Of a stretch of DNA of 50,218 nt, positions 1 through 50,218 are shown piece after piece (within the stretch, counting starts at the first letter, position 1; each line of letters begins with the position of its first letter). This DNA comes from Lachnospiraceae bacterium (GTDB lineage Bacteria; Bacillota; Clostridia; Lachnospirales; Lachnospiraceae), in NCBI GenBank assembly GCA_017442585.1, contig JAFRZM010000048.1, positions 1 to 50,218 of the forward strand. Reading direction: 5' to 3'. A model generated the notes under the pieces. That model was not told the origin of the DNA and ran no database searches. It saw only the letters and a list, made by a program, of their open reading frames with translations. The translations under genes and the position numbers were made by a program.

Positions 1-454
1 CCGTATCAATCCAATGATTAATGCCACGCCACGCAACTTTTGTGTAGACTTTATCCGGAGGCTGGTTGCTATAAGCATCGAATTCCTCTGAAATATGGTA
101 TCTCGACTCATCATAATCATTATCATCATCACTATAATAATACAAGCTACCTCTATAATTAGGCGCACCAACCATGGCAAAATTGCCTTTCTTTCCTTCC
201 CATTCAAGACCAAAAAAGTCTGTCCATTTGACATGGTCAAACCCAAATTGATTAGCATCACGTTCTATCGAATAGAAATCCGGCAACAAATCTGCATTTT
301 CGTAAACCGTTTTTGTTCGTCTTGCTCTCGTCTTCATATATAACCCACTTTGCTCGGGAGATTGGCTAAGATTCCACCTCCACAACTCCGGGAAATACTT
401 ACTATAATTATCAACATATTCACGTATTCTTTTTTCTTTGCTCACTTCAATCAC
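1..454 (-). CDS. Unrecognised protein, partial (runs off left edge)
   Basis: Read on the minus strand from a GTG at 454 (AGAAGGG five bases upstream), the frame stays open for 151 codons to the window edge, so the C-terminus is missing. The protein is soluble-looking, with no signal peptide or membrane segment, and rich in Trp, Tyr and acidic residues. It has a Tyr/Asp-rich stretch (RGSLYYYSDDDNDYDESRY) near codon 110. I do not recognise a family. It is transcribed away from the XRE gene at 564, and the two share an AT-rich divergent promoter region, so that regulator may control it. The long open frame, plausible start and balanced composition support a real gene; the function is unknown. 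Confidence 0.6.
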   Translation of the reverse strand, partial: MIEVSKEKRIREYVDNYSKYFPELWRWNLSQSPEQSGLYMKTRARRTKTVYENADLLPDFYSIERDANQFGFDHVKWTDFFGLEWEGKKGNFAMVGAPNYRGSLYYYSDDDNDYDESRYHISEEFDAYSNQPPDKVYTKVAWRGINHWIDT

Positions 455-563
455 GCTACCCTTCTTGTATTCTTATTTGATATAATATATACTATAACTA
501 TATACTAAAAGAGTCAATACTAATAATATAATTACTTTACTATTAATATACCTGGAGGCCTCT
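455..563. promoter_or_regulatory. AT-rich divergent promoter region
   Basis: The 109 bases between the two divergent genes are almost entirely A/T. They hold a short direct repeat, TATACTA, twice within about 20 bases near 486-506, and AGGCC/GGAGG ribosome-binding sequence just before 564. Repeated short boxes here would suit binding by the XRE protein encoded alongside. No single promoter can be picked with confidence. Confidence 0.35.
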
Positions 564-875
564 ATGAGCGAAAACTATGGGGAACAAATTAAATCATATC
601 GTACAAGACTGGGCTTAACTCAGGGGGAAGTCGCTTCTGCCCTAAATGTAACTCCTGGTTATATAAGCAATGTAGAAAACGGACGTACAGCTATGTCTTT
701 GCGGATTCTTACATATTATGCAAAGATAATGCATACATCTCTAGATTCGCTTGTCGGAGAACTAGAGCCTTCTTATAAGAGTAGCGCGCTTGATAATGCT
801 ATAATTGCTGAAATATCAAAAATGGATGAGATAAAAAAGGAAAAGTTGCTAAGAACGATAGAAATATGGAAATAG
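564..875 (+). CDS. XRE-family HTH transcriptional regulator
   Basis: A 103-residue protein with a Cro/CI-type helix-turn-helix at about residues 6-62 (IKSYRTRLGLTQGEVASAL, then GYISNVENGRTAMSLRIL). A short helical C-terminal tail of about 30 residues probably serves dimerisation, as in SinR-like repressors. The start follows CTGGAGG with normal spacing. It is divergent from the unknown gene at the left edge and lies upstream of the ABC-F gene, separated from it by a promoter of its own (TATAAT at 962-967). Autoregulation and control of the divergent gene are the default inference. No ligand domain is visible. Confidence 0.85.
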   Translation: MSENYGEQIKSYRTRLGLTQGEVASALNVTPGYISNVENGRTAMSLRILTYYAKIMHTSLDSLVGELEPSYKSSALDNAIIAEISKMDEIKKEKLLRTIEIWK

Positions 876-939
876 ATGTGTTTAAATACTCGTCGAGAAA
901 GTGGTTTTTTAATATTTGCTTCGTTTAAAATAGTGCCTG

Positions 940-1206
940 TTGTAAATAATTCATTATAGTGTATAATAAAAGATGAAATCAATACTATATTAGATACTTG
1001 AAAGGATAAGTGTGACAGCGATGTTGATGAAGATCAGATAGTTTTTCCCGACGTTTTGAATGGCCCGATTAATGGGCTTATTTGTGTTGGGATTATCTGA
1101 TTTAGTCAAGGCGCAGTGTACTTGTCTTTTTTTGTTGTCAGATAATCCCTTCTTTTGTAACAGATTGATTTTAAAATCAATCTGCAATGATAGGAGGGCT
1201 TTTGTT
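940..1206 (+). promoter_or_regulatory. Attenuator-type leader of the ABC-F gene
   Basis: A promoter TTGTAA-N16-TATAAT (940-945, 962-967) leads into about 230 untranslated bases. The leader holds a short upstream ORF (1012-1041) and three complementary segments. Segment 1, TCAGATA (1034-1040), lies at the end of the short ORF. Segment 2, GGGATTATCTGA (1089-1100), can pair with segment 1 over 7 bp or with segment 3, TCAGATAATCCC (1138-1149), over 12 bp. Segment 3 is followed by a T-rich run. A further perfect 24-nt palindrome (1161-1184) sits just before the AGGAGGG of the gene. This layout is typical of antibiotic-responsive leaders of ABC-F and erm genes. Which structure terminates was not resolved. 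Confidence 0.6.
1012..1041 (+). CDS. Candidate leader peptide (upstream ORF) of the ABC-F gene
   Basis: A GTG-initiated frame of nine codons (VTAMLMKIR, first residue read as Met) ends in TAG at 1041. AAAGGAT is placed properly upstream at 1001-1007, and an internal in-frame ATG at 1021 is another possible start. The stop lies inside the TCAGATA segment that can pair with 1094-1100, so a ribosome held here would change folding of the leader. ABC-F resistance genes commonly have such translated leaders that respond to ribosome-binding drugs. Translation here is inferred only. Confidence 0.45.
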   Translation: MTAMLMKIR

Positions 1207-2676
1207 TTGAGAAAATGTTTGATATATGCGGATAATCTTTCGATGTCTTATGGTACAAGAGAACTTTTTGACATAGAAAGATTGGAAATATTCGAAGGAG
1301 ATAAAATAGGACTTGTCGGACTTAACGGTTCCGGTAAGTCGACACTTTTAAAAATATTGATGGGCGATATCACGCCTGATACAGGTAAAGTTAAAAGAAA
1401 CTGCGAGCCAAGATATTTTACGCAGTTAAGTGAAGATAGAGTAAACGAAACGAACGAAGATGGCGCAGATCTTATGGAATTAAGTTTTTTCGGCGTACAG
1501 GAACTTGTTGACAAAGATACGGTTAGTGGAGGAGAAAGCACGAGACTTAGGCTGGCACAAGTTTTTTCCTCAGATTCGGAACTCTTCATACTTGATGAGC
1601 CGACATCGCATCTTGATGTGGAAGGTGCGAACTATCTTGACAGCCGTCTTATGATGGTTGAGAGTTTCATCCTGGTAAGCCACGACCGAAGTTTGCTGGA
1701 TAGGCATTGCAATAAAATAATAGAGCTCGAGGGCGGGAAGATTAAATCATTTACAGGAAATTATTCCGAGTATTTGGAGCAAAAAAAGATTGACCATGAC
1801 CGTGCAGTCAGTGAATACGAGCAGTATACCGAAGAAGTAAAGCGCCTTACGGATGTATACACAAAGAAAAAAGAAAAGGCCAAGAATATGGACAAAAAGC
1901 CAAAGGGTATGTCTAATTCCGAGGCTAAGGGCATCGCGAAAAGAGCGTTAAGACGAAGCCCTGAGGGCAAAGCTAAAAGCATGGAGCATAGCGCGGAAAA
2001 CGTTCGTAAGCGTATCGAGCATATGGAGGCAAAAGAAAAGCCACAGGAAATTTCCAAGATAAAGCCACTCTTTTACCTTACGGATCCGCCGAAGAATCCA
2101 ATAGTCATAGAAGCGGAACATTTAACTTTTTCCTATCCCGACGGAAAGGAAATCTTCGATGACGCGGTGTTTAGGCTTAAACGCAATTCTCGCACAGCGC
2201 TTTTGGGTGAGAACGGTATAGGAAAAACGACATTAATTAGGCTTATCATGGAAAGCAAGCTTATAAGAGTTGTGCCAAAAGCAAAGATAGGGTATTTGAA
2301 GCAGGATTTAAAAGATCTTGATCTTAATAAGACGGTGCTTGAAAACGCACTTGATGCAAGTATTCAGCAAGAGAGCATCGTAAGAACCATACTTGCAAGG
2401 TTACTTTTTTCGGCGGATGATATAAAAAAGAAGGTTGCGGTACTATCCGGTGGAGAGCGAGTAAGGCTTGCAATTGCAAGAATCCTGGTAAGCCCCGCAA
2501 ACGTGCTTATATTAGACGAGCCGACAAATTATCTTGATATCCCGTCGGTCGAAGCGATACAAGAACTCTTGTCGGAATATGAAGGAACGATGCTCTTCGT
2601 ATCGCATGATAAAGCTTTCGTCGACGCCATCGCAACGGATGCTATAAAGATAGAGAATAAGAAGTTGAAGTATTAG
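1207..2676 (+). CDS. ABC-F ATPase, probable ribosomal protection protein
   Basis: Two ABC ATPase domains on one chain of 489 residues with no membrane segments, which is the ABC-F plan. Domain 1 has Walker A GLNGSGKST (about 38-46), signature SGGES and Walker B LFILDEPTS. A charged, Lys-rich coiled linker follows (about 200-290, including KKPKGMSNSEAKG). Domain 2 has GENGIGKTT, LSGGERVRLA and LILDEPTNYLD. ABC-F proteins act on the ribosome, and those of about 490-520 residues with an attenuator-like leader are often of the Vga/Lsa/Msr resistance type. That assignment is inference; a housekeeping ABC-F is the alternative. I chose the TTG at 1207 because AGGAGGG sits 8 bases upstream; the frame extends further but the upstream part is the leader. 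Confidence 0.85.
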   Translation: MRKCLIYADNLSMSYGTRELFDIERLEIFEGDKIGLVGLNGSGKSTLLKILMGDITPDTGKVKRNCEPRYFTQLSEDRVNETNEDGADLMELSFFGVQELVDKDTVSGGESTRLRLAQVFSSDSELFILDEPTSHLDVEGANYLDSRLMMVESFILVSHDRSLLDRHCNKIIELEGGKIKSFTGNYSEYLEQKKIDHDRAVSEYEQYTEEVKRLTDVYTKKKEKAKNMDKKPKGMSNSEAKGIAKRALRRSPEGKAKSMEHSAENVRKRIEHMEAKEKPQEISKIKPLFYLTDPPKNPIVIEAEHLTFSYPDGKEIFDDAVFRLKRNSRTALLGENGIGKTTLIRLIMESKLIRVVPKAKIGYLKQDLKDLDLNKTVLENALDASIQQESIVRTILARLLFSADDIKKKVAVLSGGERVRLAIARILVSPANVLILDEPTNYLDIPSVEAIQELLSEYEGTMLFVSHDKAFVDAIATDAIKIENKKLKY

Positions 2677-2690
2677 ACACTAATTTAAGG

Positions 2691-2733
2691 AAGATCGTTG
2701 CTACAGTAAAGCTGTGAGCAGCGGTCTTTTTTT
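2691..2733 (+). terminator. Intrinsic terminator after ABC-F gene
   Basis: A 12-bp stem, AAGATCGTTGCT (2691-2702) with AGCAGCGGTCTT (2717-2728) including two G-U pairs, is followed by a run of seven T. It insulates the ABC-F gene from radical-SAM locus 1. Confidence 0.9.
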
Positions 2734-2843
2734 ATGGTGTAAATTGTAGATATTAACTACGAGTTAACTGATTTTGAGTTGCTTTATTATTTTTGGATGT
2801 AGGAGCGGTGATATACTTGTCTCAACGAAGGGGGTTAATAAAC

Positions 2844-4148
2844 ATGATAAAATCGTATTTCAATTTTATACAACCTTTAAAGAATAGAGAAGAAGAGTAC
2901 ACGTTATACAACAGTAGAACAGGATGCCTATCTATATTGGATAAAGAACATTTTAATCAATATGAGTCTTTTCCTGAAAAAGGCATAGACGATAAGGAAT
3001 TTTATAATCAGTTGGTTGATTGCGGTTATCTTGTTAATAGCGTGGAAGAAGAGAAGGACTCAATTAGATATCAGATGTATCAGGCGAGGTTTTCTACAAC
3101 CACTTTAAATTTGGTAATAGCGCCAACTATGAATTGTAATTTTGCATGCACATATTGTTATGAGAAGAACCAGCTTAATACTTGTCAAATGTCTGAAGAA
3201 ATACAAGAAGCGATTATAAATTATATTGAACAATATGCGGATAGTATTAAGAATCTGCGGATTGAGTGGTATGGTGGCGAGCCGCTTTTGGCGACAAAGG
3301 TAATTGCGCATTTAAATGAACGAATACTGTCAATATGCTTGAACAATAAGATTAAGTGCGATGAGGAAATGATAACAAATGGTTATTTATTGAGCAGAGA
3401 GTATATTGAGTTTCTTAATGATAATCGAATTACAAAGATTCAAATAACTTTAGACGGAACGGAAGCAACACATAACTCGCGTCGAGTTCATAGAAGCGGA
3501 AAAGGGACTTATCGTGAGATAATAGAAAATTTAAAGGAGTGTAAACTTTATTATCAGGGTAGTGTCATCCTTCGTGTTAACGTAGATAAGAATAATATTT
3601 CCGAAATAGATGCGCTTGTCAAAGATTTGGAAAAAGAAGAACTTAGTAATTTTGTGAATTTATATTTGGGTAGAGTATCAGATACAAATGAAGATACTTG
3701 TAACGGGAATTGCTTATCATGTCAGTGTTTTGCAGAACAAAATATAAGCTTTATAACTAAAAATGCGTCGTTAAAGTCATATTTGGAAACGAGTTATCCA
3801 TATCCTATTGGTAATAGTTGTGCGGCAGATTATGATTTATCAATGATAATTGCCCCTAACGGTGATATATATAAATGTCATATGGAAATAGGACAGAAGA
3901 ACCGCGCGATAGGAAATATTCTCGAAACGGATAAGATAGAAATTTCTAAGATTAAAAAGACGATGTTCTTTGATCCTACAAGAGACGAGATATGTGGGAA
4001 GTGTAAGTATATGCCAATTTGTATGGGTGGATGTGCAAAAGAGCGTATTGGGGAGAGGCGACTTTGTGATTATAGAAAGTATGTGTTAGATAATTATTTG
4101 AGTGATATTTCATATATTGAAGAAACTCAAGGAAAGGAGGAGGCATAG
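2844..4148 (+). CDS. Radical SAM/SPASM peptide maturase (locus 1)
   Basis: A 434-residue radical SAM enzyme. The cluster motif CNFACTYC gives Cys98, Cys102 and Cys105, followed by the GGEP motif (WYGGEP). The C-terminal SPASM region carries Cys clusters, ending CGKCKYMPICMGGC and a late Cys in RRLCDYRKY, fit for auxiliary Fe-S clusters. The N-terminal ~85 residues, before the barrel, likely bind the peptide leader. SPASM maturases install thioether or C-C links on ribosomal peptides. A 31-codon Cys-containing gene starts right after the stop and an ABC exporter follows, so peptide modification is the likely job. It is clearly homologous to the maturase at 33174 (shared YNSRTG near the N-terminus and KCKxMPICMxGCAxERI). 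ATG 2844 has GAAGGGGG upstream; the open frame from 2793 lacks one. Confidence 0.9.
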   Translation: MIKSYFNFIQPLKNREEEYTLYNSRTGCLSILDKEHFNQYESFPEKGIDDKEFYNQLVDCGYLVNSVEEEKDSIRYQMYQARFSTTTLNLVIAPTMNCNFACTYCYEKNQLNTCQMSEEIQEAIINYIEQYADSIKNLRIEWYGGEPLLATKVIAHLNERILSICLNNKIKCDEEMITNGYLLSREYIEFLNDNRITKIQITLDGTEATHNSRRVHRSGKGTYREIIENLKECKLYYQGSVILRVNVDKNNISEIDALVKDLEKEELSNFVNLYLGRVSDTNEDTCNGNCLSCQCFAEQNISFITKNASLKSYLETSYPYPIGNSCAADYDLSMIIAPNGDIYKCHMEIGQKNRAIGNILETDKIEISKIKKTMFFDPTRDEICGKCKYMPICMGGCAKERIGERRLCDYRKYVLDNYLSDISYIEETQGKEEA

Positions 4149-4244
4149 ATGAAGGTAGTTGTTAATAAGAGATTTGCGGCCGGGGTTAGACGCTGCATAA
4201 TTGAATGCCCTAAGGTAACGATTAAATGCGAGGGTGTACATTAA
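4149..4244 (+). CDS. Candidate Cys-rich RiPP precursor peptide (locus 1)
   Basis: A 31-residue peptide, too short for usual gene calling, begins one base after the maturase stop, and the AAAGGAGGAGG at the end of the maturase gene serves as its ribosome binding site. A basic N-terminal half (MKVVVNKRFAAGVRR) is followed by a three-Cys segment, CIIECPKVTIKC, and the tail EGVH. It lies between maturase and exporter, the classic place for a substrate. Its C-terminal pattern ending in IKC matches the candidate precursor of locus 3 (CAIVIKC), whose maturase is homologous. No double-Gly cleavage site is evident, so where the leader ends is unknown. Confidence 0.7.
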   Translation: MKVVVNKRFAAGVRRCIIECPKVTIKCEGVH

Positions 4245-4304
4245 TGGCTTTGGCGCGGACAACAAAAGTTGCTCGTGCCAAAAATATTACGGAGGTGCAG
4301 TGTT

Positions 4305-5945
4305 ATGAACGTAATAAAGGAAATATATAGATTCACTAATAGATTTATAAAAGAATATAGAACAAAGATTTTAGGATATGTATTTGCGGGAATGCTTTTA
4401 TATGTGATTACGGCGGTAATACCATTGCTTGTCGGACGTTTTATAGATTCCTTTACTGGCAGCGTTAGTGTAAATAGTATAATAGTATTATGCGCTTGTT
4501 TCTTGGGATTAAGTGTATTACAAGTTATACTTATGTATTATGTAAAAGTTGAAGGAACAAAGATTTCAGTAGGTGCATCGAGCCAGATGAAATCGAAGTT
4601 TTATTTGCATATGCAAAAGGTTTCACCATTGAATAATCGAATTGATGATCCATCTGCATTGACAAGCAGAGTCAATAATCAGTGCGAATATTTGATAATG
4701 TTTCTTTGTAATTTTGGCATGCAATTTCCGGGCAAATGCGTGACAATAGCTATTATTTATATATATCTTTTAATTAAAAACTGGCCAATTGCTATTGTAG
4801 CATTGTTAGTAATTCCTGTTCTTGCCTTCTTTCATAAGAAGACAAGAGATGTGATTTATGAGACAAGTACAGATAAGGAAAGAGCGCGTAACCATTTTTT
4901 TGCTATTATGAATGAGCAATTAGTAAAAATGCCATTAATAAGAATGCATGGTATATTTGGCTTTGAGCAGGAAAGACTTAGAGACGCACAGAAGGATTTG
5001 CAGGATGCTGCTGTAAGGGAACAGCGTAAGAGTTTTAAGTACACATTGTTTGGACAGAATACAGATGTCTTTCTCAAAATCTTTTTGTTTGTATTTGGCG
5101 GCATTTTTATTATGAAAGGGAAAATTACGGTAGGTTCATTTACGGTCTTGTATAGTTATCTTGGAATACTTAGTGACAACCTATCTTACTTTATTGATTT
5201 GAGTCAGGAAGCTTATCAGTATAAAGCATTTATGGATGGATTAAAGGAGATAGATCAACAGAGAGAAGAGAACATAGGAGCGGAAACAATTAAGGAAGTT
5301 AATACTATTGAAGTCAAGGGAATGAATTTTGGATACTCTGACGATAACGTGTTATATCGGGATTATGACAATAGATTTGAAAAGGGGAAAATATATTGTT
5401 TGGCAGGCGATAATGGTGCAGGTAAATCGACCTTGATTAAGAATATAGTGGGTATCTTTATTGATGCTACGGGAGAGAGTGTTTTTTATGACAACAAAAG
5501 CATCTCTGCCTTAGATATTTACGACGTAAGAAATAGGCTTTTTGGCGTTTGCGAACAAGAACCGGATATGCTTGACGATACTATATATAATAATTTATTA
5601 TATATGAAGGATGAAGTCGTTGATTTCGTGCGATTGAAGAAAATATGTGAAAAACTTGAGCTTTTTGACGACATAGGTTCGGTTGAAGAATTTAAAGAGT
5701 TTATAATGAGTAGAAATGCATTAGAATTATCAGGTGGTCAAAAACAAAAGTTTGCTCTCGTAAGAGCAATTTATAAAAATCCGAGCGTATTGGTTTTGGA
5801 TGAACCTTCATCTGCTTTGGATAAGTCTGGAACAGATAAGTTAAAGCTGTTGCTTAATGAATTAAAGGAAGATAAGATAATTCTTATGATATCTCATGAC
5901 TTGGACATGATTGAGTTTGCCGATCAGATTGTCAAAGTCGCATAA
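4305..5945 (+). CDS. ABC exporter, fused membrane and ATPase domains (locus 1)
   Basis: A 546-residue half-transporter: an ABC exporter transmembrane domain of about six helices (residues about 20-310) followed by a nucleotide-binding domain. Walker A is GDNGAGKST, signature LSGGQKQKFALVRA, Walker B VLVLDEPSSALD, and the H-loop ISHD is present. There is no N-terminal C39 peptidase, so the leader must be removed by another enzyme or remain. It would act as a homodimer. It follows the precursor gene and is most simply the exporter of the modified peptide. ATG 4305 has ACGGAGGTG upstream. Confidence 0.85.
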   Translation: MNVIKEIYRFTNRFIKEYRTKILGYVFAGMLLYVITAVIPLLVGRFIDSFTGSVSVNSIIVLCACFLGLSVLQVILMYYVKVEGTKISVGASSQMKSKFYLHMQKVSPLNNRIDDPSALTSRVNNQCEYLIMFLCNFGMQFPGKCVTIAIIYIYLLIKNWPIAIVALLVIPVLAFFHKKTRDVIYETSTDKERARNHFFAIMNEQLVKMPLIRMHGIFGFEQERLRDAQKDLQDAAVREQRKSFKYTLFGQNTDVFLKIFLFVFGGIFIMKGKITVGSFTVLYSYLGILSDNLSYFIDLSQEAYQYKAFMDGLKEIDQQREENIGAETIKEVNTIEVKGMNFGYSDDNVLYRDYDNRFEKGKIYCLAGDNGAGKSTLIKNIVGIFIDATGESVFYDNKSISALDIYDVRNRLFGVCEQEPDMLDDTIYNNLLYMKDEVVDFVRLKKICEKLELFDDIGSVEEFKEFIMSRNALELSGGQKQKFALVRAIYKNPSVLVLDEPSSALDKSGTDKLKLLLNELKEDKIILMISHDLDMIEFADQIVKVA

Positions 5946-5958
5946 AGGAGCAGTAGAG

Positions 5959-6477
5959 ATGGGGAATATGGTCTCGAATCAGATAATAAGTCTTAGAAAA
6001 GGGAAGAAATTGACACAGCAGGGTTTAGCAGAGGCAATGAATGTTTCTACGGCAGCGGTTTGCAAGTGGGAAACAGGTAGTTCTGTGCCGGATATAAGTA
6101 CGCTTTGCGCCCTTGCAGATTATTTTAAAGTGTCGGTAGATTACATCCTGGGACGAGAGGAAAAACAAAAAAAGTGTGTGTTATTCTGTCCGCAGAAGGA
6201 ATACACAAGTCTCGTTAGTGAAATGATTTTAAAACATGATGTAATGCTTATGGCAAAGACAAATGCAATGAGTGAACTAGAGGCTTTTTTGGAGAAAACC
6301 ATTGATTTTGTTCCACAGGTGATAGCATTTTCTACAAGTGATATTATGGATATACATTCTAAGAAATTAGATATGTTAAGGAAACAATATGGATTTGATT
6401 TGATGACGATAGTTACTGCAACAGTAGACGAATTTGATGTTGTTTTTGAGATGTATCAGGCGCGGCAAAAGGGGTAG
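5959..6477 (+). CDS. XRE regulator with receiver-like C-terminal domain
   Basis: 172 residues. An XRE helix-turn-helix occupies about residues 6-60 (SLRKGKKLTQQGLAEAMNVSTAAVCKWE in part). The C-terminal ~105 residues alternate predicted strands and helices (KCVLFCPQ; VMLMAKTN; PQVIAFSTSD), which looks like a degenerate receiver or pseudo-receiver fold; I cannot assign a phospho-acceptor with confidence. It starts 14 bases after the exporter stop with AAAGGAG upstream, so it is probably co-transcribed with locus 1 and may be its regulator. Locus 1 lacks the double-HTH regulator of loci 2 and 3. Confidence 0.8.
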   Translation: MGNMVSNQIISLRKGKKLTQQGLAEAMNVSTAAVCKWETGSSVPDISTLCALADYFKVSVDYILGREEKQKKCVLFCPQKEYTSLVSEMILKHDVMLMAKTNAMSELEAFLEKTIDFVPQVIAFSTSDIMDIHSKKLDMLRKQYGFDLMTIVTATVDEFDVVFEMYQARQKG

Positions 6478-6503
6478 TTGCGGTAACATAGGAGGAAGAT
6501 TGC

Positions 6504-7001
6504 ATGAGTGTTATGATTAGAAAAGTTATGCAAGGTGATGAAGAGAGACTTGCACATATACAGACAGAAAGCTGGAAGGCGGCGTTTAGTGACATTTTAG
6601 ATGAAGAAACCTTGGCAAAATGCGCTGATATAGAAAAAACCACTTCAATGTATAAGTGGCTTTTGGATGAACATATTGCAAACGGATACATCTTGTTCGT
6701 TGATGATAAACCTCATTGCATCTCATATTGGGATGAAGCGCGTGACGAAGAATTCAAAGGAAAAGCCGAGATAGTCTGCATTCACAGTCTTCCTGATAAT
6801 TGGCATAAAGGCTACGGCTCTAAGATGATGGATGAAGTCCTAAAAGATATAAAGGCCGCAGGATATAAAGAAGCATACCTTTGGGTATTTAAAGATAATG
6901 CCCGTGCAAAGAGCTTTTACGAGGCAAAAGGTTTTAAACTTTCAAACCATGAACGCCCGGCATTTGGAGCGATGGAAGAGATGTACATAAAAAAATTATA
7001 A
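6504..7001 (+). CDS. GNAT-family N-acetyltransferase
   Basis: 165 residues with the GNAT fold: N-terminal MIRKVMQGDEERLAHIQTES, an acetyl-CoA binding loop in LPDNWHKGYGSKMMDEVL, and the late strand-helix YLWVFKDNARAKSFYEAKGF. It follows the XRE gene by 26 bases with AGGAGG, so it may belong to the locus 1 transcript. The substrate is unknown; acetylation of a small molecule, a protein or conceivably the peptide product is possible. A link to the peptide pathway rests on position only. Confidence 0.85.
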   Translation: MSVMIRKVMQGDEERLAHIQTESWKAAFSDILDEETLAKCADIEKTTSMYKWLLDEHIANGYILFVDDKPHCISYWDEARDEEFKGKAEIVCIHSLPDNWHKGYGSKMMDEVLKDIKAAGYKEAYLWVFKDNARAKSFYEAKGFKLSNHERPAFGAMEEMYIKKL

Positions 7002-7007
7002 AAAGTG

Positions 7008-7036
7008 TTGACCTTACAGTTAACTATAATGATATA
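7008..7036 (+). promoter_or_regulatory. Promoter with dyad of the MerR-type gene
   Basis: TTGACC (7008-7013) and GATATA (7031-7036) are separated by 17 bases. An imperfect dyad, TTACAGTTAACTATAA (7014-7029), lies between the elements. MerR-family regulators bind such dyads between -35 and -10. AAAGGAGAAATG precedes the start at 7060. Confidence 0.5.
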
Positions 7037-7059
7037 ACGGTTTCGAAAGGAGAAATGAT

Positions 7060-7887
7060 ATGACGATCAAGGAATTCGCAAAGCTTGTCGGATGTAATCC
7101 GCAAACTTTAAGATATTACGATCACTAAAACCTCTTGAAACCGGTTAAAGTGGATGAGTGGTCAGGATATCGATATTATGACGAAAAACAGGCGGTTACA
7201 TTTGTAAAGATTAAAAATTTGCAGAAGGCAGGCTTTAAAATCGATGAGGTAAAAGAGCTCCTTGATAAGGATGATCGTGTAATATACGAGGCTTTTGATA
7301 AAAAAATAAAAGAAGAAGAGGCTCGGTTACAGGAAATCAAAAACATCCAAAAGTCATATCGTACTGAAATGGAAGATATACTTGAAAGAATTAAAGAATA
7401 CGAAGAAAAACTTGCAAAGGAAATGGCAAGCTTTGATTTCAAGGCGGAGTTCGGAGACGATTATAAGAAGTTCGAGGCTTTAGGCGAAAGCACATTACAT
7501 ATGTTTGACCAAACTCTGGATAAAGCAGATAACCTTCATCTTGAAAATTACCACGAAGGCGATGAAGAAGAGATTGAAATTGAAGAGCCTGAATATAATG
7601 ACATCGCAAATAACCCTGACTGGGAAGTTGTATTTGAAAAACACGGTTGGGATTACGTAAAGGATTTCATAAATGAAATCGGAACACTTCCTGCCGGTAG
7701 AGAATATTTTACAAAGATGGATCTTAATAAAGAGAAGATTGCAAATACAATGAGCCTTCAGTCGTTAATGGTAAGTGCACTTTGTGATGCCATTAAAGGT
7801 GAGGGAGATACAAAGATGATAGGTTCGGCAGTTTCAAATTCCGAAGACGGGAAGAATCATTTCTGGCTTGTAAGGCGAAAGAAATAG
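7060..7887 (+). pseudogene. MerR-family regulator interrupted by an in-frame stop codon
   Basis: From ATG 7060 the frame encodes the first half of a MerR winged helix (FAKLVGCNPQTLRYYDH), then TAA at 7126-7128 (codon 23). It continues in the same frame with NLLKPVKVDEWSGYRYYDEKQ and a coiled-coil dimerisation helix to a stop at 7887. Joined, the pieces give the canonical RYYD-x-x-x-LLKP-x-x-V MerR signature, so the stop is a point change within a conserved domain and not a frame shift. The C-terminal ~130 residues form an acidic effector-type domain that I do not recognise. The truncated remainder could start only from weak codons such as TTG 7135 and would lack the recognition helix. I read it as a recent pseudogene; sequencing error or stop readthrough are alternatives. 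Confidence 0.8.
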
Positions 7888-7907
7888 TGGAAATATAGGT
7901 AATACTT

Positions 7908-7943
7908 AAGGCGCTTTGTTGAAAAGCGCCTTATTTTGTGATA
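7908..7943 (+). terminator. Terminator, first copy of a 36-bp direct repeat
   Basis: AAGGCGCTTT and AAAAGCGCCTT form a stem with a GTTG loop, followed by ATTTTG. This is a plausible terminator of the MerR gene. The same 36 bases recur at 8481-8516 with one difference, which unpairs one base of the second copy's stem. Confidence 0.75.
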
Positions 7944-8157
7944 GGAAAGTTCTAAAAATCATGTTATACTCGTTCTAGTAATACAATTCTTGTATTGCAT
8001 TAAGGTCAAATCTCTTAATTTCAGAGAGAAATCCCTTTAAAAGCGTGACGTGTTGACTAATATCACAGAATATGCTATATATAGCATAAGAAAGGATTTA
8101 ATGGAAAAGTTTAAAGCAGACGGTTAGATTATTTTAAAAGAATGGAGGCCGGCATTT
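7944..8157 (+). promoter_or_regulatory. Leader of the antitoxin-like gene with perfect palindrome at 8071-8088
   Basis: The stretch holds a possible -10 region around GTTATACTCG near 7962 and a perfect 18-nt palindrome, TATGCTATATATAGCATA, at 8071-8088. It also has a nine-codon frame (ATG 8101 to TAG 8127, MEKFKADG) with AAAGGA upstream. The palindrome is a good candidate operator for the HTH protein that follows, since HigA-type antitoxins repress their own promoters. The mini-frame sits where a toxin gene would normally be and may be its remnant or a leader; it is too short to decide. Confidence 0.5.
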
Positions 8158-8448
8158 ATGAGTGATGTTAAAAAGCTTACACAGGAATTGATGAAAAATC
8201 CTGAGTTTAGAAAAGAATATGAATCAATACAGCCAGAAATAAGTATCACACGAGCTATTCTAGATGCTCGGATTAATGCCGGAATGACACAATCCGAACT
8301 ATCAAAGAAAAGTGGAATTAGCCAAGCAGATATTTCAAGACTCGAGAAAGGAACAAGAAACCCGAGTATTGCACTTTTAAAGAGATTAGCAGAGGCAATG
8401 GACAGTACACTTAAGATTGAGTTTGTTCCTAATCGAAAAATAATGTGA
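8158..8448 (+). CDS. Orphan HigA-like XRE antitoxin or regulator
   Basis: 96 residues. The N-terminal segment MSDVKKLTQELMKNPEFRKE is typical of antitoxins paired with RelE/HigB toxins. An XRE HTH follows at about 36-90 (ARINAGMTQSELSKKSGIS, ADISRLEKGTRNPSIALLKRLAEAM). GGAGG precedes the ATG. The toxin gene that normally lies just upstream in such pairs is absent. The gene lies between two nearly identical 36-bp terminator repeats, which suggests it was inserted or duplicated with a terminator. It may act alone as an autorepressor at the 8071-8088 palindrome. Confidence 0.8.
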   Translation: MSDVKKLTQELMKNPEFRKEYESIQPEISITRAILDARINAGMTQSELSKKSGISQADISRLEKGTRNPSIALLKRLAEAMDSTLKIEFVPNRKIM

Positions 8449-8480
8449 GACAGTAAATCGGTTATTAAATCGCAATAAAC

Positions 8481-8516
8481 AAGGCGCTTTGTTGAAAAGC
8501 GCATTATTTTGTGATA
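8481..8516 (+). repeat. Second copy of the 36-bp terminator repeat
   Basis: 35 of 36 bases match 7908-7943 in the same orientation; the single change is C to A in the right arm. It retains a stem and T-rich tail and probably ends the antitoxin transcript just before metG. Confidence 0.85.
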
Positions 8517-8556
8517 AAATAACATGATTAACTATAAAAGAAAAGAAGGCGATAGA

Positions 8557-10518
8557 ATGTGCGAGAATTGTAAAGGAAAATACTATATAACAACAGCGAT
8601 TGCCTACACATCGGGCAAGCCGCATATCGGCAACACATATGAAATCGTGCTCACAGACGCGATAGCGCGTTTTAAGCGTGAGCAGGGATACGACGTGTAC
8701 TTCCAGACAGGAACCGATGAACACGGACAGAAGATCCAGGAAAAAGCCGAAAGCTCAGGCGTTACACCAAAGGCATACGTAGATGAGAAGGCTGCAGCCG
8801 TAAAAGACATCTGGGATCTTATGGATACGTCCTACTCAAGCTTTATAAGAACAACCGACGAAGATCACGAGAAAGAAGTACAGAAGATCTTCCAGAAGTT
8901 ATATGATCAGGGAGATATCTACAAGAGCGAGTATGAGGGATTATACTGTACTCCTTGTGAGTCATTCTGGACAGAAAGCCAGCTCGTAGACGGAAAGTGC
9001 CCTGACTGCGGCAGAGAAGTTAAGCCTGCCAAAGAAGAAGCATACTTCTTTAAGATGAGCAAATATGCAGATCGCCTTATTAAATATATGAACGAGAATC
9101 CGGACTTCATCTATCCGGTTTCAAGAAAGAACGAGATGATGAACAACTTCCTGTTACCGGGATTACAGGATTTATGCGTCTCGAGAACCACTTTTACCTG
9201 GGGTATAAAGGTGCCGTTCGATCCAAAGCACGTAGTATACGTATGGCTCGACGCACTTACAAACTATATTACAAAGATTGGTTATCACGTAGACGGCAAT
9301 AGTGAAGACCTTTTCAACAAGAACTGGCCTGCAGATCTTCACGTTATCGGTAAGGATATCATCAGATTCCATACGATTTACTGGCCGATATTCTTAATGG
9401 CTCTTGATGTGCCGCTTCCAAAGAAGATTTTCGGACATCCGTGGCTTCTTATGAACGGCGGTAAGATGAGTAAATCCAAGGGTAACGTAATGTACGCAGA
9501 TGACCTTGTAAATATTTTCGGTGTAGATGCAGTACGTTTCTATCTCTTGCATGAGATGCCGTTTGACAACGATGGTACAATCACATGGGAGTTACTCGTA
9601 GAGCGCATAAATTCCGAGCTTGCAAATACACTTGGTAACCTTGTTAACAGAACCATCTCCATGAGCAATAAGTACTTCGGCGGAGTGGTTTCAGACAAGG
9701 GTGTGGCAGAAGATCCTGATGCAGAATTTAAAGAGACAATTACGGCTATCCGTGATAAGGTAGCAGGTAAAATGGACAAGCTCCACGTAGCCGATGCTTT
9801 AAACGAATTATTCAACCTCTTTAGACGTTGCAATAAGTATATCGATGAGACAGCACCGTGGGTACTTGCTAAAGACGATGCGAAGAAAGATCGCCTGTCA
9901 ACAGTGCTTTATAACTTAACAGAAGGCATCGCAATCGGAGCTAATCTCCTTCGTAGCTTTATGCCTAAGACTGCTGAAAATATTTTAAAGCAGATAAACG
10001 ATACTGCAAGATCCTTCGATGACCTTGATAAGTTCGGCCTCTACAAGAGCGGCAACAAGGTGACGGAAACACCTGAAATCCTCTTTGCCCGTCTCGATGA
10101 GAAAGAGATCTTAGCAAAAGCAGAAGAGTTATATAAAGGCGAAAAGGAAGAAAATAAAATGGAAGTACAGGGCGTAGACGTAGAAAAGAAGCCTACGATT
10201 ACATTTGATGATTTCGAGAAATTACAGATGAGAGTCGGACTTATCCTTGAATGCGAGGAAGTGCCGAAGAGTAAGAAGCTCCTTAAGTCCAAGGTACAGA
10301 TTGGTAACGAGACAGTTCAGATTCTTTCAGGTATCAAGGCATGGTATAAGGCAGAAGACATGGTAGGTAAAAGAGTTATGGTTTTAACTAACTTAGAGCC
10401 TAGAATGATCGCCGGATTCGAGTCACAGGGAATGATTCTTTGTGCAGAAGACGATGAGAATCATGTAGTCTTAATGCAGCCTGATACAGATATTAAGCCG
10501 GGTTCGGAAATCGGCTAA
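8557..10518 (+). CDS. metG: Methionyl-tRNA synthetase with C-terminal tRNA-binding domain
   Basis: 653 residues. This class I synthetase charges tRNA-Met. The HIGH-type motif is HIGN in TSGKPHIGNTYE near residue 22, and the KMSKS loop is GGKMSKSKGNV. A CTPC...CPDC zinc knuckle lies in the connective peptide. The last ~110 residues (from TFDDFEKLQMRVGLILECEE) form the EMAP/Arc1p-like tRNA-binding domain used for dimerisation in many bacterial MetG. ATG 8557 follows GAAGGCGATAG and is preferred to the ATG at 8524, which lacks a ribosome binding site. The tatD-like gene follows after 9 bases, so they form one operon. Confidence 0.97.
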   Translation: MCENCKGKYYITTAIAYTSGKPHIGNTYEIVLTDAIARFKREQGYDVYFQTGTDEHGQKIQEKAESSGVTPKAYVDEKAAAVKDIWDLMDTSYSSFIRTTDEDHEKEVQKIFQKLYDQGDIYKSEYEGLYCTPCESFWTESQLVDGKCPDCGREVKPAKEEAYFFKMSKYADRLIKYMNENPDFIYPVSRKNEMMNNFLLPGLQDLCVSRTTFTWGIKVPFDPKHVVYVWLDALTNYITKIGYHVDGNSEDLFNKNWPADLHVIGKDIIRFHTIYWPIFLMALDVPLPKKIFGHPWLLMNGGKMSKSKGNVMYADDLVNIFGVDAVRFYLLHEMPFDNDGTITWELLVERINSELANTLGNLVNRTISMSNKYFGGVVSDKGVAEDPDAEFKETITAIRDKVAGKMDKLHVADALNELFNLFRRCNKYIDETAPWVLAKDDAKKDRLSTVLYNLTEGIAIGANLLRSFMPKTAENILKQINDTARSFDDLDKFGLYKSGNKVTETPEILFARLDEKEILAKAEELYKGEKEENKMEVQGVDVEKKPTITFDDFEKLQMRVGLILECEEVPKSKKLLKSKVQIGNETVQILSGIKAWYKAEDMVGKRVMVLTNLEPRMIAGFESQGMILCAEDDENHVVLMQPDTDIKPGSEIG

Positions 10519-10527
10519 GGGGACGCT

Positions 10528-11325
10528 ATGAACATTTTCGAGACACATGCGCATTTCGATGATGAACAATTTGATAATGATAGAAGTACACTCCTTCCGC
10601 GAATAATTGCGGGGGGAGTTTCTCCTATTATAAACGTCGGTGCTTCGATGCGTGGTACCTTAGATTCGGTTGCTTTAAGCGAGAAGTATGATGAAGTATA
10701 TGCTGCGGTAGGAATTCATCCGAGTAATTATGAAGACTACAATGAAGGCACTATAGAGAAGCTACGTGAGTTAGCTAAAAATAATAAAGTCGTTGCAATC
10801 GGTGAAATCGGCCTTGATTATTATTGGGATAAAGAGCCTCTCGTTCAAGAAAAGCAACGCGAAATGTTTAGAGAGCAGATTGCTTTGGCAGCAGAGCTTA
10901 ACCTCCCGATAATAGTGCATTCGAGGGATGCGGCAAAAGACACCTTCGATATAATAAAAGAAGGAAAGGAAAAATATTCTTCCTTACGCGGAGTAATACA
11001 TTGCTATTCCGGCTCGGTTGAGATGGCTCTAGAGTACGTAAAGAGGGGCTTTTTTATCGGAGTCGGCGGAGTAGTAACCTTTAAAAATGCGAAGACATTG
11101 GTAGAGGTTGTAAAAGACCTCTCAATCGGAGCGCTTTTGCTTGAAACTGACTGCCCATATATGGCACCGACACCACATAGAGGAGAAAGAAATGACTCAG
11201 GATACCTGCCTTTGATAGCGGAGAAAATCGCGGAGATAAAAGGCGTTTCAATCGATGAAGTTATCGTGAACACTAGGCGTAACGCATTTGATTTGTTTAA
11301 TAAAGTGCCGTATAATAACGATTAG
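10528..11325 (+). CDS. tatD: TatD-family metal-dependent hydrolase (DNase)
   Basis: 265 residues of a TIM-barrel amidohydrolase. Metal-binding motifs appear in order: HAHFDDEQF at the N-terminus, GEIGLDYYWD, IVHSRDA, HCYSGS and LLLETDCPY. TatD/YcfH enzymes are Mg-dependent nucleases implicated in DNA repair and D-Tyr-tRNA-type quality control; the exact substrate here is not shown. Its place between metG and rsmA is the usual arrangement in Firmicutes, where metG-tatD-(rnmV)-rsmA are clustered. No rnmV (5S maturase) gene is present between it and rsmA. Confidence 0.93.
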   Translation: MNIFETHAHFDDEQFDNDRSTLLPRIIAGGVSPIINVGASMRGTLDSVALSEKYDEVYAAVGIHPSNYEDYNEGTIEKLRELAKNNKVVAIGEIGLDYYWDKEPLVQEKQREMFREQIALAAELNLPIIVHSRDAAKDTFDIIKEGKEKYSSLRGVIHCYSGSVEMALEYVKRGFFIGVGGVVTFKNAKTLVEVVKDLSIGALLLETDCPYMAPTPHRGERNDSGYLPLIAEKIAEIKGVSIDEVIVNTRRNAFDLFNKVPYNND

Positions 11326-11381
11326 AGAGTTTAGAGAAAGACGAAACCGGCTAACGGTCACATAAAATATAGGAGTACTAA

Positions 11382-12248
11382 GTGGCAAATTTAGGAATAC
11401 CCGGTAATACGATAGAAGTATTACAAAAGTACAATTTTAATTTCCAAAAGAAGTTCGGACAAAACTTCCTTATAGATACCAGAGTATTGGAGAAAATCGT
11501 TTCTGCAGCGGACATTACGAAGGACGATATGGTCCTTGAAATCGGTCCGGGAATCGGAACAATGACGCAGTATTTATGTGAAGCTGCGCGAGAAGTAGTT
11601 GCGATAGAGATAGATAAGAACTTAATTCCGATACTTGAAGACACGTTATCCGCATATGATAACGTATCGATTATAAATGAAGATGTCTTAAAAGTAGATA
11701 TTAAGGCGCTTGCAGACGAGAAGAACGGCGGCAGACCGATTAAAGTCGTTGCAAATCTTCCGTATTATATAACAACACCTATAATAATGGGGCTTTTCGA
11801 AGCGGACGTACCGCTTAAAAGTATCACCATCATGGTGCAAAAAGAAGTTGCATACCGCATGAAGGAAGGGCCGGGATCGAAAGATTACGGTGCGTTATCC
11901 CTTGCGGTTCAATATTATTCGGACCCTGAAATAATTGCGGAAGTCCCGCCAAACTGCTTTATTCCAAGACCAAACGTTGCGTCTATGGTTATAAAGCTTA
12001 ATAAGTGTGAGACCAAAAAGGTAGAAGTTAAAGACGAAGCATTAATGTTTCGTTTAATCAGACTTTCTTTTAATCAAAGAAGAAAGACCTTGAAGAATTC
12101 CCTTACAAACGGGGGATTGCCGGTAGATAAAGAAACTATCGGTAATGTGATTAAAGAATTATTTGATAATGAAAGTATCCGTGGAGAGGCATTAACGTTA
12201 AGTGATTTTGCTGCTCTTTCGGATAAATTGAAAGAATATATTAAATAA
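11382..12248 (+). CDS. rsmA: 16S rRNA dimethyladenosine transferase RsmA (KsgA)
   Basis: 288 residues. The SAM-binding motif EIGPGIGTMTQYL and the catalytic NLPYYITTPIIM place it in the KsgA/Dim1 family. It dimethylates the two adjacent adenines near the 3' end of 16S rRNA during small subunit assembly. The N-terminal LQKYNFNFQKKFGQNFLID is the usual RsmA opening. The start is GTG 11382 with TAGGAG upstream. It follows the tatD-like gene by 56 bases and runs into the GGDEF gene 18 bases later. Confidence 0.96.
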   Translation: MANLGIPGNTIEVLQKYNFNFQKKFGQNFLIDTRVLEKIVSAADITKDDMVLEIGPGIGTMTQYLCEAAREVVAIEIDKNLIPILEDTLSAYDNVSIINEDVLKVDIKALADEKNGGRPIKVVANLPYYITTPIIMGLFEADVPLKSITIMVQKEVAYRMKEGPGSKDYGALSLAVQYYSDPEIIAEVPPNCFIPRPNVASMVIKLNKCETKKVEVKDEALMFRLIRLSFNQRRKTLKNSLTNGGLPVDKETIGNVIKELFDNESIRGEALTLSDFAALSDKLKEYIK

Positions 12249-12266
12249 GGAGATCATAGCTTTAAA

Positions 12267-13883
12267 ATGGCACTTGATATTCTTAAATACAACGAAGATA
12301 TACGTGCAAAGATTGACCAAATAGAGACCGAGCGTGACGAAGATCCAAAGCGCATCTATGTGGTTGCAAAGGAACTCATGGACTATGCGTTTGAGGCCAA
12401 TGAGACAGACCTTTATGCCTATGCGCTTTTTAATAAAGGCTATTGCGAGTATATGTCCGGAGAGACGAATAACGCGATGACGTCTTTCGCGAACGTGCAG
12501 CTTCTCTTAGAGCAGACCGGTCAGTGGGTTTTATATGCAAGAAGCTACGCGATCCTTGGAACGATTTATTCATCTGTCGGCAACATGTCGATGGCGATGG
12601 ATAAGTACGTAAAGGGACGTGCGATTTGTACGGAGTATCACATAGATAACGTTAAAATTTTCATCGACTGCAATATCGGTGGGCTTCATATGAGTTTCTA
12701 TAATTATCCTGAGGCGATGCAGTCCTTTAAAGATGCGATAGAGGCGACTAAGGCGTTAAACGAAAAGGACGGACAGGTTCCGCTTTCCGATGAGCAGATA
12801 GCATCGATTTATCTTAACTGGTCATGCTGTTATGTCCAGGAAGATGAGCCGGAAAAAGCGCGCGAGTATTTAAACTATGCGAAAAACTACGGTAAGGATG
12901 CTTCCGATGAATCGCTTATGATGGCATTTGATATGCTCGAAGCGCAGATTTGTTATATCGAGCGAGATGAAAAGCATCTTGATGAAATTGTAAAAAAGAT
13001 AGATAAAAAGGGTATGTCTTTCCAGGGAATCTTAAATGCATTCGATGATATACTTGCATACATTACATTCCTTAGACAAATTGGACGCGACGAGGAATTT
13101 ATAAGAGCGCTCCATCAGACGGAAGATCACATAAAGGTAACGGATTCAACGTATTTCCAGATCCGTTTACTCGAGCAAAAGATTGCCTATTACAAGGCAA
13201 AGGGTCTTAAGTCGGAGTATTTTCTCGCGACCGCGGAGCATTACGAGCTTTCGATGAAGCGTAACTTCCAAAAGATGCAAAGCTATGGACAGTCGCTTAC
13301 GGACCGTCTGAATCTTGAGGACGAGCGTGCAAAGCGTATGCAGGCACAGCAGGAAAAAGAGTCTTATAAGACTAAGGCCGAGACAGATCCTTTGACCGGA
13401 ATCAATAACAGAGCCAAGATTAATGAGCTTTCGGAGACGAAGTTTAATGAAGCTATAGAAAAGAAGATGAGTTATGCAATCGAGATGATTGATATCGACT
13501 TCTTTAAGGAATATAACGATACTTACGGTCATCAGGCAGGTGACGAAGTAATTAAGAGTGTCGCGAATGCACTTGCGTCGTTACAGCGTCATTATGGTGT
13601 GTATGTCGGAAGGTACGGTGGCGACGAGTTTACCATGGTTATGATAGACAAGGAATACTCGGAAGTATGCGCAATTACGCAGGAGTTGCATGACAAGATG
13701 CACGCGAATAACATCACGCATAAGGGAAGTAAGGTAGCTGACAGAGTTACCATAAGCCAGGGTGCGTACTTCGGATATCCGACTGAAAGCAGTAAGCTCT
13801 GGGGTTTCTTATCATCTGCGGATAAGGCACTTTATAAAGTCAAAGAAGCCGGCAAGAACGGCTTAAAAGTAGATAAAAATTAA
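12267..13883 (+). CDS. TPR-containing GGDEF diguanylate cyclase
   Basis: 538 residues. Residues about 1-350 are helical TPR-like repeats (for example ALFNKGYCEYMSGETNNAM and YARSYAILGTIYSSVGNMS). A coiled segment then leads to a C-terminal GGDEF domain from about 375 (TDPLTGINNRAKINEL, IDIDFFKEYNDTYGHQAGDE, GRYGGDEF). The intact GGDEF motif predicts synthesis of cyclic di-GMP. No clear RxxD inhibitory site precedes it. There is no signal peptide or membrane segment, so the TPR array probably senses a cytoplasmic protein or peptide partner. It appears co-transcribed with rsmA and mscL. Confidence 0.92.
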   Translation: MALDILKYNEDIRAKIDQIETERDEDPKRIYVVAKELMDYAFEANETDLYAYALFNKGYCEYMSGETNNAMTSFANVQLLLEQTGQWVLYARSYAILGTIYSSVGNMSMAMDKYVKGRAICTEYHIDNVKIFIDCNIGGLHMSFYNYPEAMQSFKDAIEATKALNEKDGQVPLSDEQIASIYLNWSCCYVQEDEPEKAREYLNYAKNYGKDASDESLMMAFDMLEAQICYIERDEKHLDEIVKKIDKKGMSFQGILNAFDDILAYITFLRQIGRDEEFIRALHQTEDHIKVTDSTYFQIRLLEQKIAYYKAKGLKSEYFLATAEHYELSMKRNFQKMQSYGQSLTDRLNLEDERAKRMQAQQEKESYKTKAETDPLTGINNRAKINELSETKFNEAIEKKMSYAIEMIDIDFFKEYNDTYGHQAGDEVIKSVANALASLQRHYGVYVGRYGGDEFTMVMIDKEYSEVCAITQELHDKMHANNITHKGSKVADRVTISQGAYFGYPTESSKLWGFLSSADKALYKVKEAGKNGLKVDKN

Positions 13884-13904
13884 AATATAGGAGGCTTGAA
13901 AGAT

Positions 13905-14321
13905 ATGAAGAAGTTTTTTGCGGAGTTTAAGGAGTTTATTCAAAAGGGAAGCGTTATTGACATGGCAGTCGGCATCATCATAGGTGGCGCATTTACAGCG
14001 ATTGTAAATTCTCTCGTAAATGATATCATAACCCCTTTAATCGGTATGCTTGGCGGACTCAACTTTGACGAGTGGTCAGTACAGCTTCTCGGTGATGGTG
14101 TATTATATTACGGCAAGTTTATCACAGCAGTTATAAACTTCCTTATTATGGCATTTGTAGTATTCTTGCTTGTTCGTGCAATCAATAGAACCAAGAATAG
14201 AATCAAACCTAAGAAGGAAGCAGATCCTACAGAAAAGGAATGCCCTTACTGCAAGATGAAGATTGCAATCAAGGCTACAAAGTGCCCGTATTGTACATCT
14301 GACGTTCCGGAAGAAGTATAA
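13905..14321 (+). CDS. mscL: Large-conductance mechanosensitive channel MscL with zinc-ribbon tail
   Basis: 138 residues. The N-terminal amphipathic helix and TM1 ([43 protein letters not shown]) and TM2 ([23 protein letters not shown]) are those of MscL, the emergency osmotic release channel. In place of the usual short helical bundle, the C-terminus ends in two CxxC pairs ([19 protein letters not shown]), a zinc-ribbon-like tail seen in some Firmicutes homologues. ATG 13905 follows TAGGAGG; the in-frame TTG three codons earlier is less likely. It closes the metG-to-mscL run. Confidence 0.95.
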
Positions 14322-14347
14322 TTTGATATTAGTAGAATCAGTAAACC

Positions 14348-14388
14348 AGGAGAAGTGTCGAGGGTATGCCTTCGAACTTCTCCTTTTT
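14348..14388 (+). terminator. Terminator after mscL
   Basis: AGGAGAAGT (from 14348) pairs with ACTTCTCCT (14376-14384), with further imperfect pairing inside, followed by TTTTT. It separates the housekeeping operon from radical-SAM locus 2. Confidence 0.85.
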
Positions 14389-14414
14389 AGGAGAGAGTAT
14401 TAAAGGAGTTTAAA

Positions 14415-16331
14415 ATGGGAGTTACGTTTTATGGGGAATACATAAAAGGGATTAGGGAGACTGCGGGGTTATCGATGGAAAAAGCCGCGGAGGGTATTTG
14501 CTCAATTCAAACTCTTTATCGTGCTGAGAATAATAAGGCAGGATTGAGCCCTTTGGTATTTCAAGGAATTATCAGCAGATGCGGAGGATCTCTTAAGGTT
14601 TTCCCTGAATTTGCAAATTGGGCAGACTTTGAATGTTATTATGAGCTAAGCAAGGTGGAATTATGGGCCAAAGCATGGCAGGTTGATAGGGCATATAAAT
14701 GTCTGGAAAAAATTAAAAACCTGAATTTTGCAGATAACCGTCTTCATTATCAAAAATATCTTTACTATGCGGCATATCTGATGAATAGAAATGCATCGAA
14801 GGAATATCTTGTAATAGGGGGAACACTAGAAAAAGCATTAAGAATTACGAAGCCATATATAGATTTGAGAAATATAGAAGATGCGCTTTTTAATGATATT
14901 GAATTAAGAATTATTGCAAGTATTGCGGAAAATATGCTTATGCTTGATAAGAATAATGCAAAAACTGTGTCTGCGATATGTGAGAGTATTATTGAGTATA
15001 TAAAAACAAGTCCATTTTCGGAATTAGACAGAATAAAGCTTTTGATAAGGATAAAGAAACCACTGGTATTGTCATTGCTCTTATTAAAAGAGTATCAAGA
15101 GGCATTAAATGTTGCTGCAGATATTAGACAAAAAACATTAGAGGTAGCGGAAGATGAGCACTTGATTGAAGTGACCTTTTTATTTGGTTTATCGGAGTTT
15201 CTTACAGATAATGAGGATGTAGGAATACATTACATGCGGGCCGCAGTTTTTTCTTCTGATGCAGTTAAGGCACAGTTTGTGCGAAAAGCGATGCATCTAT
15301 TGAATTGGCTCGATATAAAGAGTCCAGAGGTTGAGGAAGCATTGGAGTATTGTCCGAGTCTAAAGGAATACGAGGGTCCTAATTTAAGCGCAGAATTACC
15401 GAAAGATACTAATGAGGTACTTGAAGACAGTGAAGAAATCGTTACCTATGGAAAAATAATTAGAAGGAGACGAAAAGAACAAAAACTATCTGCAAAAGCG
15501 CTTTCAAATGGATTGTGTACAGAATCAGCGCTTTCTAAAATAGAAAATGATAAAGTGACGCCGGATTTGTTTTTGGCAAGAGCGTTATTGCAGCGTTTGG
15601 GAATGTCAGATGAGCCTTTTATTTTTTTTGCAAGTAAGGCGGAAGAAGATATGTATGTTCTGGAAAGGGAATTTGTTGGTGTCGAGCGACATTTTAGAGA
15701 AAAGATACCTGAGTATTTGGAAAAAATGAAGAAAATGGCGGAGATAGCTAATAATAGGTTGTTTTTGCAAAAGATCAATGGTGATATAATTTTTCATGGA
15801 AAAGGAGCAAGTAAGTCGGAACGATTATTAAAAAACTTACGCGAGACATTGCGGGATTTCAATATGGTTAGAGTATTGGAGTATAGATTGAGTAATGACG
15901 AAATAAGTGATGCGTTTGCATATTGTCAAACTGTTAGAGAAGATGCTTCGGTTGCGCAATCTACAAAGTATCTTTATTGTATTTATGAATATGTTAAGCA
16001 GAAATTTCTTGATGATTTTTACTTGAGAAATATGAAGCCGATGATAGTATCATGTTTGATTAATACATTAGGGGTTCAAGATAGATATGATGAGATTATG
16101 GAATTGATGCCGGTAATACAAGATGAGTTTAATCATTTAGATATTCATGAAATGCCGGTTATGTACGCTCATGTTTCAGAAATCTGTGCAAGGCGAAGCA
16201 ATGCGTATTCGCTTAAAGAATACGCATTGTATGCTTATTATTTGTTTTCCTTAGAGGATAGTCGTTTTGAGAAAAGGTTTATAAATAATATAAGGGAAAT
16301 AACAGGAGCGGATATAACGTATTGTTATTGA
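14415..16331 (+). CDS. Double-HTH, TPR-like transcriptional regulator (locus 2)
   Basis: 638 residues with two XRE-type HTH units. HTH1 is about 7-60 (YIKGIRETAGLSMEKAAEG) and HTH2 about 345-400 (YGKIIRRRRKEQKLSAKAL, ESALSKIENDKVTPDLFLARALLQRLGMS). Both are followed by about 240-residue all-helical, TPR-like regions, so the protein looks like two Rgg/PlcR-type regulators fused. HTH2 and its downstream helices resemble HTH1 of the regulator at 31018 (G-I/L-CT...LSKI...L-x-QRLG-x-S). Rgg and PlcR proteins bind short secreted peptides in the helical domain. Directly against its stop codon lies a convergent exported-peptide gene. AAAGGAG precedes the start. Control of the downstream precursor operon is inferred. 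Confidence 0.85.
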   Translation: MGVTFYGEYIKGIRETAGLSMEKAAEGICSIQTLYRAENNKAGLSPLVFQGIISRCGGSLKVFPEFANWADFECYYELSKVELWAKAWQVDRAYKCLEKIKNLNFADNRLHYQKYLYYAAYLMNRNASKEYLVIGGTLEKALRITKPYIDLRNIEDALFNDIELRIIASIAENMLMLDKNNAKTVSAICESIIEYIKTSPFSELDRIKLLIRIKKPLVLSLLLLKEYQEALNVAADIRQKTLEVAEDEHLIEVTFLFGLSEFLTDNEDVGIHYMRAAVFSSDAVKAQFVRKAMHLLNWLDIKSPEVEEALEYCPSLKEYEGPNLSAELPKDTNEVLEDSEEIVTYGKIIRRRRKEQKLSAKALSNGLCTESALSKIENDKVTPDLFLARALLQRLGMSDEPFIFFASKAEEDMYVLEREFVGVERHFREKIPEYLEKMKKMAEIANNRLFLQKINGDIIFHGKGASKSERLLKNLRETLRDFNMVRVLEYRLSNDEISDAFAYCQTVREDASVAQSTKYLYCIYEYVKQKFLDDFYLRNMKPMIVSCLINTLGVQDRYDEIMELMPVIQDEFNHLDIHEMPVMYAHVSEICARRSNAYSLKEYALYAYYLFSLEDSRFEKRFINNIREITGADITYCY

Positions 16332-16481
16332 TTAGTGAGCTTTCTCGGGATCGCGGTAGTCATCATTGTCGTCACAATAAATTTCATATGGATTGTCATG
16401 AGATATATGATTACATAGCGGTGTTGCGAATAAGGTGAGAACACATAGGGTCATAATAAACAGTGTTAATAGTTTTTTCAT
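16332..16481 (-). CDS. Exported small peptide, candidate pheromone (locus 2)
   Basis: 49 codons on the minus strand, ATG at 16481 with AGGAAG nine bases upstream. The N-terminus is a clear export signal: MKK, then a hydrophobic core (LLTLFIMTLCVLTLFATP). The exported part is about 25-28 residues, very acidic and polar, with two Cys counting the one near the signal end (LCNHISHDNPYEIYCDD...). Its stop codon abuts the TGA of the regulator, tail to tail. A short exported peptide beside a TPR-type regulator resembles PapR with PlcR and SHP with Rgg, hence the pheromone proposal. A small secreted effector or immunity peptide is an alternative. Confidence 0.7.
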   Translation of the reverse strand: MKKLLTLFIMTLCVLTLFATPLCNHISHDNPYEIYCDDNDDYRDPEKAH

Positions 16482-16513
16482 TATAGTTTGCTTCCTCGTC
16501 TTTCTTAAATCAG

Positions 16514-16528
16514 TATGCTAATAGCATA
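16514..16528. promoter_or_regulatory. Perfect palindrome in the promoter of the exported peptide
   Basis: TATGCTAATAGCATA is a 7-1-7 perfect inverted repeat, 33 bases upstream of the minus-strand start at 16481 and overlapping where its promoter should be. It resembles the general form of a PlcR box (TATG...CATA). It is an operator candidate for the adjacent double-HTH regulator. A similar TATGCTA/TAGCATA palindrome lies at 8071-8088 before an unrelated HTH gene, so the half-site may not be specific. Confidence 0.5.
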
Positions 16529-16548
16529 ACTAATAGATTACATAGCTT

Positions 16549-16594
16549 CCATAGACACTTTGGGAAAGAAAAAACTTTCCTAAAGTGTCTATGG
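16549..16594. terminator. 20-bp hairpin between exported-peptide and precursor genes
   Basis: Two 20-base arms (16549-16568 and 16575-16594) pair with one G-T/G-U position and an A6 loop. A T-rich stretch follows on the plus strand. It could stop transcription arriving from the regulator side and isolate the precursor promoter at 16624-16649. A structural or regulatory role is also possible, because locus 3 has a hairpin in the same relative place. Confidence 0.6.
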
Positions 16595-16623
16595 ATTGTT
16601 TGTTTTTGGGATAGTAATATGTG

Positions 16624-16649
16624 TTTGTAAGGACTTACAAATCTATAAT
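16624..16649 (+). promoter_or_regulatory. Precursor promoter with operator over the -35 region
   Basis: A perfect inverted repeat, TTTGTAAGGACTTACAAA (16624-16641), ends two bases before a TATAAT (16644-16649). No good -35 hexamer is present at the expected place, and the palindrome occupies it. That is the layout expected for a promoter needing an activator bound over -35. The double-HTH regulator is the natural candidate. AAGGAAGG follows before the start at 16673. Confidence 0.6.
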
Positions 16650-16672
16650 TTTTAAAGGAAGGAAGTGAAAAT

Positions 16673-16780
16673 ATGGTAATTAAAAAGGGCAATGAACAGT
16701 ATATGGAAGAAAGTCTTAAGATGGTAGCACATACAAACAACGGAAATTGCTATGGAACATGTGGCACTACGCAGGGTTAG
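16673..16780 (+). CDS. Candidate RiPP precursor peptide (locus 2)
   Basis: A 35-residue peptide behind its own promoter and AAGGAAGGAAG. The polar N-terminal part (MVIKKGNEQYMEESLKMVAH) looks like a leader. The C-terminus, TNNGNCYGTCGTTQG, is a Gly/Thr/Asn-rich core with two Cys. One Cys follows an N-x-x-C spacing (NGNC), as in streptococcal NxxC peptides where a radical SAM enzyme makes a Cys-Asn thioether; that parallel is suggestive only. The maturase gene follows 81 bases later across a hairpin. It resembles neither the locus 1 nor the locus 3 candidate, in line with its more distant maturase. Confidence 0.75.
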   Translation: MVIKKGNEQYMEESLKMVAHTNNGNCYGTCGTTQG

Positions 16781-16810
16781 TGGTAATTGTCGTAATAAGA
16801 CATGGTGAGT

Positions 16811-16843
16811 ATGGGATATTGGACTAGTTGTTCAATATCCCAT
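16811..16843 (+). terminator. Hairpin between precursor and maturase (partial terminator)
   Basis: ATGGGATATTG (16811-16821) and CAATATCCCAT (16833-16843) form a perfect 11-bp stem, extendable by an A-T and a G-U pair. It lies between the precursor stop and the maturase ribosome binding site (AAGGAG). No strong T run follows. Such hairpins commonly reduce readthrough so that substrate is made in excess over enzyme; they also protect upstream mRNA. Confidence 0.65.
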
Positions 16844-16861
16844 ATATTTAAGGAGATTAAG

Positions 16862-18076
16862 ATGTTTATACCTGAATACATAAAAATTGATGATCAAGGC
16901 GAAAGAATTGTAATTCATTCAAACCTTGATGGTACGGTAATAGAATTAACAGAGAAAGAGTATATTGAGGATTTCAAACGGCTTAGAAGTGGAAATACTA
17001 TTACAAATAGTAAATTGATCGAAGTTTTGAAAGACAATAATGTAATTATTGATTATGATGCTTTTAAAAGCATTAGTTATAGAATCAGGCAACATATGGA
17101 TAAAAGCTTAATTCTAACTATTCTTCCCACAGAAGGGTGCAACTTCAGATGTACATATTGTTATGAAGCGCATGATAATACAAGAATTAGCGAAACGCTT
17201 ATGGAAGAAATAGTTAAGTATATTATGCAAGAAGCACGAATTGTAAAATCTATAGTAGTTAATTGGTTTGGGGGAGAACCAACGCTTGAGGCAAATTTGA
17301 TTATAAAATACGCAAATATAATTAAAGATATAGTGAAAAATAATGATGTAGAATATAAAGCGTCAATGACAACTAATGGATATCTTTTAGATGAAAAGAT
17401 GTTTCGGAAATTTTATGATGCGGGAATAACCAATTATCAGATTACACTGGACGGGTTTGAACATGATAAAAAAAGAGTATTTGAAAATGGACAGGGAACA
17501 TTAACAAAGATTTTAACCAATCTTAGAGCCATAAAAAAACTGCCGGAAGAATATAAATATACCGTTGTACTTAGGCGTAATATACTGAAAAATGAAAATA
17601 TGGAATGGTATGATTTTTTGGCTGAAGGGTTTGCGGATGATAAGCGCTTTAAGCTTAATATTAGAAAAGTAAGTGATTTTGGAGGCGAAGGAATAGAGTC
17701 TTTGGATCTTTTGGATGGTGATGCAGTTTTAAAGAAACATATAGAATATGCTTCACGCAGCTTTGATTTATTGGATGATGATAATACAGACCAGTTATAC
17801 TCTAAAATGTGTTATGCAGCTTATCCAAAGGGATTTGTTATTTGCCCGGATGGAACGATTGAGAAGTGTACGGTAGCGCTTCACAAGGAATACAATATTG
17901 TTGGCAAAATAGTTGTTGGCAAAGGGTTTTATATAGATGCAGCAAAGAATAAAATGTGGTCAGATGCTGAAATAAGCAAAAGGTGCATGGGTTGTAAGTC
18001 TGCGTTGAGCTGTAACAATATGCAGTGCCCGAGGCGGCGTTTTTCATCAGAGACTAGTGCCGTGTGCTGTGAGTAG
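16862..18076 (+). CDS. Radical SAM/SPASM peptide maturase (locus 2)
   Basis: 404 residues. The cluster motif CNFRCTYC gives Cys93, Cys97 and Cys100, followed by WFGGEP. The C-terminal SPASM-type Cys set includes KMCYAAY, FVICPDGTIEKC, RCMGCKSALSC, MQCPRRR and a terminal VCCE. The N-terminal ~85 residues precede the barrel and probably recognise the leader. It shares the fold but little detail with the maturases of loci 1 and 3, so it probably makes a different crosslink. ATG 16862 follows AAGGAGATTAAG; an in-frame ATG at 16802 lies before the hairpin and is not preferred. The ABC exporter follows after 20 bases. Confidence 0.88.
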   Translation: MFIPEYIKIDDQGERIVIHSNLDGTVIELTEKEYIEDFKRLRSGNTITNSKLIEVLKDNNVIIDYDAFKSISYRIRQHMDKSLILTILPTEGCNFRCTYCYEAHDNTRISETLMEEIVKYIMQEARIVKSIVVNWFGGEPTLEANLIIKYANIIKDIVKNNDVEYKASMTTNGYLLDEKMFRKFYDAGITNYQITLDGFEHDKKRVFENGQGTLTKILTNLRAIKKLPEEYKYTVVLRRNILKNENMEWYDFLAEGFADDKRFKLNIRKVSDFGGEGIESLDLLDGDAVLKKHIEYASRSFDLLDDDNTDQLYSKMCYAAYPKGFVICPDGTIEKCTVALHKEYNIVGKIVVGKGFYIDAAKNKMWSDAEISKRCMGCKSALSCNNMQCPRRRFSSETSAVCCE

Positions 18077-18096
18077 ATAGGTGGAGGTGAAGGCTC

Positions 18097-19689
18097 TTGA
18101 AGCGATATATAAAAAAAGAATGGAAACTATATTTGAATAGCATAGTTCTTTTTATGTTTTCCAGGTGTTCTTATCTTGGATTGTTATATCTTAATATGTT
18201 GATGCTGGATTATTTAATCGCGGGAGATTTGGAAAAGTTGTTGATGAATCTTGCAATGTCGCTTGGTGCGAGATATGCATGGTTGACGTTAAAAACATAC
18301 TCAGAAATAACTGAAATGAAGCTTTTGGCAAGACTTAACACGGATATACGAAATGATATTAATGGGTGTCTTGCAAACATGTCCTATAAAAAATACACAG
18401 AGAATGAGTTGGGTGTATATCAATCGTGGTTAATGAATGATATAACGAAGATGGATGAACTTGGTTTTTCAAATTTATTTGCGATTACGCATTATTGTAT
18501 AGATATTGCTCTTGGTATTGTGGCGCAGTGTTTTATTAATCCCTTGCTTTTGCTTACCTCTTTGGCAATTGGGGGGCTGACATATTTATCTACAAAACTT
18601 TCGGATTCAAAGATGAAAGATAGAGCTCAGAATGTTACTGAATCGATGGAAGTTTACGCTGCAAAAGCCAGAGAGTGTCTGGCTGGTTTGTTCGTACTCA
18701 GAAGCTTTAATCACAAGGATCTTTTTGCGTCAAGAATGACAGAAGAGAGTGAGAGGATGGAATCTGCGAATTATCAATATGGTTCACAAAAGGAGAAATA
18801 CTATTTGCTGACAACGTATGTGGCTTGTATTTTAGGATTGGTACAAACGGTGGCCATGTGTCTTATGATTATAGCAGGCTGGATTCCGTTACATATAATT
18901 TTTGGAGGCGGTAATATTTTAAGTCTTGTAGGAGATAGTTTAAACAATGTTGCCGCATGTAGAATTCCGTTTGTGTCGTCAAAGGTTTATTTTGATAAGG
19001 TTAGAGCTTTACGTAAGGGTTGCGAGGCGGTTGATACAAAAGAAAATTGTGAAACAGGAGGAGATATAGAGTTCTCGGAGGTATCTTTCGCCTATGATAC
19101 AAATAAAATATTTGACAAGTTTTCTTACTGTTTTAATAGGGGTAAGAAGTATGCCGTTATAGGAAAATCAGGAACAGGTAAGTCAACACTGTTAAAAATG
19201 CTTACAGGATATATTGAAGACTATGCCGGAAGAATTTTAGTAAATAAGCAAGATATCAAAAAAATTTCTGAGCGAAGTCTATTTAGGAATATGACCTATA
19301 TCGCCCAAGATACATTCCTTTTTAACGACTCTATAATCAATAACATTACGATGGGTGATGACTTTACGAAAGAGGAGATCGATAAAGCTATAGAGAAAGC
19401 TTCCCTTACAGAGGATATAAAGCAGATGGAAGACGGAGTTAATACCATAGTTGGTGAGAACGGTAATCTCCTTTCCGGAGGACAGAAGCAACGAGTGGGC
19501 CTTGCAAGAGCATTTTTACATAACAAAAAAGTTCTCCTTATAGACGAGGGTACGTCTGCGCTTGATCACAAGAATGCTGAAAGAGTAGTTGATAATCTTC
19601 TTAGAGATAAGGAGCTTACAGTTCTATTTGTGAGTCATACTCTTTCGGATGAAAAGCTTAAGCAGTTTGATGAGGTGCTTGCTTTATAA
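18097..19689 (+). CDS. ABC exporter (locus 2)
   Basis: 530 residues: an ABC exporter membrane domain (about 15-290), then an ATPase domain with Walker A GKSGTGKST, signature LSGGQKQRVGLARA, Walker B VLLIDEGTSALD (Gly where Pro or Ala is usual) and H-loop VSHT. No peptidase domain is present. The start is TTG 18097 with GGTGGAGGTG upstream. It most likely exports the locus 2 peptide, acting as a homodimer. A bidirectional terminator follows. Confidence 0.82.
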   Translation: MKRYIKKEWKLYLNSIVLFMFSRCSYLGLLYLNMLMLDYLIAGDLEKLLMNLAMSLGARYAWLTLKTYSEITEMKLLARLNTDIRNDINGCLANMSYKKYTENELGVYQSWLMNDITKMDELGFSNLFAITHYCIDIALGIVAQCFINPLLLLTSLAIGGLTYLSTKLSDSKMKDRAQNVTESMEVYAAKARECLAGLFVLRSFNHKDLFASRMTEESERMESANYQYGSQKEKYYLLTTYVACILGLVQTVAMCLMIIAGWIPLHIIFGGGNILSLVGDSLNNVAACRIPFVSSKVYFDKVRALRKGCEAVDTKENCETGGDIEFSEVSFAYDTNKIFDKFSYCFNRGKKYAVIGKSGTGKSTLLKMLTGYIEDYAGRILVNKQDIKKISERSLFRNMTYIAQDTFLFNDSIINNITMGDDFTKEEIDKAIEKASLTEDIKQMEDGVNTIVGENGNLLSGGQKQRVGLARAFLHNKKVLLIDEGTSALDHKNAERVVDNLLRDKELTVLFVSHTLSDEKLKQFDEVLAL

Positions 19690-19705
19690 ATAAATAGGAT
19701 ATAAA

Positions 19706-19733
19706 AAATCCCGAGGATTGCTCCTCGGGATTT
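19706..19733. terminator. Bidirectional terminator between locus 2 and ilvE
   Basis: AAATCCCGAGGA (19706-19717) and TCCTCGGGATTT (19722-19733) form a perfect 12-bp stem with a TTGC loop. An A run precedes it and TTTATA follows, so it can serve both convergent genes. Confidence 0.9.
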
Positions 19734-19751
19734 ATAGTTGTTGTAATGTGA

Positions 19752-19914
19752 ATTACATCTCGACTGTCGTCTCGATGTGGCGCTCGTCAAGGTATTATTT
19801 GTGCAAGCACGTAATACTTTGACTCGCTTATTACATCTCGACTGTCGTCTCGATGTGGCGCTCGTCAAGGTATTATTTGTGCAAGCACGTAATACTTTGA
19901 CTCGCTTATTACAT
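19752..19914. repeat. 78-bp tandem direct repeat at the ilvE stop
   Basis: Two identical 78-bp units start at 19752 and 19830, and a third begins with ATTACAT at 19908. The repeat phase coincides with the ilvE stop: ATTACAT read on the minus strand is the final Met codon and TAA. Each unit contains an imperfect hairpin (19786-19823 and 19864-19901) built from GTCAAGGTATTA and TAATACTTTGAC. The copies look identical, implying recent duplication. The element may be the ilvE terminator or a small repetitive sequence. Confidence 0.9.
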
Positions 19915-20937
19915 AATCTTGTGTACCCAGCCTTCAGGTCCTTCGATCTTGCCGGCCTGGATGCCTGTTAATGTATCATATAACTTCTGGAGTACAGGAC
20001 CCATCTTGTCCATACCGCTTGGTAAGCAGATTTCTGTACCGTGGTCTGTAATCTTTCCGATAGGAGAGATAACTGCTGCAGTACCGCAAAGACCTGCTTC
20101 AGCGAAGTCCTTAACTTCTGAAAGAAGAACTTCTCTGTGCTCAACCTTCATGCCAAGCATGTTTTCTGCAACATAGCAAAGAGAACGACGTGTAATTGAA
20201 GGTAAGATAGAGTCTGACTTAGGAGTAACTAATGTGCCGTCCTTTGTTACGAATAAGAAGTTAGCACCACCTGTTTCCTCAACCTTTGTTCTTGTTGCAG
20301 GATCAAGGTATAAGTTCTCAGCAAATCCCTTCTCATGTGCATCTTCGATATTGTAAAGAGACATAGCATAGTTAAGACCTGCCTTGATGTGACCTGTTCC
20401 GCGAGGTGCAGCACGATCGAGATCAGATACTCTGATGCTGATTGGCTTAGCGCCGCCCTTGAAGTAAGGACCTACAGGAGTAGCTAAGATTCTGAACTGA
20501 TAATTCTTAGCAGCCTTAACACCAAGTACTTCGCTTGTAGCGATCATGAAAGGACGAAGGTAAAGTGAAGCGCCTGATCCGAAAGGAGGTACCCAAGCAG
20601 CGTTAGCCTTTACAACTTCCTCACATGCCTTAACATATTTGTCAACCGGGAATACCGGCATTTTTAATCTTTCGCAAGAATCTTTCATACGCTGAGCGTT
20701 CATATCAGGACGGAAGCATACGATATGTCCGTCTTCTGTTGTGTATGCCTTTAAGCCTTCGAAACAAGCCTGGCAATACTGGAAGATACCAGCGCACTCG
20801 TTTAATGTGATGTTAGGATCTTCGATGAGCTTGCCTTCTTCCCAGCCCTTGCCATCGATGTAGTTAGCTACGAAACGGTAATCAGTCTGCATGTACGCAA
20901 AAGGAAGATTACCCCAGTCAAGATTTTTCTTTTCCAT
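19909..20937 (-). CDS. ilvE: Branched-chain amino acid aminotransferase
   Basis: 342 residues, a PLP enzyme of fold type IV interconverting Leu, Ile and Val with their 2-oxo acids. Features include the N-terminal DWGNLPFAYMQTDYRF, the Arg/Gly-rich LYLRPFMIATSEVLGV, the PLP lysine in GTGHIKAGLNYA (about residue 186), EETGGANFLFV and AGLCGTAAVISPIG. Length and motifs fit the eukaryote-like class II BCAT common in Clostridia. Its stop codon lies at the edge of the 78-bp tandem repeat. Three small hairpins precede the gene on its own strand. Confidence 0.96.
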   Translation of the reverse strand: MEKKNLDWGNLPFAYMQTDYRFVANYIDGKGWEEGKLIEDPNITLNECAGIFQYCQACFEGLKAYTTEDGHIVCFRPDMNAQRMKDSCERLKMPVFPVDKYVKACEEVVKANAAWVPPFGSGASLYLRPFMIATSEVLGVKAAKNYQFRILATPVGPYFKGGAKPISIRVSDLDRAAPRGTGHIKAGLNYAMSLYNIEDAHEKGFAENLYLDPATRTKVEETGGANFLFVTKDGTLVTPKSDSILPSITRRSLCYVAENMLGMKVEHREVLLSEVKDFAEAGLCGTAAVISPIGKITDHGTEICLPSGMDKMGPVLQKLYDTLTGIQAGKIEGPEGWVHKIM

Positions 20938-20974
20938 GATTTAACCCTTTCTTTACATTATATTTTTATGTTTT

Positions 20975-21036
20975 GGTGTGGTACACCGTATGTACTTACC
21001 CCGGTAACATACCGTGAGTATAGATGCTATACTCAC
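20975..21036 (-). promoter_or_regulatory. Cluster of three small hairpins before ilvE
   Basis: In 62 bases lie GGTGTGGTACACC (20975-20987), a GTATGT/ACATAC stem with inner TTACC/GGTAA (20988-21012), and GTGAGTATAG with CTATACTCAC (21014-21036). Transcription toward ilvE would pass all three. No T run follows them on either strand, so a simple terminator is unlikely. An operator array or structured ilvE leader fits better. I did not recognise a T-box: no T-box motif or specifier loop was seen. Confidence 0.4.
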
Positions 21037-21046
21037 ACCTTATATA

Positions 21047-21622
21047 TTAGTATAAAGATTCGTTTTTGTAAAGATACGAATACTGAAGGTGGTCACGTCT
21101 TATACCCTTAACTTCTATAATTTTATTGGCAGTTCCTTCTAAAGAAAAGCCAAGGCGGGAAAGTAAAGTCTGTGACGATCTGTTTTCCGGTAATACAAAA
21201 GCTTCGATACGTCCGACGTTTAAAATCGGCGCCGCGATATCCATAGCAGCCTTAATTGCTTCGGATGCGTATCCCTTATGCCATTCACCAGGTAAAAGCT
21301 TATACCCAAGCATACACGAGAAGAATGGGGACTGGCGCACGAAAGAAAACGACACCGTGCCGATTATCTTGTACGGATCTTCCTTTTTAAATACGTAGAA
21401 ACGCACAGCAACCTTCTGCATTGCCATATTGTATTCCATTTTCAAAACGCGCTGTTGGAATGAAGTCGTGTAATACTCTGCGCTTTTTTCACTTTCGTAT
21501 TCGTCGAAAGTCTCCGCACCTTCGTTTAAAAATTCCAATACATCGCTTGCATATCGTTCGTCAAGTACGCGAAGAAAGAGACGCTCTGTCTCGTATTCTC
21601 GCATAAATCGCTGGTCGATCAT
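21047..21622 (-). CDS. GNAT acetyltransferase, RimJ/RimL type
   Basis: 191 residues. The opening TERLFLRVLDERYASDVLEFL is typical of RimJ/RimL-like enzymes. The acetyl-CoA loop is in LPGEWHKGYASEAIKAAMDIA, and the C-terminal NRSSQTLLSRLGFSLEGTA completes the fold. Targets of this family range from ribosomal proteins to antibiotics and amino acids, so the substrate is not assigned. It begins one base after the nrdG-like stop, so the two are probably co-transcribed. Confidence 0.88.
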   Translation of the reverse strand: MIDQRFMREYETERLFLRVLDERYASDVLEFLNEGAETFDEYESEKSAEYYTTSFQQRVLKMEYNMAMQKVAVRFYVFKKEDPYKIIGTVSFSFVRQSPFFSCMLGYKLLPGEWHKGYASEAIKAAMDIAAPILNVGRIEAFVLPENRSSQTLLSRLGFSLEGTANKIIEVKGIRRDHLQYSYLYKNESLY

Positions 21623-21623
21623 C

Positions 21624-22316
21624 TTATAAGCCTCTTATTTCAACATGTTTTATATATTTAAGCAAAAGCTCTCTAAAGCTTTCGAGCTCGTCTTTTTCAT
21701 AAGCACTAAAGCCCTTGCAAAGGACATTGTCCGATTCGACGTATCCTTGTAAGAAGTATTTCGGAGCACCTTTAATCCATTCGCCGATTGCGGCAAAGTC
21801 ATTCTTGTCATGGAGTTCCTTTACAACAGTCGTTCTAAATTCATAGTCTATGGAACTTTGCATAAGCATATTTACGGAATGCTCTATAGGAGCCGTGTCA
21901 AAGTGCGCTATGCCAACGGTTTTGCCGTACTTTTCTTTAGAGTTTTTGATATCCATTGCTACATAATCAACCAGTTTTTGATTGAGAATCTCTGACAATA
22001 CGTCAGGTCTGTAGCCGTTGGTATCGAGCTTAACCTTAAGGCCGAGCGCTTTTACCTCGGATATAAACGGGATTAGGTCAGGCTGTAACGTTGGTTCGCC
22101 GCCTGTGATACATACGCCTTCGACTCTGCCGACACGTTCCTTTAAAGTTTTAAGCACTTCATCTAAGGAAAAAGGTTCGACAGTTTCCGGATTAAGTACG
22201 AGGTCGCCGTTTTGACAAAACGGGCATCTGAAGTTACAGCCACCCGTAAAGATGGTTGAACCTACGTGCTCCGGATAATCGAGAAGTGTTAATTTGTTAA
22301 AACCCAAAATCTGCAT
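21624..22316 (-). CDS. nrdG: Anaerobic ribonucleotide reductase activating protein-like radical SAM enzyme
   Basis: 230 residues with the radical SAM motif CNFRCPFC near residue 28 and the SAM-contacting TGGEPTLQPDL. The short length, the opening LGFNKLTLLDYPEHVGSTIFTGGCNF and lack of extra clusters fit the NrdG2-type activases annotated as anaerobic ribonucleoside-triphosphate reductase activating proteins. Such an enzyme generates a glycyl radical on its partner. No nrdD or other glycyl-radical enzyme is in this window, so the partner is encoded elsewhere and the assignment is by family only. It is divergent from tadA. Confidence 0.85.
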   Translation of the reverse strand: MQILGFNKLTLLDYPEHVGSTIFTGGCNFRCPFCQNGDLVLNPETVEPFSLDEVLKTLKERVGRVEGVCITGGEPTLQPDLIPFISEVKALGLKVKLDTNGYRPDVLSEILNQKLVDYVAMDIKNSKEKYGKTVGIAHFDTAPIEHSVNMLMQSSIDYEFRTTVVKELHDKNDFAAIGEWIKGAPKYFLQGYVESDNVLCKGFSAYEKDELESFRELLLKYIKHVEIRGL

Positions 22317-22464
22317 AATACACCTCGAAAAACACGAGATAGTAGCTTTCGCTCCATTTTTAATTATAGCAAATTATGGGAGTATGTGAACAATTTTTTG
22401 ATAATATGGGCAGGCGCCGGAAAACTGTGATATACTTATACGCGTAGAGAAACGGAGCAACACT

Positions 22465-22935
22465 ATGACAGTAGACGAGAAATTCATGAGACAAGCCTTA
22501 ACACAGGCACGAAAAGCATATAAACTGGAAGAAGCGCCGATAGGGTGCGTTATCGTATACGAGGGCAAAGTTATAGCGCGTGGGTATAATCGCCGTAACA
22601 CTGAGAAGTCCACGATAGCGCACGCCGAGATTACTGCTATAAAGAAAGCATCGAAGATTGTCGGGGACTGGAGACTTGAAGGCTGTAGTATGTATGTAAC
22701 CTTAGAGCCTTGCCAGATGTGCGCAGGTGCGATAGTGCAGTCAAGGTTAGATCGCGTGGTAATAGGTGCTATGAATAAGAAGGCTGGTTGCGCGGGATCG
22801 GTTATCAATCTTCTTGATATGAAGGAGTTTAATCATCAGGTAGAGATTACTAAGGGCGTGCTGGAAGAAGAATGCAGCAGCCTTATGAGTGAGTTCTTTA
22901 AGGAATTAAGAGGTAAGAAGAAAGATATAGAGTAA
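22465..22935 (+). CDS. tadA: tRNA-specific adenosine deaminase
   Basis: 156 residues of the zinc cytidine-deaminase fold: HAE (STIAHAEITAI) with the catalytic Glu, and PCxxC (LEPCQMCAGA). N-terminal MRQALTQARKAYKLEEAPIGCVIV matches bacterial TadA, which converts A34 to inosine in tRNA-Arg(ACG). The SRP RNA gene follows, the common Firmicutes neighbour order. The usual next gene, dnaX, is instead 20 kb away. Confidence 0.96.
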   Translation: MTVDEKFMRQALTQARKAYKLEEAPIGCVIVYEGKVIARGYNRRNTEKSTIAHAEITAIKKASKIVGDWRLEGCSMYVTLEPCQMCAGAIVQSRLDRVVIGAMNKKAGCAGSVINLLDMKEFNHQVEITKGVLEEECSSLMSEFFKELRGKKKDIE

Positions 22936-23002
22936 TATCTGAGCCTGGAGCGAATTTAAGGCGTGGCTTTTATAAGATAACTGCCTGCCTTATTGATATA
23001 AG

Positions 23003-23031
23003 TTGACAAGCGGTAGAATCTTGTGTATACT
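23003..23031 (+). promoter_or_regulatory. Promoter of the SRP RNA gene
   Basis: TTGACA (23003-23008) and TATACT (23026-23031) are separated by exactly 17 bases, a near-consensus vegetative promoter suited to a stable RNA. Transcription should begin about 23038. Confidence 0.9.
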
Positions 23032-23048
23032 ACAACTTGCGTATTTTT

Positions 23049-23198
23049 ACGGCTCATTAAATGGAATAGCAGGCTATGGGTCTTGTGCGGCGGGAACCTT
23101 CGAACCGTGTCAGGTTGGGAACAAAGCAGCACTAAGAAGTGCTTCACGGGTGCCACGAGGGTGCCTTTAGCCTGTTATTCGAGGTAATGAGCCGTTTT
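23049..23198 (+). ncRNA. ffs: Signal recognition particle RNA, small bacterial type
   Basis: The core of domain IV is evident in GTGTCAGGTTGGGAACAAAG, followed by GCAGCACTAAG...GTGCTTCACGGGTGCC. A long helix closes around it: AATAGCAGGCTA (23066 on) pairs with TAGCCTGTTATT, and an outer stem ACGGCTCATTA (23049-23059) pairs with TAATGAGCCGT (23185-23195). That outer stem ends in TTTT and may double as the terminator. The mature RNA is probably the inner ~115 bases. It binds Ffh and targets membrane and secreted proteins. No Alu domain is evident. Confidence 0.92.
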
Positions 23199-23235
23199 GT
23201 TGTGTATTGAGGCTCTGTAAATTAGAGGTGATATC

Positions 23236-24027
23236 ATGAACCGTTTTAAACAAAAAAAGATAGTTGGCATCGTGGCGATTTTGGCGCTCGTAATAGCCCT
23301 TATAGTATGCATATCAAATCTTGACTTCGGACGAAAAGATTATACGGGTAATATAAGCGACGCGTTTAACGGTGTAACTTCCGATAAGAACACCGGAAAT
23401 GATTCCGGCACCGATATATCCGATTCTGCGGATAACGAAAACGACTTGTTGGAGAACGAAGATTCAGGTAAAGGCGATAAGGATTCTAAAGACTCCAATT
23501 CGGCAGATTCGGATGACTCCGATGATTCCGATTCCGGAAAAGGTGACAACGGCGATAATAATAAGAAGAAAAATAACGACGACAAAGATGATAACAAAGA
23601 TGATGACTCGGACGACGAAGGCAAGATAACCGTCTACGTTTCTATAGATGCTACTCGCCTTGCGGATGGAGAAGCGTTGCGCGCAAATAATAACGAGAAT
23701 AAGCAGCAGTACGTCGGAGACGGACATATCGCGGATAACCTTCCGGTTAAAGTGGACGAAGGCGCAAGCGTTTATGATGCGTTGGTGGCATTTTGCAGTA
23801 AATACAGTATCCACCTTGATGCGTCGGGCACGAGCCTTGGAACGGCGTATATCCGAGGCATCAATCACCTTTACGAATTTGACGGCGGAACAACGTCGGG
23901 CTGGGTATATCTCGTAAATGATGTTTATGCAGTTCGCGGAGCTTCGTCAGTTTTCTTAAATGATGGCGATAAAGTTTTATGGTTTTATACTCTAACCCTC
24001 GGCAATGACGCCCCGGGAAATGAATGA
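23236..24027 (+). CDS. Exported DUF4430-type (transcobalamin C-domain-like) protein
   Basis: 263 residues. An N-terminal membrane anchor or signal (IVGIVAILALVIALIVCIS, about 10-28) is followed by a highly acidic Ser/Asp/Asn/Lys low-complexity spacer (about 35-130) that would hold the domain out from the surface. The C-terminal ~130 residues have the DUF4430 plan: ITVYVSIDATRL, SVYDALVAFCSKYSIHLD, the GTAYIRGINHLYEFDGG region, SGWVYLVNDV and DGDKVLWFYTL. The same domain forms the C-terminal half of transcobalamin and intrinsic factor. It heads an apparent operon with an ECF transporter and an alpha/alpha-toroid protein, so capture of a cobalamin-like substrate is inferred. Confidence 0.8.
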   Translation: MNRFKQKKIVGIVAILALVIALIVCISNLDFGRKDYTGNISDAFNGVTSDKNTGNDSGTDISDSADNENDLLENEDSGKGDKDSKDSNSADSDDSDDSDSGKGDNGDNNKKKNNDDKDDNKDDDSDDEGKITVYVSIDATRLADGEALRANNNENKQQYVGDGHIADNLPVKVDEGASVYDALVAFCSKYSIHLDASGTSLGTAYIRGINHLYEFDGGTTSGWVYLVNDVYAVRGASSVFLNDGDKVLWFYTLTLGNDAPGNE

Positions 24028-24034
24028 GGTATAT

Positions 24035-24874
24035 ATGTTTAAACGGAAACTACACCCTTTGCCGACCTTCGTGTATTTCGTGATACTTTTGGTCATGCAG
24101 ATGTGGACATTTAATACGTTTATAATTGTCGCAGGGTACATTGCATCGGTTATATGTATGTGTAATATGCGAGGAATCGAGCGATATTTAAGGAAATTGC
24201 CGCTCGATATTCTTGTCGTGGCAGTTTGCGCGATGATAAATCTCGTAGGCTACCATGACGGCGAGCATATTTTAACTTATATAAATAATAACGCGATAAC
24301 CCTGGAGGCCATAAATTTTGGCGCTCACATGGGCGTATACTTCCTTGCAATGGTCAATGAATGTCTTATATATAAGGAAATCCTTACCGAAGACGAATTC
24401 CTTTATCTATTCGGACGCATTGCACCATCTGCATCTATTATGATATCGCAGGTATTCCGCACGATCCCGGAACTTAAGAACGATTATAAAGAGATTACCA
24501 TGGCAGCAGAAGGCCTTGGAAGCTTTGGGCTTAAGGCAAAGCGTAGAAATGTAAGTACCCTTATAAGTAAGTCTTTGGAGGAGTCAATCGAGCGAGGCGA
24601 GCTTATGGAAGATCGAGGGTACGGACTAGGCAAAAGAACGAGTTACCACAGATTCCGCGCGCGTAAGAGGGATTTCGTCACAGGTACTATAGTAATGGCA
24701 GTTGGCATATCGCTTTTTTATATAGTTGCAAGCGGAAAAATGACAATATATTTCTATCCAAAGTACGAATTTAAGGCATCTTACGTGATTAACGCAGTTG
24801 TGTCGGTATTTTTCTTTATATATGCATTATTCCCTATAATTTTGATAAAAGGAGTGCGCGATGGAGACGATTAA
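24035..24874 (+). CDS. ecfT: ECF transporter transmembrane (T) component
   Basis: 280 residues with several hydrophobic segments (TFVYFVILLVMQMWTFNTFIIVAGYIASVI; two near the C-terminus). The cytoplasmic coupling region has EcfT-like motifs: FRTIPELKNDYKEI, AAEGLGSFG and ERGELMEDRGYGLG. EcfT links the two ATPase units to the substrate-binding S protein. The start is ATG 24035 with GAGGTATAT; the in-frame ATG at 24005 would overlap the previous gene. It overlaps the next gene by 14 bases. Confidence 0.87.
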   Translation: MFKRKLHPLPTFVYFVILLVMQMWTFNTFIIVAGYIASVICMCNMRGIERYLRKLPLDILVVAVCAMINLVGYHDGEHILTYINNNAITLEAINFGAHMGVYFLAMVNECLIYKEILTEDEFLYLFGRIAPSASIMISQVFRTIPELKNDYKEITMAAEGLGSFGLKAKRRNVSTLISKSLEESIERGELMEDRGYGLGKRTSYHRFRARKRDFVTGTIVMAVGISLFYIVASGKMTIYFYPKYEFKASYVINAVVSVFFFIYALFPIILIKGVRDGDD

Positions 24875-26588
24875 ACTAGAAAACTTAACCTTTACCTATG
24901 AAGGCGCAAGCACTCCGACCATAAAGGACATAAGCCTTTCTATAGAAAAGGGTACGATAAATTTAATCCTTGGCAGAAGCGGTTCCGGAAAGACTACGCT
25001 TCTTCGCCAGTTTAAGTCGACGTTAGTGCCAAACGGTAAAAGAGAAGGAATCGTAATCTTCGAAGGAAAGGACTCTAAGAGGATAGACCCTAAAGAAGAA
25101 GTAAGGCGTATCGGGTATGTTCCGCAAAATCCGAATACCGCAATGCTTACGGATAGAGTCTACTCTGACCTTGCTTTCGTGCCGGAAAGTTTAGGACTAA
25201 GCAATAATACGATAAGGCAACAGGTTGCGGAAACGGCGCATTACTTTGAACTTGATGATATCTTTTTAAAGAAGACGAATGAACTTTCCGGTGGTGAGAA
25301 GCAGCTTGTATCCATTGCATCTGCTATGGTTACGCGCCCTTCGGTACTTTTGTTTGATGAGCCGACGGCATCACTTGACCCGGGAATGGCATATAAGTTC
25401 TTTAATCTCATAAAGAAGATAAATGAAGAACTCGGAACAACAATCATTATAACGGAGCAGCGTTCAGAGTATATATTTGAGATGGCGGATAAGATTTTCG
25501 TAATGGATGGCGGAAACCTTATAATTTCAGGCTCTAGGCGAGAAGTAATTAAGCAACTTTCCGCTTTGGAAACGCTCGACGGGGTTAAAAACTTGCTGCC
25601 GACAACCGTAAAACTCTTTTCTAAACTTGGGATTACCCCGGATAAATGCCCTGTAACGATAAAAGACGCAAGGAAGCTACTCGCGGAAACGTATGCAGGG
25701 GCAGGAGCGTCGCCTATGGCGCAAGAAGAGCGAAAGCAGCGAGAGCAGGGGATTTCTACGGACTCCTTAAAGGGCTTTGTACATTCGGAATCTATTGAGT
25801 CGATCCCAGCCGAGTCTAGCACCACCCTCCTCGAGCTTAAATCCGTAGCCGCCCGCTATGAAACAGGCCCTGAGGTTTTAAGAAATGTGGATCTTTCCGT
25901 AAATACCGGTGAGGTTTTCTGCCTATTTGGAGGTAACGGAGCGGGGAAAAGCACGATTTTTAAAACTTTGCTCGGTCAGATGCCTGAAAGAGATGGCGTA
26001 GTTAAATACGAAAACGCGAAAGTAAGGAAACTTCCTACGGGTGCGGGCAATGTGGTATATATCCCGCAGGATCCTCTGACCATGTTTACGGAGATAACCG
26101 TAACGGACGAGATAATGTCCCTTAAAGCATATGGATTGGCGGACGTCACCGAAGAAGAAGCAACAAATACACTTATTAAATACAGATTAAATAATTTTAG
26201 AGACCTTCACCCGTATGATTTATCGGGAGGACAGCGACAATTACTCGCACTTGCCAAGGCATTTTGCCTAAAACCTAAGCTCCTTCTTATGGATGAACCG
26301 ACTAAGGGTATGGATCCGGAGTTTAAGGAAGAGTTACAGGATATTTTGAAAGACTATGTAGCCCAAGGTAACGCTGCTCTTATAGCCACCCACGATGTCG
26401 AATTCTCTGCAAATGTCGCAACAACTTGTGCGCTTCTTTTTGACGGAGAGATAGCGACAACCGCAGAGCCGCATATATTCTTTGGAGAAAACACCTTATA
26501 CAAGACCAAGGCATCGGCTATAGCAAGTGAGCTTTTGCCTGGGGCTATAACGCTCGATGAGGTGTTACAAAGAATCGGGGAAAACTAA
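24861..26588 (+). CDS. ecfA: ECF transporter duplicated ATPase (fused EcfA-EcfA')
   Basis: 575 residues with two complete ABC ATPase domains on one chain. Domain 1 has GRSGSGKTT, LSGGEKQLVSIA and LLFDEPTASLD. Domain 2, from about residue 325, has GGNGAGKST, LSGGQRQLLALA and LLMDEPTKGMD. A Ser/Glu-rich linker of about 60 residues joins them (SPMAQEERKQREQGIST region). Such fusions replace separate EcfA1 and EcfA2 in dedicated or group I-like ECF systems. With EcfT just upstream and an S component just downstream, it powers uptake here. Confidence 0.92.
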   Translation: METIKLENLTFTYEGASTPTIKDISLSIEKGTINLILGRSGSGKTTLLRQFKSTLVPNGKREGIVIFEGKDSKRIDPKEEVRRIGYVPQNPNTAMLTDRVYSDLAFVPESLGLSNNTIRQQVAETAHYFELDDIFLKKTNELSGGEKQLVSIASAMVTRPSVLLFDEPTASLDPGMAYKFFNLIKKINEELGTTIIITEQRSEYIFEMADKIFVMDGGNLIISGSRREVIKQLSALETLDGVKNLLPTTVKLFSKLGITPDKCPVTIKDARKLLAETYAGAGASPMAQEERKQREQGISTDSLKGFVHSESIESIPAESSTTLLELKSVAARYETGPEVLRNVDLSVNTGEVFCLFGGNGAGKSTIFKTLLGQMPERDGVVKYENAKVRKLPTGAGNVVYIPQDPLTMFTEITVTDEIMSLKAYGLADVTEEEATNTLIKYRLNNFRDLHPYDLSGGQRQLLALAKAFCLKPKLLLMDEPTKGMDPEFKEELQDILKDYVAQGNAALIATHDVEFSANVATTCALLFDGEIATTAEPHIFFGENTLYKTKASAIASELLPGAITLDEVLQRIGEN

Positions 26589-26608
26589 TTTAAATCGGAG
26601 ATAAGGAT

Positions 26609-27256
26609 ATGTACTACGCGTTAGGTAGCTTTGTGGCAGTTATGCTGCTTATCTTTTTCTACCACAGGATCTTTCATATAGAAAGAAAGTCGGGCCGCGA
26701 GATGATGCTTCTCGTGGTCTTGATTGCTATGACTACAATTTTGAATATCGCGTCGGTACAGGTAATTCCGTTTCAGTTTGGAACTGCGATGGTTATAATT
26801 ACCGCCGTAGCCTTCGGACCGGAGGCCGGATTTATCGTGGCCACGATGGGGCGCCTTCTTATAAACTTCGTTCAGGGACAAGGCCCTTGGACTCCGTGGG
26901 AGATGTGTGCCTGGGGAGTACTCGGGATCCTTACCGGTATCTTATTTAAAAAAGACAAGCATAATTCACTAAAAAGTGTTATTATATTATCGTTGTGGAC
27001 TTTTGTCAGCGTATTTATACTGTATGGCGGTATAATGAATTTGCATACATACCTCTTCGAGGTGCGTTATACAACAAACGGTGCGCTCATGGACATGCTT
27101 AAAAGTACGTACCTTGCGGGTATTCCGTACGATTTGATGCATGCCACCCGCGCGAGCCTCGCGGTGTTCTTACTTGCCAATACACTGTTAAAGCGCTTAG
27201 ACAGAGTTAAAATAAAGTACGGTTTTTACCGTGTAAAATCAAGGAGGACTTATTAA
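26609..27256 (+). CDS. ECF transporter substrate-binding (S) component
   Basis: 215 residues, about six membrane segments (LGSFVAVMLLIFFYHRIF; MMLLVVLIAMTTILNIASV; AMVIITAVAFGPEAGFIVA; VIILSLWTFVSVFILYGGI). Motifs such as FGPEAGFIVATMGRLLINFVQGQGPWTPWEMCAWG match ECF S proteins of the cobalamin/queuosine-type set in Firmicutes. The substrate is not readable from sequence. The flanking transcobalamin-like genes favour cobalamin or a related corrinoid. No cobalamin riboswitch lies upstream of the operon. The next gene begins immediately after the stop. Confidence 0.85.
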   Translation: MYYALGSFVAVMLLIFFYHRIFHIERKSGREMMLLVVLIAMTTILNIASVQVIPFQFGTAMVIITAVAFGPEAGFIVATMGRLLINFVQGQGPWTPWEMCAWGVLGILTGILFKKDKHNSLKSVIILSLWTFVSVFILYGGIMNLHTYLFEVRYTTNGALMDMLKSTYLAGIPYDLMHATRASLAVFLLANTLLKRLDRVKIKYGFYRVKSRRTY

Positions 27257-28225
27257 ATGAAGAGACGTTTATTATCCTTACTGCTCGTGCTGTCACTCGT
27301 AGTAGCTACAATGATGACACCTGCTAATGCGGCTGCCAAAACCGATGCCGCAGCCACTGCATATGAGGAGACACTTGCTTTCACAAAGAGCAATGTTAAT
27401 CCTGTAGTTGGTTCGGAATGGGATATAATGCTTTTAAAGAAGTCTAATGTAACAGACTGCGGCACTATATTCTGGAAGTATAAAAATTTCCTTGGCTATA
27501 AGATTGGTAACGGATCACTTAACGCTAAGAACATTAAGGTAACAGATGCCGCACGTATGGCACTTACAGTAACAGCACTCGGACTTCCGGCATGGAAGGT
27601 ACCGGGCAAGAACGGTAAGAAGCTTAACCTTCTTATGCCGCTTGCAGATTACAATACAGTAACAGGCGCAGGCATCAATGCAGTTATCTGGGCATTAATA
27701 GCACTTGATACAGGTAACTATGCAATGCCTAATAACCCTGCAAACACAAAGAAGATTACAAAGATTGATTATGTAAACGCTATTTTAAATTCAGAGTTTG
27801 AAGGCGGCGGATTCGGATGGGATCCTGCTTGGGGCGCAGATCCTGACCTTACAGCTATGGCAATCGTTGCACTTTCACCTTATAAGCATTTCAAGAAAGT
27901 TGACGCAGCTATTAACCGCGCACTTGATGTGCTTGCATCTGCACAGCTTGAGGACGGCTCAATTGCTTCTTTCGGAACAGGTAACTCCGATTCAACAGCA
28001 TGGGCAATCATCGCACTTTCAACACTTAAGATCGACGCTGATACAGACGAGAGATTCGTAAAGGGTGAGAATAGCCTTATCGACGGCCTTATGAAGTTCT
28101 ATCTCGGCGAAGGAAAGTTCGAATGGGCAGGCGACGGCTACAATGCATATTCAACAACAGAGAGTTTAGAAGCATTACACAGTTATTTCGCATTTAAAAA
28201 TGGCAAAGCACCATTGTTTAAATAG
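27257..28225 (+). CDS. Exported alpha/alpha-toroid protein (prenyltransferase-like or transcobalamin N-domain-like)
   Basis: 322 residues. The signal peptide is clear (RRLLSLLLVLSLVVATMMTP, cleavage near ANAAA). The mature part repeats a helix-pair pattern, for example GINAVIWALIALDTGNYAM, DPDLTAMAIVALSPYKHF, NSDSTAWAIIALSTLKID and YSTTESLEALHSYF. These are alpha6/alpha6-barrel repeats as in squalene/prenyltransferase-like proteins and the N-terminal barrel of intrinsic factor and transcobalamin. There is no catalytic Asp-rich motif of a terpene cyclase, so binding, not catalysis, is likely. With the DUF4430 protein at the head of the operon it would supply the other half of a B12 binder. Confidence 0.8.
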   Translation: MKRRLLSLLLVLSLVVATMMTPANAAAKTDAAATAYEETLAFTKSNVNPVVGSEWDIMLLKKSNVTDCGTIFWKYKNFLGYKIGNGSLNAKNIKVTDAARMALTVTALGLPAWKVPGKNGKKLNLLMPLADYNTVTGAGINAVIWALIALDTGNYAMPNNPANTKKITKIDYVNAILNSEFEGGGFGWDPAWGADPDLTAMAIVALSPYKHFKKVDAAINRALDVLASAQLEDGSIASFGTGNSDSTAWAIIALSTLKIDADTDERFVKGENSLIDGLMKFYLGEGKFEWAGDGYNAYSTTESLEALHSYFAFKNGKAPLFK

Positions 28226-28295
28226 GTAAAATATCTTACAATAGAATAAAGACTTAAACTTTAAGAGTGTAGAAAATACATTTTGAGGTGACGAT

Positions 28296-29102
28296 ATGGC
28301 AATTAACGAGAAATATCAAAAATTGGTTGACTATATTAAAGGCTGCGGAAAGGTTGCCGTAGCTTTTTCCGGAGGTGTAGATTCTACACTCCTTTTGTAT
28401 GCAGCCAGAGAAGCGCTTGGCGATAATGTATTGGCGGTCAGCGTTGCAAGTGACTTCGTTCCGAAGTGGGAATCAAAAGAAGCGCAGGATTATTGCATGA
28501 GCCTTCGCGTTGATTATAAGATTAATAACGTTTCGATGGATAATATCGAAGGATTCAAAGAGAATCCTAAGAACCGCTGCTATATGTGCAAGAAAGCGAT
28601 TTTCACAAGCATACTTAATGTTGCCAAAGAAAACGGCATAGATACCGTAATCGAAGGCTCCTGTCTTGACGATTTAAAGGACTATCGTCCGGGAATGCAG
28701 GCATTAAAGGATCTTAAGATTAAAAGCCCATTCCTTGAAATCGGCCTCGGTAAAGTCGATATCCGCCTTATATCCAACGAATTAAATCTTCCGACAGCGT
28801 TAAAATCTTCCAACGCCTGCCTTGCGACACGAATCGCATACGGAGAAGAGATAACTAGGGCAAAGTTAAACATGGTAAGTGACGCGGAAGATTTCCTTCG
28901 CGCGAAGGGATATACGACGCTTAGAGTTCGCATGCATAATGGTCTTGCCCGTATTGAAGTGCCGGTGGATAGATTCGACGAGATTCTTAAAATAAGAGAA
29001 GAAATAGCCGATAAATTTAAAGAGATCGGTTTTACCTATATAACGCTTGATATTATGGGATTCAGATCCGGATCAATGAATGAAGCGATCAAAGGAGAGT
29101 AA
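28296..29102 (+). CDS. larE: LarE-like ATP-dependent sulfur transferase
   Basis: 268 residues. An N-terminal PP-loop, AFSGGVDSTLLLY, activates a carboxylate with ATP. LarE makes the thio groups of the nickel-pincer cofactor of lactate racemase. Three Cys in the pattern RCYMCK (about 96, 99) and NACLATR (about 177) match the LarE subgroup thought to hold a [4Fe-4S] cluster, as opposed to sacrificing a single Cys. The later motif MGFRSGSMNE is also LarE-like. No larA, larB or larC is in the window. The beta-CASP hydrolase gene follows after 3 bases. Confidence 0.9.
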   Translation: MAINEKYQKLVDYIKGCGKVAVAFSGGVDSTLLLYAAREALGDNVLAVSVASDFVPKWESKEAQDYCMSLRVDYKINNVSMDNIEGFKENPKNRCYMCKKAIFTSILNVAKENGIDTVIEGSCLDDLKDYRPGMQALKDLKIKSPFLEIGLGKVDIRLISNELNLPTALKSSNACLATRIAYGEEITRAKLNMVSDAEDFLRAKGYTTLRVRMHNGLARIEVPVDRFDEILKIREEIADKFKEIGFTYITLDIMGFRSGSMNEAIKGE

Positions 29103-29105
29103 CGA

Positions 29106-30707
29106 ATGAGAATACAATTTCTTGGAGCAGCAAGAGAGGTTACGGGAAGCTGCCATTATGTGACATTTAATGATAAGCACTTCCTTGTGGACTGCGGAAT
29201 GGAGCAGGGTGCCGACCAGTACATGAGTCAGGAGTTACCGGTTAACGCGGCGGTTATCGACTACGTATTTGTAACGCACGCACATATCGACCATTCGGGA
29301 CTTTTACCTCTCCTTTATAACCACGGATTCAGAGGTAAAATCTATGCGACCAAGGCTACGACGGAGCTTTGTAACATCATGCTTAAAGACTCCGCTCACA
29401 TTCAGGAATTTGAAGCAGAGTGGCGTAACCGTAAGGGTAAGAGAGTCGGAAAAGAAGAAGTTAAGCCATTATATGATATAAATGATGCCCAGGGCGTAAT
29501 GAATCATTTCGTTCCGTGCCCTTACCACGTTGAGATAGAAGTAGATGACGGATTGAAGATCAGATTCGTAGATGCCGGACATTTACTTGGTTCATCCTCC
29601 ATAGAAGTATGGGTCACAGAAGGCGACGAAACAAGAAAGATAGTATTCTCGGGAGATATCGGTAACGGTAGCAAGCCTTTAATCAAGGACCCTGAGTACT
29701 TGGAAGATGCAGATTACGTAGTTATGGAATCGACATATGGTAACCGTAACCACGAGGCATCGCCTGATTTCGCAAAGGCATTGGCAGAGATTATAAATAG
29801 GACCTTTACCAAGGGCGGAAACCTTGTAATCCCTGCTTTCTCCGTAGGACGTACACAGGAACTTCTCTACTTTATGCGTAAGATAAAAGAAGAGAATCTC
29901 CTTCCGGTTTATAAAGATTTTGAAGTATACATCGATAGCCCTCTCGCTGTTGAAGCAACGAATATCTTCCATGAAAATGAGCAGGATTGCTTCGGCGAAG
30001 AGGCGCTCGAATTAATAAAGAAGGGCATAAACCCTATTAAGTTTGACGGACTTAAGACTGCGGTATCATCCGATGAATCGAAGATGATTAACTTTAACAA
30101 CACTCCAAAGGTTATCATCTCTGCGTCAGGTATGTGCGATGCCGGTCGTATCCGTCACCACTTAAAGCATAATTTGTGGCGCAAGGAGTCAACGATACTT
30201 TTCGTAGGATTCCAGGTTCCGGGAACGCTTGGACACGCGCTTTTAATGGATAACGTAAAGGAAGTTAAGCTTTTTGGCGAAACAGTAGTCGTTGAAGCCG
30301 ATATCGAGAACTTACACGGATTCTCCGGGCATGCAGACCTCGATCACTTAACAGCTTGGATTAAGGCATTCAAGAAGAAACCGCAGAAGGTATTTATAGT
30401 TCACGGTGAAGAAAGCGTAGCGGTAGGTTTTGGCGGATATCTTCGTGACGAGCATGGCTTCTCGACATATGTACCGTATAGCGGCGACGCATTCGATCTT
30501 GTTACCGGTATGCAGGTTGCCGAAGGTTCACATGAGCCTCAGGCCAAGAAGATCAAGAAGAAAGCTCCGAATACGGAGTTTGACAGACTTGTTATCGCAG
30601 GTGAGAGACTTATGGCAGTTATTCAAAAATGCAAAGGCATGGCCAATAAAGACCTTGCCAAGCTTTCGAGCCAGATCAGTTCACTTTGTGATAAGTGGGA
30701 TAGATAA
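29106..30707 (+). CDS. Metallo-beta-lactamase/beta-CASP RNA-processing hydrolase
   Basis: 533 residues. The MBL zinc motif is THAHIDHSG; AGHLLGSSS and FSGDIGN follow. The beta-CASP insert and closing motifs are present (PAFSVGRTQELLYFM, SASGMCDAGRIRHHL, HGFSGHADLDHL, VHGEE). Such proteins are RNA endo- or exonucleases of the CPSF73/YsgA type. The C-terminal ~70 residues, Lys-rich then helical (QAKKIKKKAPNTEFDRLV), are an extra tail of unknown role. It appears co-transcribed with larE, and a strong terminator ends the unit. Confidence 0.92.
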   Translation: MRIQFLGAAREVTGSCHYVTFNDKHFLVDCGMEQGADQYMSQELPVNAAVIDYVFVTHAHIDHSGLLPLLYNHGFRGKIYATKATTELCNIMLKDSAHIQEFEAEWRNRKGKRVGKEEVKPLYDINDAQGVMNHFVPCPYHVEIEVDDGLKIRFVDAGHLLGSSSIEVWVTEGDETRKIVFSGDIGNGSKPLIKDPEYLEDADYVVMESTYGNRNHEASPDFAKALAEIINRTFTKGGNLVIPAFSVGRTQELLYFMRKIKEENLLPVYKDFEVYIDSPLAVEATNIFHENEQDCFGEEALELIKKGINPIKFDGLKTAVSSDESKMINFNNTPKVIISASGMCDAGRIRHHLKHNLWRKESTILFVGFQVPGTLGHALLMDNVKEVKLFGETVVVEADIENLHGFSGHADLDHLTAWIKAFKKKPQKVFIVHGEESVAVGFGGYLRDEHGFSTYVPYSGDAFDLVTGMQVAEGSHEPQAKKIKKKAPNTEFDRLVIAGERLMAVIQKCKGMANKDLAKLSSQISSLCDKWDR

Positions 30708-30710
30708 AGA

Positions 30711-30758
30711 ATCGAGTAGGAGGAATTTCTAACTTGTGAGAAATTCCTCCTACTCGAT
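30711..30758. terminator. 20-bp perfect hairpin terminator, shared by convergent genes
   Basis: ATCGAGTAGGAGGAATTTCT (30711-30730) is followed after an 8-base loop by its exact complement (30739-30758). It ends the beta-CASP gene on the plus strand and probably the precursor gene at 30803-30904 on the minus strand, where ATTCTTTA follows. Confidence 0.85.
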
Positions 30759-30802
30759 TATAAATCTTTAAGTATTAGTTCTATAGAATCATATGTACTA
30801 TT

Positions 30803-30904
30803 TTAGAAAGAAGTGCATTTTATGACGATAGCACAGCTTATATTGCATACCATACAATTATCAACGGAAACTATCTCGTTTTCAATTAATGTGATAAATG
30901 CCAT
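30803..30904 (-). CDS. Candidate Cys-rich RiPP precursor peptide (locus 3, minus strand)
   Basis: A 33-residue peptide starting at 30904 with a perfect AGGAGG ten bases upstream; a possible promoter TTACAA-N17-AATACT precedes it. The N-terminal half (MAFITLIENEIVSVDN) is leader-like. The C-terminal half carries four Cys, CMVCNISCAIVIKC, and ends TSF. Its end (IKC plus a short tail) matches the locus 1 candidate, and the maturases of these two loci are homologous, which supports both as substrates. It is divergent from the regulator at 31018, unusual for a precursor. No other Cys-bearing short frame with a ribosome binding site was found near the maturase. Confidence 0.65.
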   Translation of the reverse strand: MAFITLIENEIVSVDNCMVCNISCAIVIKCTSF

Positions 30905-31017
30905 TATAAAATACCTCCTTAAAAACCTATGCATATGGTTAGTATTCATTAATGATGTTATAATTGTAAATAAGGTATAAGAATAATACTATATCATTTT
31001 AGTAGCCAGGAGATGTT
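30905..31017. promoter_or_regulatory. Divergent promoter region of locus 3 precursor and regulator
   Basis: The 113 bases serve the minus-strand precursor and the plus-strand regulator. They contain TTATAAT near 30958 on the plus strand and CATATGGTTAGTATTCAT at 30932-30949. A closely similar sequence recurs before the maturase at 33128-33144. AGGAG lies before the regulator start. Confidence 0.45.
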
Positions 31018-32826
31018 ATGGATTACATAAGTAAACAGATAGAAAGGTTGATAGATTCAGCTAAGCATAATGAGTGGTTTAGCGAAAGAAAGCTTGCGTC
31101 AGGCATTTGTACACATGGAATGCTGAGCAAAATCAAAAAGGGTGCTGCGATTAAAGATCCACGGTTTTTAACGATATTAATGCAACGTCTCGGAAAATCT
31201 GCTAATAAGTTGGAGCTTATAGTTTCAAAAAGTGCTCTGCAAATAATGGAAGACCAGATTTTATTTGATAGATATATCGATGAAGATGATATTGATAATG
31301 CTGTTTTAATGTTAGAGTCTTATCGAAAGATTGCTGAGCAGCGATTGGCAACAAATATAGAAAAGATGTATTACTGGCGTAATGATGCAATGTTAAAGCA
31401 TTATTGTTTGAAGGACTATAAAGGTGCGTTAGAGTCAATAACAAGAGCAATCGAGGAAACTGCTGCAGAGGCATTAGAAATAGATATTAATCAGCGTATC
31501 TTATCATCAATTGAGCTCGAGAACTTTTTGGAATTATGGTACTTGAAAAGCGTTATTTTACATGAAGCAAGGAACGCAAGTGAGATAGACAGACTTGCAG
31601 AGCGGATTCTGATGATAGAACAATATGTTGTCACGCATATCACTGATGAAGAAGAAGTAGTATCGATTATGTCAAAATATATTTGGCTTAAGGCTCAAAT
31701 AAATCTATATCTTGGAAAAAACGAAATAGCGGTGAAAGAGTGTGTTGATATTTTGAAGAAAATGCAGAGATATGCATTTCTTCAGATGTTGCCGGGAATT
31801 CTTGAAATAATAGTCGAATATGGTAAGGATTATATGGATAGTGGTGAGTATGATATTTATACTAATTATTTCAATGCAATAAACTTTCTGCTTAATGATA
31901 GTGGTATGAGTGGTTATAAATGGCAATCATTCTTAATAAGAAAAGATCGTACTATATATCATTGTGATTCGAGTTTTATCTCAAACCAACGCCATTTTTT
32001 GGATATCTCCCAAGAAGAAGTTGCAGAAAGAGCCGGTATTAGTATCGAGTCCGTGTCGCGCATAGAAACAGGAAGGACATCTCCTACCGGCTTTAATTGT
32101 GCAATGATAATGAATGCTTTGGGAATTGATGCAGAGAAATATAATACAATAATGCAAACAGCTGATTTCGAACTTGTCGAAGAGATGTGGTCCGTTTGTG
32201 TAGAGGGGTTTGCAGATAATTATATTAGGGGAGAGGAAATCTTAAAAAAACTAAAGAGGGATATAAACATAGACTGTATAAGTAATCAGGCAATGATAAT
32301 GTATCTTGAAAATGCCATTTCATTACATAATGGCACGAGTGATTTTGCGAAAGAAATCGGTAAAGCAAAAGAATTATTATCTCATACATACAATATAGAT
32401 GCGGATTCATCATATCGAGTGCCGTTATTGTATGAGTTTGAATTATTGCTTACGATAGCGATAAGAAGCCGAATAATTGGTGATATAGAAGAAGTCAGAA
32501 GAATATATGGTTCGGTAATAGAACGATGCGAAAATGATTGCGTTGATTTAAACTTGAGACAAAGAATTTATGGTGTGGCATTGTTTAAAAATGCATATAT
32601 TATACGGGATTTTAATGGCTTAAAAAAAGCCATTAGGTATGAAGTTGCTAATCGCAGCTATCATTGGGCGGGTACTGTATTATGCGGAATATCATGTGAA
32701 TTATACAGTATAGACAGAGAAAAAGCCAGAAGAATGTGTGAGCATTCATACTGGCTTTCAAAGTTAGCAAATAATAATAATTATGCAGATGATATTAGAA
32801 AACTTATAAAAGAATACTATCAGTGA
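31018..32826 (+). CDS. Double-HTH, TPR-like transcriptional regulator (locus 3)
   Basis: 602 residues with two HTH units. HTH1 is about 5-55 (SERKLASGICTHGMLSKIKKG, then LMQRLGKSANKLELIVSKS). HTH2 is about 320-375 (QRHFLDISQEEVAERAGIS, ESVSRIETGRTSPTGFN). Each is followed by a long all-helical region of TPR type. The plan equals that of the regulator at 14415, and HTH1 here most resembles HTH2 there, including the QRLG-x-S turn. CCAGGAGATGTT precedes the ATG. A convergent exported-peptide gene overlaps its last 23 bases. It probably controls the locus 3 genes in response to a peptide, by analogy with Rgg and PlcR. Confidence 0.85.
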   Translation: MDYISKQIERLIDSAKHNEWFSERKLASGICTHGMLSKIKKGAAIKDPRFLTILMQRLGKSANKLELIVSKSALQIMEDQILFDRYIDEDDIDNAVLMLESYRKIAEQRLATNIEKMYYWRNDAMLKHYCLKDYKGALESITRAIEETAAEALEIDINQRILSSIELENFLELWYLKSVILHEARNASEIDRLAERILMIEQYVVTHITDEEEVVSIMSKYIWLKAQINLYLGKNEIAVKECVDILKKMQRYAFLQMLPGILEIIVEYGKDYMDSGEYDIYTNYFNAINFLLNDSGMSGYKWQSFLIRKDRTIYHCDSSFISNQRHFLDISQEEVAERAGISIESVSRIETGRTSPTGFNCAMIMNALGIDAEKYNTIMQTADFELVEEMWSVCVEGFADNYIRGEEILKKLKRDINIDCISNQAMIMYLENAISLHNGTSDFAKEIGKAKELLSHTYNIDADSSYRVPLLYEFELLLTIAIRSRIIGDIEEVRRIYGSVIERCENDCVDLNLRQRIYGVALFKNAYIIRDFNGLKKAIRYEVANRSYHWAGTVLCGISCELYSIDREKARRMCEHSYWLSKLANNNNYADDIRKLIKEYYQ

Positions 32827-33001
32827 TTAGATAGCCATATAATTCGGAATCATCGCTTGGCGGTGCTGGATTATTAGAGCCAGAATAATCCATTATTACG
32901 GGCGCAGTGAATGCGTAATTGAAGGAAAGTGACTCACAGTCAAGATATGTTAAGATAAATAATAATAGTATCAAGCAGGTTTTAAGCAATGCATTTTTCA
33001 T
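32804..33001 (-). CDS. Exported small peptide, candidate pheromone (locus 3)
   Basis: 65 codons on the minus strand from ATG 33001, with AGGAGG nine bases upstream; an in-frame upstream extension lacks such a site. The N-terminus is an export signal (MKNALLKT, then CLILLLFILTYL). The remaining ~40 residues are polar and Tyr/Ser/Pro/Asp-rich (MDYSGSNNPAPPSDDSELYG) and end in a hydrophobic tail (YLITDSILL). It overlaps the regulator 3' end by 23 bases tail to tail. Location and design match the peptide at 16332-16481, though the sequences are dissimilar, as expected for specific signal peptides. Role as pheromone is inferred. Confidence 0.75.
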   Translation of the reverse strand: MKNALLKTCLILLLFILTYLDCESLSFNYAFTAPVIMDYSGSNNPAPPSDDSELYGYLITDSILL

Positions 33002-33066
33002 AGATGAATGCCTCCTAATAAGATTTGTATAATATAGCAATAACAGAGATGATTATTGTGTGAAAT

Positions 33067-33110
33067 GTCATAAGGGTAGCCATATACATAATAGTGGTTA
33101 CTCTTATGAC
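33067..33110. promoter_or_regulatory. 15-bp hairpin upstream of locus 3 maturase
   Basis: GTCATAAGGGTAGCC (33067-33081) pairs with GGTTACTCTTATGAC (33096-33110) using two G-U pairs and a 14-base loop. It lies between the exported-peptide promoter and the maturase, the same relative place as the 20-bp hairpin of locus 2. No T run follows, so an operator or insulating structure is as likely as a terminator. Confidence 0.5.
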
Positions 33111-33127
33111 GTGTATTGGTAATAATT

Positions 33128-33144
33128 CATATGTTAGTATTTAT
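33128..33144 (+). promoter_or_regulatory. Shared motif before the locus 3 maturase
   Basis: CATATGTTAGTATTTAT closely matches CATATGGTTAGTATTCAT at 30932-30949, in the same orientation upstream of the regulator. Two copies in the two control regions of one locus suggest a binding site for a common factor, possibly the double-HTH regulator. Confidence 0.4.
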
Positions 33145-33173
33145 ACGAAGTAATTCATACGGAGGTAATGGAC

Positions 33174-34484
33174 GTGAAGATTTCGTATTACAATTTTTAT
33201 AAAACAGATGGAGATGGCTGCATTATATATAATTCAAGAACGGGTAATATGGCACGTTTGGATAAGGAACACTATGACAAATTGAATGAATTCATTATCA
33301 ACCATAAAGCGATAGATGATGAACAGTATGAAATTAATCTTAGGCGCGGCGGATTTATTATTGCCGATGATATAGATGAAAGTAAATTGATAGAGTATTA
33401 TGCTCAAAAAGTTAAACATGCAATGGAAATTCTGAATCTGGTTATAGCGCCTACTGCCGATTGTAATTTTAGATGTAAGTATTGTTACGAGAAAGAACAG
33501 CTTGCAATATCTTATATGGATAAGGATGTGGAAGATGCAATAATACGATTACTTGAGTCAAAGATTGACGGTTTGCAAACGTTAAATCTCACGTGGTATG
33601 GTGGAGAACCTTTATTAGCATTAGATACAATAAGGGATTTATCGCGGTTAATTATTAAAATGTGTGATAATAACGGAGTTGTATATGAACCGGGTATTAT
33701 TACCAATGGATATTTGCTGACACCGGAGAGACTTCAGGTATTGTATGATTTAAATATATATAATATACAGATTACGTTAGATGGAGGCAGAGATATACAT
33801 AATGAAAGGCGGCCCTACAAAGACGGAACCGGTACATATGATGTGATCATGACGAATCTTAAGAATTGTAAAGATATTATTCGAGAGGGGATGGTATTAC
33901 GCATTAATACTGATAAGATCAATATTGATAGTGTGGATGATGTTAGGAGAAGGATATCTGAATTGCAGCTGGAAGATAGAATACATATTTATATGGCGAG
34001 GGTTAATACGACAAATGATTGTTATGATAATAATAAGTGCTTTACTTGCGGTGAATTCTCAAAACTAGAGTTGGGATTTGATAAAAATGACTATAAATCT
34101 AAGAAAGTTTTATCAAACAAGTATCCGAAGCCAAAGGCTGTTAATTGCATCGCAGAGATAGAAAACTCAATGGTTATAGGTCCTGATGGCGAGGTTTACA
34201 AGTGCTATGCTGACATAGGAATCAAAGAATATTCTATAGGTAATGTGAAAACCGGTCAAAAGACTATTAATAAGCGATTCCTGGATTTCATGATGTATAA
34301 TCCAACATCTTCTGAAAAGTGCGGGAAATGTAAGTTCATGCCAATATGTATGTCCGGCTGCGCAAGTGAAAGAATTGCCGGTAAAGAGACTTGTACACGA
34401 TATAAATACATTTTGGATGATTTTATAGATATATGGACAGGGTTAAAAGAAGAGGAAAAAAGGAATGCTAAAGAAAGCATATAA
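33174..34484 (+). CDS. Radical SAM/SPASM peptide maturase (locus 3)
   Basis: 436 residues. The cluster motif CNFRCKYC gives Cys97, Cys101 and Cys104, followed by WYGGEP. A SPASM region ends in CGKCKFMPICMSGC with a further Cys in KETCTRYKY; another Cys pair lies in NKCFTCGEF. It is a homologue of the locus 1 maturase over its whole length, including the N-terminal YNSRTG and DKEH segments, so the two probably catalyse the same type of crosslink. I prefer GTG 33174, eight bases after GGAGG; the ATG at 33168 is only two bases from it. The exporter start overlaps its 3' end by 20 bases. Confidence 0.9.
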   Translation: MKISYYNFYKTDGDGCIIYNSRTGNMARLDKEHYDKLNEFIINHKAIDDEQYEINLRRGGFIIADDIDESKLIEYYAQKVKHAMEILNLVIAPTADCNFRCKYCYEKEQLAISYMDKDVEDAIIRLLESKIDGLQTLNLTWYGGEPLLALDTIRDLSRLIIKMCDNNGVVYEPGIITNGYLLTPERLQVLYDLNIYNIQITLDGGRDIHNERRPYKDGTGTYDVIMTNLKNCKDIIREGMVLRINTDKINIDSVDDVRRRISELQLEDRIHIYMARVNTTNDCYDNNKCFTCGEFSKLELGFDKNDYKSKKVLSNKYPKPKAVNCIAEIENSMVIGPDGEVYKCYADIGIKEYSIGNVKTGQKTINKRFLDFMMYNPTSSEKCGKCKFMPICMSGCASERIAGKETCTRYKYILDDFIDIWTGLKEEEKRNAKESI

Positions 34485-36123
34485 TTATGTATCACTGTTG
34501 AAACGACCGATTAAGGATAACAAGAACCGTATGATAATATATGCGGTGTTGTCTATGATGGTGAGTATATGTTCTATTGTAGAGCCGTATGTGTTCGGAG
34601 GTTTTTTGGACAATCTGCTGACTGTAAGAAAAATACGTTTTATCGTTATATATAGCGTGGCCTTTGCGAGCATTAAACTTATGGGAATAGGTTTGGATTT
34701 TTGCATGAGTATATTATTGACGAAGCTTGATGCAAATATAGTTATGGAGTATGAAGCAGATATTCTTGAGCACGTTCAGAACCTTCCGTTGGCCTTTATT
34801 CAGAAGAAAGATACATCCGAATTTATTGATAAGATAAATAATGATGTAAAAGCGATGACATCTTTTTTGCTGAATACAATAATAGGTATATTTGGTACGT
34901 TAGTATCGACAATAATAGCAATGATATATGTGCTTAAAACTGATTACCTTTTTGCTGTATGCATTTTTATGATGTTTCCTTTGATGTATCTTATTTATAA
35001 GATGTTTGAGAAAAGGCTTTATATAGTAATGAGAGAAACAGCTGATTCACGTACTAAGTTTTTTGCTGCGCTTGAGGAAGAATTATTTAATATAAAATAC
35101 ATTAAAGTTCAGAGTGCCAGTAAAGTTTTAAAGAATCGCTTCTTAAAAGCAGGACTCATGACAAGAGATAAGAATATACGAAGAGAAAAGGCAACAAGCG
35201 GATTTGAGATTGTTAGTTCCAATATGGATCTTATGGCAAAAGTCGCTTTGTTTTTCTATGGTGGATATAAAATCTCTGAAGGAGAGATGACGATAGGTAC
35301 ACTTGTCATTCTTATGTCTTATGTTCCGATGATAATGAACGGACTTATGTCTTTTGCAAATGCGGGTAAAAAGGTGCAGGAATGTGGTGCATACTATGAC
35401 CGCTTAAAGGAGATAGAGGATGTTGAAGAGGACAGGAATGGTAAGATTAATATAGACAGAATTAATAGAATTGATATTAAAGGCCTTTCTTTTCAATATG
35501 ATGATAGGCAGATATTCGACGATTTTGATTATTCATTTGAGAAAGGCAGGATTTATGTGCTTAACGGAGTGAACGGTGCGGGGAAAACAACTCTTGCCAA
35601 TCTCCTTCTGGGAATGAACATTAATGATTACCAAGGTGATATAAGCTATAACGGAATATCAATAAGAGAGCTGTATATGCGTTTTTTGAGACGACAGGTA
35701 ATAGGAGTGGCAGAACAGGAGCCTTCACTTTTGAAAGGAAGTATAGAATACAATATAACTTATAATAATACTGAAAACCATGGTGCATCCATAGCTGAAA
35801 TGATAGATGCCGTAGGCTTCAAAGAATTGATCAATGACCTTGAAAACGGAATGAAAACAGAGATTATTTCGGATGGCGATAATCTGTCAGGAGGCCAGAA
35901 ACAGAAGGTTTCAATACTTCGAGCACTGAATAAAAATGCAAGTCTTCTTGTCTTTGATGAGCCGACTTCAGCGCTTGATGCCGGAACTAAAGAAAAATTT
36001 ATCAGTTATCTTAGAAGTAAAAAAGACGATTGTATAATAATAATTATTACCCATGATCCTTTTGTTGTGAACAATGCGGATGTAATCGTAACTGTTGAAC
36101 GTTTTAAATGTGAAGGGATATGA
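34465..36123 (+). CDS. ABC exporter half-transporter, first of a pair (locus 3)
   Basis: 552 residues: an ABC exporter membrane domain (IYAVLSMMVSICSIVEPYVFG; two segments around 140-190; others to about 300), then an ATPase with Walker A GVNGAGKTT, signature LSGGQKQKVSILRA and Walker B LLVFDEPTSALD. No peptidase domain. It is a clear paralogue of the next gene (shared SIVEPY, EEELFNIKYIKVQSA/EDELFDIKYIKLQSA), so they arose by tandem duplication and probably act as a heterodimer. AGGAAAAAAGG precedes the ATG, which overlaps the maturase. Confidence 0.87.
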   Translation: MLKKAYNYVSLLKRPIKDNKNRMIIYAVLSMMVSICSIVEPYVFGGFLDNLLTVRKIRFIVIYSVAFASIKLMGIGLDFCMSILLTKLDANIVMEYEADILEHVQNLPLAFIQKKDTSEFIDKINNDVKAMTSFLLNTIIGIFGTLVSTIIAMIYVLKTDYLFAVCIFMMFPLMYLIYKMFEKRLYIVMRETADSRTKFFAALEEELFNIKYIKVQSASKVLKNRFLKAGLMTRDKNIRREKATSGFEIVSSNMDLMAKVALFFYGGYKISEGEMTIGTLVILMSYVPMIMNGLMSFANAGKKVQECGAYYDRLKEIEDVEEDRNGKINIDRINRIDIKGLSFQYDDRQIFDDFDYSFEKGRIYVLNGVNGAGKTTLANLLLGMNINDYQGDISYNGISIRELYMRFLRRQVIGVAEQEPSLLKGSIEYNITYNNTENHGASIAEMIDAVGFKELINDLENGMKTEIISDGDNLSGGQKQKVSILRALNKNASLLVFDEPTSALDAGTKEKFISYLRSKKDDCIIIIITHDPFVVNNADVIVTVERFKCEGI

Positions 36124-36124
36124 A

Positions 36125-37768
36125 ATGAAGAGTTTTTTAAAGTATATGGGAGTTTTTAAAAGGCAATTCAAAAAATATCGTGGAGAGACGATTGCTTATA
36201 CTGTTATGGCAACAGCTTTATATTTGTTATCAATAGTTGAACCATATCTTTTGGGCAGTTTTATAGATATGTTGTTAATTAATAAAACTCTGAAATTTAT
36301 AGTTGTGTATAGTAGTATTTATTTAGGTGTAAAATTGATGAGTTGCATCTGTAACTATTGTGTAAAAGTCATCGGAACGGGCACTCAATGTGATATCAGC
36401 AGAGAATATGAAGCAGAAATGCTGGAGCATCTGCAATTTATTCCGATTTCATATCATCGGAAGAACGGGAGCTCACAGTTTGTTTTTAAAATGAATGGTG
36501 ACGTTCAGTTACTATCGCTTTTTATAATCAATACATTTATAACATTGTTTGGAACGGCTGCAATGCTGATAGCTTCGGCTTTGTATATTGGTATTAAGGA
36601 TTATAAGTTTGGAATTATTGTACTGATTCTTTTTCCGATTGCTTATTTTATCTACAATATGTTTAAAAAACGGTTGAATAAGGTTATGCAGGATGCTGTT
36701 AATCTGCATACGGCACATTTCGAGGCTCTCGAGGATGAATTATTTGATATTAAGTATATTAAGCTGCAGAGTGCAGGCAATGTATTACGGAGGCGTTTTT
36801 TAGACGCCGCGAAAGCCTATAGAGATGCTGAGATTGGAGAATCTAAGATTTTGAACGTATACGAAGCAATAGGTAAAAATATGGATCTTGTCGCAAAGAT
36901 TATACTGTTTTTTTATGGCGGTTTTAAAATTTTAAATGGTGATATGTCGGTCGGGGTATTTGTTATCATTGCTTCATACTTACCGAATGTAATGAACGGA
37001 TTGGTATATGTTTTGAATTTTGGAAAGGATCTTCAACAGTGTGAAGTATTTTATGAACGCCTTCGTGAGCTGTGGGATATTGAAGAAGATGTAAACGGAA
37101 CCGAGAATTTTACGAGAATTGATAAAATAGAGCTTAAGAATGTAACGTTTGGTTATGGAAATAAGGATATAATTAAGAATTTTAGCTATACTTTTAAAAA
37201 TAACAAGATCTATGCTATAGAAGGCGAGAATGGTGCGGGAAAGAGTACTCTTCTGGATCTGATTTTGGGAATCAACATAAATGAGTATACCGGTGAAATA
37301 GAGTATAATGGTAAGTCTATAAAAGAACTTGATATGCGGGAATTGAGACGTAATAATATCGGGGTAGTGGAACAGGAGCCGGTTTTGATGGCAGACAGTA
37401 TTCGGTATAATATTGTTTATAATAGCAAAGAGCGCTCAGAGCAGGAATTAAAGCAGTGCATAGAAAGCGTGAATCTGGATGATTACATTAATGAAACTGA
37501 TAAAGGACTTGAAACTGTAATTAATTCTGAATCAACAAATCTTTCGGGTGGACAAAAGCAAAAGATAGCTCTTGCACGTGCAATATATAAGGACGCGAGT
37601 CTTCTTATACTGGATGAGCCGACTTCCGCACTTGATATGAGGACAAAAGAAAAGCTTGCAGAGTTGCTTAAAACAATAAAAGAAGGCAAGATCATTATAA
37701 TGATTACGCATGATAAAGAGTTCAAATCAATCGCTGATGAAATTGTTCATTTAGATGCGATTGCATAG
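36125..37768 (+). CDS. ABC exporter half-transporter, second of a pair (locus 3)
   Basis: 547 residues with the same membrane plus ATPase plan: Walker A GENGAGKST, signature LSGGQKQKIALARA, Walker B LLILDEPTSALD, H-loop ITHD. The catalytic motifs look intact in both partners, so neither site is obviously degenerate. ATG 36125 starts one base after the previous stop, with GAAGGGAT upstream. Locus 3 thus has two exporter genes where loci 1 and 2 have one. Confidence 0.87.
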   Translation: MKSFLKYMGVFKRQFKKYRGETIAYTVMATALYLLSIVEPYLLGSFIDMLLINKTLKFIVVYSSIYLGVKLMSCICNYCVKVIGTGTQCDISREYEAEMLEHLQFIPISYHRKNGSSQFVFKMNGDVQLLSLFIINTFITLFGTAAMLIASALYIGIKDYKFGIIVLILFPIAYFIYNMFKKRLNKVMQDAVNLHTAHFEALEDELFDIKYIKLQSAGNVLRRRFLDAAKAYRDAEIGESKILNVYEAIGKNMDLVAKIILFFYGGFKILNGDMSVGVFVIIASYLPNVMNGLVYVLNFGKDLQQCEVFYERLRELWDIEEDVNGTENFTRIDKIELKNVTFGYGNKDIIKNFSYTFKNNKIYAIEGENGAGKSTLLDLILGININEYTGEIEYNGKSIKELDMRELRRNNIGVVEQEPVLMADSIRYNIVYNSKERSEQELKQCIESVNLDDYINETDKGLETVINSESTNLSGGQKQKIALARAIYKDASLLILDEPTSALDMRTKEKLAELLKTIKEGKIIIMITHDKEFKSIADEIVHLDAIA

Positions 37769-37775
37769 ATAAGAC

Positions 37776-38207
37776 TTATATTACCTGCATTCCGCCATAC
37801 TTACGAATCTTTAGTATATTGCAGCTTCCTTCTCCGTATAGCGAATTCATATATTCGCAGTACCCCCTGGCGGCATCAATCTTGACATACGCCTGAATCG
37901 TGCCTGCGAAGCCGCCGCCTTGAATACGGGCAACGCAGTCATCCTTAAGATAGAGCTTTGAAGCAGCTAAGGCTACGGATATGCCCTGAACCTTCGGATT
38001 AGAAGCGGAATAGATGCTCTGTAAGCACTTAAACGAAGAATCCTCCGCTTCATTCTCGATATTAAGAAAAGTATCAATATCACCTGACTTGAGCACCTCA
38101 ATGGCACGACGAACGCGACGATTCTCGGTTACGTAGTGAATAACGCGAAGAGCTGCACGGTTGCCTCTTGGCAACTGCTTAATTTTTTTGTCTTTTAAAA
38201 GTACTAC
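37776..38207 (-). pseudogene. galK: Galactokinase C-terminal remnant
   Basis: About 144 codons on the minus strand match only the C-terminal third of galactokinase: HYVTENRRVRRAIEVLKSGD, ASNPKVQGISVALAASKLYL, the GHMP motif ARIQGGGFAGTIQAYV and the end SCNILKIRKYGGMQVI. The N-terminal GalK signature and ATP-binding GLSSSA motif are absent. Galactokinase-like sequence (LKDKKIKQLPRGNRAAL) runs back in frame to the stop codon of glmS, with no start codon or ribosome binding site of its own except a TTG at 38174. A deletion that removed the 5' two thirds and brought glmS next to it explains this best. Confidence 0.8.
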
Positions 38208-40040
38208 TTATTCAACCGTAACAGATTTTGCAAGGTTTCTTGGATGGTCTACATCGAATCCTTTTCCTACGGATACATAGTAACCAAATAACTGGAGTGG
38301 GATTATCGCGAGCGAATTTGTAAAGTACTTATTCGTCTGTGGTATGTAGATTACGTAATCTGCAATCTTTTCGATATCTTCATGTCCCATTGTTGTAACC
38401 GCAAGTATAAAAGCTCCACGGGTCTTACATTCTACGATATTTGATACTGTCTTTGCGTAGACATTTTCCTGTGTTGCAACGGCACCGACAAGCGTTCCTT
38501 CTTCAATAAGGGAAATCGTTCCGTGTTTTAATTCACCGGCAGCGTATGCTTCTGAATGAATGTAGGATATTTCCTTTAATTTCAAAGAGCCTTCCATTGA
38601 AATCGCATAATCGATTCCGCGTCCTATAAAGAATACATCCTTTGCCGCAACGAAACGAGTTGCAAATTTCTGTATACGCTCTTTGTTACCGAGAAGCATT
38701 TCAATCTGTTCAGGAAGTTTCTTTAAGTCTTTGATAAGTGCTCTTGTCTCATCTTCCGAAAGAAGACCGCGTACATCTGCGAATTTCATGGCAAGTAAGT
38801 AAAGTGCGATTAACTGTGCTGAGTATGCCTTTGTCGTAGCAACGGAAATTTCCGGTCCTGCCCAGGTATACATAACTTTCTCTGCTTCACGGGCTATGGA
38901 AGAACCAACTACGTTAACAATTGCGAGAGTCATATTGCCCATGGCACGAGCCATACGTACGGCTTCCTTTGTATCGGCGGTTTCACCTGACTGTGATACT
39001 GCGATGACAAGTTCGTTCTCTGAAAGAATAGGATTTCTGTATCTAAACTCTGACGCGATATCAACTTCTACAGGGATACGTGCCATTTCTTCGAATACAT
39101 ACTTTGCGGTAACGCCTGTATGATATGCGCTTCCGCAAGCAACTATACGGATGCGCTTAATGGCCTTTATTTCTTCGTCCGTCATACCGAGTTCTTCGAT
39201 TACGACTTTATCGTCCTTGATACGAGGATTTAATGTATCACGAACGGTTTTCGGCTCTTCGTGAATTTCCTTTATCATGAAGTGGTCGTATCCACCCTTT
39301 TCGGCAGCGTCGACATCCCAGTCGATGGTTTTTGATTCTTTTTTTATCGGCTGTCCGTCAACGTCGAAGAATTCTATTGAATCCTTAGAAAGAGATGCGA
39401 TCTCCTCGTTTTCTATAAAGTAAACTTCGCGAGTATACTTTAAAACTGCCGGAACATCGGATGCGATGAGGTTTCCGTCTTTACCCTTACCAACGATTAA
39501 AGGGCTATCTTTTCTTACTGAATAAATCTTATCCGGATGATCTGCAAAGATGATACCCAATGCATAGGCACCCTCTACACGGTGCATAACCTTTGTTACG
39601 CAAGTAAGAGGGTCATTGCCCTTCTTATAATAAGAATCAAGAAGCTGAGCTACAACCTCTGTGTCTGTCTGAGATCTGAATTCATATCCTTTGCCAATAA
39701 GCTTTTCTTTTAATTTGGCATAGTTCTCAATGATTCCGTTGTGAACTACCGCAATTGTTCCGTCCGTATTCATATGCGGATGAGCGTTTGCTTCATTCGG
39801 TTCGCCGTGCGTAGCCCAGCGAGTATGTCCTATACCGACAGTACCTTTAAGTTCTGCGCCGTCGTGTGTTTTCTCGCATAAAAGACGAAGGCGTCCTTTG
39901 GCTTTTTCAAACTGTATTTTCTGTCCGTCAAAGACAGCCATACCTGCTGAGTCATAACCTCTGTATTCGAGTTTTGAAAGTCCGTCCAAAAGTATCGGCG
40001 CTGCCTGCGCTGTACCTACGTAACCTACTATTCCACACAT
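38208..40040 (-). CDS. glmS: Glutamine-fructose-6-phosphate aminotransferase
   Basis: 610 residues, full length. MCGIVGYVG puts the nucleophile Cys at position 2 (position 1 after Met removal) for the glutaminase half (GHTRWATHGEPNEANAHPH, NGIIENY). Two SIS domains follow (ACGSAYHTGVTAKYVFEEMA, SQSGETADTKEAVRMA, HGTISLIEEG) and the end DHPRNLAKSVTVE. It makes glucosamine-6-phosphate for the cell wall. The leader (40041-40140) has a small AAGGTCGCTTTGACCTT hairpin, but I see no glmS ribozyme core. AGGAGAC precedes the start. Confidence 0.97.
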   Translation of the reverse strand: MCGIVGYVGTAQAAPILLDGLSKLEYRGYDSAGMAVFDGQKIQFEKAKGRLRLLCEKTHDGAELKGTVGIGHTRWATHGEPNEANAHPHMNTDGTIAVVHNGIIENYAKLKEKLIGKGYEFRSQTDTEVVAQLLDSYYKKGNDPLTCVTKVMHRVEGAYALGIIFADHPDKIYSVRKDSPLIVGKGKDGNLIASDVPAVLKYTREVYFIENEEIASLSKDSIEFFDVDGQPIKKESKTIDWDVDAAEKGGYDHFMIKEIHEEPKTVRDTLNPRIKDDKVVIEELGMTDEEIKAIKRIRIVACGSAYHTGVTAKYVFEEMARIPVEVDIASEFRYRNPILSENELVIAVSQSGETADTKEAVRMARAMGNMTLAIVNVVGSSIAREAEKVMYTWAGPEISVATTKAYSAQLIALYLLAMKFADVRGLLSEDETRALIKDLKKLPEQIEMLLGNKERIQKFATRFVAAKDVFFIGRGIDYAISMEGSLKLKEISYIHSEAYAAGELKHGTISLIEEGTLVGAVATQENVYAKTVSNIVECKTRGAFILAVTTMGHEDIEKIADYVIYIPQTNKYFTNSLAIIPLQLFGYYVSVGKGFDVDHPRNLAKSVTVE

Positions 40041-40217
40041 AATGAATGTCTCCTGTATATAAAAATTGATGTAACTATCGTATTAACGAAAAGGTCAAAG
40101 CGACCTTCTCCGATAACTGTATATTAGCACAATCGAAACTGATAGTAAATTGCATAAATTGATGAAGTTAATCTTGATTATTCTTAAACTTTCGGCTATA
40201 CTAACTAGGTGACTTTT
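40041..40217. promoter_or_regulatory. Intergenic region of glmS and tRNA-Ser, with tRNA promoter
   Basis: On the plus strand TTGATT (40174-40179) and TATACT (40197-40202), 17 bases apart, form the tRNA promoter. On the minus strand the glmS leader carries a short hairpin near 40090-40110 and a possible TATACA/TAATAT -10. Nothing else was recognised. Confidence 0.7.
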
Positions 40218-40305
40218 GGAGACGTATCGAAGTGGTCATAACGAGACTGACTCGAAATCAGTTTGTCGGGTTCCCGGCACATGGGTTCGAATCCCATCGT
40301 CTCCG
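40218..40305 (+). tRNA. tRNA-Ser (anticodon CGA)
   Basis: The acceptor arms GGAGACG (40218-40224) and CGTCTCC (40298-40304) pair, with discriminator G at 40305. The anticodon stem ACTGA/TCAGT encloses loop CTCGAAA, anticodon CGA, reading UCG. A long variable arm (GTCGGGTTCCCGGCAC) identifies the serine type, and GGGTTCGAATCCC is the T arm. CCA is not encoded. Confidence 0.96.
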
Positions 40306-40312
40306 TTACCTT

Positions 40313-40342
40313 AAGCGCCTGTCGTAAGACAGGCGCTTTTCA
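40313..40342 (+). terminator. Terminator after tRNA-Ser
   Basis: AAGCGCCTGTC (40313-40323) and GACAGGCGCTT (40328-40338) form a perfect 11-bp stem with loop GTAA, followed by TTC. Confidence 0.93.
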
Positions 40343-40464
40343 TATGATAGAGCGATTAAATGACGACCGCGCGTTTTGTAAAGGTTAAAATAGTGTGACG
40401 TTTATTGACTTTATACCGCAAATAATAGATTATAAAATGTAAGACTAACTATCGGAGCACTTTG

Positions 40465-43311
40465 ATGAAAAGCAAACGACATAAGGTAAAAGCTAATAAT
40501 AAATTTAGACTGGGGCTGATAGCGATATTGGCTCTGGCATTTTGCGTCATTTTACCGCTGGAACCTGCATTTGCTCAAGTCGTAAACGCTACCGGTACGA
40601 AAGATGAGGAGCGACAAACTATAAGAGTCGGCTGGTTTGATTTCCCGGGAATGGCAGAAGACATGGGAAACGGTAACTTCCGCGGATATTACCATGAGTA
40701 TATCGATAAGCTTGCCAAATATGCGTCGCTTAATGTTGTATACGTGCATGGTGAGTGGACGGAACTTGAAAGCATGCTCCGTCGTGGTGACATCGATCTT
40801 TTAGGTTATGTAAACCACACACACGAACGTGAAAGTCTGTATGATTATCTGGATTATGCTATGGGAACAGAGAGCTGTTGCCTTATTGCGCCTATGTCAA
40901 GGGAAGACCTTGATTCGGGAGATATAAAGCATATGGCAGGCAAGACCATAGCTCTATTTCATTCATCATATTGGTTAAATACCCTTTTGTCATTAAAAGA
41001 GACAGAAGGTATAGATTTCAATATCTTAACATGCGAATCCATGGAGGAATGCAAAGCCGCTGTAGATAAGGGCGTTGCAGATGCAATATTTACAAGTTCC
41101 AATATTACTTTTACGGGTTATAAACTATTATATGAATTCCCTGTAGAGCCATACTTTTTGGCGGTGTCAAAGAAAAGGCCCGATCTTCTTGAGGCATTAA
41201 ATAAAGCTGCCAAGGCTCTTCATGCGTCAAATCCGGACTTCGTAACAAACCTTCAGAAGAAATACTTTTACCTGACAGTAGGAAACGGTATAAACGTGCC
41301 GTTTACCGAAGAGGAAAAAGAGTATATAGCGCATCATTCAGTAATAAGGGTTGGTGCCATAGCGAATTCATATCCGTTTGTTTTTACTGACAGAGCAGGT
41401 AAAATGGCCGGCTTTGTACCTTACTATATAGACCTTTTGACAAAGCAGTCAGGCCTGGAGTTTGTAATAACGTATTATGATGCATATGATGATATGTTGA
41501 CTGCGCTAATTGAGGGTGAGGTCGACCTGGCATTACAGTTTCCGGATGACTTTGACTATGCACATCAACTGGGTCTAACCATTACAGCGCCGTATATAAA
41601 AGTTCCACAAGGACTTTTGTCGATAGAAGGGAATACAGCAACAAGAATTGCGACATTAGACGGAACATTCATGGGTAAGTACGGTAATACTGCGAAGTAT
41701 GAAACCGTTTATTGTGATTCGCAGGATGATTGCGTAACGAATCTTATAATGGGCAATGCAGATGCCGTAATTACCAATATCTATACATATCAGCGATATA
41801 CGGAAATCTATCCGAATATCAAGTTCGTTTTCTCCGAAATAACGCCGTCGGAACGAAGTTATTCCATAGCCATGAAAGAAAACTGCGAACCAATCTTTCT
41901 TTCGGTGCTGGAGAAAAGTATTCTTAACATAACGCCTTCTGCAACACTCGACCTTTTGGCCAACACAGTATCGGGTAGACATCGCTTTTCCCTGATAAGG
42001 TGGGCAAAGAATAATTATAGGGTGATTCTTTTGACACTTCTGGCAATACTTATCTTTGTCGGAGGTGTAACGTTCATGCTTAAATACAGAATCTTAAAAC
42101 TGCAGCGTTCCACAAATGAGAGATTGTCTCGTGCAAACTCCGAATTAAAACGTGCAAATGAGGCAAAGTCCGAGTTCTTATCAAGAACCTCGCATGACCT
42201 TCGAACACCGATGAATGCGATAATCGGTCTTACAGCGCTTGCGCTTGACGAGCCCGAAACTTCGCAAAAGGACTTTTACCTGAGTGAAATTGCTACAAGT
42301 GGCGAATTCCTGCTAGGACTTATAAATGACGTACTTGATATGGAAAAAATTGAGGCGGGCTTTGTAACACTTACGCCGTCCGCATACAAATACAAAGATT
42401 TCTGCAACATGCTTAATACTATGGTGCAGCCGCTTTGCCATAAGAAGAAGCAGGACTTCATCTTTGAGCCGTCTGATTTCGACGGAACGCTTTACGTAGA
42501 TCACACGAGATTTAATCAGATATTCTTTAATCTATTGTCGAATGCGGTTAAGTACACGCCTGATAACGGCACGGTAATATTCGAGCTTTCGAAGAATGCC
42601 ATAGAAGGTAACATCGCATCCATGGACTTTATCATAGCAGACACCGGAAAGGGAATGTCAGAAGAATTTTTGGAGTACATGTATGAGCCGTTCGCACAGG
42701 AACGACAGTCAGACAGCATGGGCAGCGGTACGGGACTCGGACTTGCGATAGTAAAGACGCTCGTAGATATAATGGGCGGTTCAATAAAAGTACAAAGCAG
42801 GATAGATGAAGGAACAATATTCCTTGTGCATCTGGACATCCCGTTAACTACAGAGGAGGAAACCGAGGACAAAGCGATTGAGCCGGGAGCAATCGACGCG
42901 CTGCTTAAGGGCAAAAACGTTCTTCTTGTCGACGACCAGGCGTTAAACCTTCAGGTTGCAAAGAAGATTTTAGAAAAAAAGGGCATGAACGTGACAGTTG
43001 CAAACGACGGATCCGAAGCGCTAAATACTTTCGTTGCATCTAAAGAATGCTTCTTTGACGCAATCTTAATGGATATAAGAATGCCGATTCTAAACGGACA
43101 TGACGCGGCAAAGGCGATACGAGCACTTGACAGAAAGGATGCGAGCGTCGTCCCGATAATCGCGATGACCGCGAATACCTTCGATGAGGACAAAGAGCGC
43201 TCGAAAGAAGCCGGCATGAATGCACATTTAGGAAAGCCTATCGTTCCGAAAGAGTTATTTGAGGCATTATATAGGCAGATTTTGGCGAATTCAATAGAAG
43301 ATATGCGATAA
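40465..43311 (+). CDS. BvgS-like hybrid sensor histidine kinase with two solute-binding domains
   Basis: 948 residues. An N-terminal signal anchor (LGLIAILALAFCVILPLEPAFA) exports two periplasmic-binding-protein-type domains (about 48-270, beginning RVGWFDFPGMAEDM; and about 290-510, beginning RVGAIANSYPFVF). One membrane segment follows (VILLTLLAILIFVGGVTFML, about 520). Inside are a dimerisation domain with His577 (SRTSHDLRTPMNAIIG), an ATPase domain (NQIFFNLLSNAVKYTP, GSGTGLGLAIV) and a C-terminal receiver with Asp870 (ILMDIRMP). It senses an extracellular amino acid-like ligand or peptide and relays phosphate. No Hpt domain or separate response regulator is adjacent. Start ATG 40465 with CGGAG. 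Confidence 0.93.
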   Translation: MKSKRHKVKANNKFRLGLIAILALAFCVILPLEPAFAQVVNATGTKDEERQTIRVGWFDFPGMAEDMGNGNFRGYYHEYIDKLAKYASLNVVYVHGEWTELESMLRRGDIDLLGYVNHTHERESLYDYLDYAMGTESCCLIAPMSREDLDSGDIKHMAGKTIALFHSSYWLNTLLSLKETEGIDFNILTCESMEECKAAVDKGVADAIFTSSNITFTGYKLLYEFPVEPYFLAVSKKRPDLLEALNKAAKALHASNPDFVTNLQKKYFYLTVGNGINVPFTEEEKEYIAHHSVIRVGAIANSYPFVFTDRAGKMAGFVPYYIDLLTKQSGLEFVITYYDAYDDMLTALIEGEVDLALQFPDDFDYAHQLGLTITAPYIKVPQGLLSIEGNTATRIATLDGTFMGKYGNTAKYETVYCDSQDDCVTNLIMGNADAVITNIYTYQRYTEIYPNIKFVFSEITPSERSYSIAMKENCEPIFLSVLEKSILNITPSATLDLLANTVSGRHRFSLIRWAKNNYRVILLTLLAILIFVGGVTFMLKYRILKLQRSTNERLSRANSELKRANEAKSEFLSRTSHDLRTPMNAIIGLTALALDEPETSQKDFYLSEIATSGEFLLGLINDVLDMEKIEAGFVTLTPSAYKYKDFCNMLNTMVQPLCHKKKQDFIFEPSDFDGTLYVDHTRFNQIFFNLLSNAVKYTPDNGTVIFELSKNAIEGNIASMDFIIADTGKGMSEEFLEYMYEPFAQERQSDSMGSGTGLGLAIVKTLVDIMGGSIKVQSRIDEGTIFLVHLDIPLTTEEETEDKAIEPGAIDALLKGKNVLLVDDQALNLQVAKKILEKKGMNVTVANDGSEALNTFVASKECFFDAILMDIRMPILNGHDAAKAIRALDRKDASVVPIIAMTANTFDEDKERSKEAGMNAHLGKPIVPKELFEALYRQILANSIEDMR

Positions 43312-43318
43312 ATATACG

Positions 43319-43345
43319 AAAAGCGGGCATAAAATCCCGCTTTTT
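43319..43345 (+). terminator. Terminator after the hybrid kinase
   Basis: AAAAGCGGG and CCCGCTTTTT pair around an eight-base loop, ending in TTTTTAT. Confidence 0.9.
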
Positions 43346-43365
43346 ATTTAACATAAGGGTTTTTC

Positions 43366-43394
43366 TTGAGTAGACGTGTCAGTTATGATATTAT
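43366..43394 (+). promoter_or_regulatory. Promoter of dnaX operon
   Basis: TTGAGT (43366-43371) and TATTAT (43389-43394) are spaced by 17 bases, 34 bases before dnaX. Confidence 0.6.
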
Positions 43395-43427
43395 AATTAA
43401 GTAGAAAATCTTTTCGGGCGGTGAATT

Positions 43428-45014
43428 ATGTCATACACTGCATTATACAGGAAGTTCCGTCCTGCGACATTCGATGAAGTCAAGGGACAAGACCACATTG
43501 TCAAAGCATTAAGCAATCAGATTAAGATGGGACGCATAGGACATGCGTACCTTTTTTGTGGTACAAGAGGAACAGGTAAGACATCAATTGCGAAAATCTT
43601 CGCCCGTGCGGTAAACTGCGAGAATCCGCATGACGGCAATCCTTGTATGGAATGCGCGTCGTGTCAGGCAATCCTTCGCGGAGAGTCGATGAATGTGATA
43701 GAAATCGATGCCGCATCAAATAACGGTGTCGATAACGTAAGAGATATAATAGAGCAGGTATCTTACCCGCCTACAGAAGGCAAGTACAAGGTCTTCATAA
43801 TCGACGAGGTACATATGCTTTCAACTGCGGCATTCAATGCGCTTTTAAAGACATTGGAAGAGCCGCCGTCATATGTAATATTTATTCTTGCAACGACGGA
43901 AGTACATAAGATTCCGATAACGGTTTTATCCCGTTGCCAGCAGTATGATTTTCATAGAATCACGATAGATGATTTAAAGTACAGAATGCGAGAGCTTATG
44001 TCCGAAGAAGGACAAAATGTTTCCGACGAAGCGCTCTCTTTAATCGCTAAGGCAGCAGACGGCTCCATGCGAGATGCGTTGTCACTTTTGGATCGTTGCC
44101 TTGCGTTTTATGCGAATGAAGAATTAACCCTTGATAAAGCGCTTAAAGTTTTGGGCGCGGTAGACCAGGAAATATTCGGACGCCTTTTAAATTCGATAGA
44201 AGAAAAGGATGTACCGGGCGCACTTGCTGTCGTTGAGGAAGTTGTAATGGCAGGACGGTCACTTACACAGTTCGTGGGCGATTTTACCTACTATATGAGA
44301 AACTTACTCCTTATAAAGAGTGCCGGCAATATGGAAAACATCCTCGATATGTCGAAAGAAACAATCGAGAATATGCGTAAAGCCTCAGAGAATATCGGCA
44401 CGGCTAAGATTCTAAGATACATAAGAGTTCTTTCGGAACTTTTAAACGATATAAGATATTCCGGACAAAAGCGAATCCTTACGGAAGTTGCGATAATAAA
44501 GCTTTGCAGACCGCGTATGGAAACAAATACAGACGCTATTGTTGATAGATTAAACAGCTTAGAAAGTGCAATCCATAGCGGTAAAGTTGTAACGCCGACT
44601 ATGGAGGAAGGACCGGAAGCCGTTAAAAAGACACTTGATGAAGCGCCGCGTCCGGCATTAAAGCGTGAAGCAATGCCGAAGGCTATACCGGAAGATATTA
44701 AAGAAGCGGTCACACACTTTAGAGAGATAACATCCGAACTTTCGGGAGCGGATAAAGCTAACCTCGAAGTGGCACACCTTAATCTTCACGGAGATAAGCT
44801 TCAGATAGTCTTCCCGACGGAAGTATCCTACATGTGGTATAATGATTTTCCGGAGAAAAGGGAAGCCCTTCAAAGTCTTATAGAAGAAAAGATCGGAAAG
44901 ACCTTGGAGATTGAGTATGCCTTCGAATCGGGCGATCACCCTTACGAAGAAGCATATGTGGATCTTGAGAAAATCATCAAGATGAAGATAGATATTGATG
45001 ACGAAGATTTCTAA
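43428..45014 (+). CDS. dnaX: DNA polymerase III subunit gamma/tau
   Basis: 528 residues. The AAA+ clamp-loader core is intact: N-terminal YRKFRPATFDEVKGQDHI, Walker A GTRGTGKTSIAK, the zinc module (CENPHDGNPCMECASC), FIIDEVHMLSTAAFNALLKTLEEPP, the sensor ATTEVHKIP and SRCQQYDFHR arginine finger. A shorter C-terminal domain follows a linker. It loads the sliding clamp at the replisome. It begins the conserved dnaX-ybaB-recR order; the tadA and SRP RNA genes that usually precede it are 20 kb to the left. Confidence 0.97.
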   Translation: MSYTALYRKFRPATFDEVKGQDHIVKALSNQIKMGRIGHAYLFCGTRGTGKTSIAKIFARAVNCENPHDGNPCMECASCQAILRGESMNVIEIDAASNNGVDNVRDIIEQVSYPPTEGKYKVFIIDEVHMLSTAAFNALLKTLEEPPSYVIFILATTEVHKIPITVLSRCQQYDFHRITIDDLKYRMRELMSEEGQNVSDEALSLIAKAADGSMRDALSLLDRCLAFYANEELTLDKALKVLGAVDQEIFGRLLNSIEEKDVPGALAVVEEVVMAGRSLTQFVGDFTYYMRNLLLIKSAGNMENILDMSKETIENMRKASENIGTAKILRYIRVLSELLNDIRYSGQKRILTEVAIIKLCRPRMETNTDAIVDRLNSLESAIHSGKVVTPTMEEGPEAVKKTLDEAPRPALKREAMPKAIPEDIKEAVTHFREITSELSGADKANLEVAHLNLHGDKLQIVFPTEVSYMWYNDFPEKREALQSLIEEKIGKTLEIEYAFESGDHPYEEAYVDLEKIIKMKIDIDDEDF

Positions 45015-45078
45015 TCGATAGAAATCATGGAAAGACATTATAATAATCAATATATTTTAAGTAACAAAGGAGCATCAA

Positions 45079-45432
45079 ATGGGTAAAAAAGGTGGATTCC
45101 CGGGCGGTATGCCGGGCGGAATGAATAATCTTATGAAGCAGGCACAGCGTATGCAGCGCCAGATGGAAGAAGCATCACGCGAGCTAGAGGAAAAGGAATT
45201 TACAGCGACAGCAGGCGGCGGAGCCGTAAGTGTTACGGTATCCGGCAAGAAGGAACTTATTAAGGTTTCTTTAAAGGAAGAAGTTGTAGATCCTGAAGAT
45301 ATCGAAATGCTTGAGGATTTAATTGTTGCTGCTGCAAACGAAGCATTAAAGCAGGTTGAAGAAGCATCCGAGAAGTCAATGTCCGGTATTACAGGCGGAC
45401 TCGGCGGTCTTGGCGGCGGATTCCCGTTTTAA
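45079..45432 (+). CDS. YbaB/EbfC nucleoid-associated protein
   Basis: 117 residues. A Gly/Met-rich start ([19 protein letters not shown]) precedes the helix [20 protein letters not shown] and the strand core [16 protein letters not shown] typical of the YbaB dimer. A Gly-rich tail ([15 protein letters not shown]) ends it. The family binds DNA as tweezers-like dimers and is nearly always encoded between dnaX and recR, as here. AAAGGAGC precedes the ATG. Confidence 0.95.
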
Positions 45433-45485
45433 GTAGCGCGATATAGTTTTAAAGGAAGAGCTTTTTCCTAAATAGAGAGTTTAAG

Positions 45486-46088
45486 ATGGAATACTACAGT
45501 AATGAGATTCAAAAACTTATAGATAACTTCGCGTCGCTTCCGGGCATAGGAAGGAAAAGCGCTCAGCGCCTTGCTTTTCATGTGTTAAATATGCCGAAAG
45601 AAAAGGTAGCTGAGTTTTCCGAAGCGCTTACTTCCGCGAGAGAAAACATAAGGTATTGCTCGAAATGTTTTACCTTAACGGATTCGGAAGTTTGTCCTAT
45701 ATGCGCAAATAAATCCCGTGACCACAAGACCATAATGGTTGTGGAAACGGTCAGAGACCTCGCCGCATATGAAAAGACGGGCAAGTATGACGGCGTATAT
45801 CACGTGCTTCACGGTGCGATATCGCCGATGCTTGGAATAGGGCCTAATGACATTAAATTAAAAGAACTTATGGTTAGGCTTTCGGAAGAGGATATTAACG
45901 AAGTTATAGTTGCGACGAATTCGTCGCTTGAGGGTGAGACGACCGCGATGTACATAAGTAAGCTTATAAAGCCTACGGGAATTAAGGTTACGCGTATCGC
46001 GAGCGGGGTTCCGGTCGGAGGAGATCTCGAGTACATAGATGAGATTACACTTCTAAGAGCCCTGGAAGGTCGTACGGAACTTGGATAG
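45486..46088 (+). CDS. recR: Recombination mediator RecR
   Basis: 200 residues. An N-terminal helix-hairpin-helix ([17 protein letters not shown]), a C4 zinc finger ([16 protein letters not shown]), a Toprim domain ([36 protein letters not shown]) and a Walker B-like C-terminus ([18 protein letters not shown]) are in order. It works with RecF/RecO to load RecA at gaps. The ribosome binding site is weak (AGAGAG), which suggests some translational coupling to ybaB is unlikely given the 53-base gap. Confidence 0.96.
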
Positions 46089-46156
46089 AACTATAAAGTA
46101 GGACGGATGATTTCGTAATCATCATAGTCCGGTGGATTTATATAAGGAGAAAAACA

Positions 46157-46981
46157 ATGACAAACGAAGAACTTATGAAAAAAGCCAACGACATCCGCAT
46201 CGGAATCGTTGACGCAGTTCACGCAGCAAAGTCAGGACATCCGGGCGGATCGTTATCCGTTGCAGATATCATGACATATCTTTATTTCGAAGAGATGAAT
46301 ATCGATCCGAAAAACCCTGCTAAGGAAGACAGAGACCGCTTCGTATTATCGAAGGGACACTGCGCACCGGCACTTTATTCAACACTTGCGCACAGAGGCT
46401 TTTTCCCTGTAAGCGACCTTACAACATTAAGAAAGGTTGGCTCTTACCTTCAGGGACATCCTGATAAGAAGCATATTCCGGGCGTAGACATGTCATCGGG
46501 TTCACTCGGACAGGGATTTTCTGCAGCAGTAGGTATGGCTCTTGCAGGAAAGATGGATAATAAAAACTACCGTGTATATGCTGTAGCAGGTGACGGCGAG
46601 ATTCAGGAAGGCCAGATCTGGGAAGCAGCAATGCTTGCAGGCGCACACAACCTCGATAACCTCGTACTCGTTGTAGATAATAACGGCCTACAGATTGACG
46701 GTAAGATTGAAGATGTATGTTCACCGTATCCGATAGATGAAAAGCTTCGCGCATTTAACTTCGAAGTAATAGTAATCGACGGCAACAACATGGAAGAAAT
46801 CCGTAACGCCTTTACAAAGGCACGTAAGACCAAGGGTCGTCCTACAGCAATCGTAGCTCATACAGTAAAGGGCAAGGGCGTATCCTTCATGGAGAACCAG
46901 GCCGGCTGGCATGGCAAGGCACCTAACGACGATGAATATAAGATAGCAATATCCGATTTACAGAAAGAAGGTGCAAGATAA
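46157..46981 (+). CDS. Transketolase, N-terminal subunit
   Basis: 274 residues covering the thiamine diphosphate-binding part of transketolase: HAAKSGHPGGSLSVADIMTYL, the GDG...N motif AGDGEIQEGQIWEAAM...VVDNNGLQIDG, and HTVKGKGVSFME. The protein ends before the pyrimidine-binding domain, which is the next gene. Such split transketolases are usual in Clostridia and archaea and act as a heteromer in the non-oxidative pentose phosphate pathway. A strong AAGGAG precedes it. The stop and next start overlap by one base. Confidence 0.95.
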   Translation: MTNEELMKKANDIRIGIVDAVHAAKSGHPGGSLSVADIMTYLYFEEMNIDPKNPAKEDRDRFVLSKGHCAPALYSTLAHRGFFPVSDLTTLRKVGSYLQGHPDKKHIPGVDMSSGSLGQGFSAAVGMALAGKMDNKNYRVYAVAGDGEIQEGQIWEAAMLAGAHNLDNLVLVVDNNGLQIDGKIEDVCSPYPIDEKLRAFNFEVIVIDGNNMEEIRNAFTKARKTKGRPTAIVAHTVKGKGVSFMENQAGWHGKAPNDDEYKIAISDLQKEGAR

Positions 46982-47919
46982 TGGCAGATTTAAAGAAGAT
47001 AGCAACAAGAGAAAGTTACGGCGAAGCCTTGGCAGAACTTGGTAACACACATAAAGACATAGTAGTACTCGATGCCGATCTTGCAGGCGCTACAAAGACT
47101 TCTACATTTAAGAAGGCACATCCTGACAGATTCATAGACTGCGGTATCGCAGAAGGCAATATGATGGGCGTTGCGGCAGGACTTTCAACATGCGGTAAAG
47201 TTCCTTTTGCAAGTTCATTCGCAATGTTCGCAGCAGGCCGTGCATATGAGCAGGTTAGAAACTCAATAGGTTATCCGCATCTTAATGTTAAAATCGGTGC
47301 TACACATGCGGGAATTTCCGTAGGTGAAGACGGTGCAACACATCAGTGTAATGAAGATATCGCTTTAATGAGAACAATTCCGGGAATGACAGTTATCTGC
47401 CCTGCAGATGATATCGAAGCACGTGCAGCCGTAAAGGCAGCTTACGAGCTTGATGGACCTTGCTACTTAAGATTCGGTCGTCTTGCAGTTCCGGTATTTA
47501 ATAATGAAGATTATAAATTCGAGCTTGGCAAGGGCGTATTACTTCGCGAGGGTAAGGACGTAACAATTGTTGCAACGGGACTTTGCGTATATGAATCGTT
47601 GGAAGCAGCTAAGGCTCTTGAGGCAAAAGGTATTTCCGCAGAGGTAATTAATATCCATACAATCAAGCCGCTTGATGAAGAGATTATCATTAATTCAGCA
47701 AAGAAGACAGGCAAGGTTGTAACTTGCGAAGAGCATTCCGTTATCGGCGGACTTGGTTCTGCTGTATGTGATTGCTTATCAGAGAAGCTTCCGACAAGGG
47801 TTCTCAAAATCGGTGTAAACGATACATTCGGTGAGTCGGGCCCTGCTGTAGAATTAATCAAGAAGTACGGACTTGACAGCGAATCAATCGCAAGCAAGGT
47901 AGAAAAGTTTGTAAAGTAA
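46981..47919 (+). CDS. Transketolase, C-terminal subunit
   Basis: 312 residues carrying the pyrimidine-binding domain with the catalytic Glu in DCGIAEGNMMGVAAGLS, and the C-terminal transketolase domain (GKDVTIVATGLCVYESLEAAKAL, IKPLDEEIIINSAKKTGKVVTCEEH). It completes the enzyme of the preceding gene, exchanging two-carbon units between sugar phosphates. A 1-deoxyxylulose-5-phosphate synthase half is less likely, since it lies in the usual transketolase pairing. Confidence 0.94.
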   Translation: MADLKKIATRESYGEALAELGNTHKDIVVLDADLAGATKTSTFKKAHPDRFIDCGIAEGNMMGVAAGLSTCGKVPFASSFAMFAAGRAYEQVRNSIGYPHLNVKIGATHAGISVGEDGATHQCNEDIALMRTIPGMTVICPADDIEARAAVKAAYELDGPCYLRFGRLAVPVFNNEDYKFELGKGVLLREGKDVTIVATGLCVYESLEAAKALEAKGISAEVINIHTIKPLDEEIIINSAKKTGKVVTCEEHSVIGGLGSAVCDCLSEKLPTRVLKIGVNDTFGESGPAVELIKKYGLDSESIASKVEKFVK

Positions 47920-47941
47920 TATATATTAAGGATCCACTTTC

Positions 47942-49153
47942 ATGAAAGACGAGAAAAAGAAGAAATTCAAAGTTTTTAATAACGAAAGTGAATATGAAAC
48001 AAAGCTCCGCCGGCACCGTATGCGTGTCGGTGGAATTGTATTTTTGGTTGCGGCGGTTTTGGTCATTTTGGTCATTGCGGTATTCTTTATCCTTAAATAT
48101 CGCGGTTATCATGATTACGAGATAATTAAGAAGATTAAGACTGAAGTCTTATCAGAAGCGACCTTTTACGATTATAACGGCGACGTCTTAAAGGTAAGTA
48201 AGAACGGTGCGATAATCACCGATTCCGAGGGCGAAGAAATCTTCAACCTAAGCTTCGAGATGAATGAGCCTATAGTTGATATAAGCGGCAAGTATATAGC
48301 TGTTGCGGAGCGTAAAGGTTCAAACATCTACATCATGACAAGTGAGGGTGAAAAGGGGCATATAGTCTTAACCCGAAAGATTCGTGATGTAAGGGTTGCG
48401 ACGCAAGGTACGATAGCGGTTATATCCGAGGAAGAGTCGGCTTACTATATTAATCTCTATGATTATAACGGTAACGAACTCGTCGAAGGTGCGATGCATA
48501 TCGATAATACGGGTTATCCTATAGCGATGGATATCTCCGATGACGCGACGCTCCTTATGGTATCTGTAATTGACCTTAAAGACGGGCTTGCGAAGTCTAC
48601 GATTAACTTCTATAACTTTGGTTCTGTCGGACAAAACGAGATAGATAACAAAGTTTCTTCTTTTATATATGAAGATACCGTTATCCCAAGAGTTATATTC
48701 TTCGGAAACGACAAGGCGGTAGCTATAGGCGACAATAAGATCTTATTCTATACGGGAAGCGAGATTCCGGAAGAAGAAAAAAGTTATGAGCTTACTACAA
48801 CAATACGCTCGCTTGCGGTAAATGAAGAATACATCGCACTTATCTGTGACGGAACGAAGGGCGTGGCTACCGGTGATGCAACATCGACCTATGTGTTATC
48901 CGTATATGATGCGAAAGGGCGTAATATGTACAGCGAGGGATTTGACATATCGTACTCGGACTTTTACCTCCTTTCAAATGACGATATATATATAGGTAAA
49001 GACGGCGGTTCTTTAATCTATGCGATAAACGGTGTGAAAAAGTATGACGGTGCATTCGGAAACGAGCTTTTGAAGATTACATCTTCCAAGTCGACGAACG
49101 AATACTACATATTATATAGAAACAGAATAGAAAAGGTTAGGCTTGTGCGATGA
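47942..49153 (+). CDS. Membrane-anchored DUF5711-like beta-propeller protein
   Basis: 403 residues. A charged cytoplasmic N-terminus (about 1-28) precedes one membrane segment (GGIVFLVAAVLVILVIAVFFIL, about 30-51). The ~340-residue extracytoplasmic part repeats short strand motifs such as FYDYNGDVLKVSKNGAIITD, GKYIAVAERKGSNIYIM and NEEYIALICDGT, the pattern of a WD-like propeller. Related proteins precede cvpA in other Lachnospiraceae. The role is unknown, but the 4-base overlap with cvpA suggests they are made together and may function at the cell surface. Confidence 0.82.
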   Translation: MKDEKKKKFKVFNNESEYETKLRRHRMRVGGIVFLVAAVLVILVIAVFFILKYRGYHDYEIIKKIKTEVLSEATFYDYNGDVLKVSKNGAIITDSEGEEIFNLSFEMNEPIVDISGKYIAVAERKGSNIYIMTSEGEKGHIVLTRKIRDVRVATQGTIAVISEEESAYYINLYDYNGNELVEGAMHIDNTGYPIAMDISDDATLLMVSVIDLKDGLAKSTINFYNFGSVGQNEIDNKVSSFIYEDTVIPRVIFFGNDKAVAIGDNKILFYTGSEIPEEEKSYELTTTIRSLAVNEEYIALICDGTKGVATGDATSTYVLSVYDAKGRNMYSEGFDISYSDFYLLSNDDIYIGKDGGSLIYAINGVKKYDGAFGNELLKITSSKSTNEYYILYRNRIEKVRLVR

Positions 49154-49863
49154 ATATGGTTTTAATAGCGGTAGGGGCGATAATACTTCTCTCTATCATA
49201 CTCGGAATCAAAAAAGGCTTCATAATGACGCTTTACGGATGCGTGGGACTCATAGTGATACTTATAGCTGTAAGTGTCCTTACTCCGTACGTAAAAGATG
49301 CGCTCCTTAATAACACTAAGCTTTACGATAAGCTTTGCGAGAAGTGTACCGAGAAGTTAGAGGAACAATACAATAAGAAGAAAGACAACGGTATAACCAA
49401 GGAAGAAGAACCTAAAGACGAAGACGAAGTCTTGGAGAAGGGTGAAATCCTGATACCTTCCTTTACAGGTAAAATCGCCGGAGCCGTGCTTGATGTTGAG
49501 GGCGTGCGTCTTACTATATTCGAAAAGGCCGGACGTAAAATGGCGATGTGGATACTTTGCGCGATGGCGTACGTTATAACCTTTGTGGCATTGTGCATTG
49601 TATTCGGAATCTTATCCGGAGTATTTAAGATAGTAGAAAAGCTCCCTGTCATCGGTACGTTTAATACGCTTCTTGGAGGAGTTCTGGGTGCTGTACGCGG
49701 ACTTGCCATAGTCTGGATACTCTTCCTTGTTATGGGCATATTCTTAAATACGGATACAATGATGCATATAACCGCAGATATATACAGGAACGAATATTTG
49801 ACGTTCCTTTATGAGAACAACGGTGTAGTGCTGTTACTCGGACTCTTCCTGGCAAAAGCGTAA
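49150..49863 (+). CDS. CvpA-family membrane protein
   Basis: 237 residues with four predicted membrane helices: MVLIAVGAIILLSIILGIKKGF, LYGCVGLIVILIAVSVLTPYV, MWILCAMAYVITFVALCIVFGIL and, after LPVIGTFNTLLGGVLGAVRG, AIVWILFLVMGIFL. The motif ILGIKKGFIMTLYG and the loop LLGGVLGAVRGL are typical of CvpA. A charged hydrophilic loop (about 70-110) lies between the second and third helices. In E. coli CvpA is needed for colicin V production and affects envelope stress. It is translationally coupled to the upstream gene. Confidence 0.88.
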   Translation: MNMVLIAVGAIILLSIILGIKKGFIMTLYGCVGLIVILIAVSVLTPYVKDALLNNTKLYDKLCEKCTEKLEEQYNKKKDNGITKEEEPKDEDEVLEKGEILIPSFTGKIAGAVLDVEGVRLTIFEKAGRKMAMWILCAMAYVITFVALCIVFGILSGVFKIVEKLPVIGTFNTLLGGVLGAVRGLAIVWILFLVMGIFLNTDTMMHITADIYRNEYLTFLYENNGVVLLLGLFLAKA

Positions 49864-50218
49864 GGGCTAAAAGCATACACAAAAATTTCAAAAAACGCGC
49901 GAAAACTTATTGACAGCGCAAAAGAAAGATGATAACATATATCTCACCGCACGAAAAGTTGCGGTGAGATTTTTGATTTTAAGCCAAATAAAAAAATCAA
50001 AAATAAATGAAAAAAGTTGTTGACAAGACGCTTGAAAGATGTTAAACTGATGAAGTTGACGCGGTAAGCGGTCAACAAACAAGTTCTTTGAAAACTGAAC
50101 AATGAAATAACCTTGAAAGTTCTAAGAGAATCGATTCAAATCAAGTTTGTTGGATTTGGATTGCGAAAAGAAACTTTTAAACAAACAGTATAAAAAATTC
50201 GGATGAATTTTTTATCAC
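49864..50218 (+). promoter_or_regulatory. Tandem promoters and leader of an rRNA operon
   Basis: P1 is TTGACA (49910-49915), 17 bases, TAACAT (49933-49938). P2 is TTGACA (50020-50025), 17 bases, TAAACT (50043-50048). A GTTGACGCGGTAAGCGGTCAAC hairpin-like segment follows P2, then TTCTTTGAAAACTGAACA, a sequence typical of Firmicutes 16S rRNA leaders, and AAAAAATTC/GAATTTTTT at the edge. The 16S gene is expected within some tens of bases beyond 50218; it is not in the window. Confidence 0.85.
49941..49974 (+). terminator. Terminator between the two rRNA promoters
   Basis: ATCTCACCGCA (49941-49951) and TGCGGTGAGAT (49960-49970) pair perfectly over 11 bp with loop CGAAAAGT, followed by TTTTT. It ends the cvpA transcript. 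The expected P1 start, near 49945, falls inside its left arm. Confidence 0.85.

What the first reader, a model, noticed from the sequence alone, without database searches (positions are those of the whole stretch)
14415..19689. Self-contained RaS-RiPP locus with a candidate peptide-pheromone switch (locus 2)
Seen: a double-HTH/TPR-like regulator, a convergent 49-codon exported peptide abutting its stop, a palindrome in that peptide's promoter, a 20-bp hairpin, a second palindrome over the -35 of a 35-residue Cys peptide gene, a hairpin after the peptide gene, a SPASM maturase and an exporter. Known: streptococcal RaS-RiPPs are controlled by Rgg regulators with SHP pheromones. Inference: this is an analogous quorum-controlled modified-peptide system in a Clostridia lineage, with a distinct regulator architecture and gene orientation.
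Basis: partly seen in the sequence, partly recalled or inferred. Interest (0 to 1): 0.85.

Follow-up and report, generated by a model that had tools for sequence, protein, structure and literature searches.

The report
Tandem-receptor pheromone switch for RiPP locus
A gut-type bacterium carries a modified-peptide (RiPP) gene set next to a doubled peptide-sensing regulator, a small secreted signal peptide gene that runs head-on into it, and a DNA palindrome placed where an activator would switch on both; the same layout recurs in dozens of related bacteria, pointing to a family of cell-to-cell signalling systems for which I found no description.

Summary
Locus 2 has a 638-aa tandem HTH-TPR regulator (old internal duplication; its profile matches PlcR nearly end to end), a convergent 49-aa exported ORF abutting the regulator stop, a 21-bp palindrome, a 35-aa Cys peptide, a radical-SAM maturase and an ABC exporter.

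In relatives a convergent exported ORF abuts 56 of 86 tandem regulators against 39 of 1016 control genes; locus 3 of this window repeats the layout. Radical-SAM genes lie within 6 kb of 21 of 86 tandem but 0 of 59 single regulators.

The '20-bp hairpin' is most likely the operator. In the regulator's clade an inverted repeat precedes the peptide gene and the divergent operon, with a -10-like box 21-25 nt beyond it at 12 of 12 and 13 of 13 promoters examined. The same spacing peaks in other clades (21 of 31), and both divergent promoters in the window fit it.

Best reading: a PlcR-like activator and a Phr-like pheromone, with positive feedback, switching on a RaS-RiPP operon; like TprA/PhrA or Rgg/SHP in logic, but with a tandem receptor and no Rgg. 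Function is untested.

The parts
14415..16331 (+). Tandem HTH-TPR regulator (638 aa), RRNPP/PlcR-like receptor
   Evidence: HTH at 1-76 and 336-419; internal duplication; profile vs PlcR 2qfc E 1.7e-13 over PlcR residues 6-283; TPR matches with the wider profile
16332..16481 (-). Convergent exported 49-aa ORF, candidate Phr-like pheromone precursor; stop codon abuts the regulator stop
   Evidence: conservation in relatives
16514..16528 (.). Perfect palindrome TATGCTAATAGCATA; overlaps the inferred -10 of the peptide promoter
16523..16528 (-). -10-like TATGCT 24 nt beyond the operator edge on the peptide side
16548..16595 (.). 21-nt-arm palindrome, inferred shared operator between the divergent peptide and RiPP promoters (core GGAAAG-N6-CTTTCC 16563-16580)
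16615..16620 (+). -10-like TAATAT 24 nt beyond the operator edge on the RiPP side
16624..16641 (.). Second perfect palindrome TTTGTAAGGACTTACAAA just upstream of a TATAAT; role unexplained
16644..16649 (+). TATAAT, alternative -10 of the RiPP operon
16673..16780 (+). 35-aa Cys peptide, RiPP precursor (two Cys, CYGTCG near the C-terminus)
   Evidence: analogous small Cys peptides near several related maturases
16810..16844 (+). Hairpin between precursor and maturase genes (likely stoichiometry attenuator, inferred)
   Evidence: fold z -5.8
16862..18076 (+). Radical SAM (SPASM-type) peptide maturase, 404 aa
   Evidence: PF04055; best NCBIfam TIGR04463 157 bits, cut-off 525
18097..19689 (+). ABC exporter, 530 aa; no peptidase domain among the Pfam hits
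   Evidence: PF00664 and PF00005
31018..32826 (+). Locus 3: second tandem HTH-TPR regulator (602 aa)
32804..33001 (-). Locus 3: convergent exported 65-aa ORF overlapping the regulator 3' end by 23 nt
33067..33110 (.). Locus 3: palindrome between the divergent peptide gene and maturase
33168..37768 (+). Locus 3: radical SAM maturase 33168-34484 and two ABC exporters 34465-36123, 36095-37768

Best explanation
Locus 2 is a self-contained peptide-pheromone circuit controlling a radical-SAM RiPP. The 49-aa ORF is exported by Sec, trimmed, and its C-terminal part re-enters the cell (inferred; SBP_bac_5 oligopeptide-binding proteins are encoded in the genome) to bind the TPR domains of the tandem regulator. 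The loaded regulator binds the 21-bp palindrome 16548-16595 and recruits RNA polymerase to two divergent promoters with poor -35 boxes: one for the pheromone gene (positive feedback) and one for the precursor-maturase-exporter operon. The old internal duplication puts two different HTHs in one chain, which suits the asymmetric, two-layered half-sites. Shown: anatomy, homology, coding conservation of the small ORF in relatives, co-occurrence, operator conservation and fixed promoter spacing. Inferred: export, maturation, binding, direction (activation) and the identity of the mature pheromone.
For: Regulator: PlcR match over PlcR residues 6-283 of 293, E 1.7e-13; 4yv6 (Rgg2, name recalled) 4.9e-6 and ComR 1.4e-4 over HTH parts; TPR chains with the wider profile. 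Convergent exported ORF within -45..+10 nt of the regulator stop: 56 of 86 tandem, 9 of 57 single, 39 of 1016 control genes; 31 of 56 at exactly -3. Coding. In the regulator's clade a motif G[IV]xxC[GSA][DE] follows the signal in 7 of 17 aligned peptides (counted by eye). Operator: clade site at peptide and regulator/divergent-operon promoters; -10-like hexamer 21-25 nt beyond the site at 12 of 12 peptide-facing and 13 of 13 operon-facing promoters examined, but 5 of 13 on the regulator side; in 31 loci of other clades 21 have a -10-like start 39-43 nt from the palindrome centre. Window: TATGCT and TAATAT, both 24 nt from the operator edge; both arms occur together only here in the genome, the one other hit being a 3-mismatch half. 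Cargo: rSAM within 6 kb of 21 of 86 tandem and 0 of 59 single regulators; the nearest maturase found in 397 family genomes sits beside another tandem regulator with an exported ORF.
Against: No experiment. 30 of 86 tandem regulators lack an abutting exported ORF. 9 of the 11 other maturase matches show no such regulator in the stretches fetched. Secretion was judged by a home-made hydrophobicity rule, not SignalP. No close orthologue of locus 2 was found, so its own 49-aa ORF and 35-aa precursor have no dN/dS test. The window operator is not recognised by the clade weight matrix, shares only core and geometry, and has no extra copy in the window beyond a 3-mismatch hit inside a gene. The -10 criterion is loose (4 of 6) and its 21-25 window was chosen after reading. 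The palindrome has a T-rich 3' flank and was also called terminator-like. Locus 3's peptide-side promoter does not fit the spacing.
Confidence: 0.76

Rival explanations
1. Same pheromone-receptor pair, but the receptor is a repressor (as reported for TprA, recalled) and the peptide relieves repression of the RiPP operon.
For: The two smaller palindromes 16514-16528 and 16624-16641 overlap -10/-35 regions, a repressor-like place; the opposite-strand layout is as in TprA2/PhrA2 (passages).
Against: The conserved palindrome lies just upstream of promoters with mostly poor -35 boxes at a fixed distance, 25 of 25 examined in the clade and 21 of 31 elsewhere, as for class II activators.
Confidence: 0.15
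2. The 21-bp palindrome is only the intrinsic (bidirectional) terminator of the regulator transcript, and the convergent ORF is an unrelated small secreted peptide.
For: Strong RNA hairpin (z -8.3) with a T-rich tail, called terminator-like; several family palindromes carry A-run and T-run flanks; for the window and most loci tested no extra exact copy exists.
Against: Half-site sequences are shared across genera; in the window's clade the same site also lies between the regulator and divergent operons, where no terminator is expected; extra exact copies elsewhere in L111, L070 and L130; fixed spacing to -10 boxes; the 42-nt palindrome is identical in L177 and L178 while flanks differ.
Confidence: 0.07
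3. The exported peptide does not signal to the receptor; it is an immunity or toxin-like small peptide and the tandem regulator senses another ligand.
For: Peptide sequences outside the signal are very variable; 30 of 86 tandem and 48 of 57 single regulators lack an abutting exported ORF.
Against: Stop-to-stop abutment in 56 of 86 with different cargo, PlcR-type receptor homology, and the operator at the peptide's own promoter are what an autoinducing pheromone would show.
Confidence: 0.1

Closest known systems
TprA/PhrA and TprA2/PhrA2-LcpAMT of Streptococcus pneumoniae
   Same: Regulator with a small peptide gene on the opposite strand, next to ABC transporters and a RiPP (lanthipeptide) cluster (passages of PMC5436883); regulates lantibiotic expression (passages of PMC13361665).
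   Different: Receptor of single length (recalled), lanthipeptide not radical-SAM cargo, different lineage; no tandem duplication known to me.
PlcR-PapR of the Bacillus cereus group
   Same: Best solved match of the regulator profile; activator with a palindromic box and a Sec-exported peptide under its own control (recalled).
   Different: 638 aa and two HTH-TPR units against 293 aa; peptide gene convergent; local RiPP target.
Rgg/SHP-controlled RaS-RiPPs of streptococci (streptide, tryglysin, streptosactin)
   Same: RRNPP-type regulator plus small peptide next to a precursor, radical SAM enzyme and exporter; the ABC resembles GggC (NF050039 E 7e-40, below cut-off).
   Different: No Rgg, no SHP; peptide with Sec-type signal; Lachnospiraceae.
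RRNPP candidate systems next to biosynthetic clusters found by RRNPP_detector (PMC10075063)
   Same: Same logic: receptor and propeptide adjacent to a biosynthetic cluster.
   Different: Receptors limited by default to 250-500 aa, so tandem receptors are excluded by construction (passages); its list of families with such clusters has no Lachnospiraceae (passage).

Membership tests
RRNPP quorum-sensing systems (five-criterion signature of PMC10075063) | Small propeptide (10-100 aa) | tested here: met
   49 aa
RRNPP quorum-sensing systems (five-criterion signature of PMC10075063) | Propeptide secreted by Sec | tested here: inconclusive
   Lysine start and hydrophobic core by a home-made score; SignalP not available
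RRNPP quorum-sensing systems (five-criterion signature of PMC10075063) | Receptor of 250-500 aa | tested here: not met
   638 aa, tandem duplicate; hence 'works like', not filed as a canonical member
RRNPP quorum-sensing systems (five-criterion signature of PMC10075063) | TPR peptide-binding domain | tested here: met
   At profile level: PlcR match nearly end to end and TPR chains with the wider profile; Pfam finds no TPR in the single sequence
RRNPP quorum-sensing systems (five-criterion signature of PMC10075063) | Receptor and propeptide genes direct neighbours | tested here: met
   Stop codons abut
RRNPP quorum-sensing systems (five-criterion signature of PMC10075063) | Peptide is re-imported and binds the receptor | not testable with these tools
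   Only oligopeptide-binding proteins found in the genome
Streptococcal Rgg/SHP RaS-RiPP | Rgg regulator and SHP propeptide | tested here: not met
   PlcR is the better match; 49-aa peptide with a long signal, unlike short SHPs (recalled)
Radical-SAM RiPP cluster in general | Precursor + radical SAM maturase + exporter | tested here: met
   modification itself not testable
TIGR04463 / Clo7bot (TIGR04334) maturase equivalogs | Score above the curated cut-off | tested here: not met
   157 of 525 and 127 of 600 bits
TprA/PhrA | Direct homology of the regulator to TprA | not tested
   No TprA sequence was compared; primary paper not held

The most novel reading that the evidence does not exclude
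A largely unrecognised clade of tandem RRNPP receptors, mainly in Lachnospiraceae, works as a single-chain, two-pocket switch: two old, diverged HTH-TPR halves (82 of 84 with both HTHs; halves cluster separately) read an asymmetric or two-layered palindrome as a pseudo-dimer (or four HTHs as a dimer) and can sense two peptides at once, for example the pheromone and the RiPP product or a rival's pheromone, before activating peptide-weapon operons.
Probability: 0.25. Interest if true: 0.88.

Novelty: new variant of a known kind. Interest (0 to 1): 0.8.

Why it matters
It predicts, with a named receptor, pheromone, operator and target, how Lachnospiraceae (relatives with the layout include Roseburia inulinivorans and Anaerocolumna aminovalerica) may switch on RiPPs and other export cassettes. 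The receptors fall outside the default length filter of the published genome survey of such systems, so a class of peptide signalling in gut commensals may have been missed. It gives directly testable peptides and DNA sites, and a way to wake silent RiPP clusters by adding a synthetic peptide.

Tried and rejected
Structure prediction of the regulator (switched off), so no fold search and no receptor-peptide model. Rfam: only sub-threshold microRNA-like matches to the hairpin, judged chance, and a weak Clostridiales-1 match outside the locus. Promoter at 16508-16480: rejected because its -10 lies on the start codon. 'Hairpin is a terminator': tested by extra copies and spacing and set low. The clade weight matrix does not find the window operator. 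No precursor was recognised in L082, the nearest relative locus; its maturase ORF lacks the N-terminal part. Precursor L177/L178 dN/dS is uninformative (0 synonymous changes). The pairs were picked by amino-acid similarity, which favours low dN. The exported-ORF criterion was loosened once (hydrophobic core allowed to start up to residue 20 instead of 16) after one search showed two near misses; both versions are reported. One search was a script error, finished.
Full report
What is there. Locus 2 was read directly. The regulator (14415-16331) ends where the stop codon of a convergent 49-aa ORF with a lysine start and a hydrophobic core begins (16332-16481, minus). Between that ORF and the RiPP precursor gene lie 191 bp with two short perfect palindromes and a palindrome with 21-nt arms. 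Then follow a 35-aa Cys peptide, a hairpin, a radical SAM maturase and an ABC exporter. Annotation: HTH_3 (two stretches) for the regulator, Radical_SAM for the maturase, ABC membrane and ATPase domains for the exporter. NCBIfam places the maturase near TIGR04463 and Clo7bot maturases but far below the cut-offs.

The regulator. Its two halves align with each other (25% over 223 aa, E 1e-9 for the single pair). A profile of 24 related proteins matches PlcR over PlcR residues 6-283 (E 1.7e-13), and 4yv6 (Rgg2, name recalled) and ComR over their HTH parts. A wider profile also finds designed and kinesin TPRs. Of 84 tandem relatives 82 have an HTH at the N-terminus and in the middle (the profile came from the N-termini, so the middle one is the test). 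In a tree of halves the nearest neighbour of an N half is an N half in 78 of 82, of a C half a C half in 75 of 82, and never the protein's own other half, so the duplication is old.

Relatives. Profile search: 49 of 397 genomes of the same family, the own one included, match at E 1e-20 or better (tandem and single forms together, at most three first-look candidates scored per genome). In 391 genomes across the class 6 match at 1e-30, with full-length tandem matches in two genomes of the window's family and single-length or half matches in the rest. Tandem forms are not confined to that family: G114, another family of the order, has three (L021-L023), and L165 comes from a Defluviitaleaceae record. 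The genome-contig scan gave 49 named loci, the closest in Roseburia, Acetatifactor, Butyrivibrio and other Lachnospiraceae.

The convergent exported ORF. With one criterion (opposite strand, stop -45 to +10 nt from the regulator stop, 25-100 aa, positive start, hydrophobic core) and identical proteins removed, it is present at 56 of 86 tandem regulators, 9 of 57 single regulators and 39 of 1016 other genes of the same loci. The idea arose on the first nine regulators, and the criterion was loosened once; the first version gave 34 of 55, 5 of 40 and 12 of 543. The later, separately fetched named set gives 19 of 29 against 17 of 407. 31 of the 56 lie at exactly -3, where the two stop codons overlap. 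Singles are not empty of it: 3 of 8 in the class-wide set. Of the 30 misses, L028, L082, L139, L140, L146, L148 and L216 have an exported ORF 30-110 nt away, L178 has the frame with a disrupted start, and L027 only a doubtful one. The reading frame is under selection: 47 codons of L177/L178 give dN 0.05, dS 0.66, 13 of 18 changes at third positions; seven other pairs have dN/dS about 0.3-0.8. In the window's clade the region after the signal carries G[IV]xxC[GSA][DE] in 7 of 17 aligned peptides (counted by eye); the window peptide has YEIYCDD there.

The palindrome. In the window's regulator clade (L132-L149) an inverted repeat, AAATGGAAA-N8-TTTCCATTT, with the right half most conserved, occurs upstream of the peptide gene and between the regulator and the divergent operon. 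The matrix was built from 15 of these sites, so those score by construction; sites in L135, L137 (regulator side), L139 (regulator side), L140, L141 (regulator side), L143, L147 and L148 were not used and still score 10.9-43.9 against a maximum of 10.6 in 278 kb of Markov shuffles. A test without any motif (longest word shared by regulator-upstream and peptide-upstream regions) finds 5 of 60 tandem loci with 14 or more shared bases against 0.45 expected; four are this site and the fifth is L111. Negative: no such site at the peptide of L146 and L149, a weak one (9.5) in L141, none at the regulators of L133, L138 and L149. Outside the clade other palindromes sit at the same place, often CCATGACG...CGTCATGG: inverted-repeat score of at least 18 in 18 of 53 peptide upstream regions against 2 of 250 sampled control upstream regions; at the lower cut of 12 it is 28 of 53 against 25 of 250, and 12 of 53 have none of score 8 or more. 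The window palindrome has the same outer CCAT..GAC and inner GGAAA/TTTCC layers. In the held genome (92% complete) its two arms occur together only here; the one further hit is a 3-mismatch half, no more than a reversed control pattern gives. Extra exact copies of a locus's own arm at other places were seen in L111, L070, L130 and clade members, but for most loci, the window included, none.

Operator or terminator. The decisive computation is spacing. From the edge of the 38-mer site a -10-like hexamer (4 of 6) starts 21-25 nt away at 12 of 12 peptide-facing promoters (mean of other windows 2.0) and 13 of 13 divergent-operon-facing promoters (mean 2.6), but only 5 of 13 on the regulator side (mean 3.1), and most -35 slots look poor (by eye). 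The 21-25 window was chosen after reading part of these promoters. Left out of the counts: the peptide sites of L133 and L138, 244 and 410 nt from the start codon, and the regulator-side site of L140, whose sequence there equals that of L139. An independent check is: in 31 loci outside the clade with a palindrome, a -10-like hexamer starts 39-43 nt from the palindrome centre in 21, the distance of the clade (19 + 23 = 42), although palindromes range from 21 to 71 nt; overlapping or later windows give 19 (42-46), 13 (45-49) and 12 (51-55), the other printed ones 1-9. Some of the 31 are close relatives of each other. In the window TATGCT (peptide side, 16523-16528) and TAATAT (RiPP side, 16615-16620) both start 24 nt beyond the edge; by the clade's background one such hit would occur by chance at roughly one promoter in five. 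This is the geometry of an activator bound just upstream of a promoter without a good -35 (recalled for class II activation). A terminator would not be expected to keep it, nor to recur between divergent genes. A double role is possible: the RNA hairpin is strong, and in the + direction it could also stop regulator transcripts. Locus 3 fits on the maturase side only.

Cargo. A radical SAM gene of the maturase type lies within 6 kb of 21 of 86 tandem regulators and 0 of 59 single ones (Fisher 6e-6). The 21 include the two window loci and L127, where it is a 113-aa piece; flank lengths differ between loci. ABC exporters are near 36 of 86 and 24 of 59, so they do not set tandem apart. Other cargo, from a few loci annotated: M16 peptidase with MFS exporter, ThiF plus M16 peptidase (L067), an ABC protein resembling lactococcin-972 exporters below cut-off (L070), FtsX permeases (L118), but also a histidine kinase (L061) and a transposase (L113). 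The nearest maturase of locus 2 among 397 family genomes (37% identity) stands beside a tandem regulator with an exported convergent ORF at +51 and an ABC exporter 35% identical to that of locus 2. Of the 11 maturase matches outside the own genome, this one and the G222:C19 one (L124) lie near a tandem regulator; the other nine show none in the stretches fetched. The own genome holds two further systems (L216, L225).

Comparison with print. RRNPP_detector accepts by default receptors of 250-500 aa (passages of PMC10075063) and its list of families with RRNPP-linked clusters has no Lachnospiraceae (passage). The passages shown of PMC9765709 and PMC12700828 mention no tandem receptors. Searches listed no paper whose title or start of abstract describes such a system; only listings were seen, capped at 10-20 rows, and most subscription papers are not held. 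TprA2/PhrA2 with lcpAMT (passages) is the closest layout; that TprA acts as a repressor is recalled.

Verdict. I call it a new variant of a known kind. That it signals, and that the receptor activates, are inferences awaiting experiment.

Noticed in passing
window 2844-5945: Locus 1: radical SAM maturase and ABC exporter without a tandem regulator; a 31-aa Cys ORF at 4149-4244 directly after the maturase is a candidate precursor (L177/L178 carry Cys precursors at the same place).
   Followed up: partly
L082 8767-11439: 890-aa ORF that joins a tandem-HTH regulator N-terminal part to a radical SAM maturase in one reading frame: a natural regulator-maturase fusion or a deletion relic.
   Followed up: no
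L086, L088, L089, L225: Split version: two adjacent single HTH-TPR genes, overlapping or only a few nt apart, the downstream one bearing the convergent exported ORF; how fused and split forms interconvert is open.
   Followed up: partly
window 19753-19908: Direct repeat of 78 bp in two copies after the exporter gene, overlapping a sub-threshold Clostridiales-1 RNA match at 19697-19838 minus.
   Followed up: no
window 33067-33202: Locus 3 has no obvious Cys precursor between operator and maturase nor upstream of its regulator, and the exporter genes leave no gap; its substrate is unknown.
   Followed up: partly
window 16514-16528 and 16624-16641: Two short perfect palindromes flanking the main operator, over the peptide -10 and upstream of a second TATAAT on the RiPP side; role unexplained, perhaps a second regulator.
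   Followed up: no
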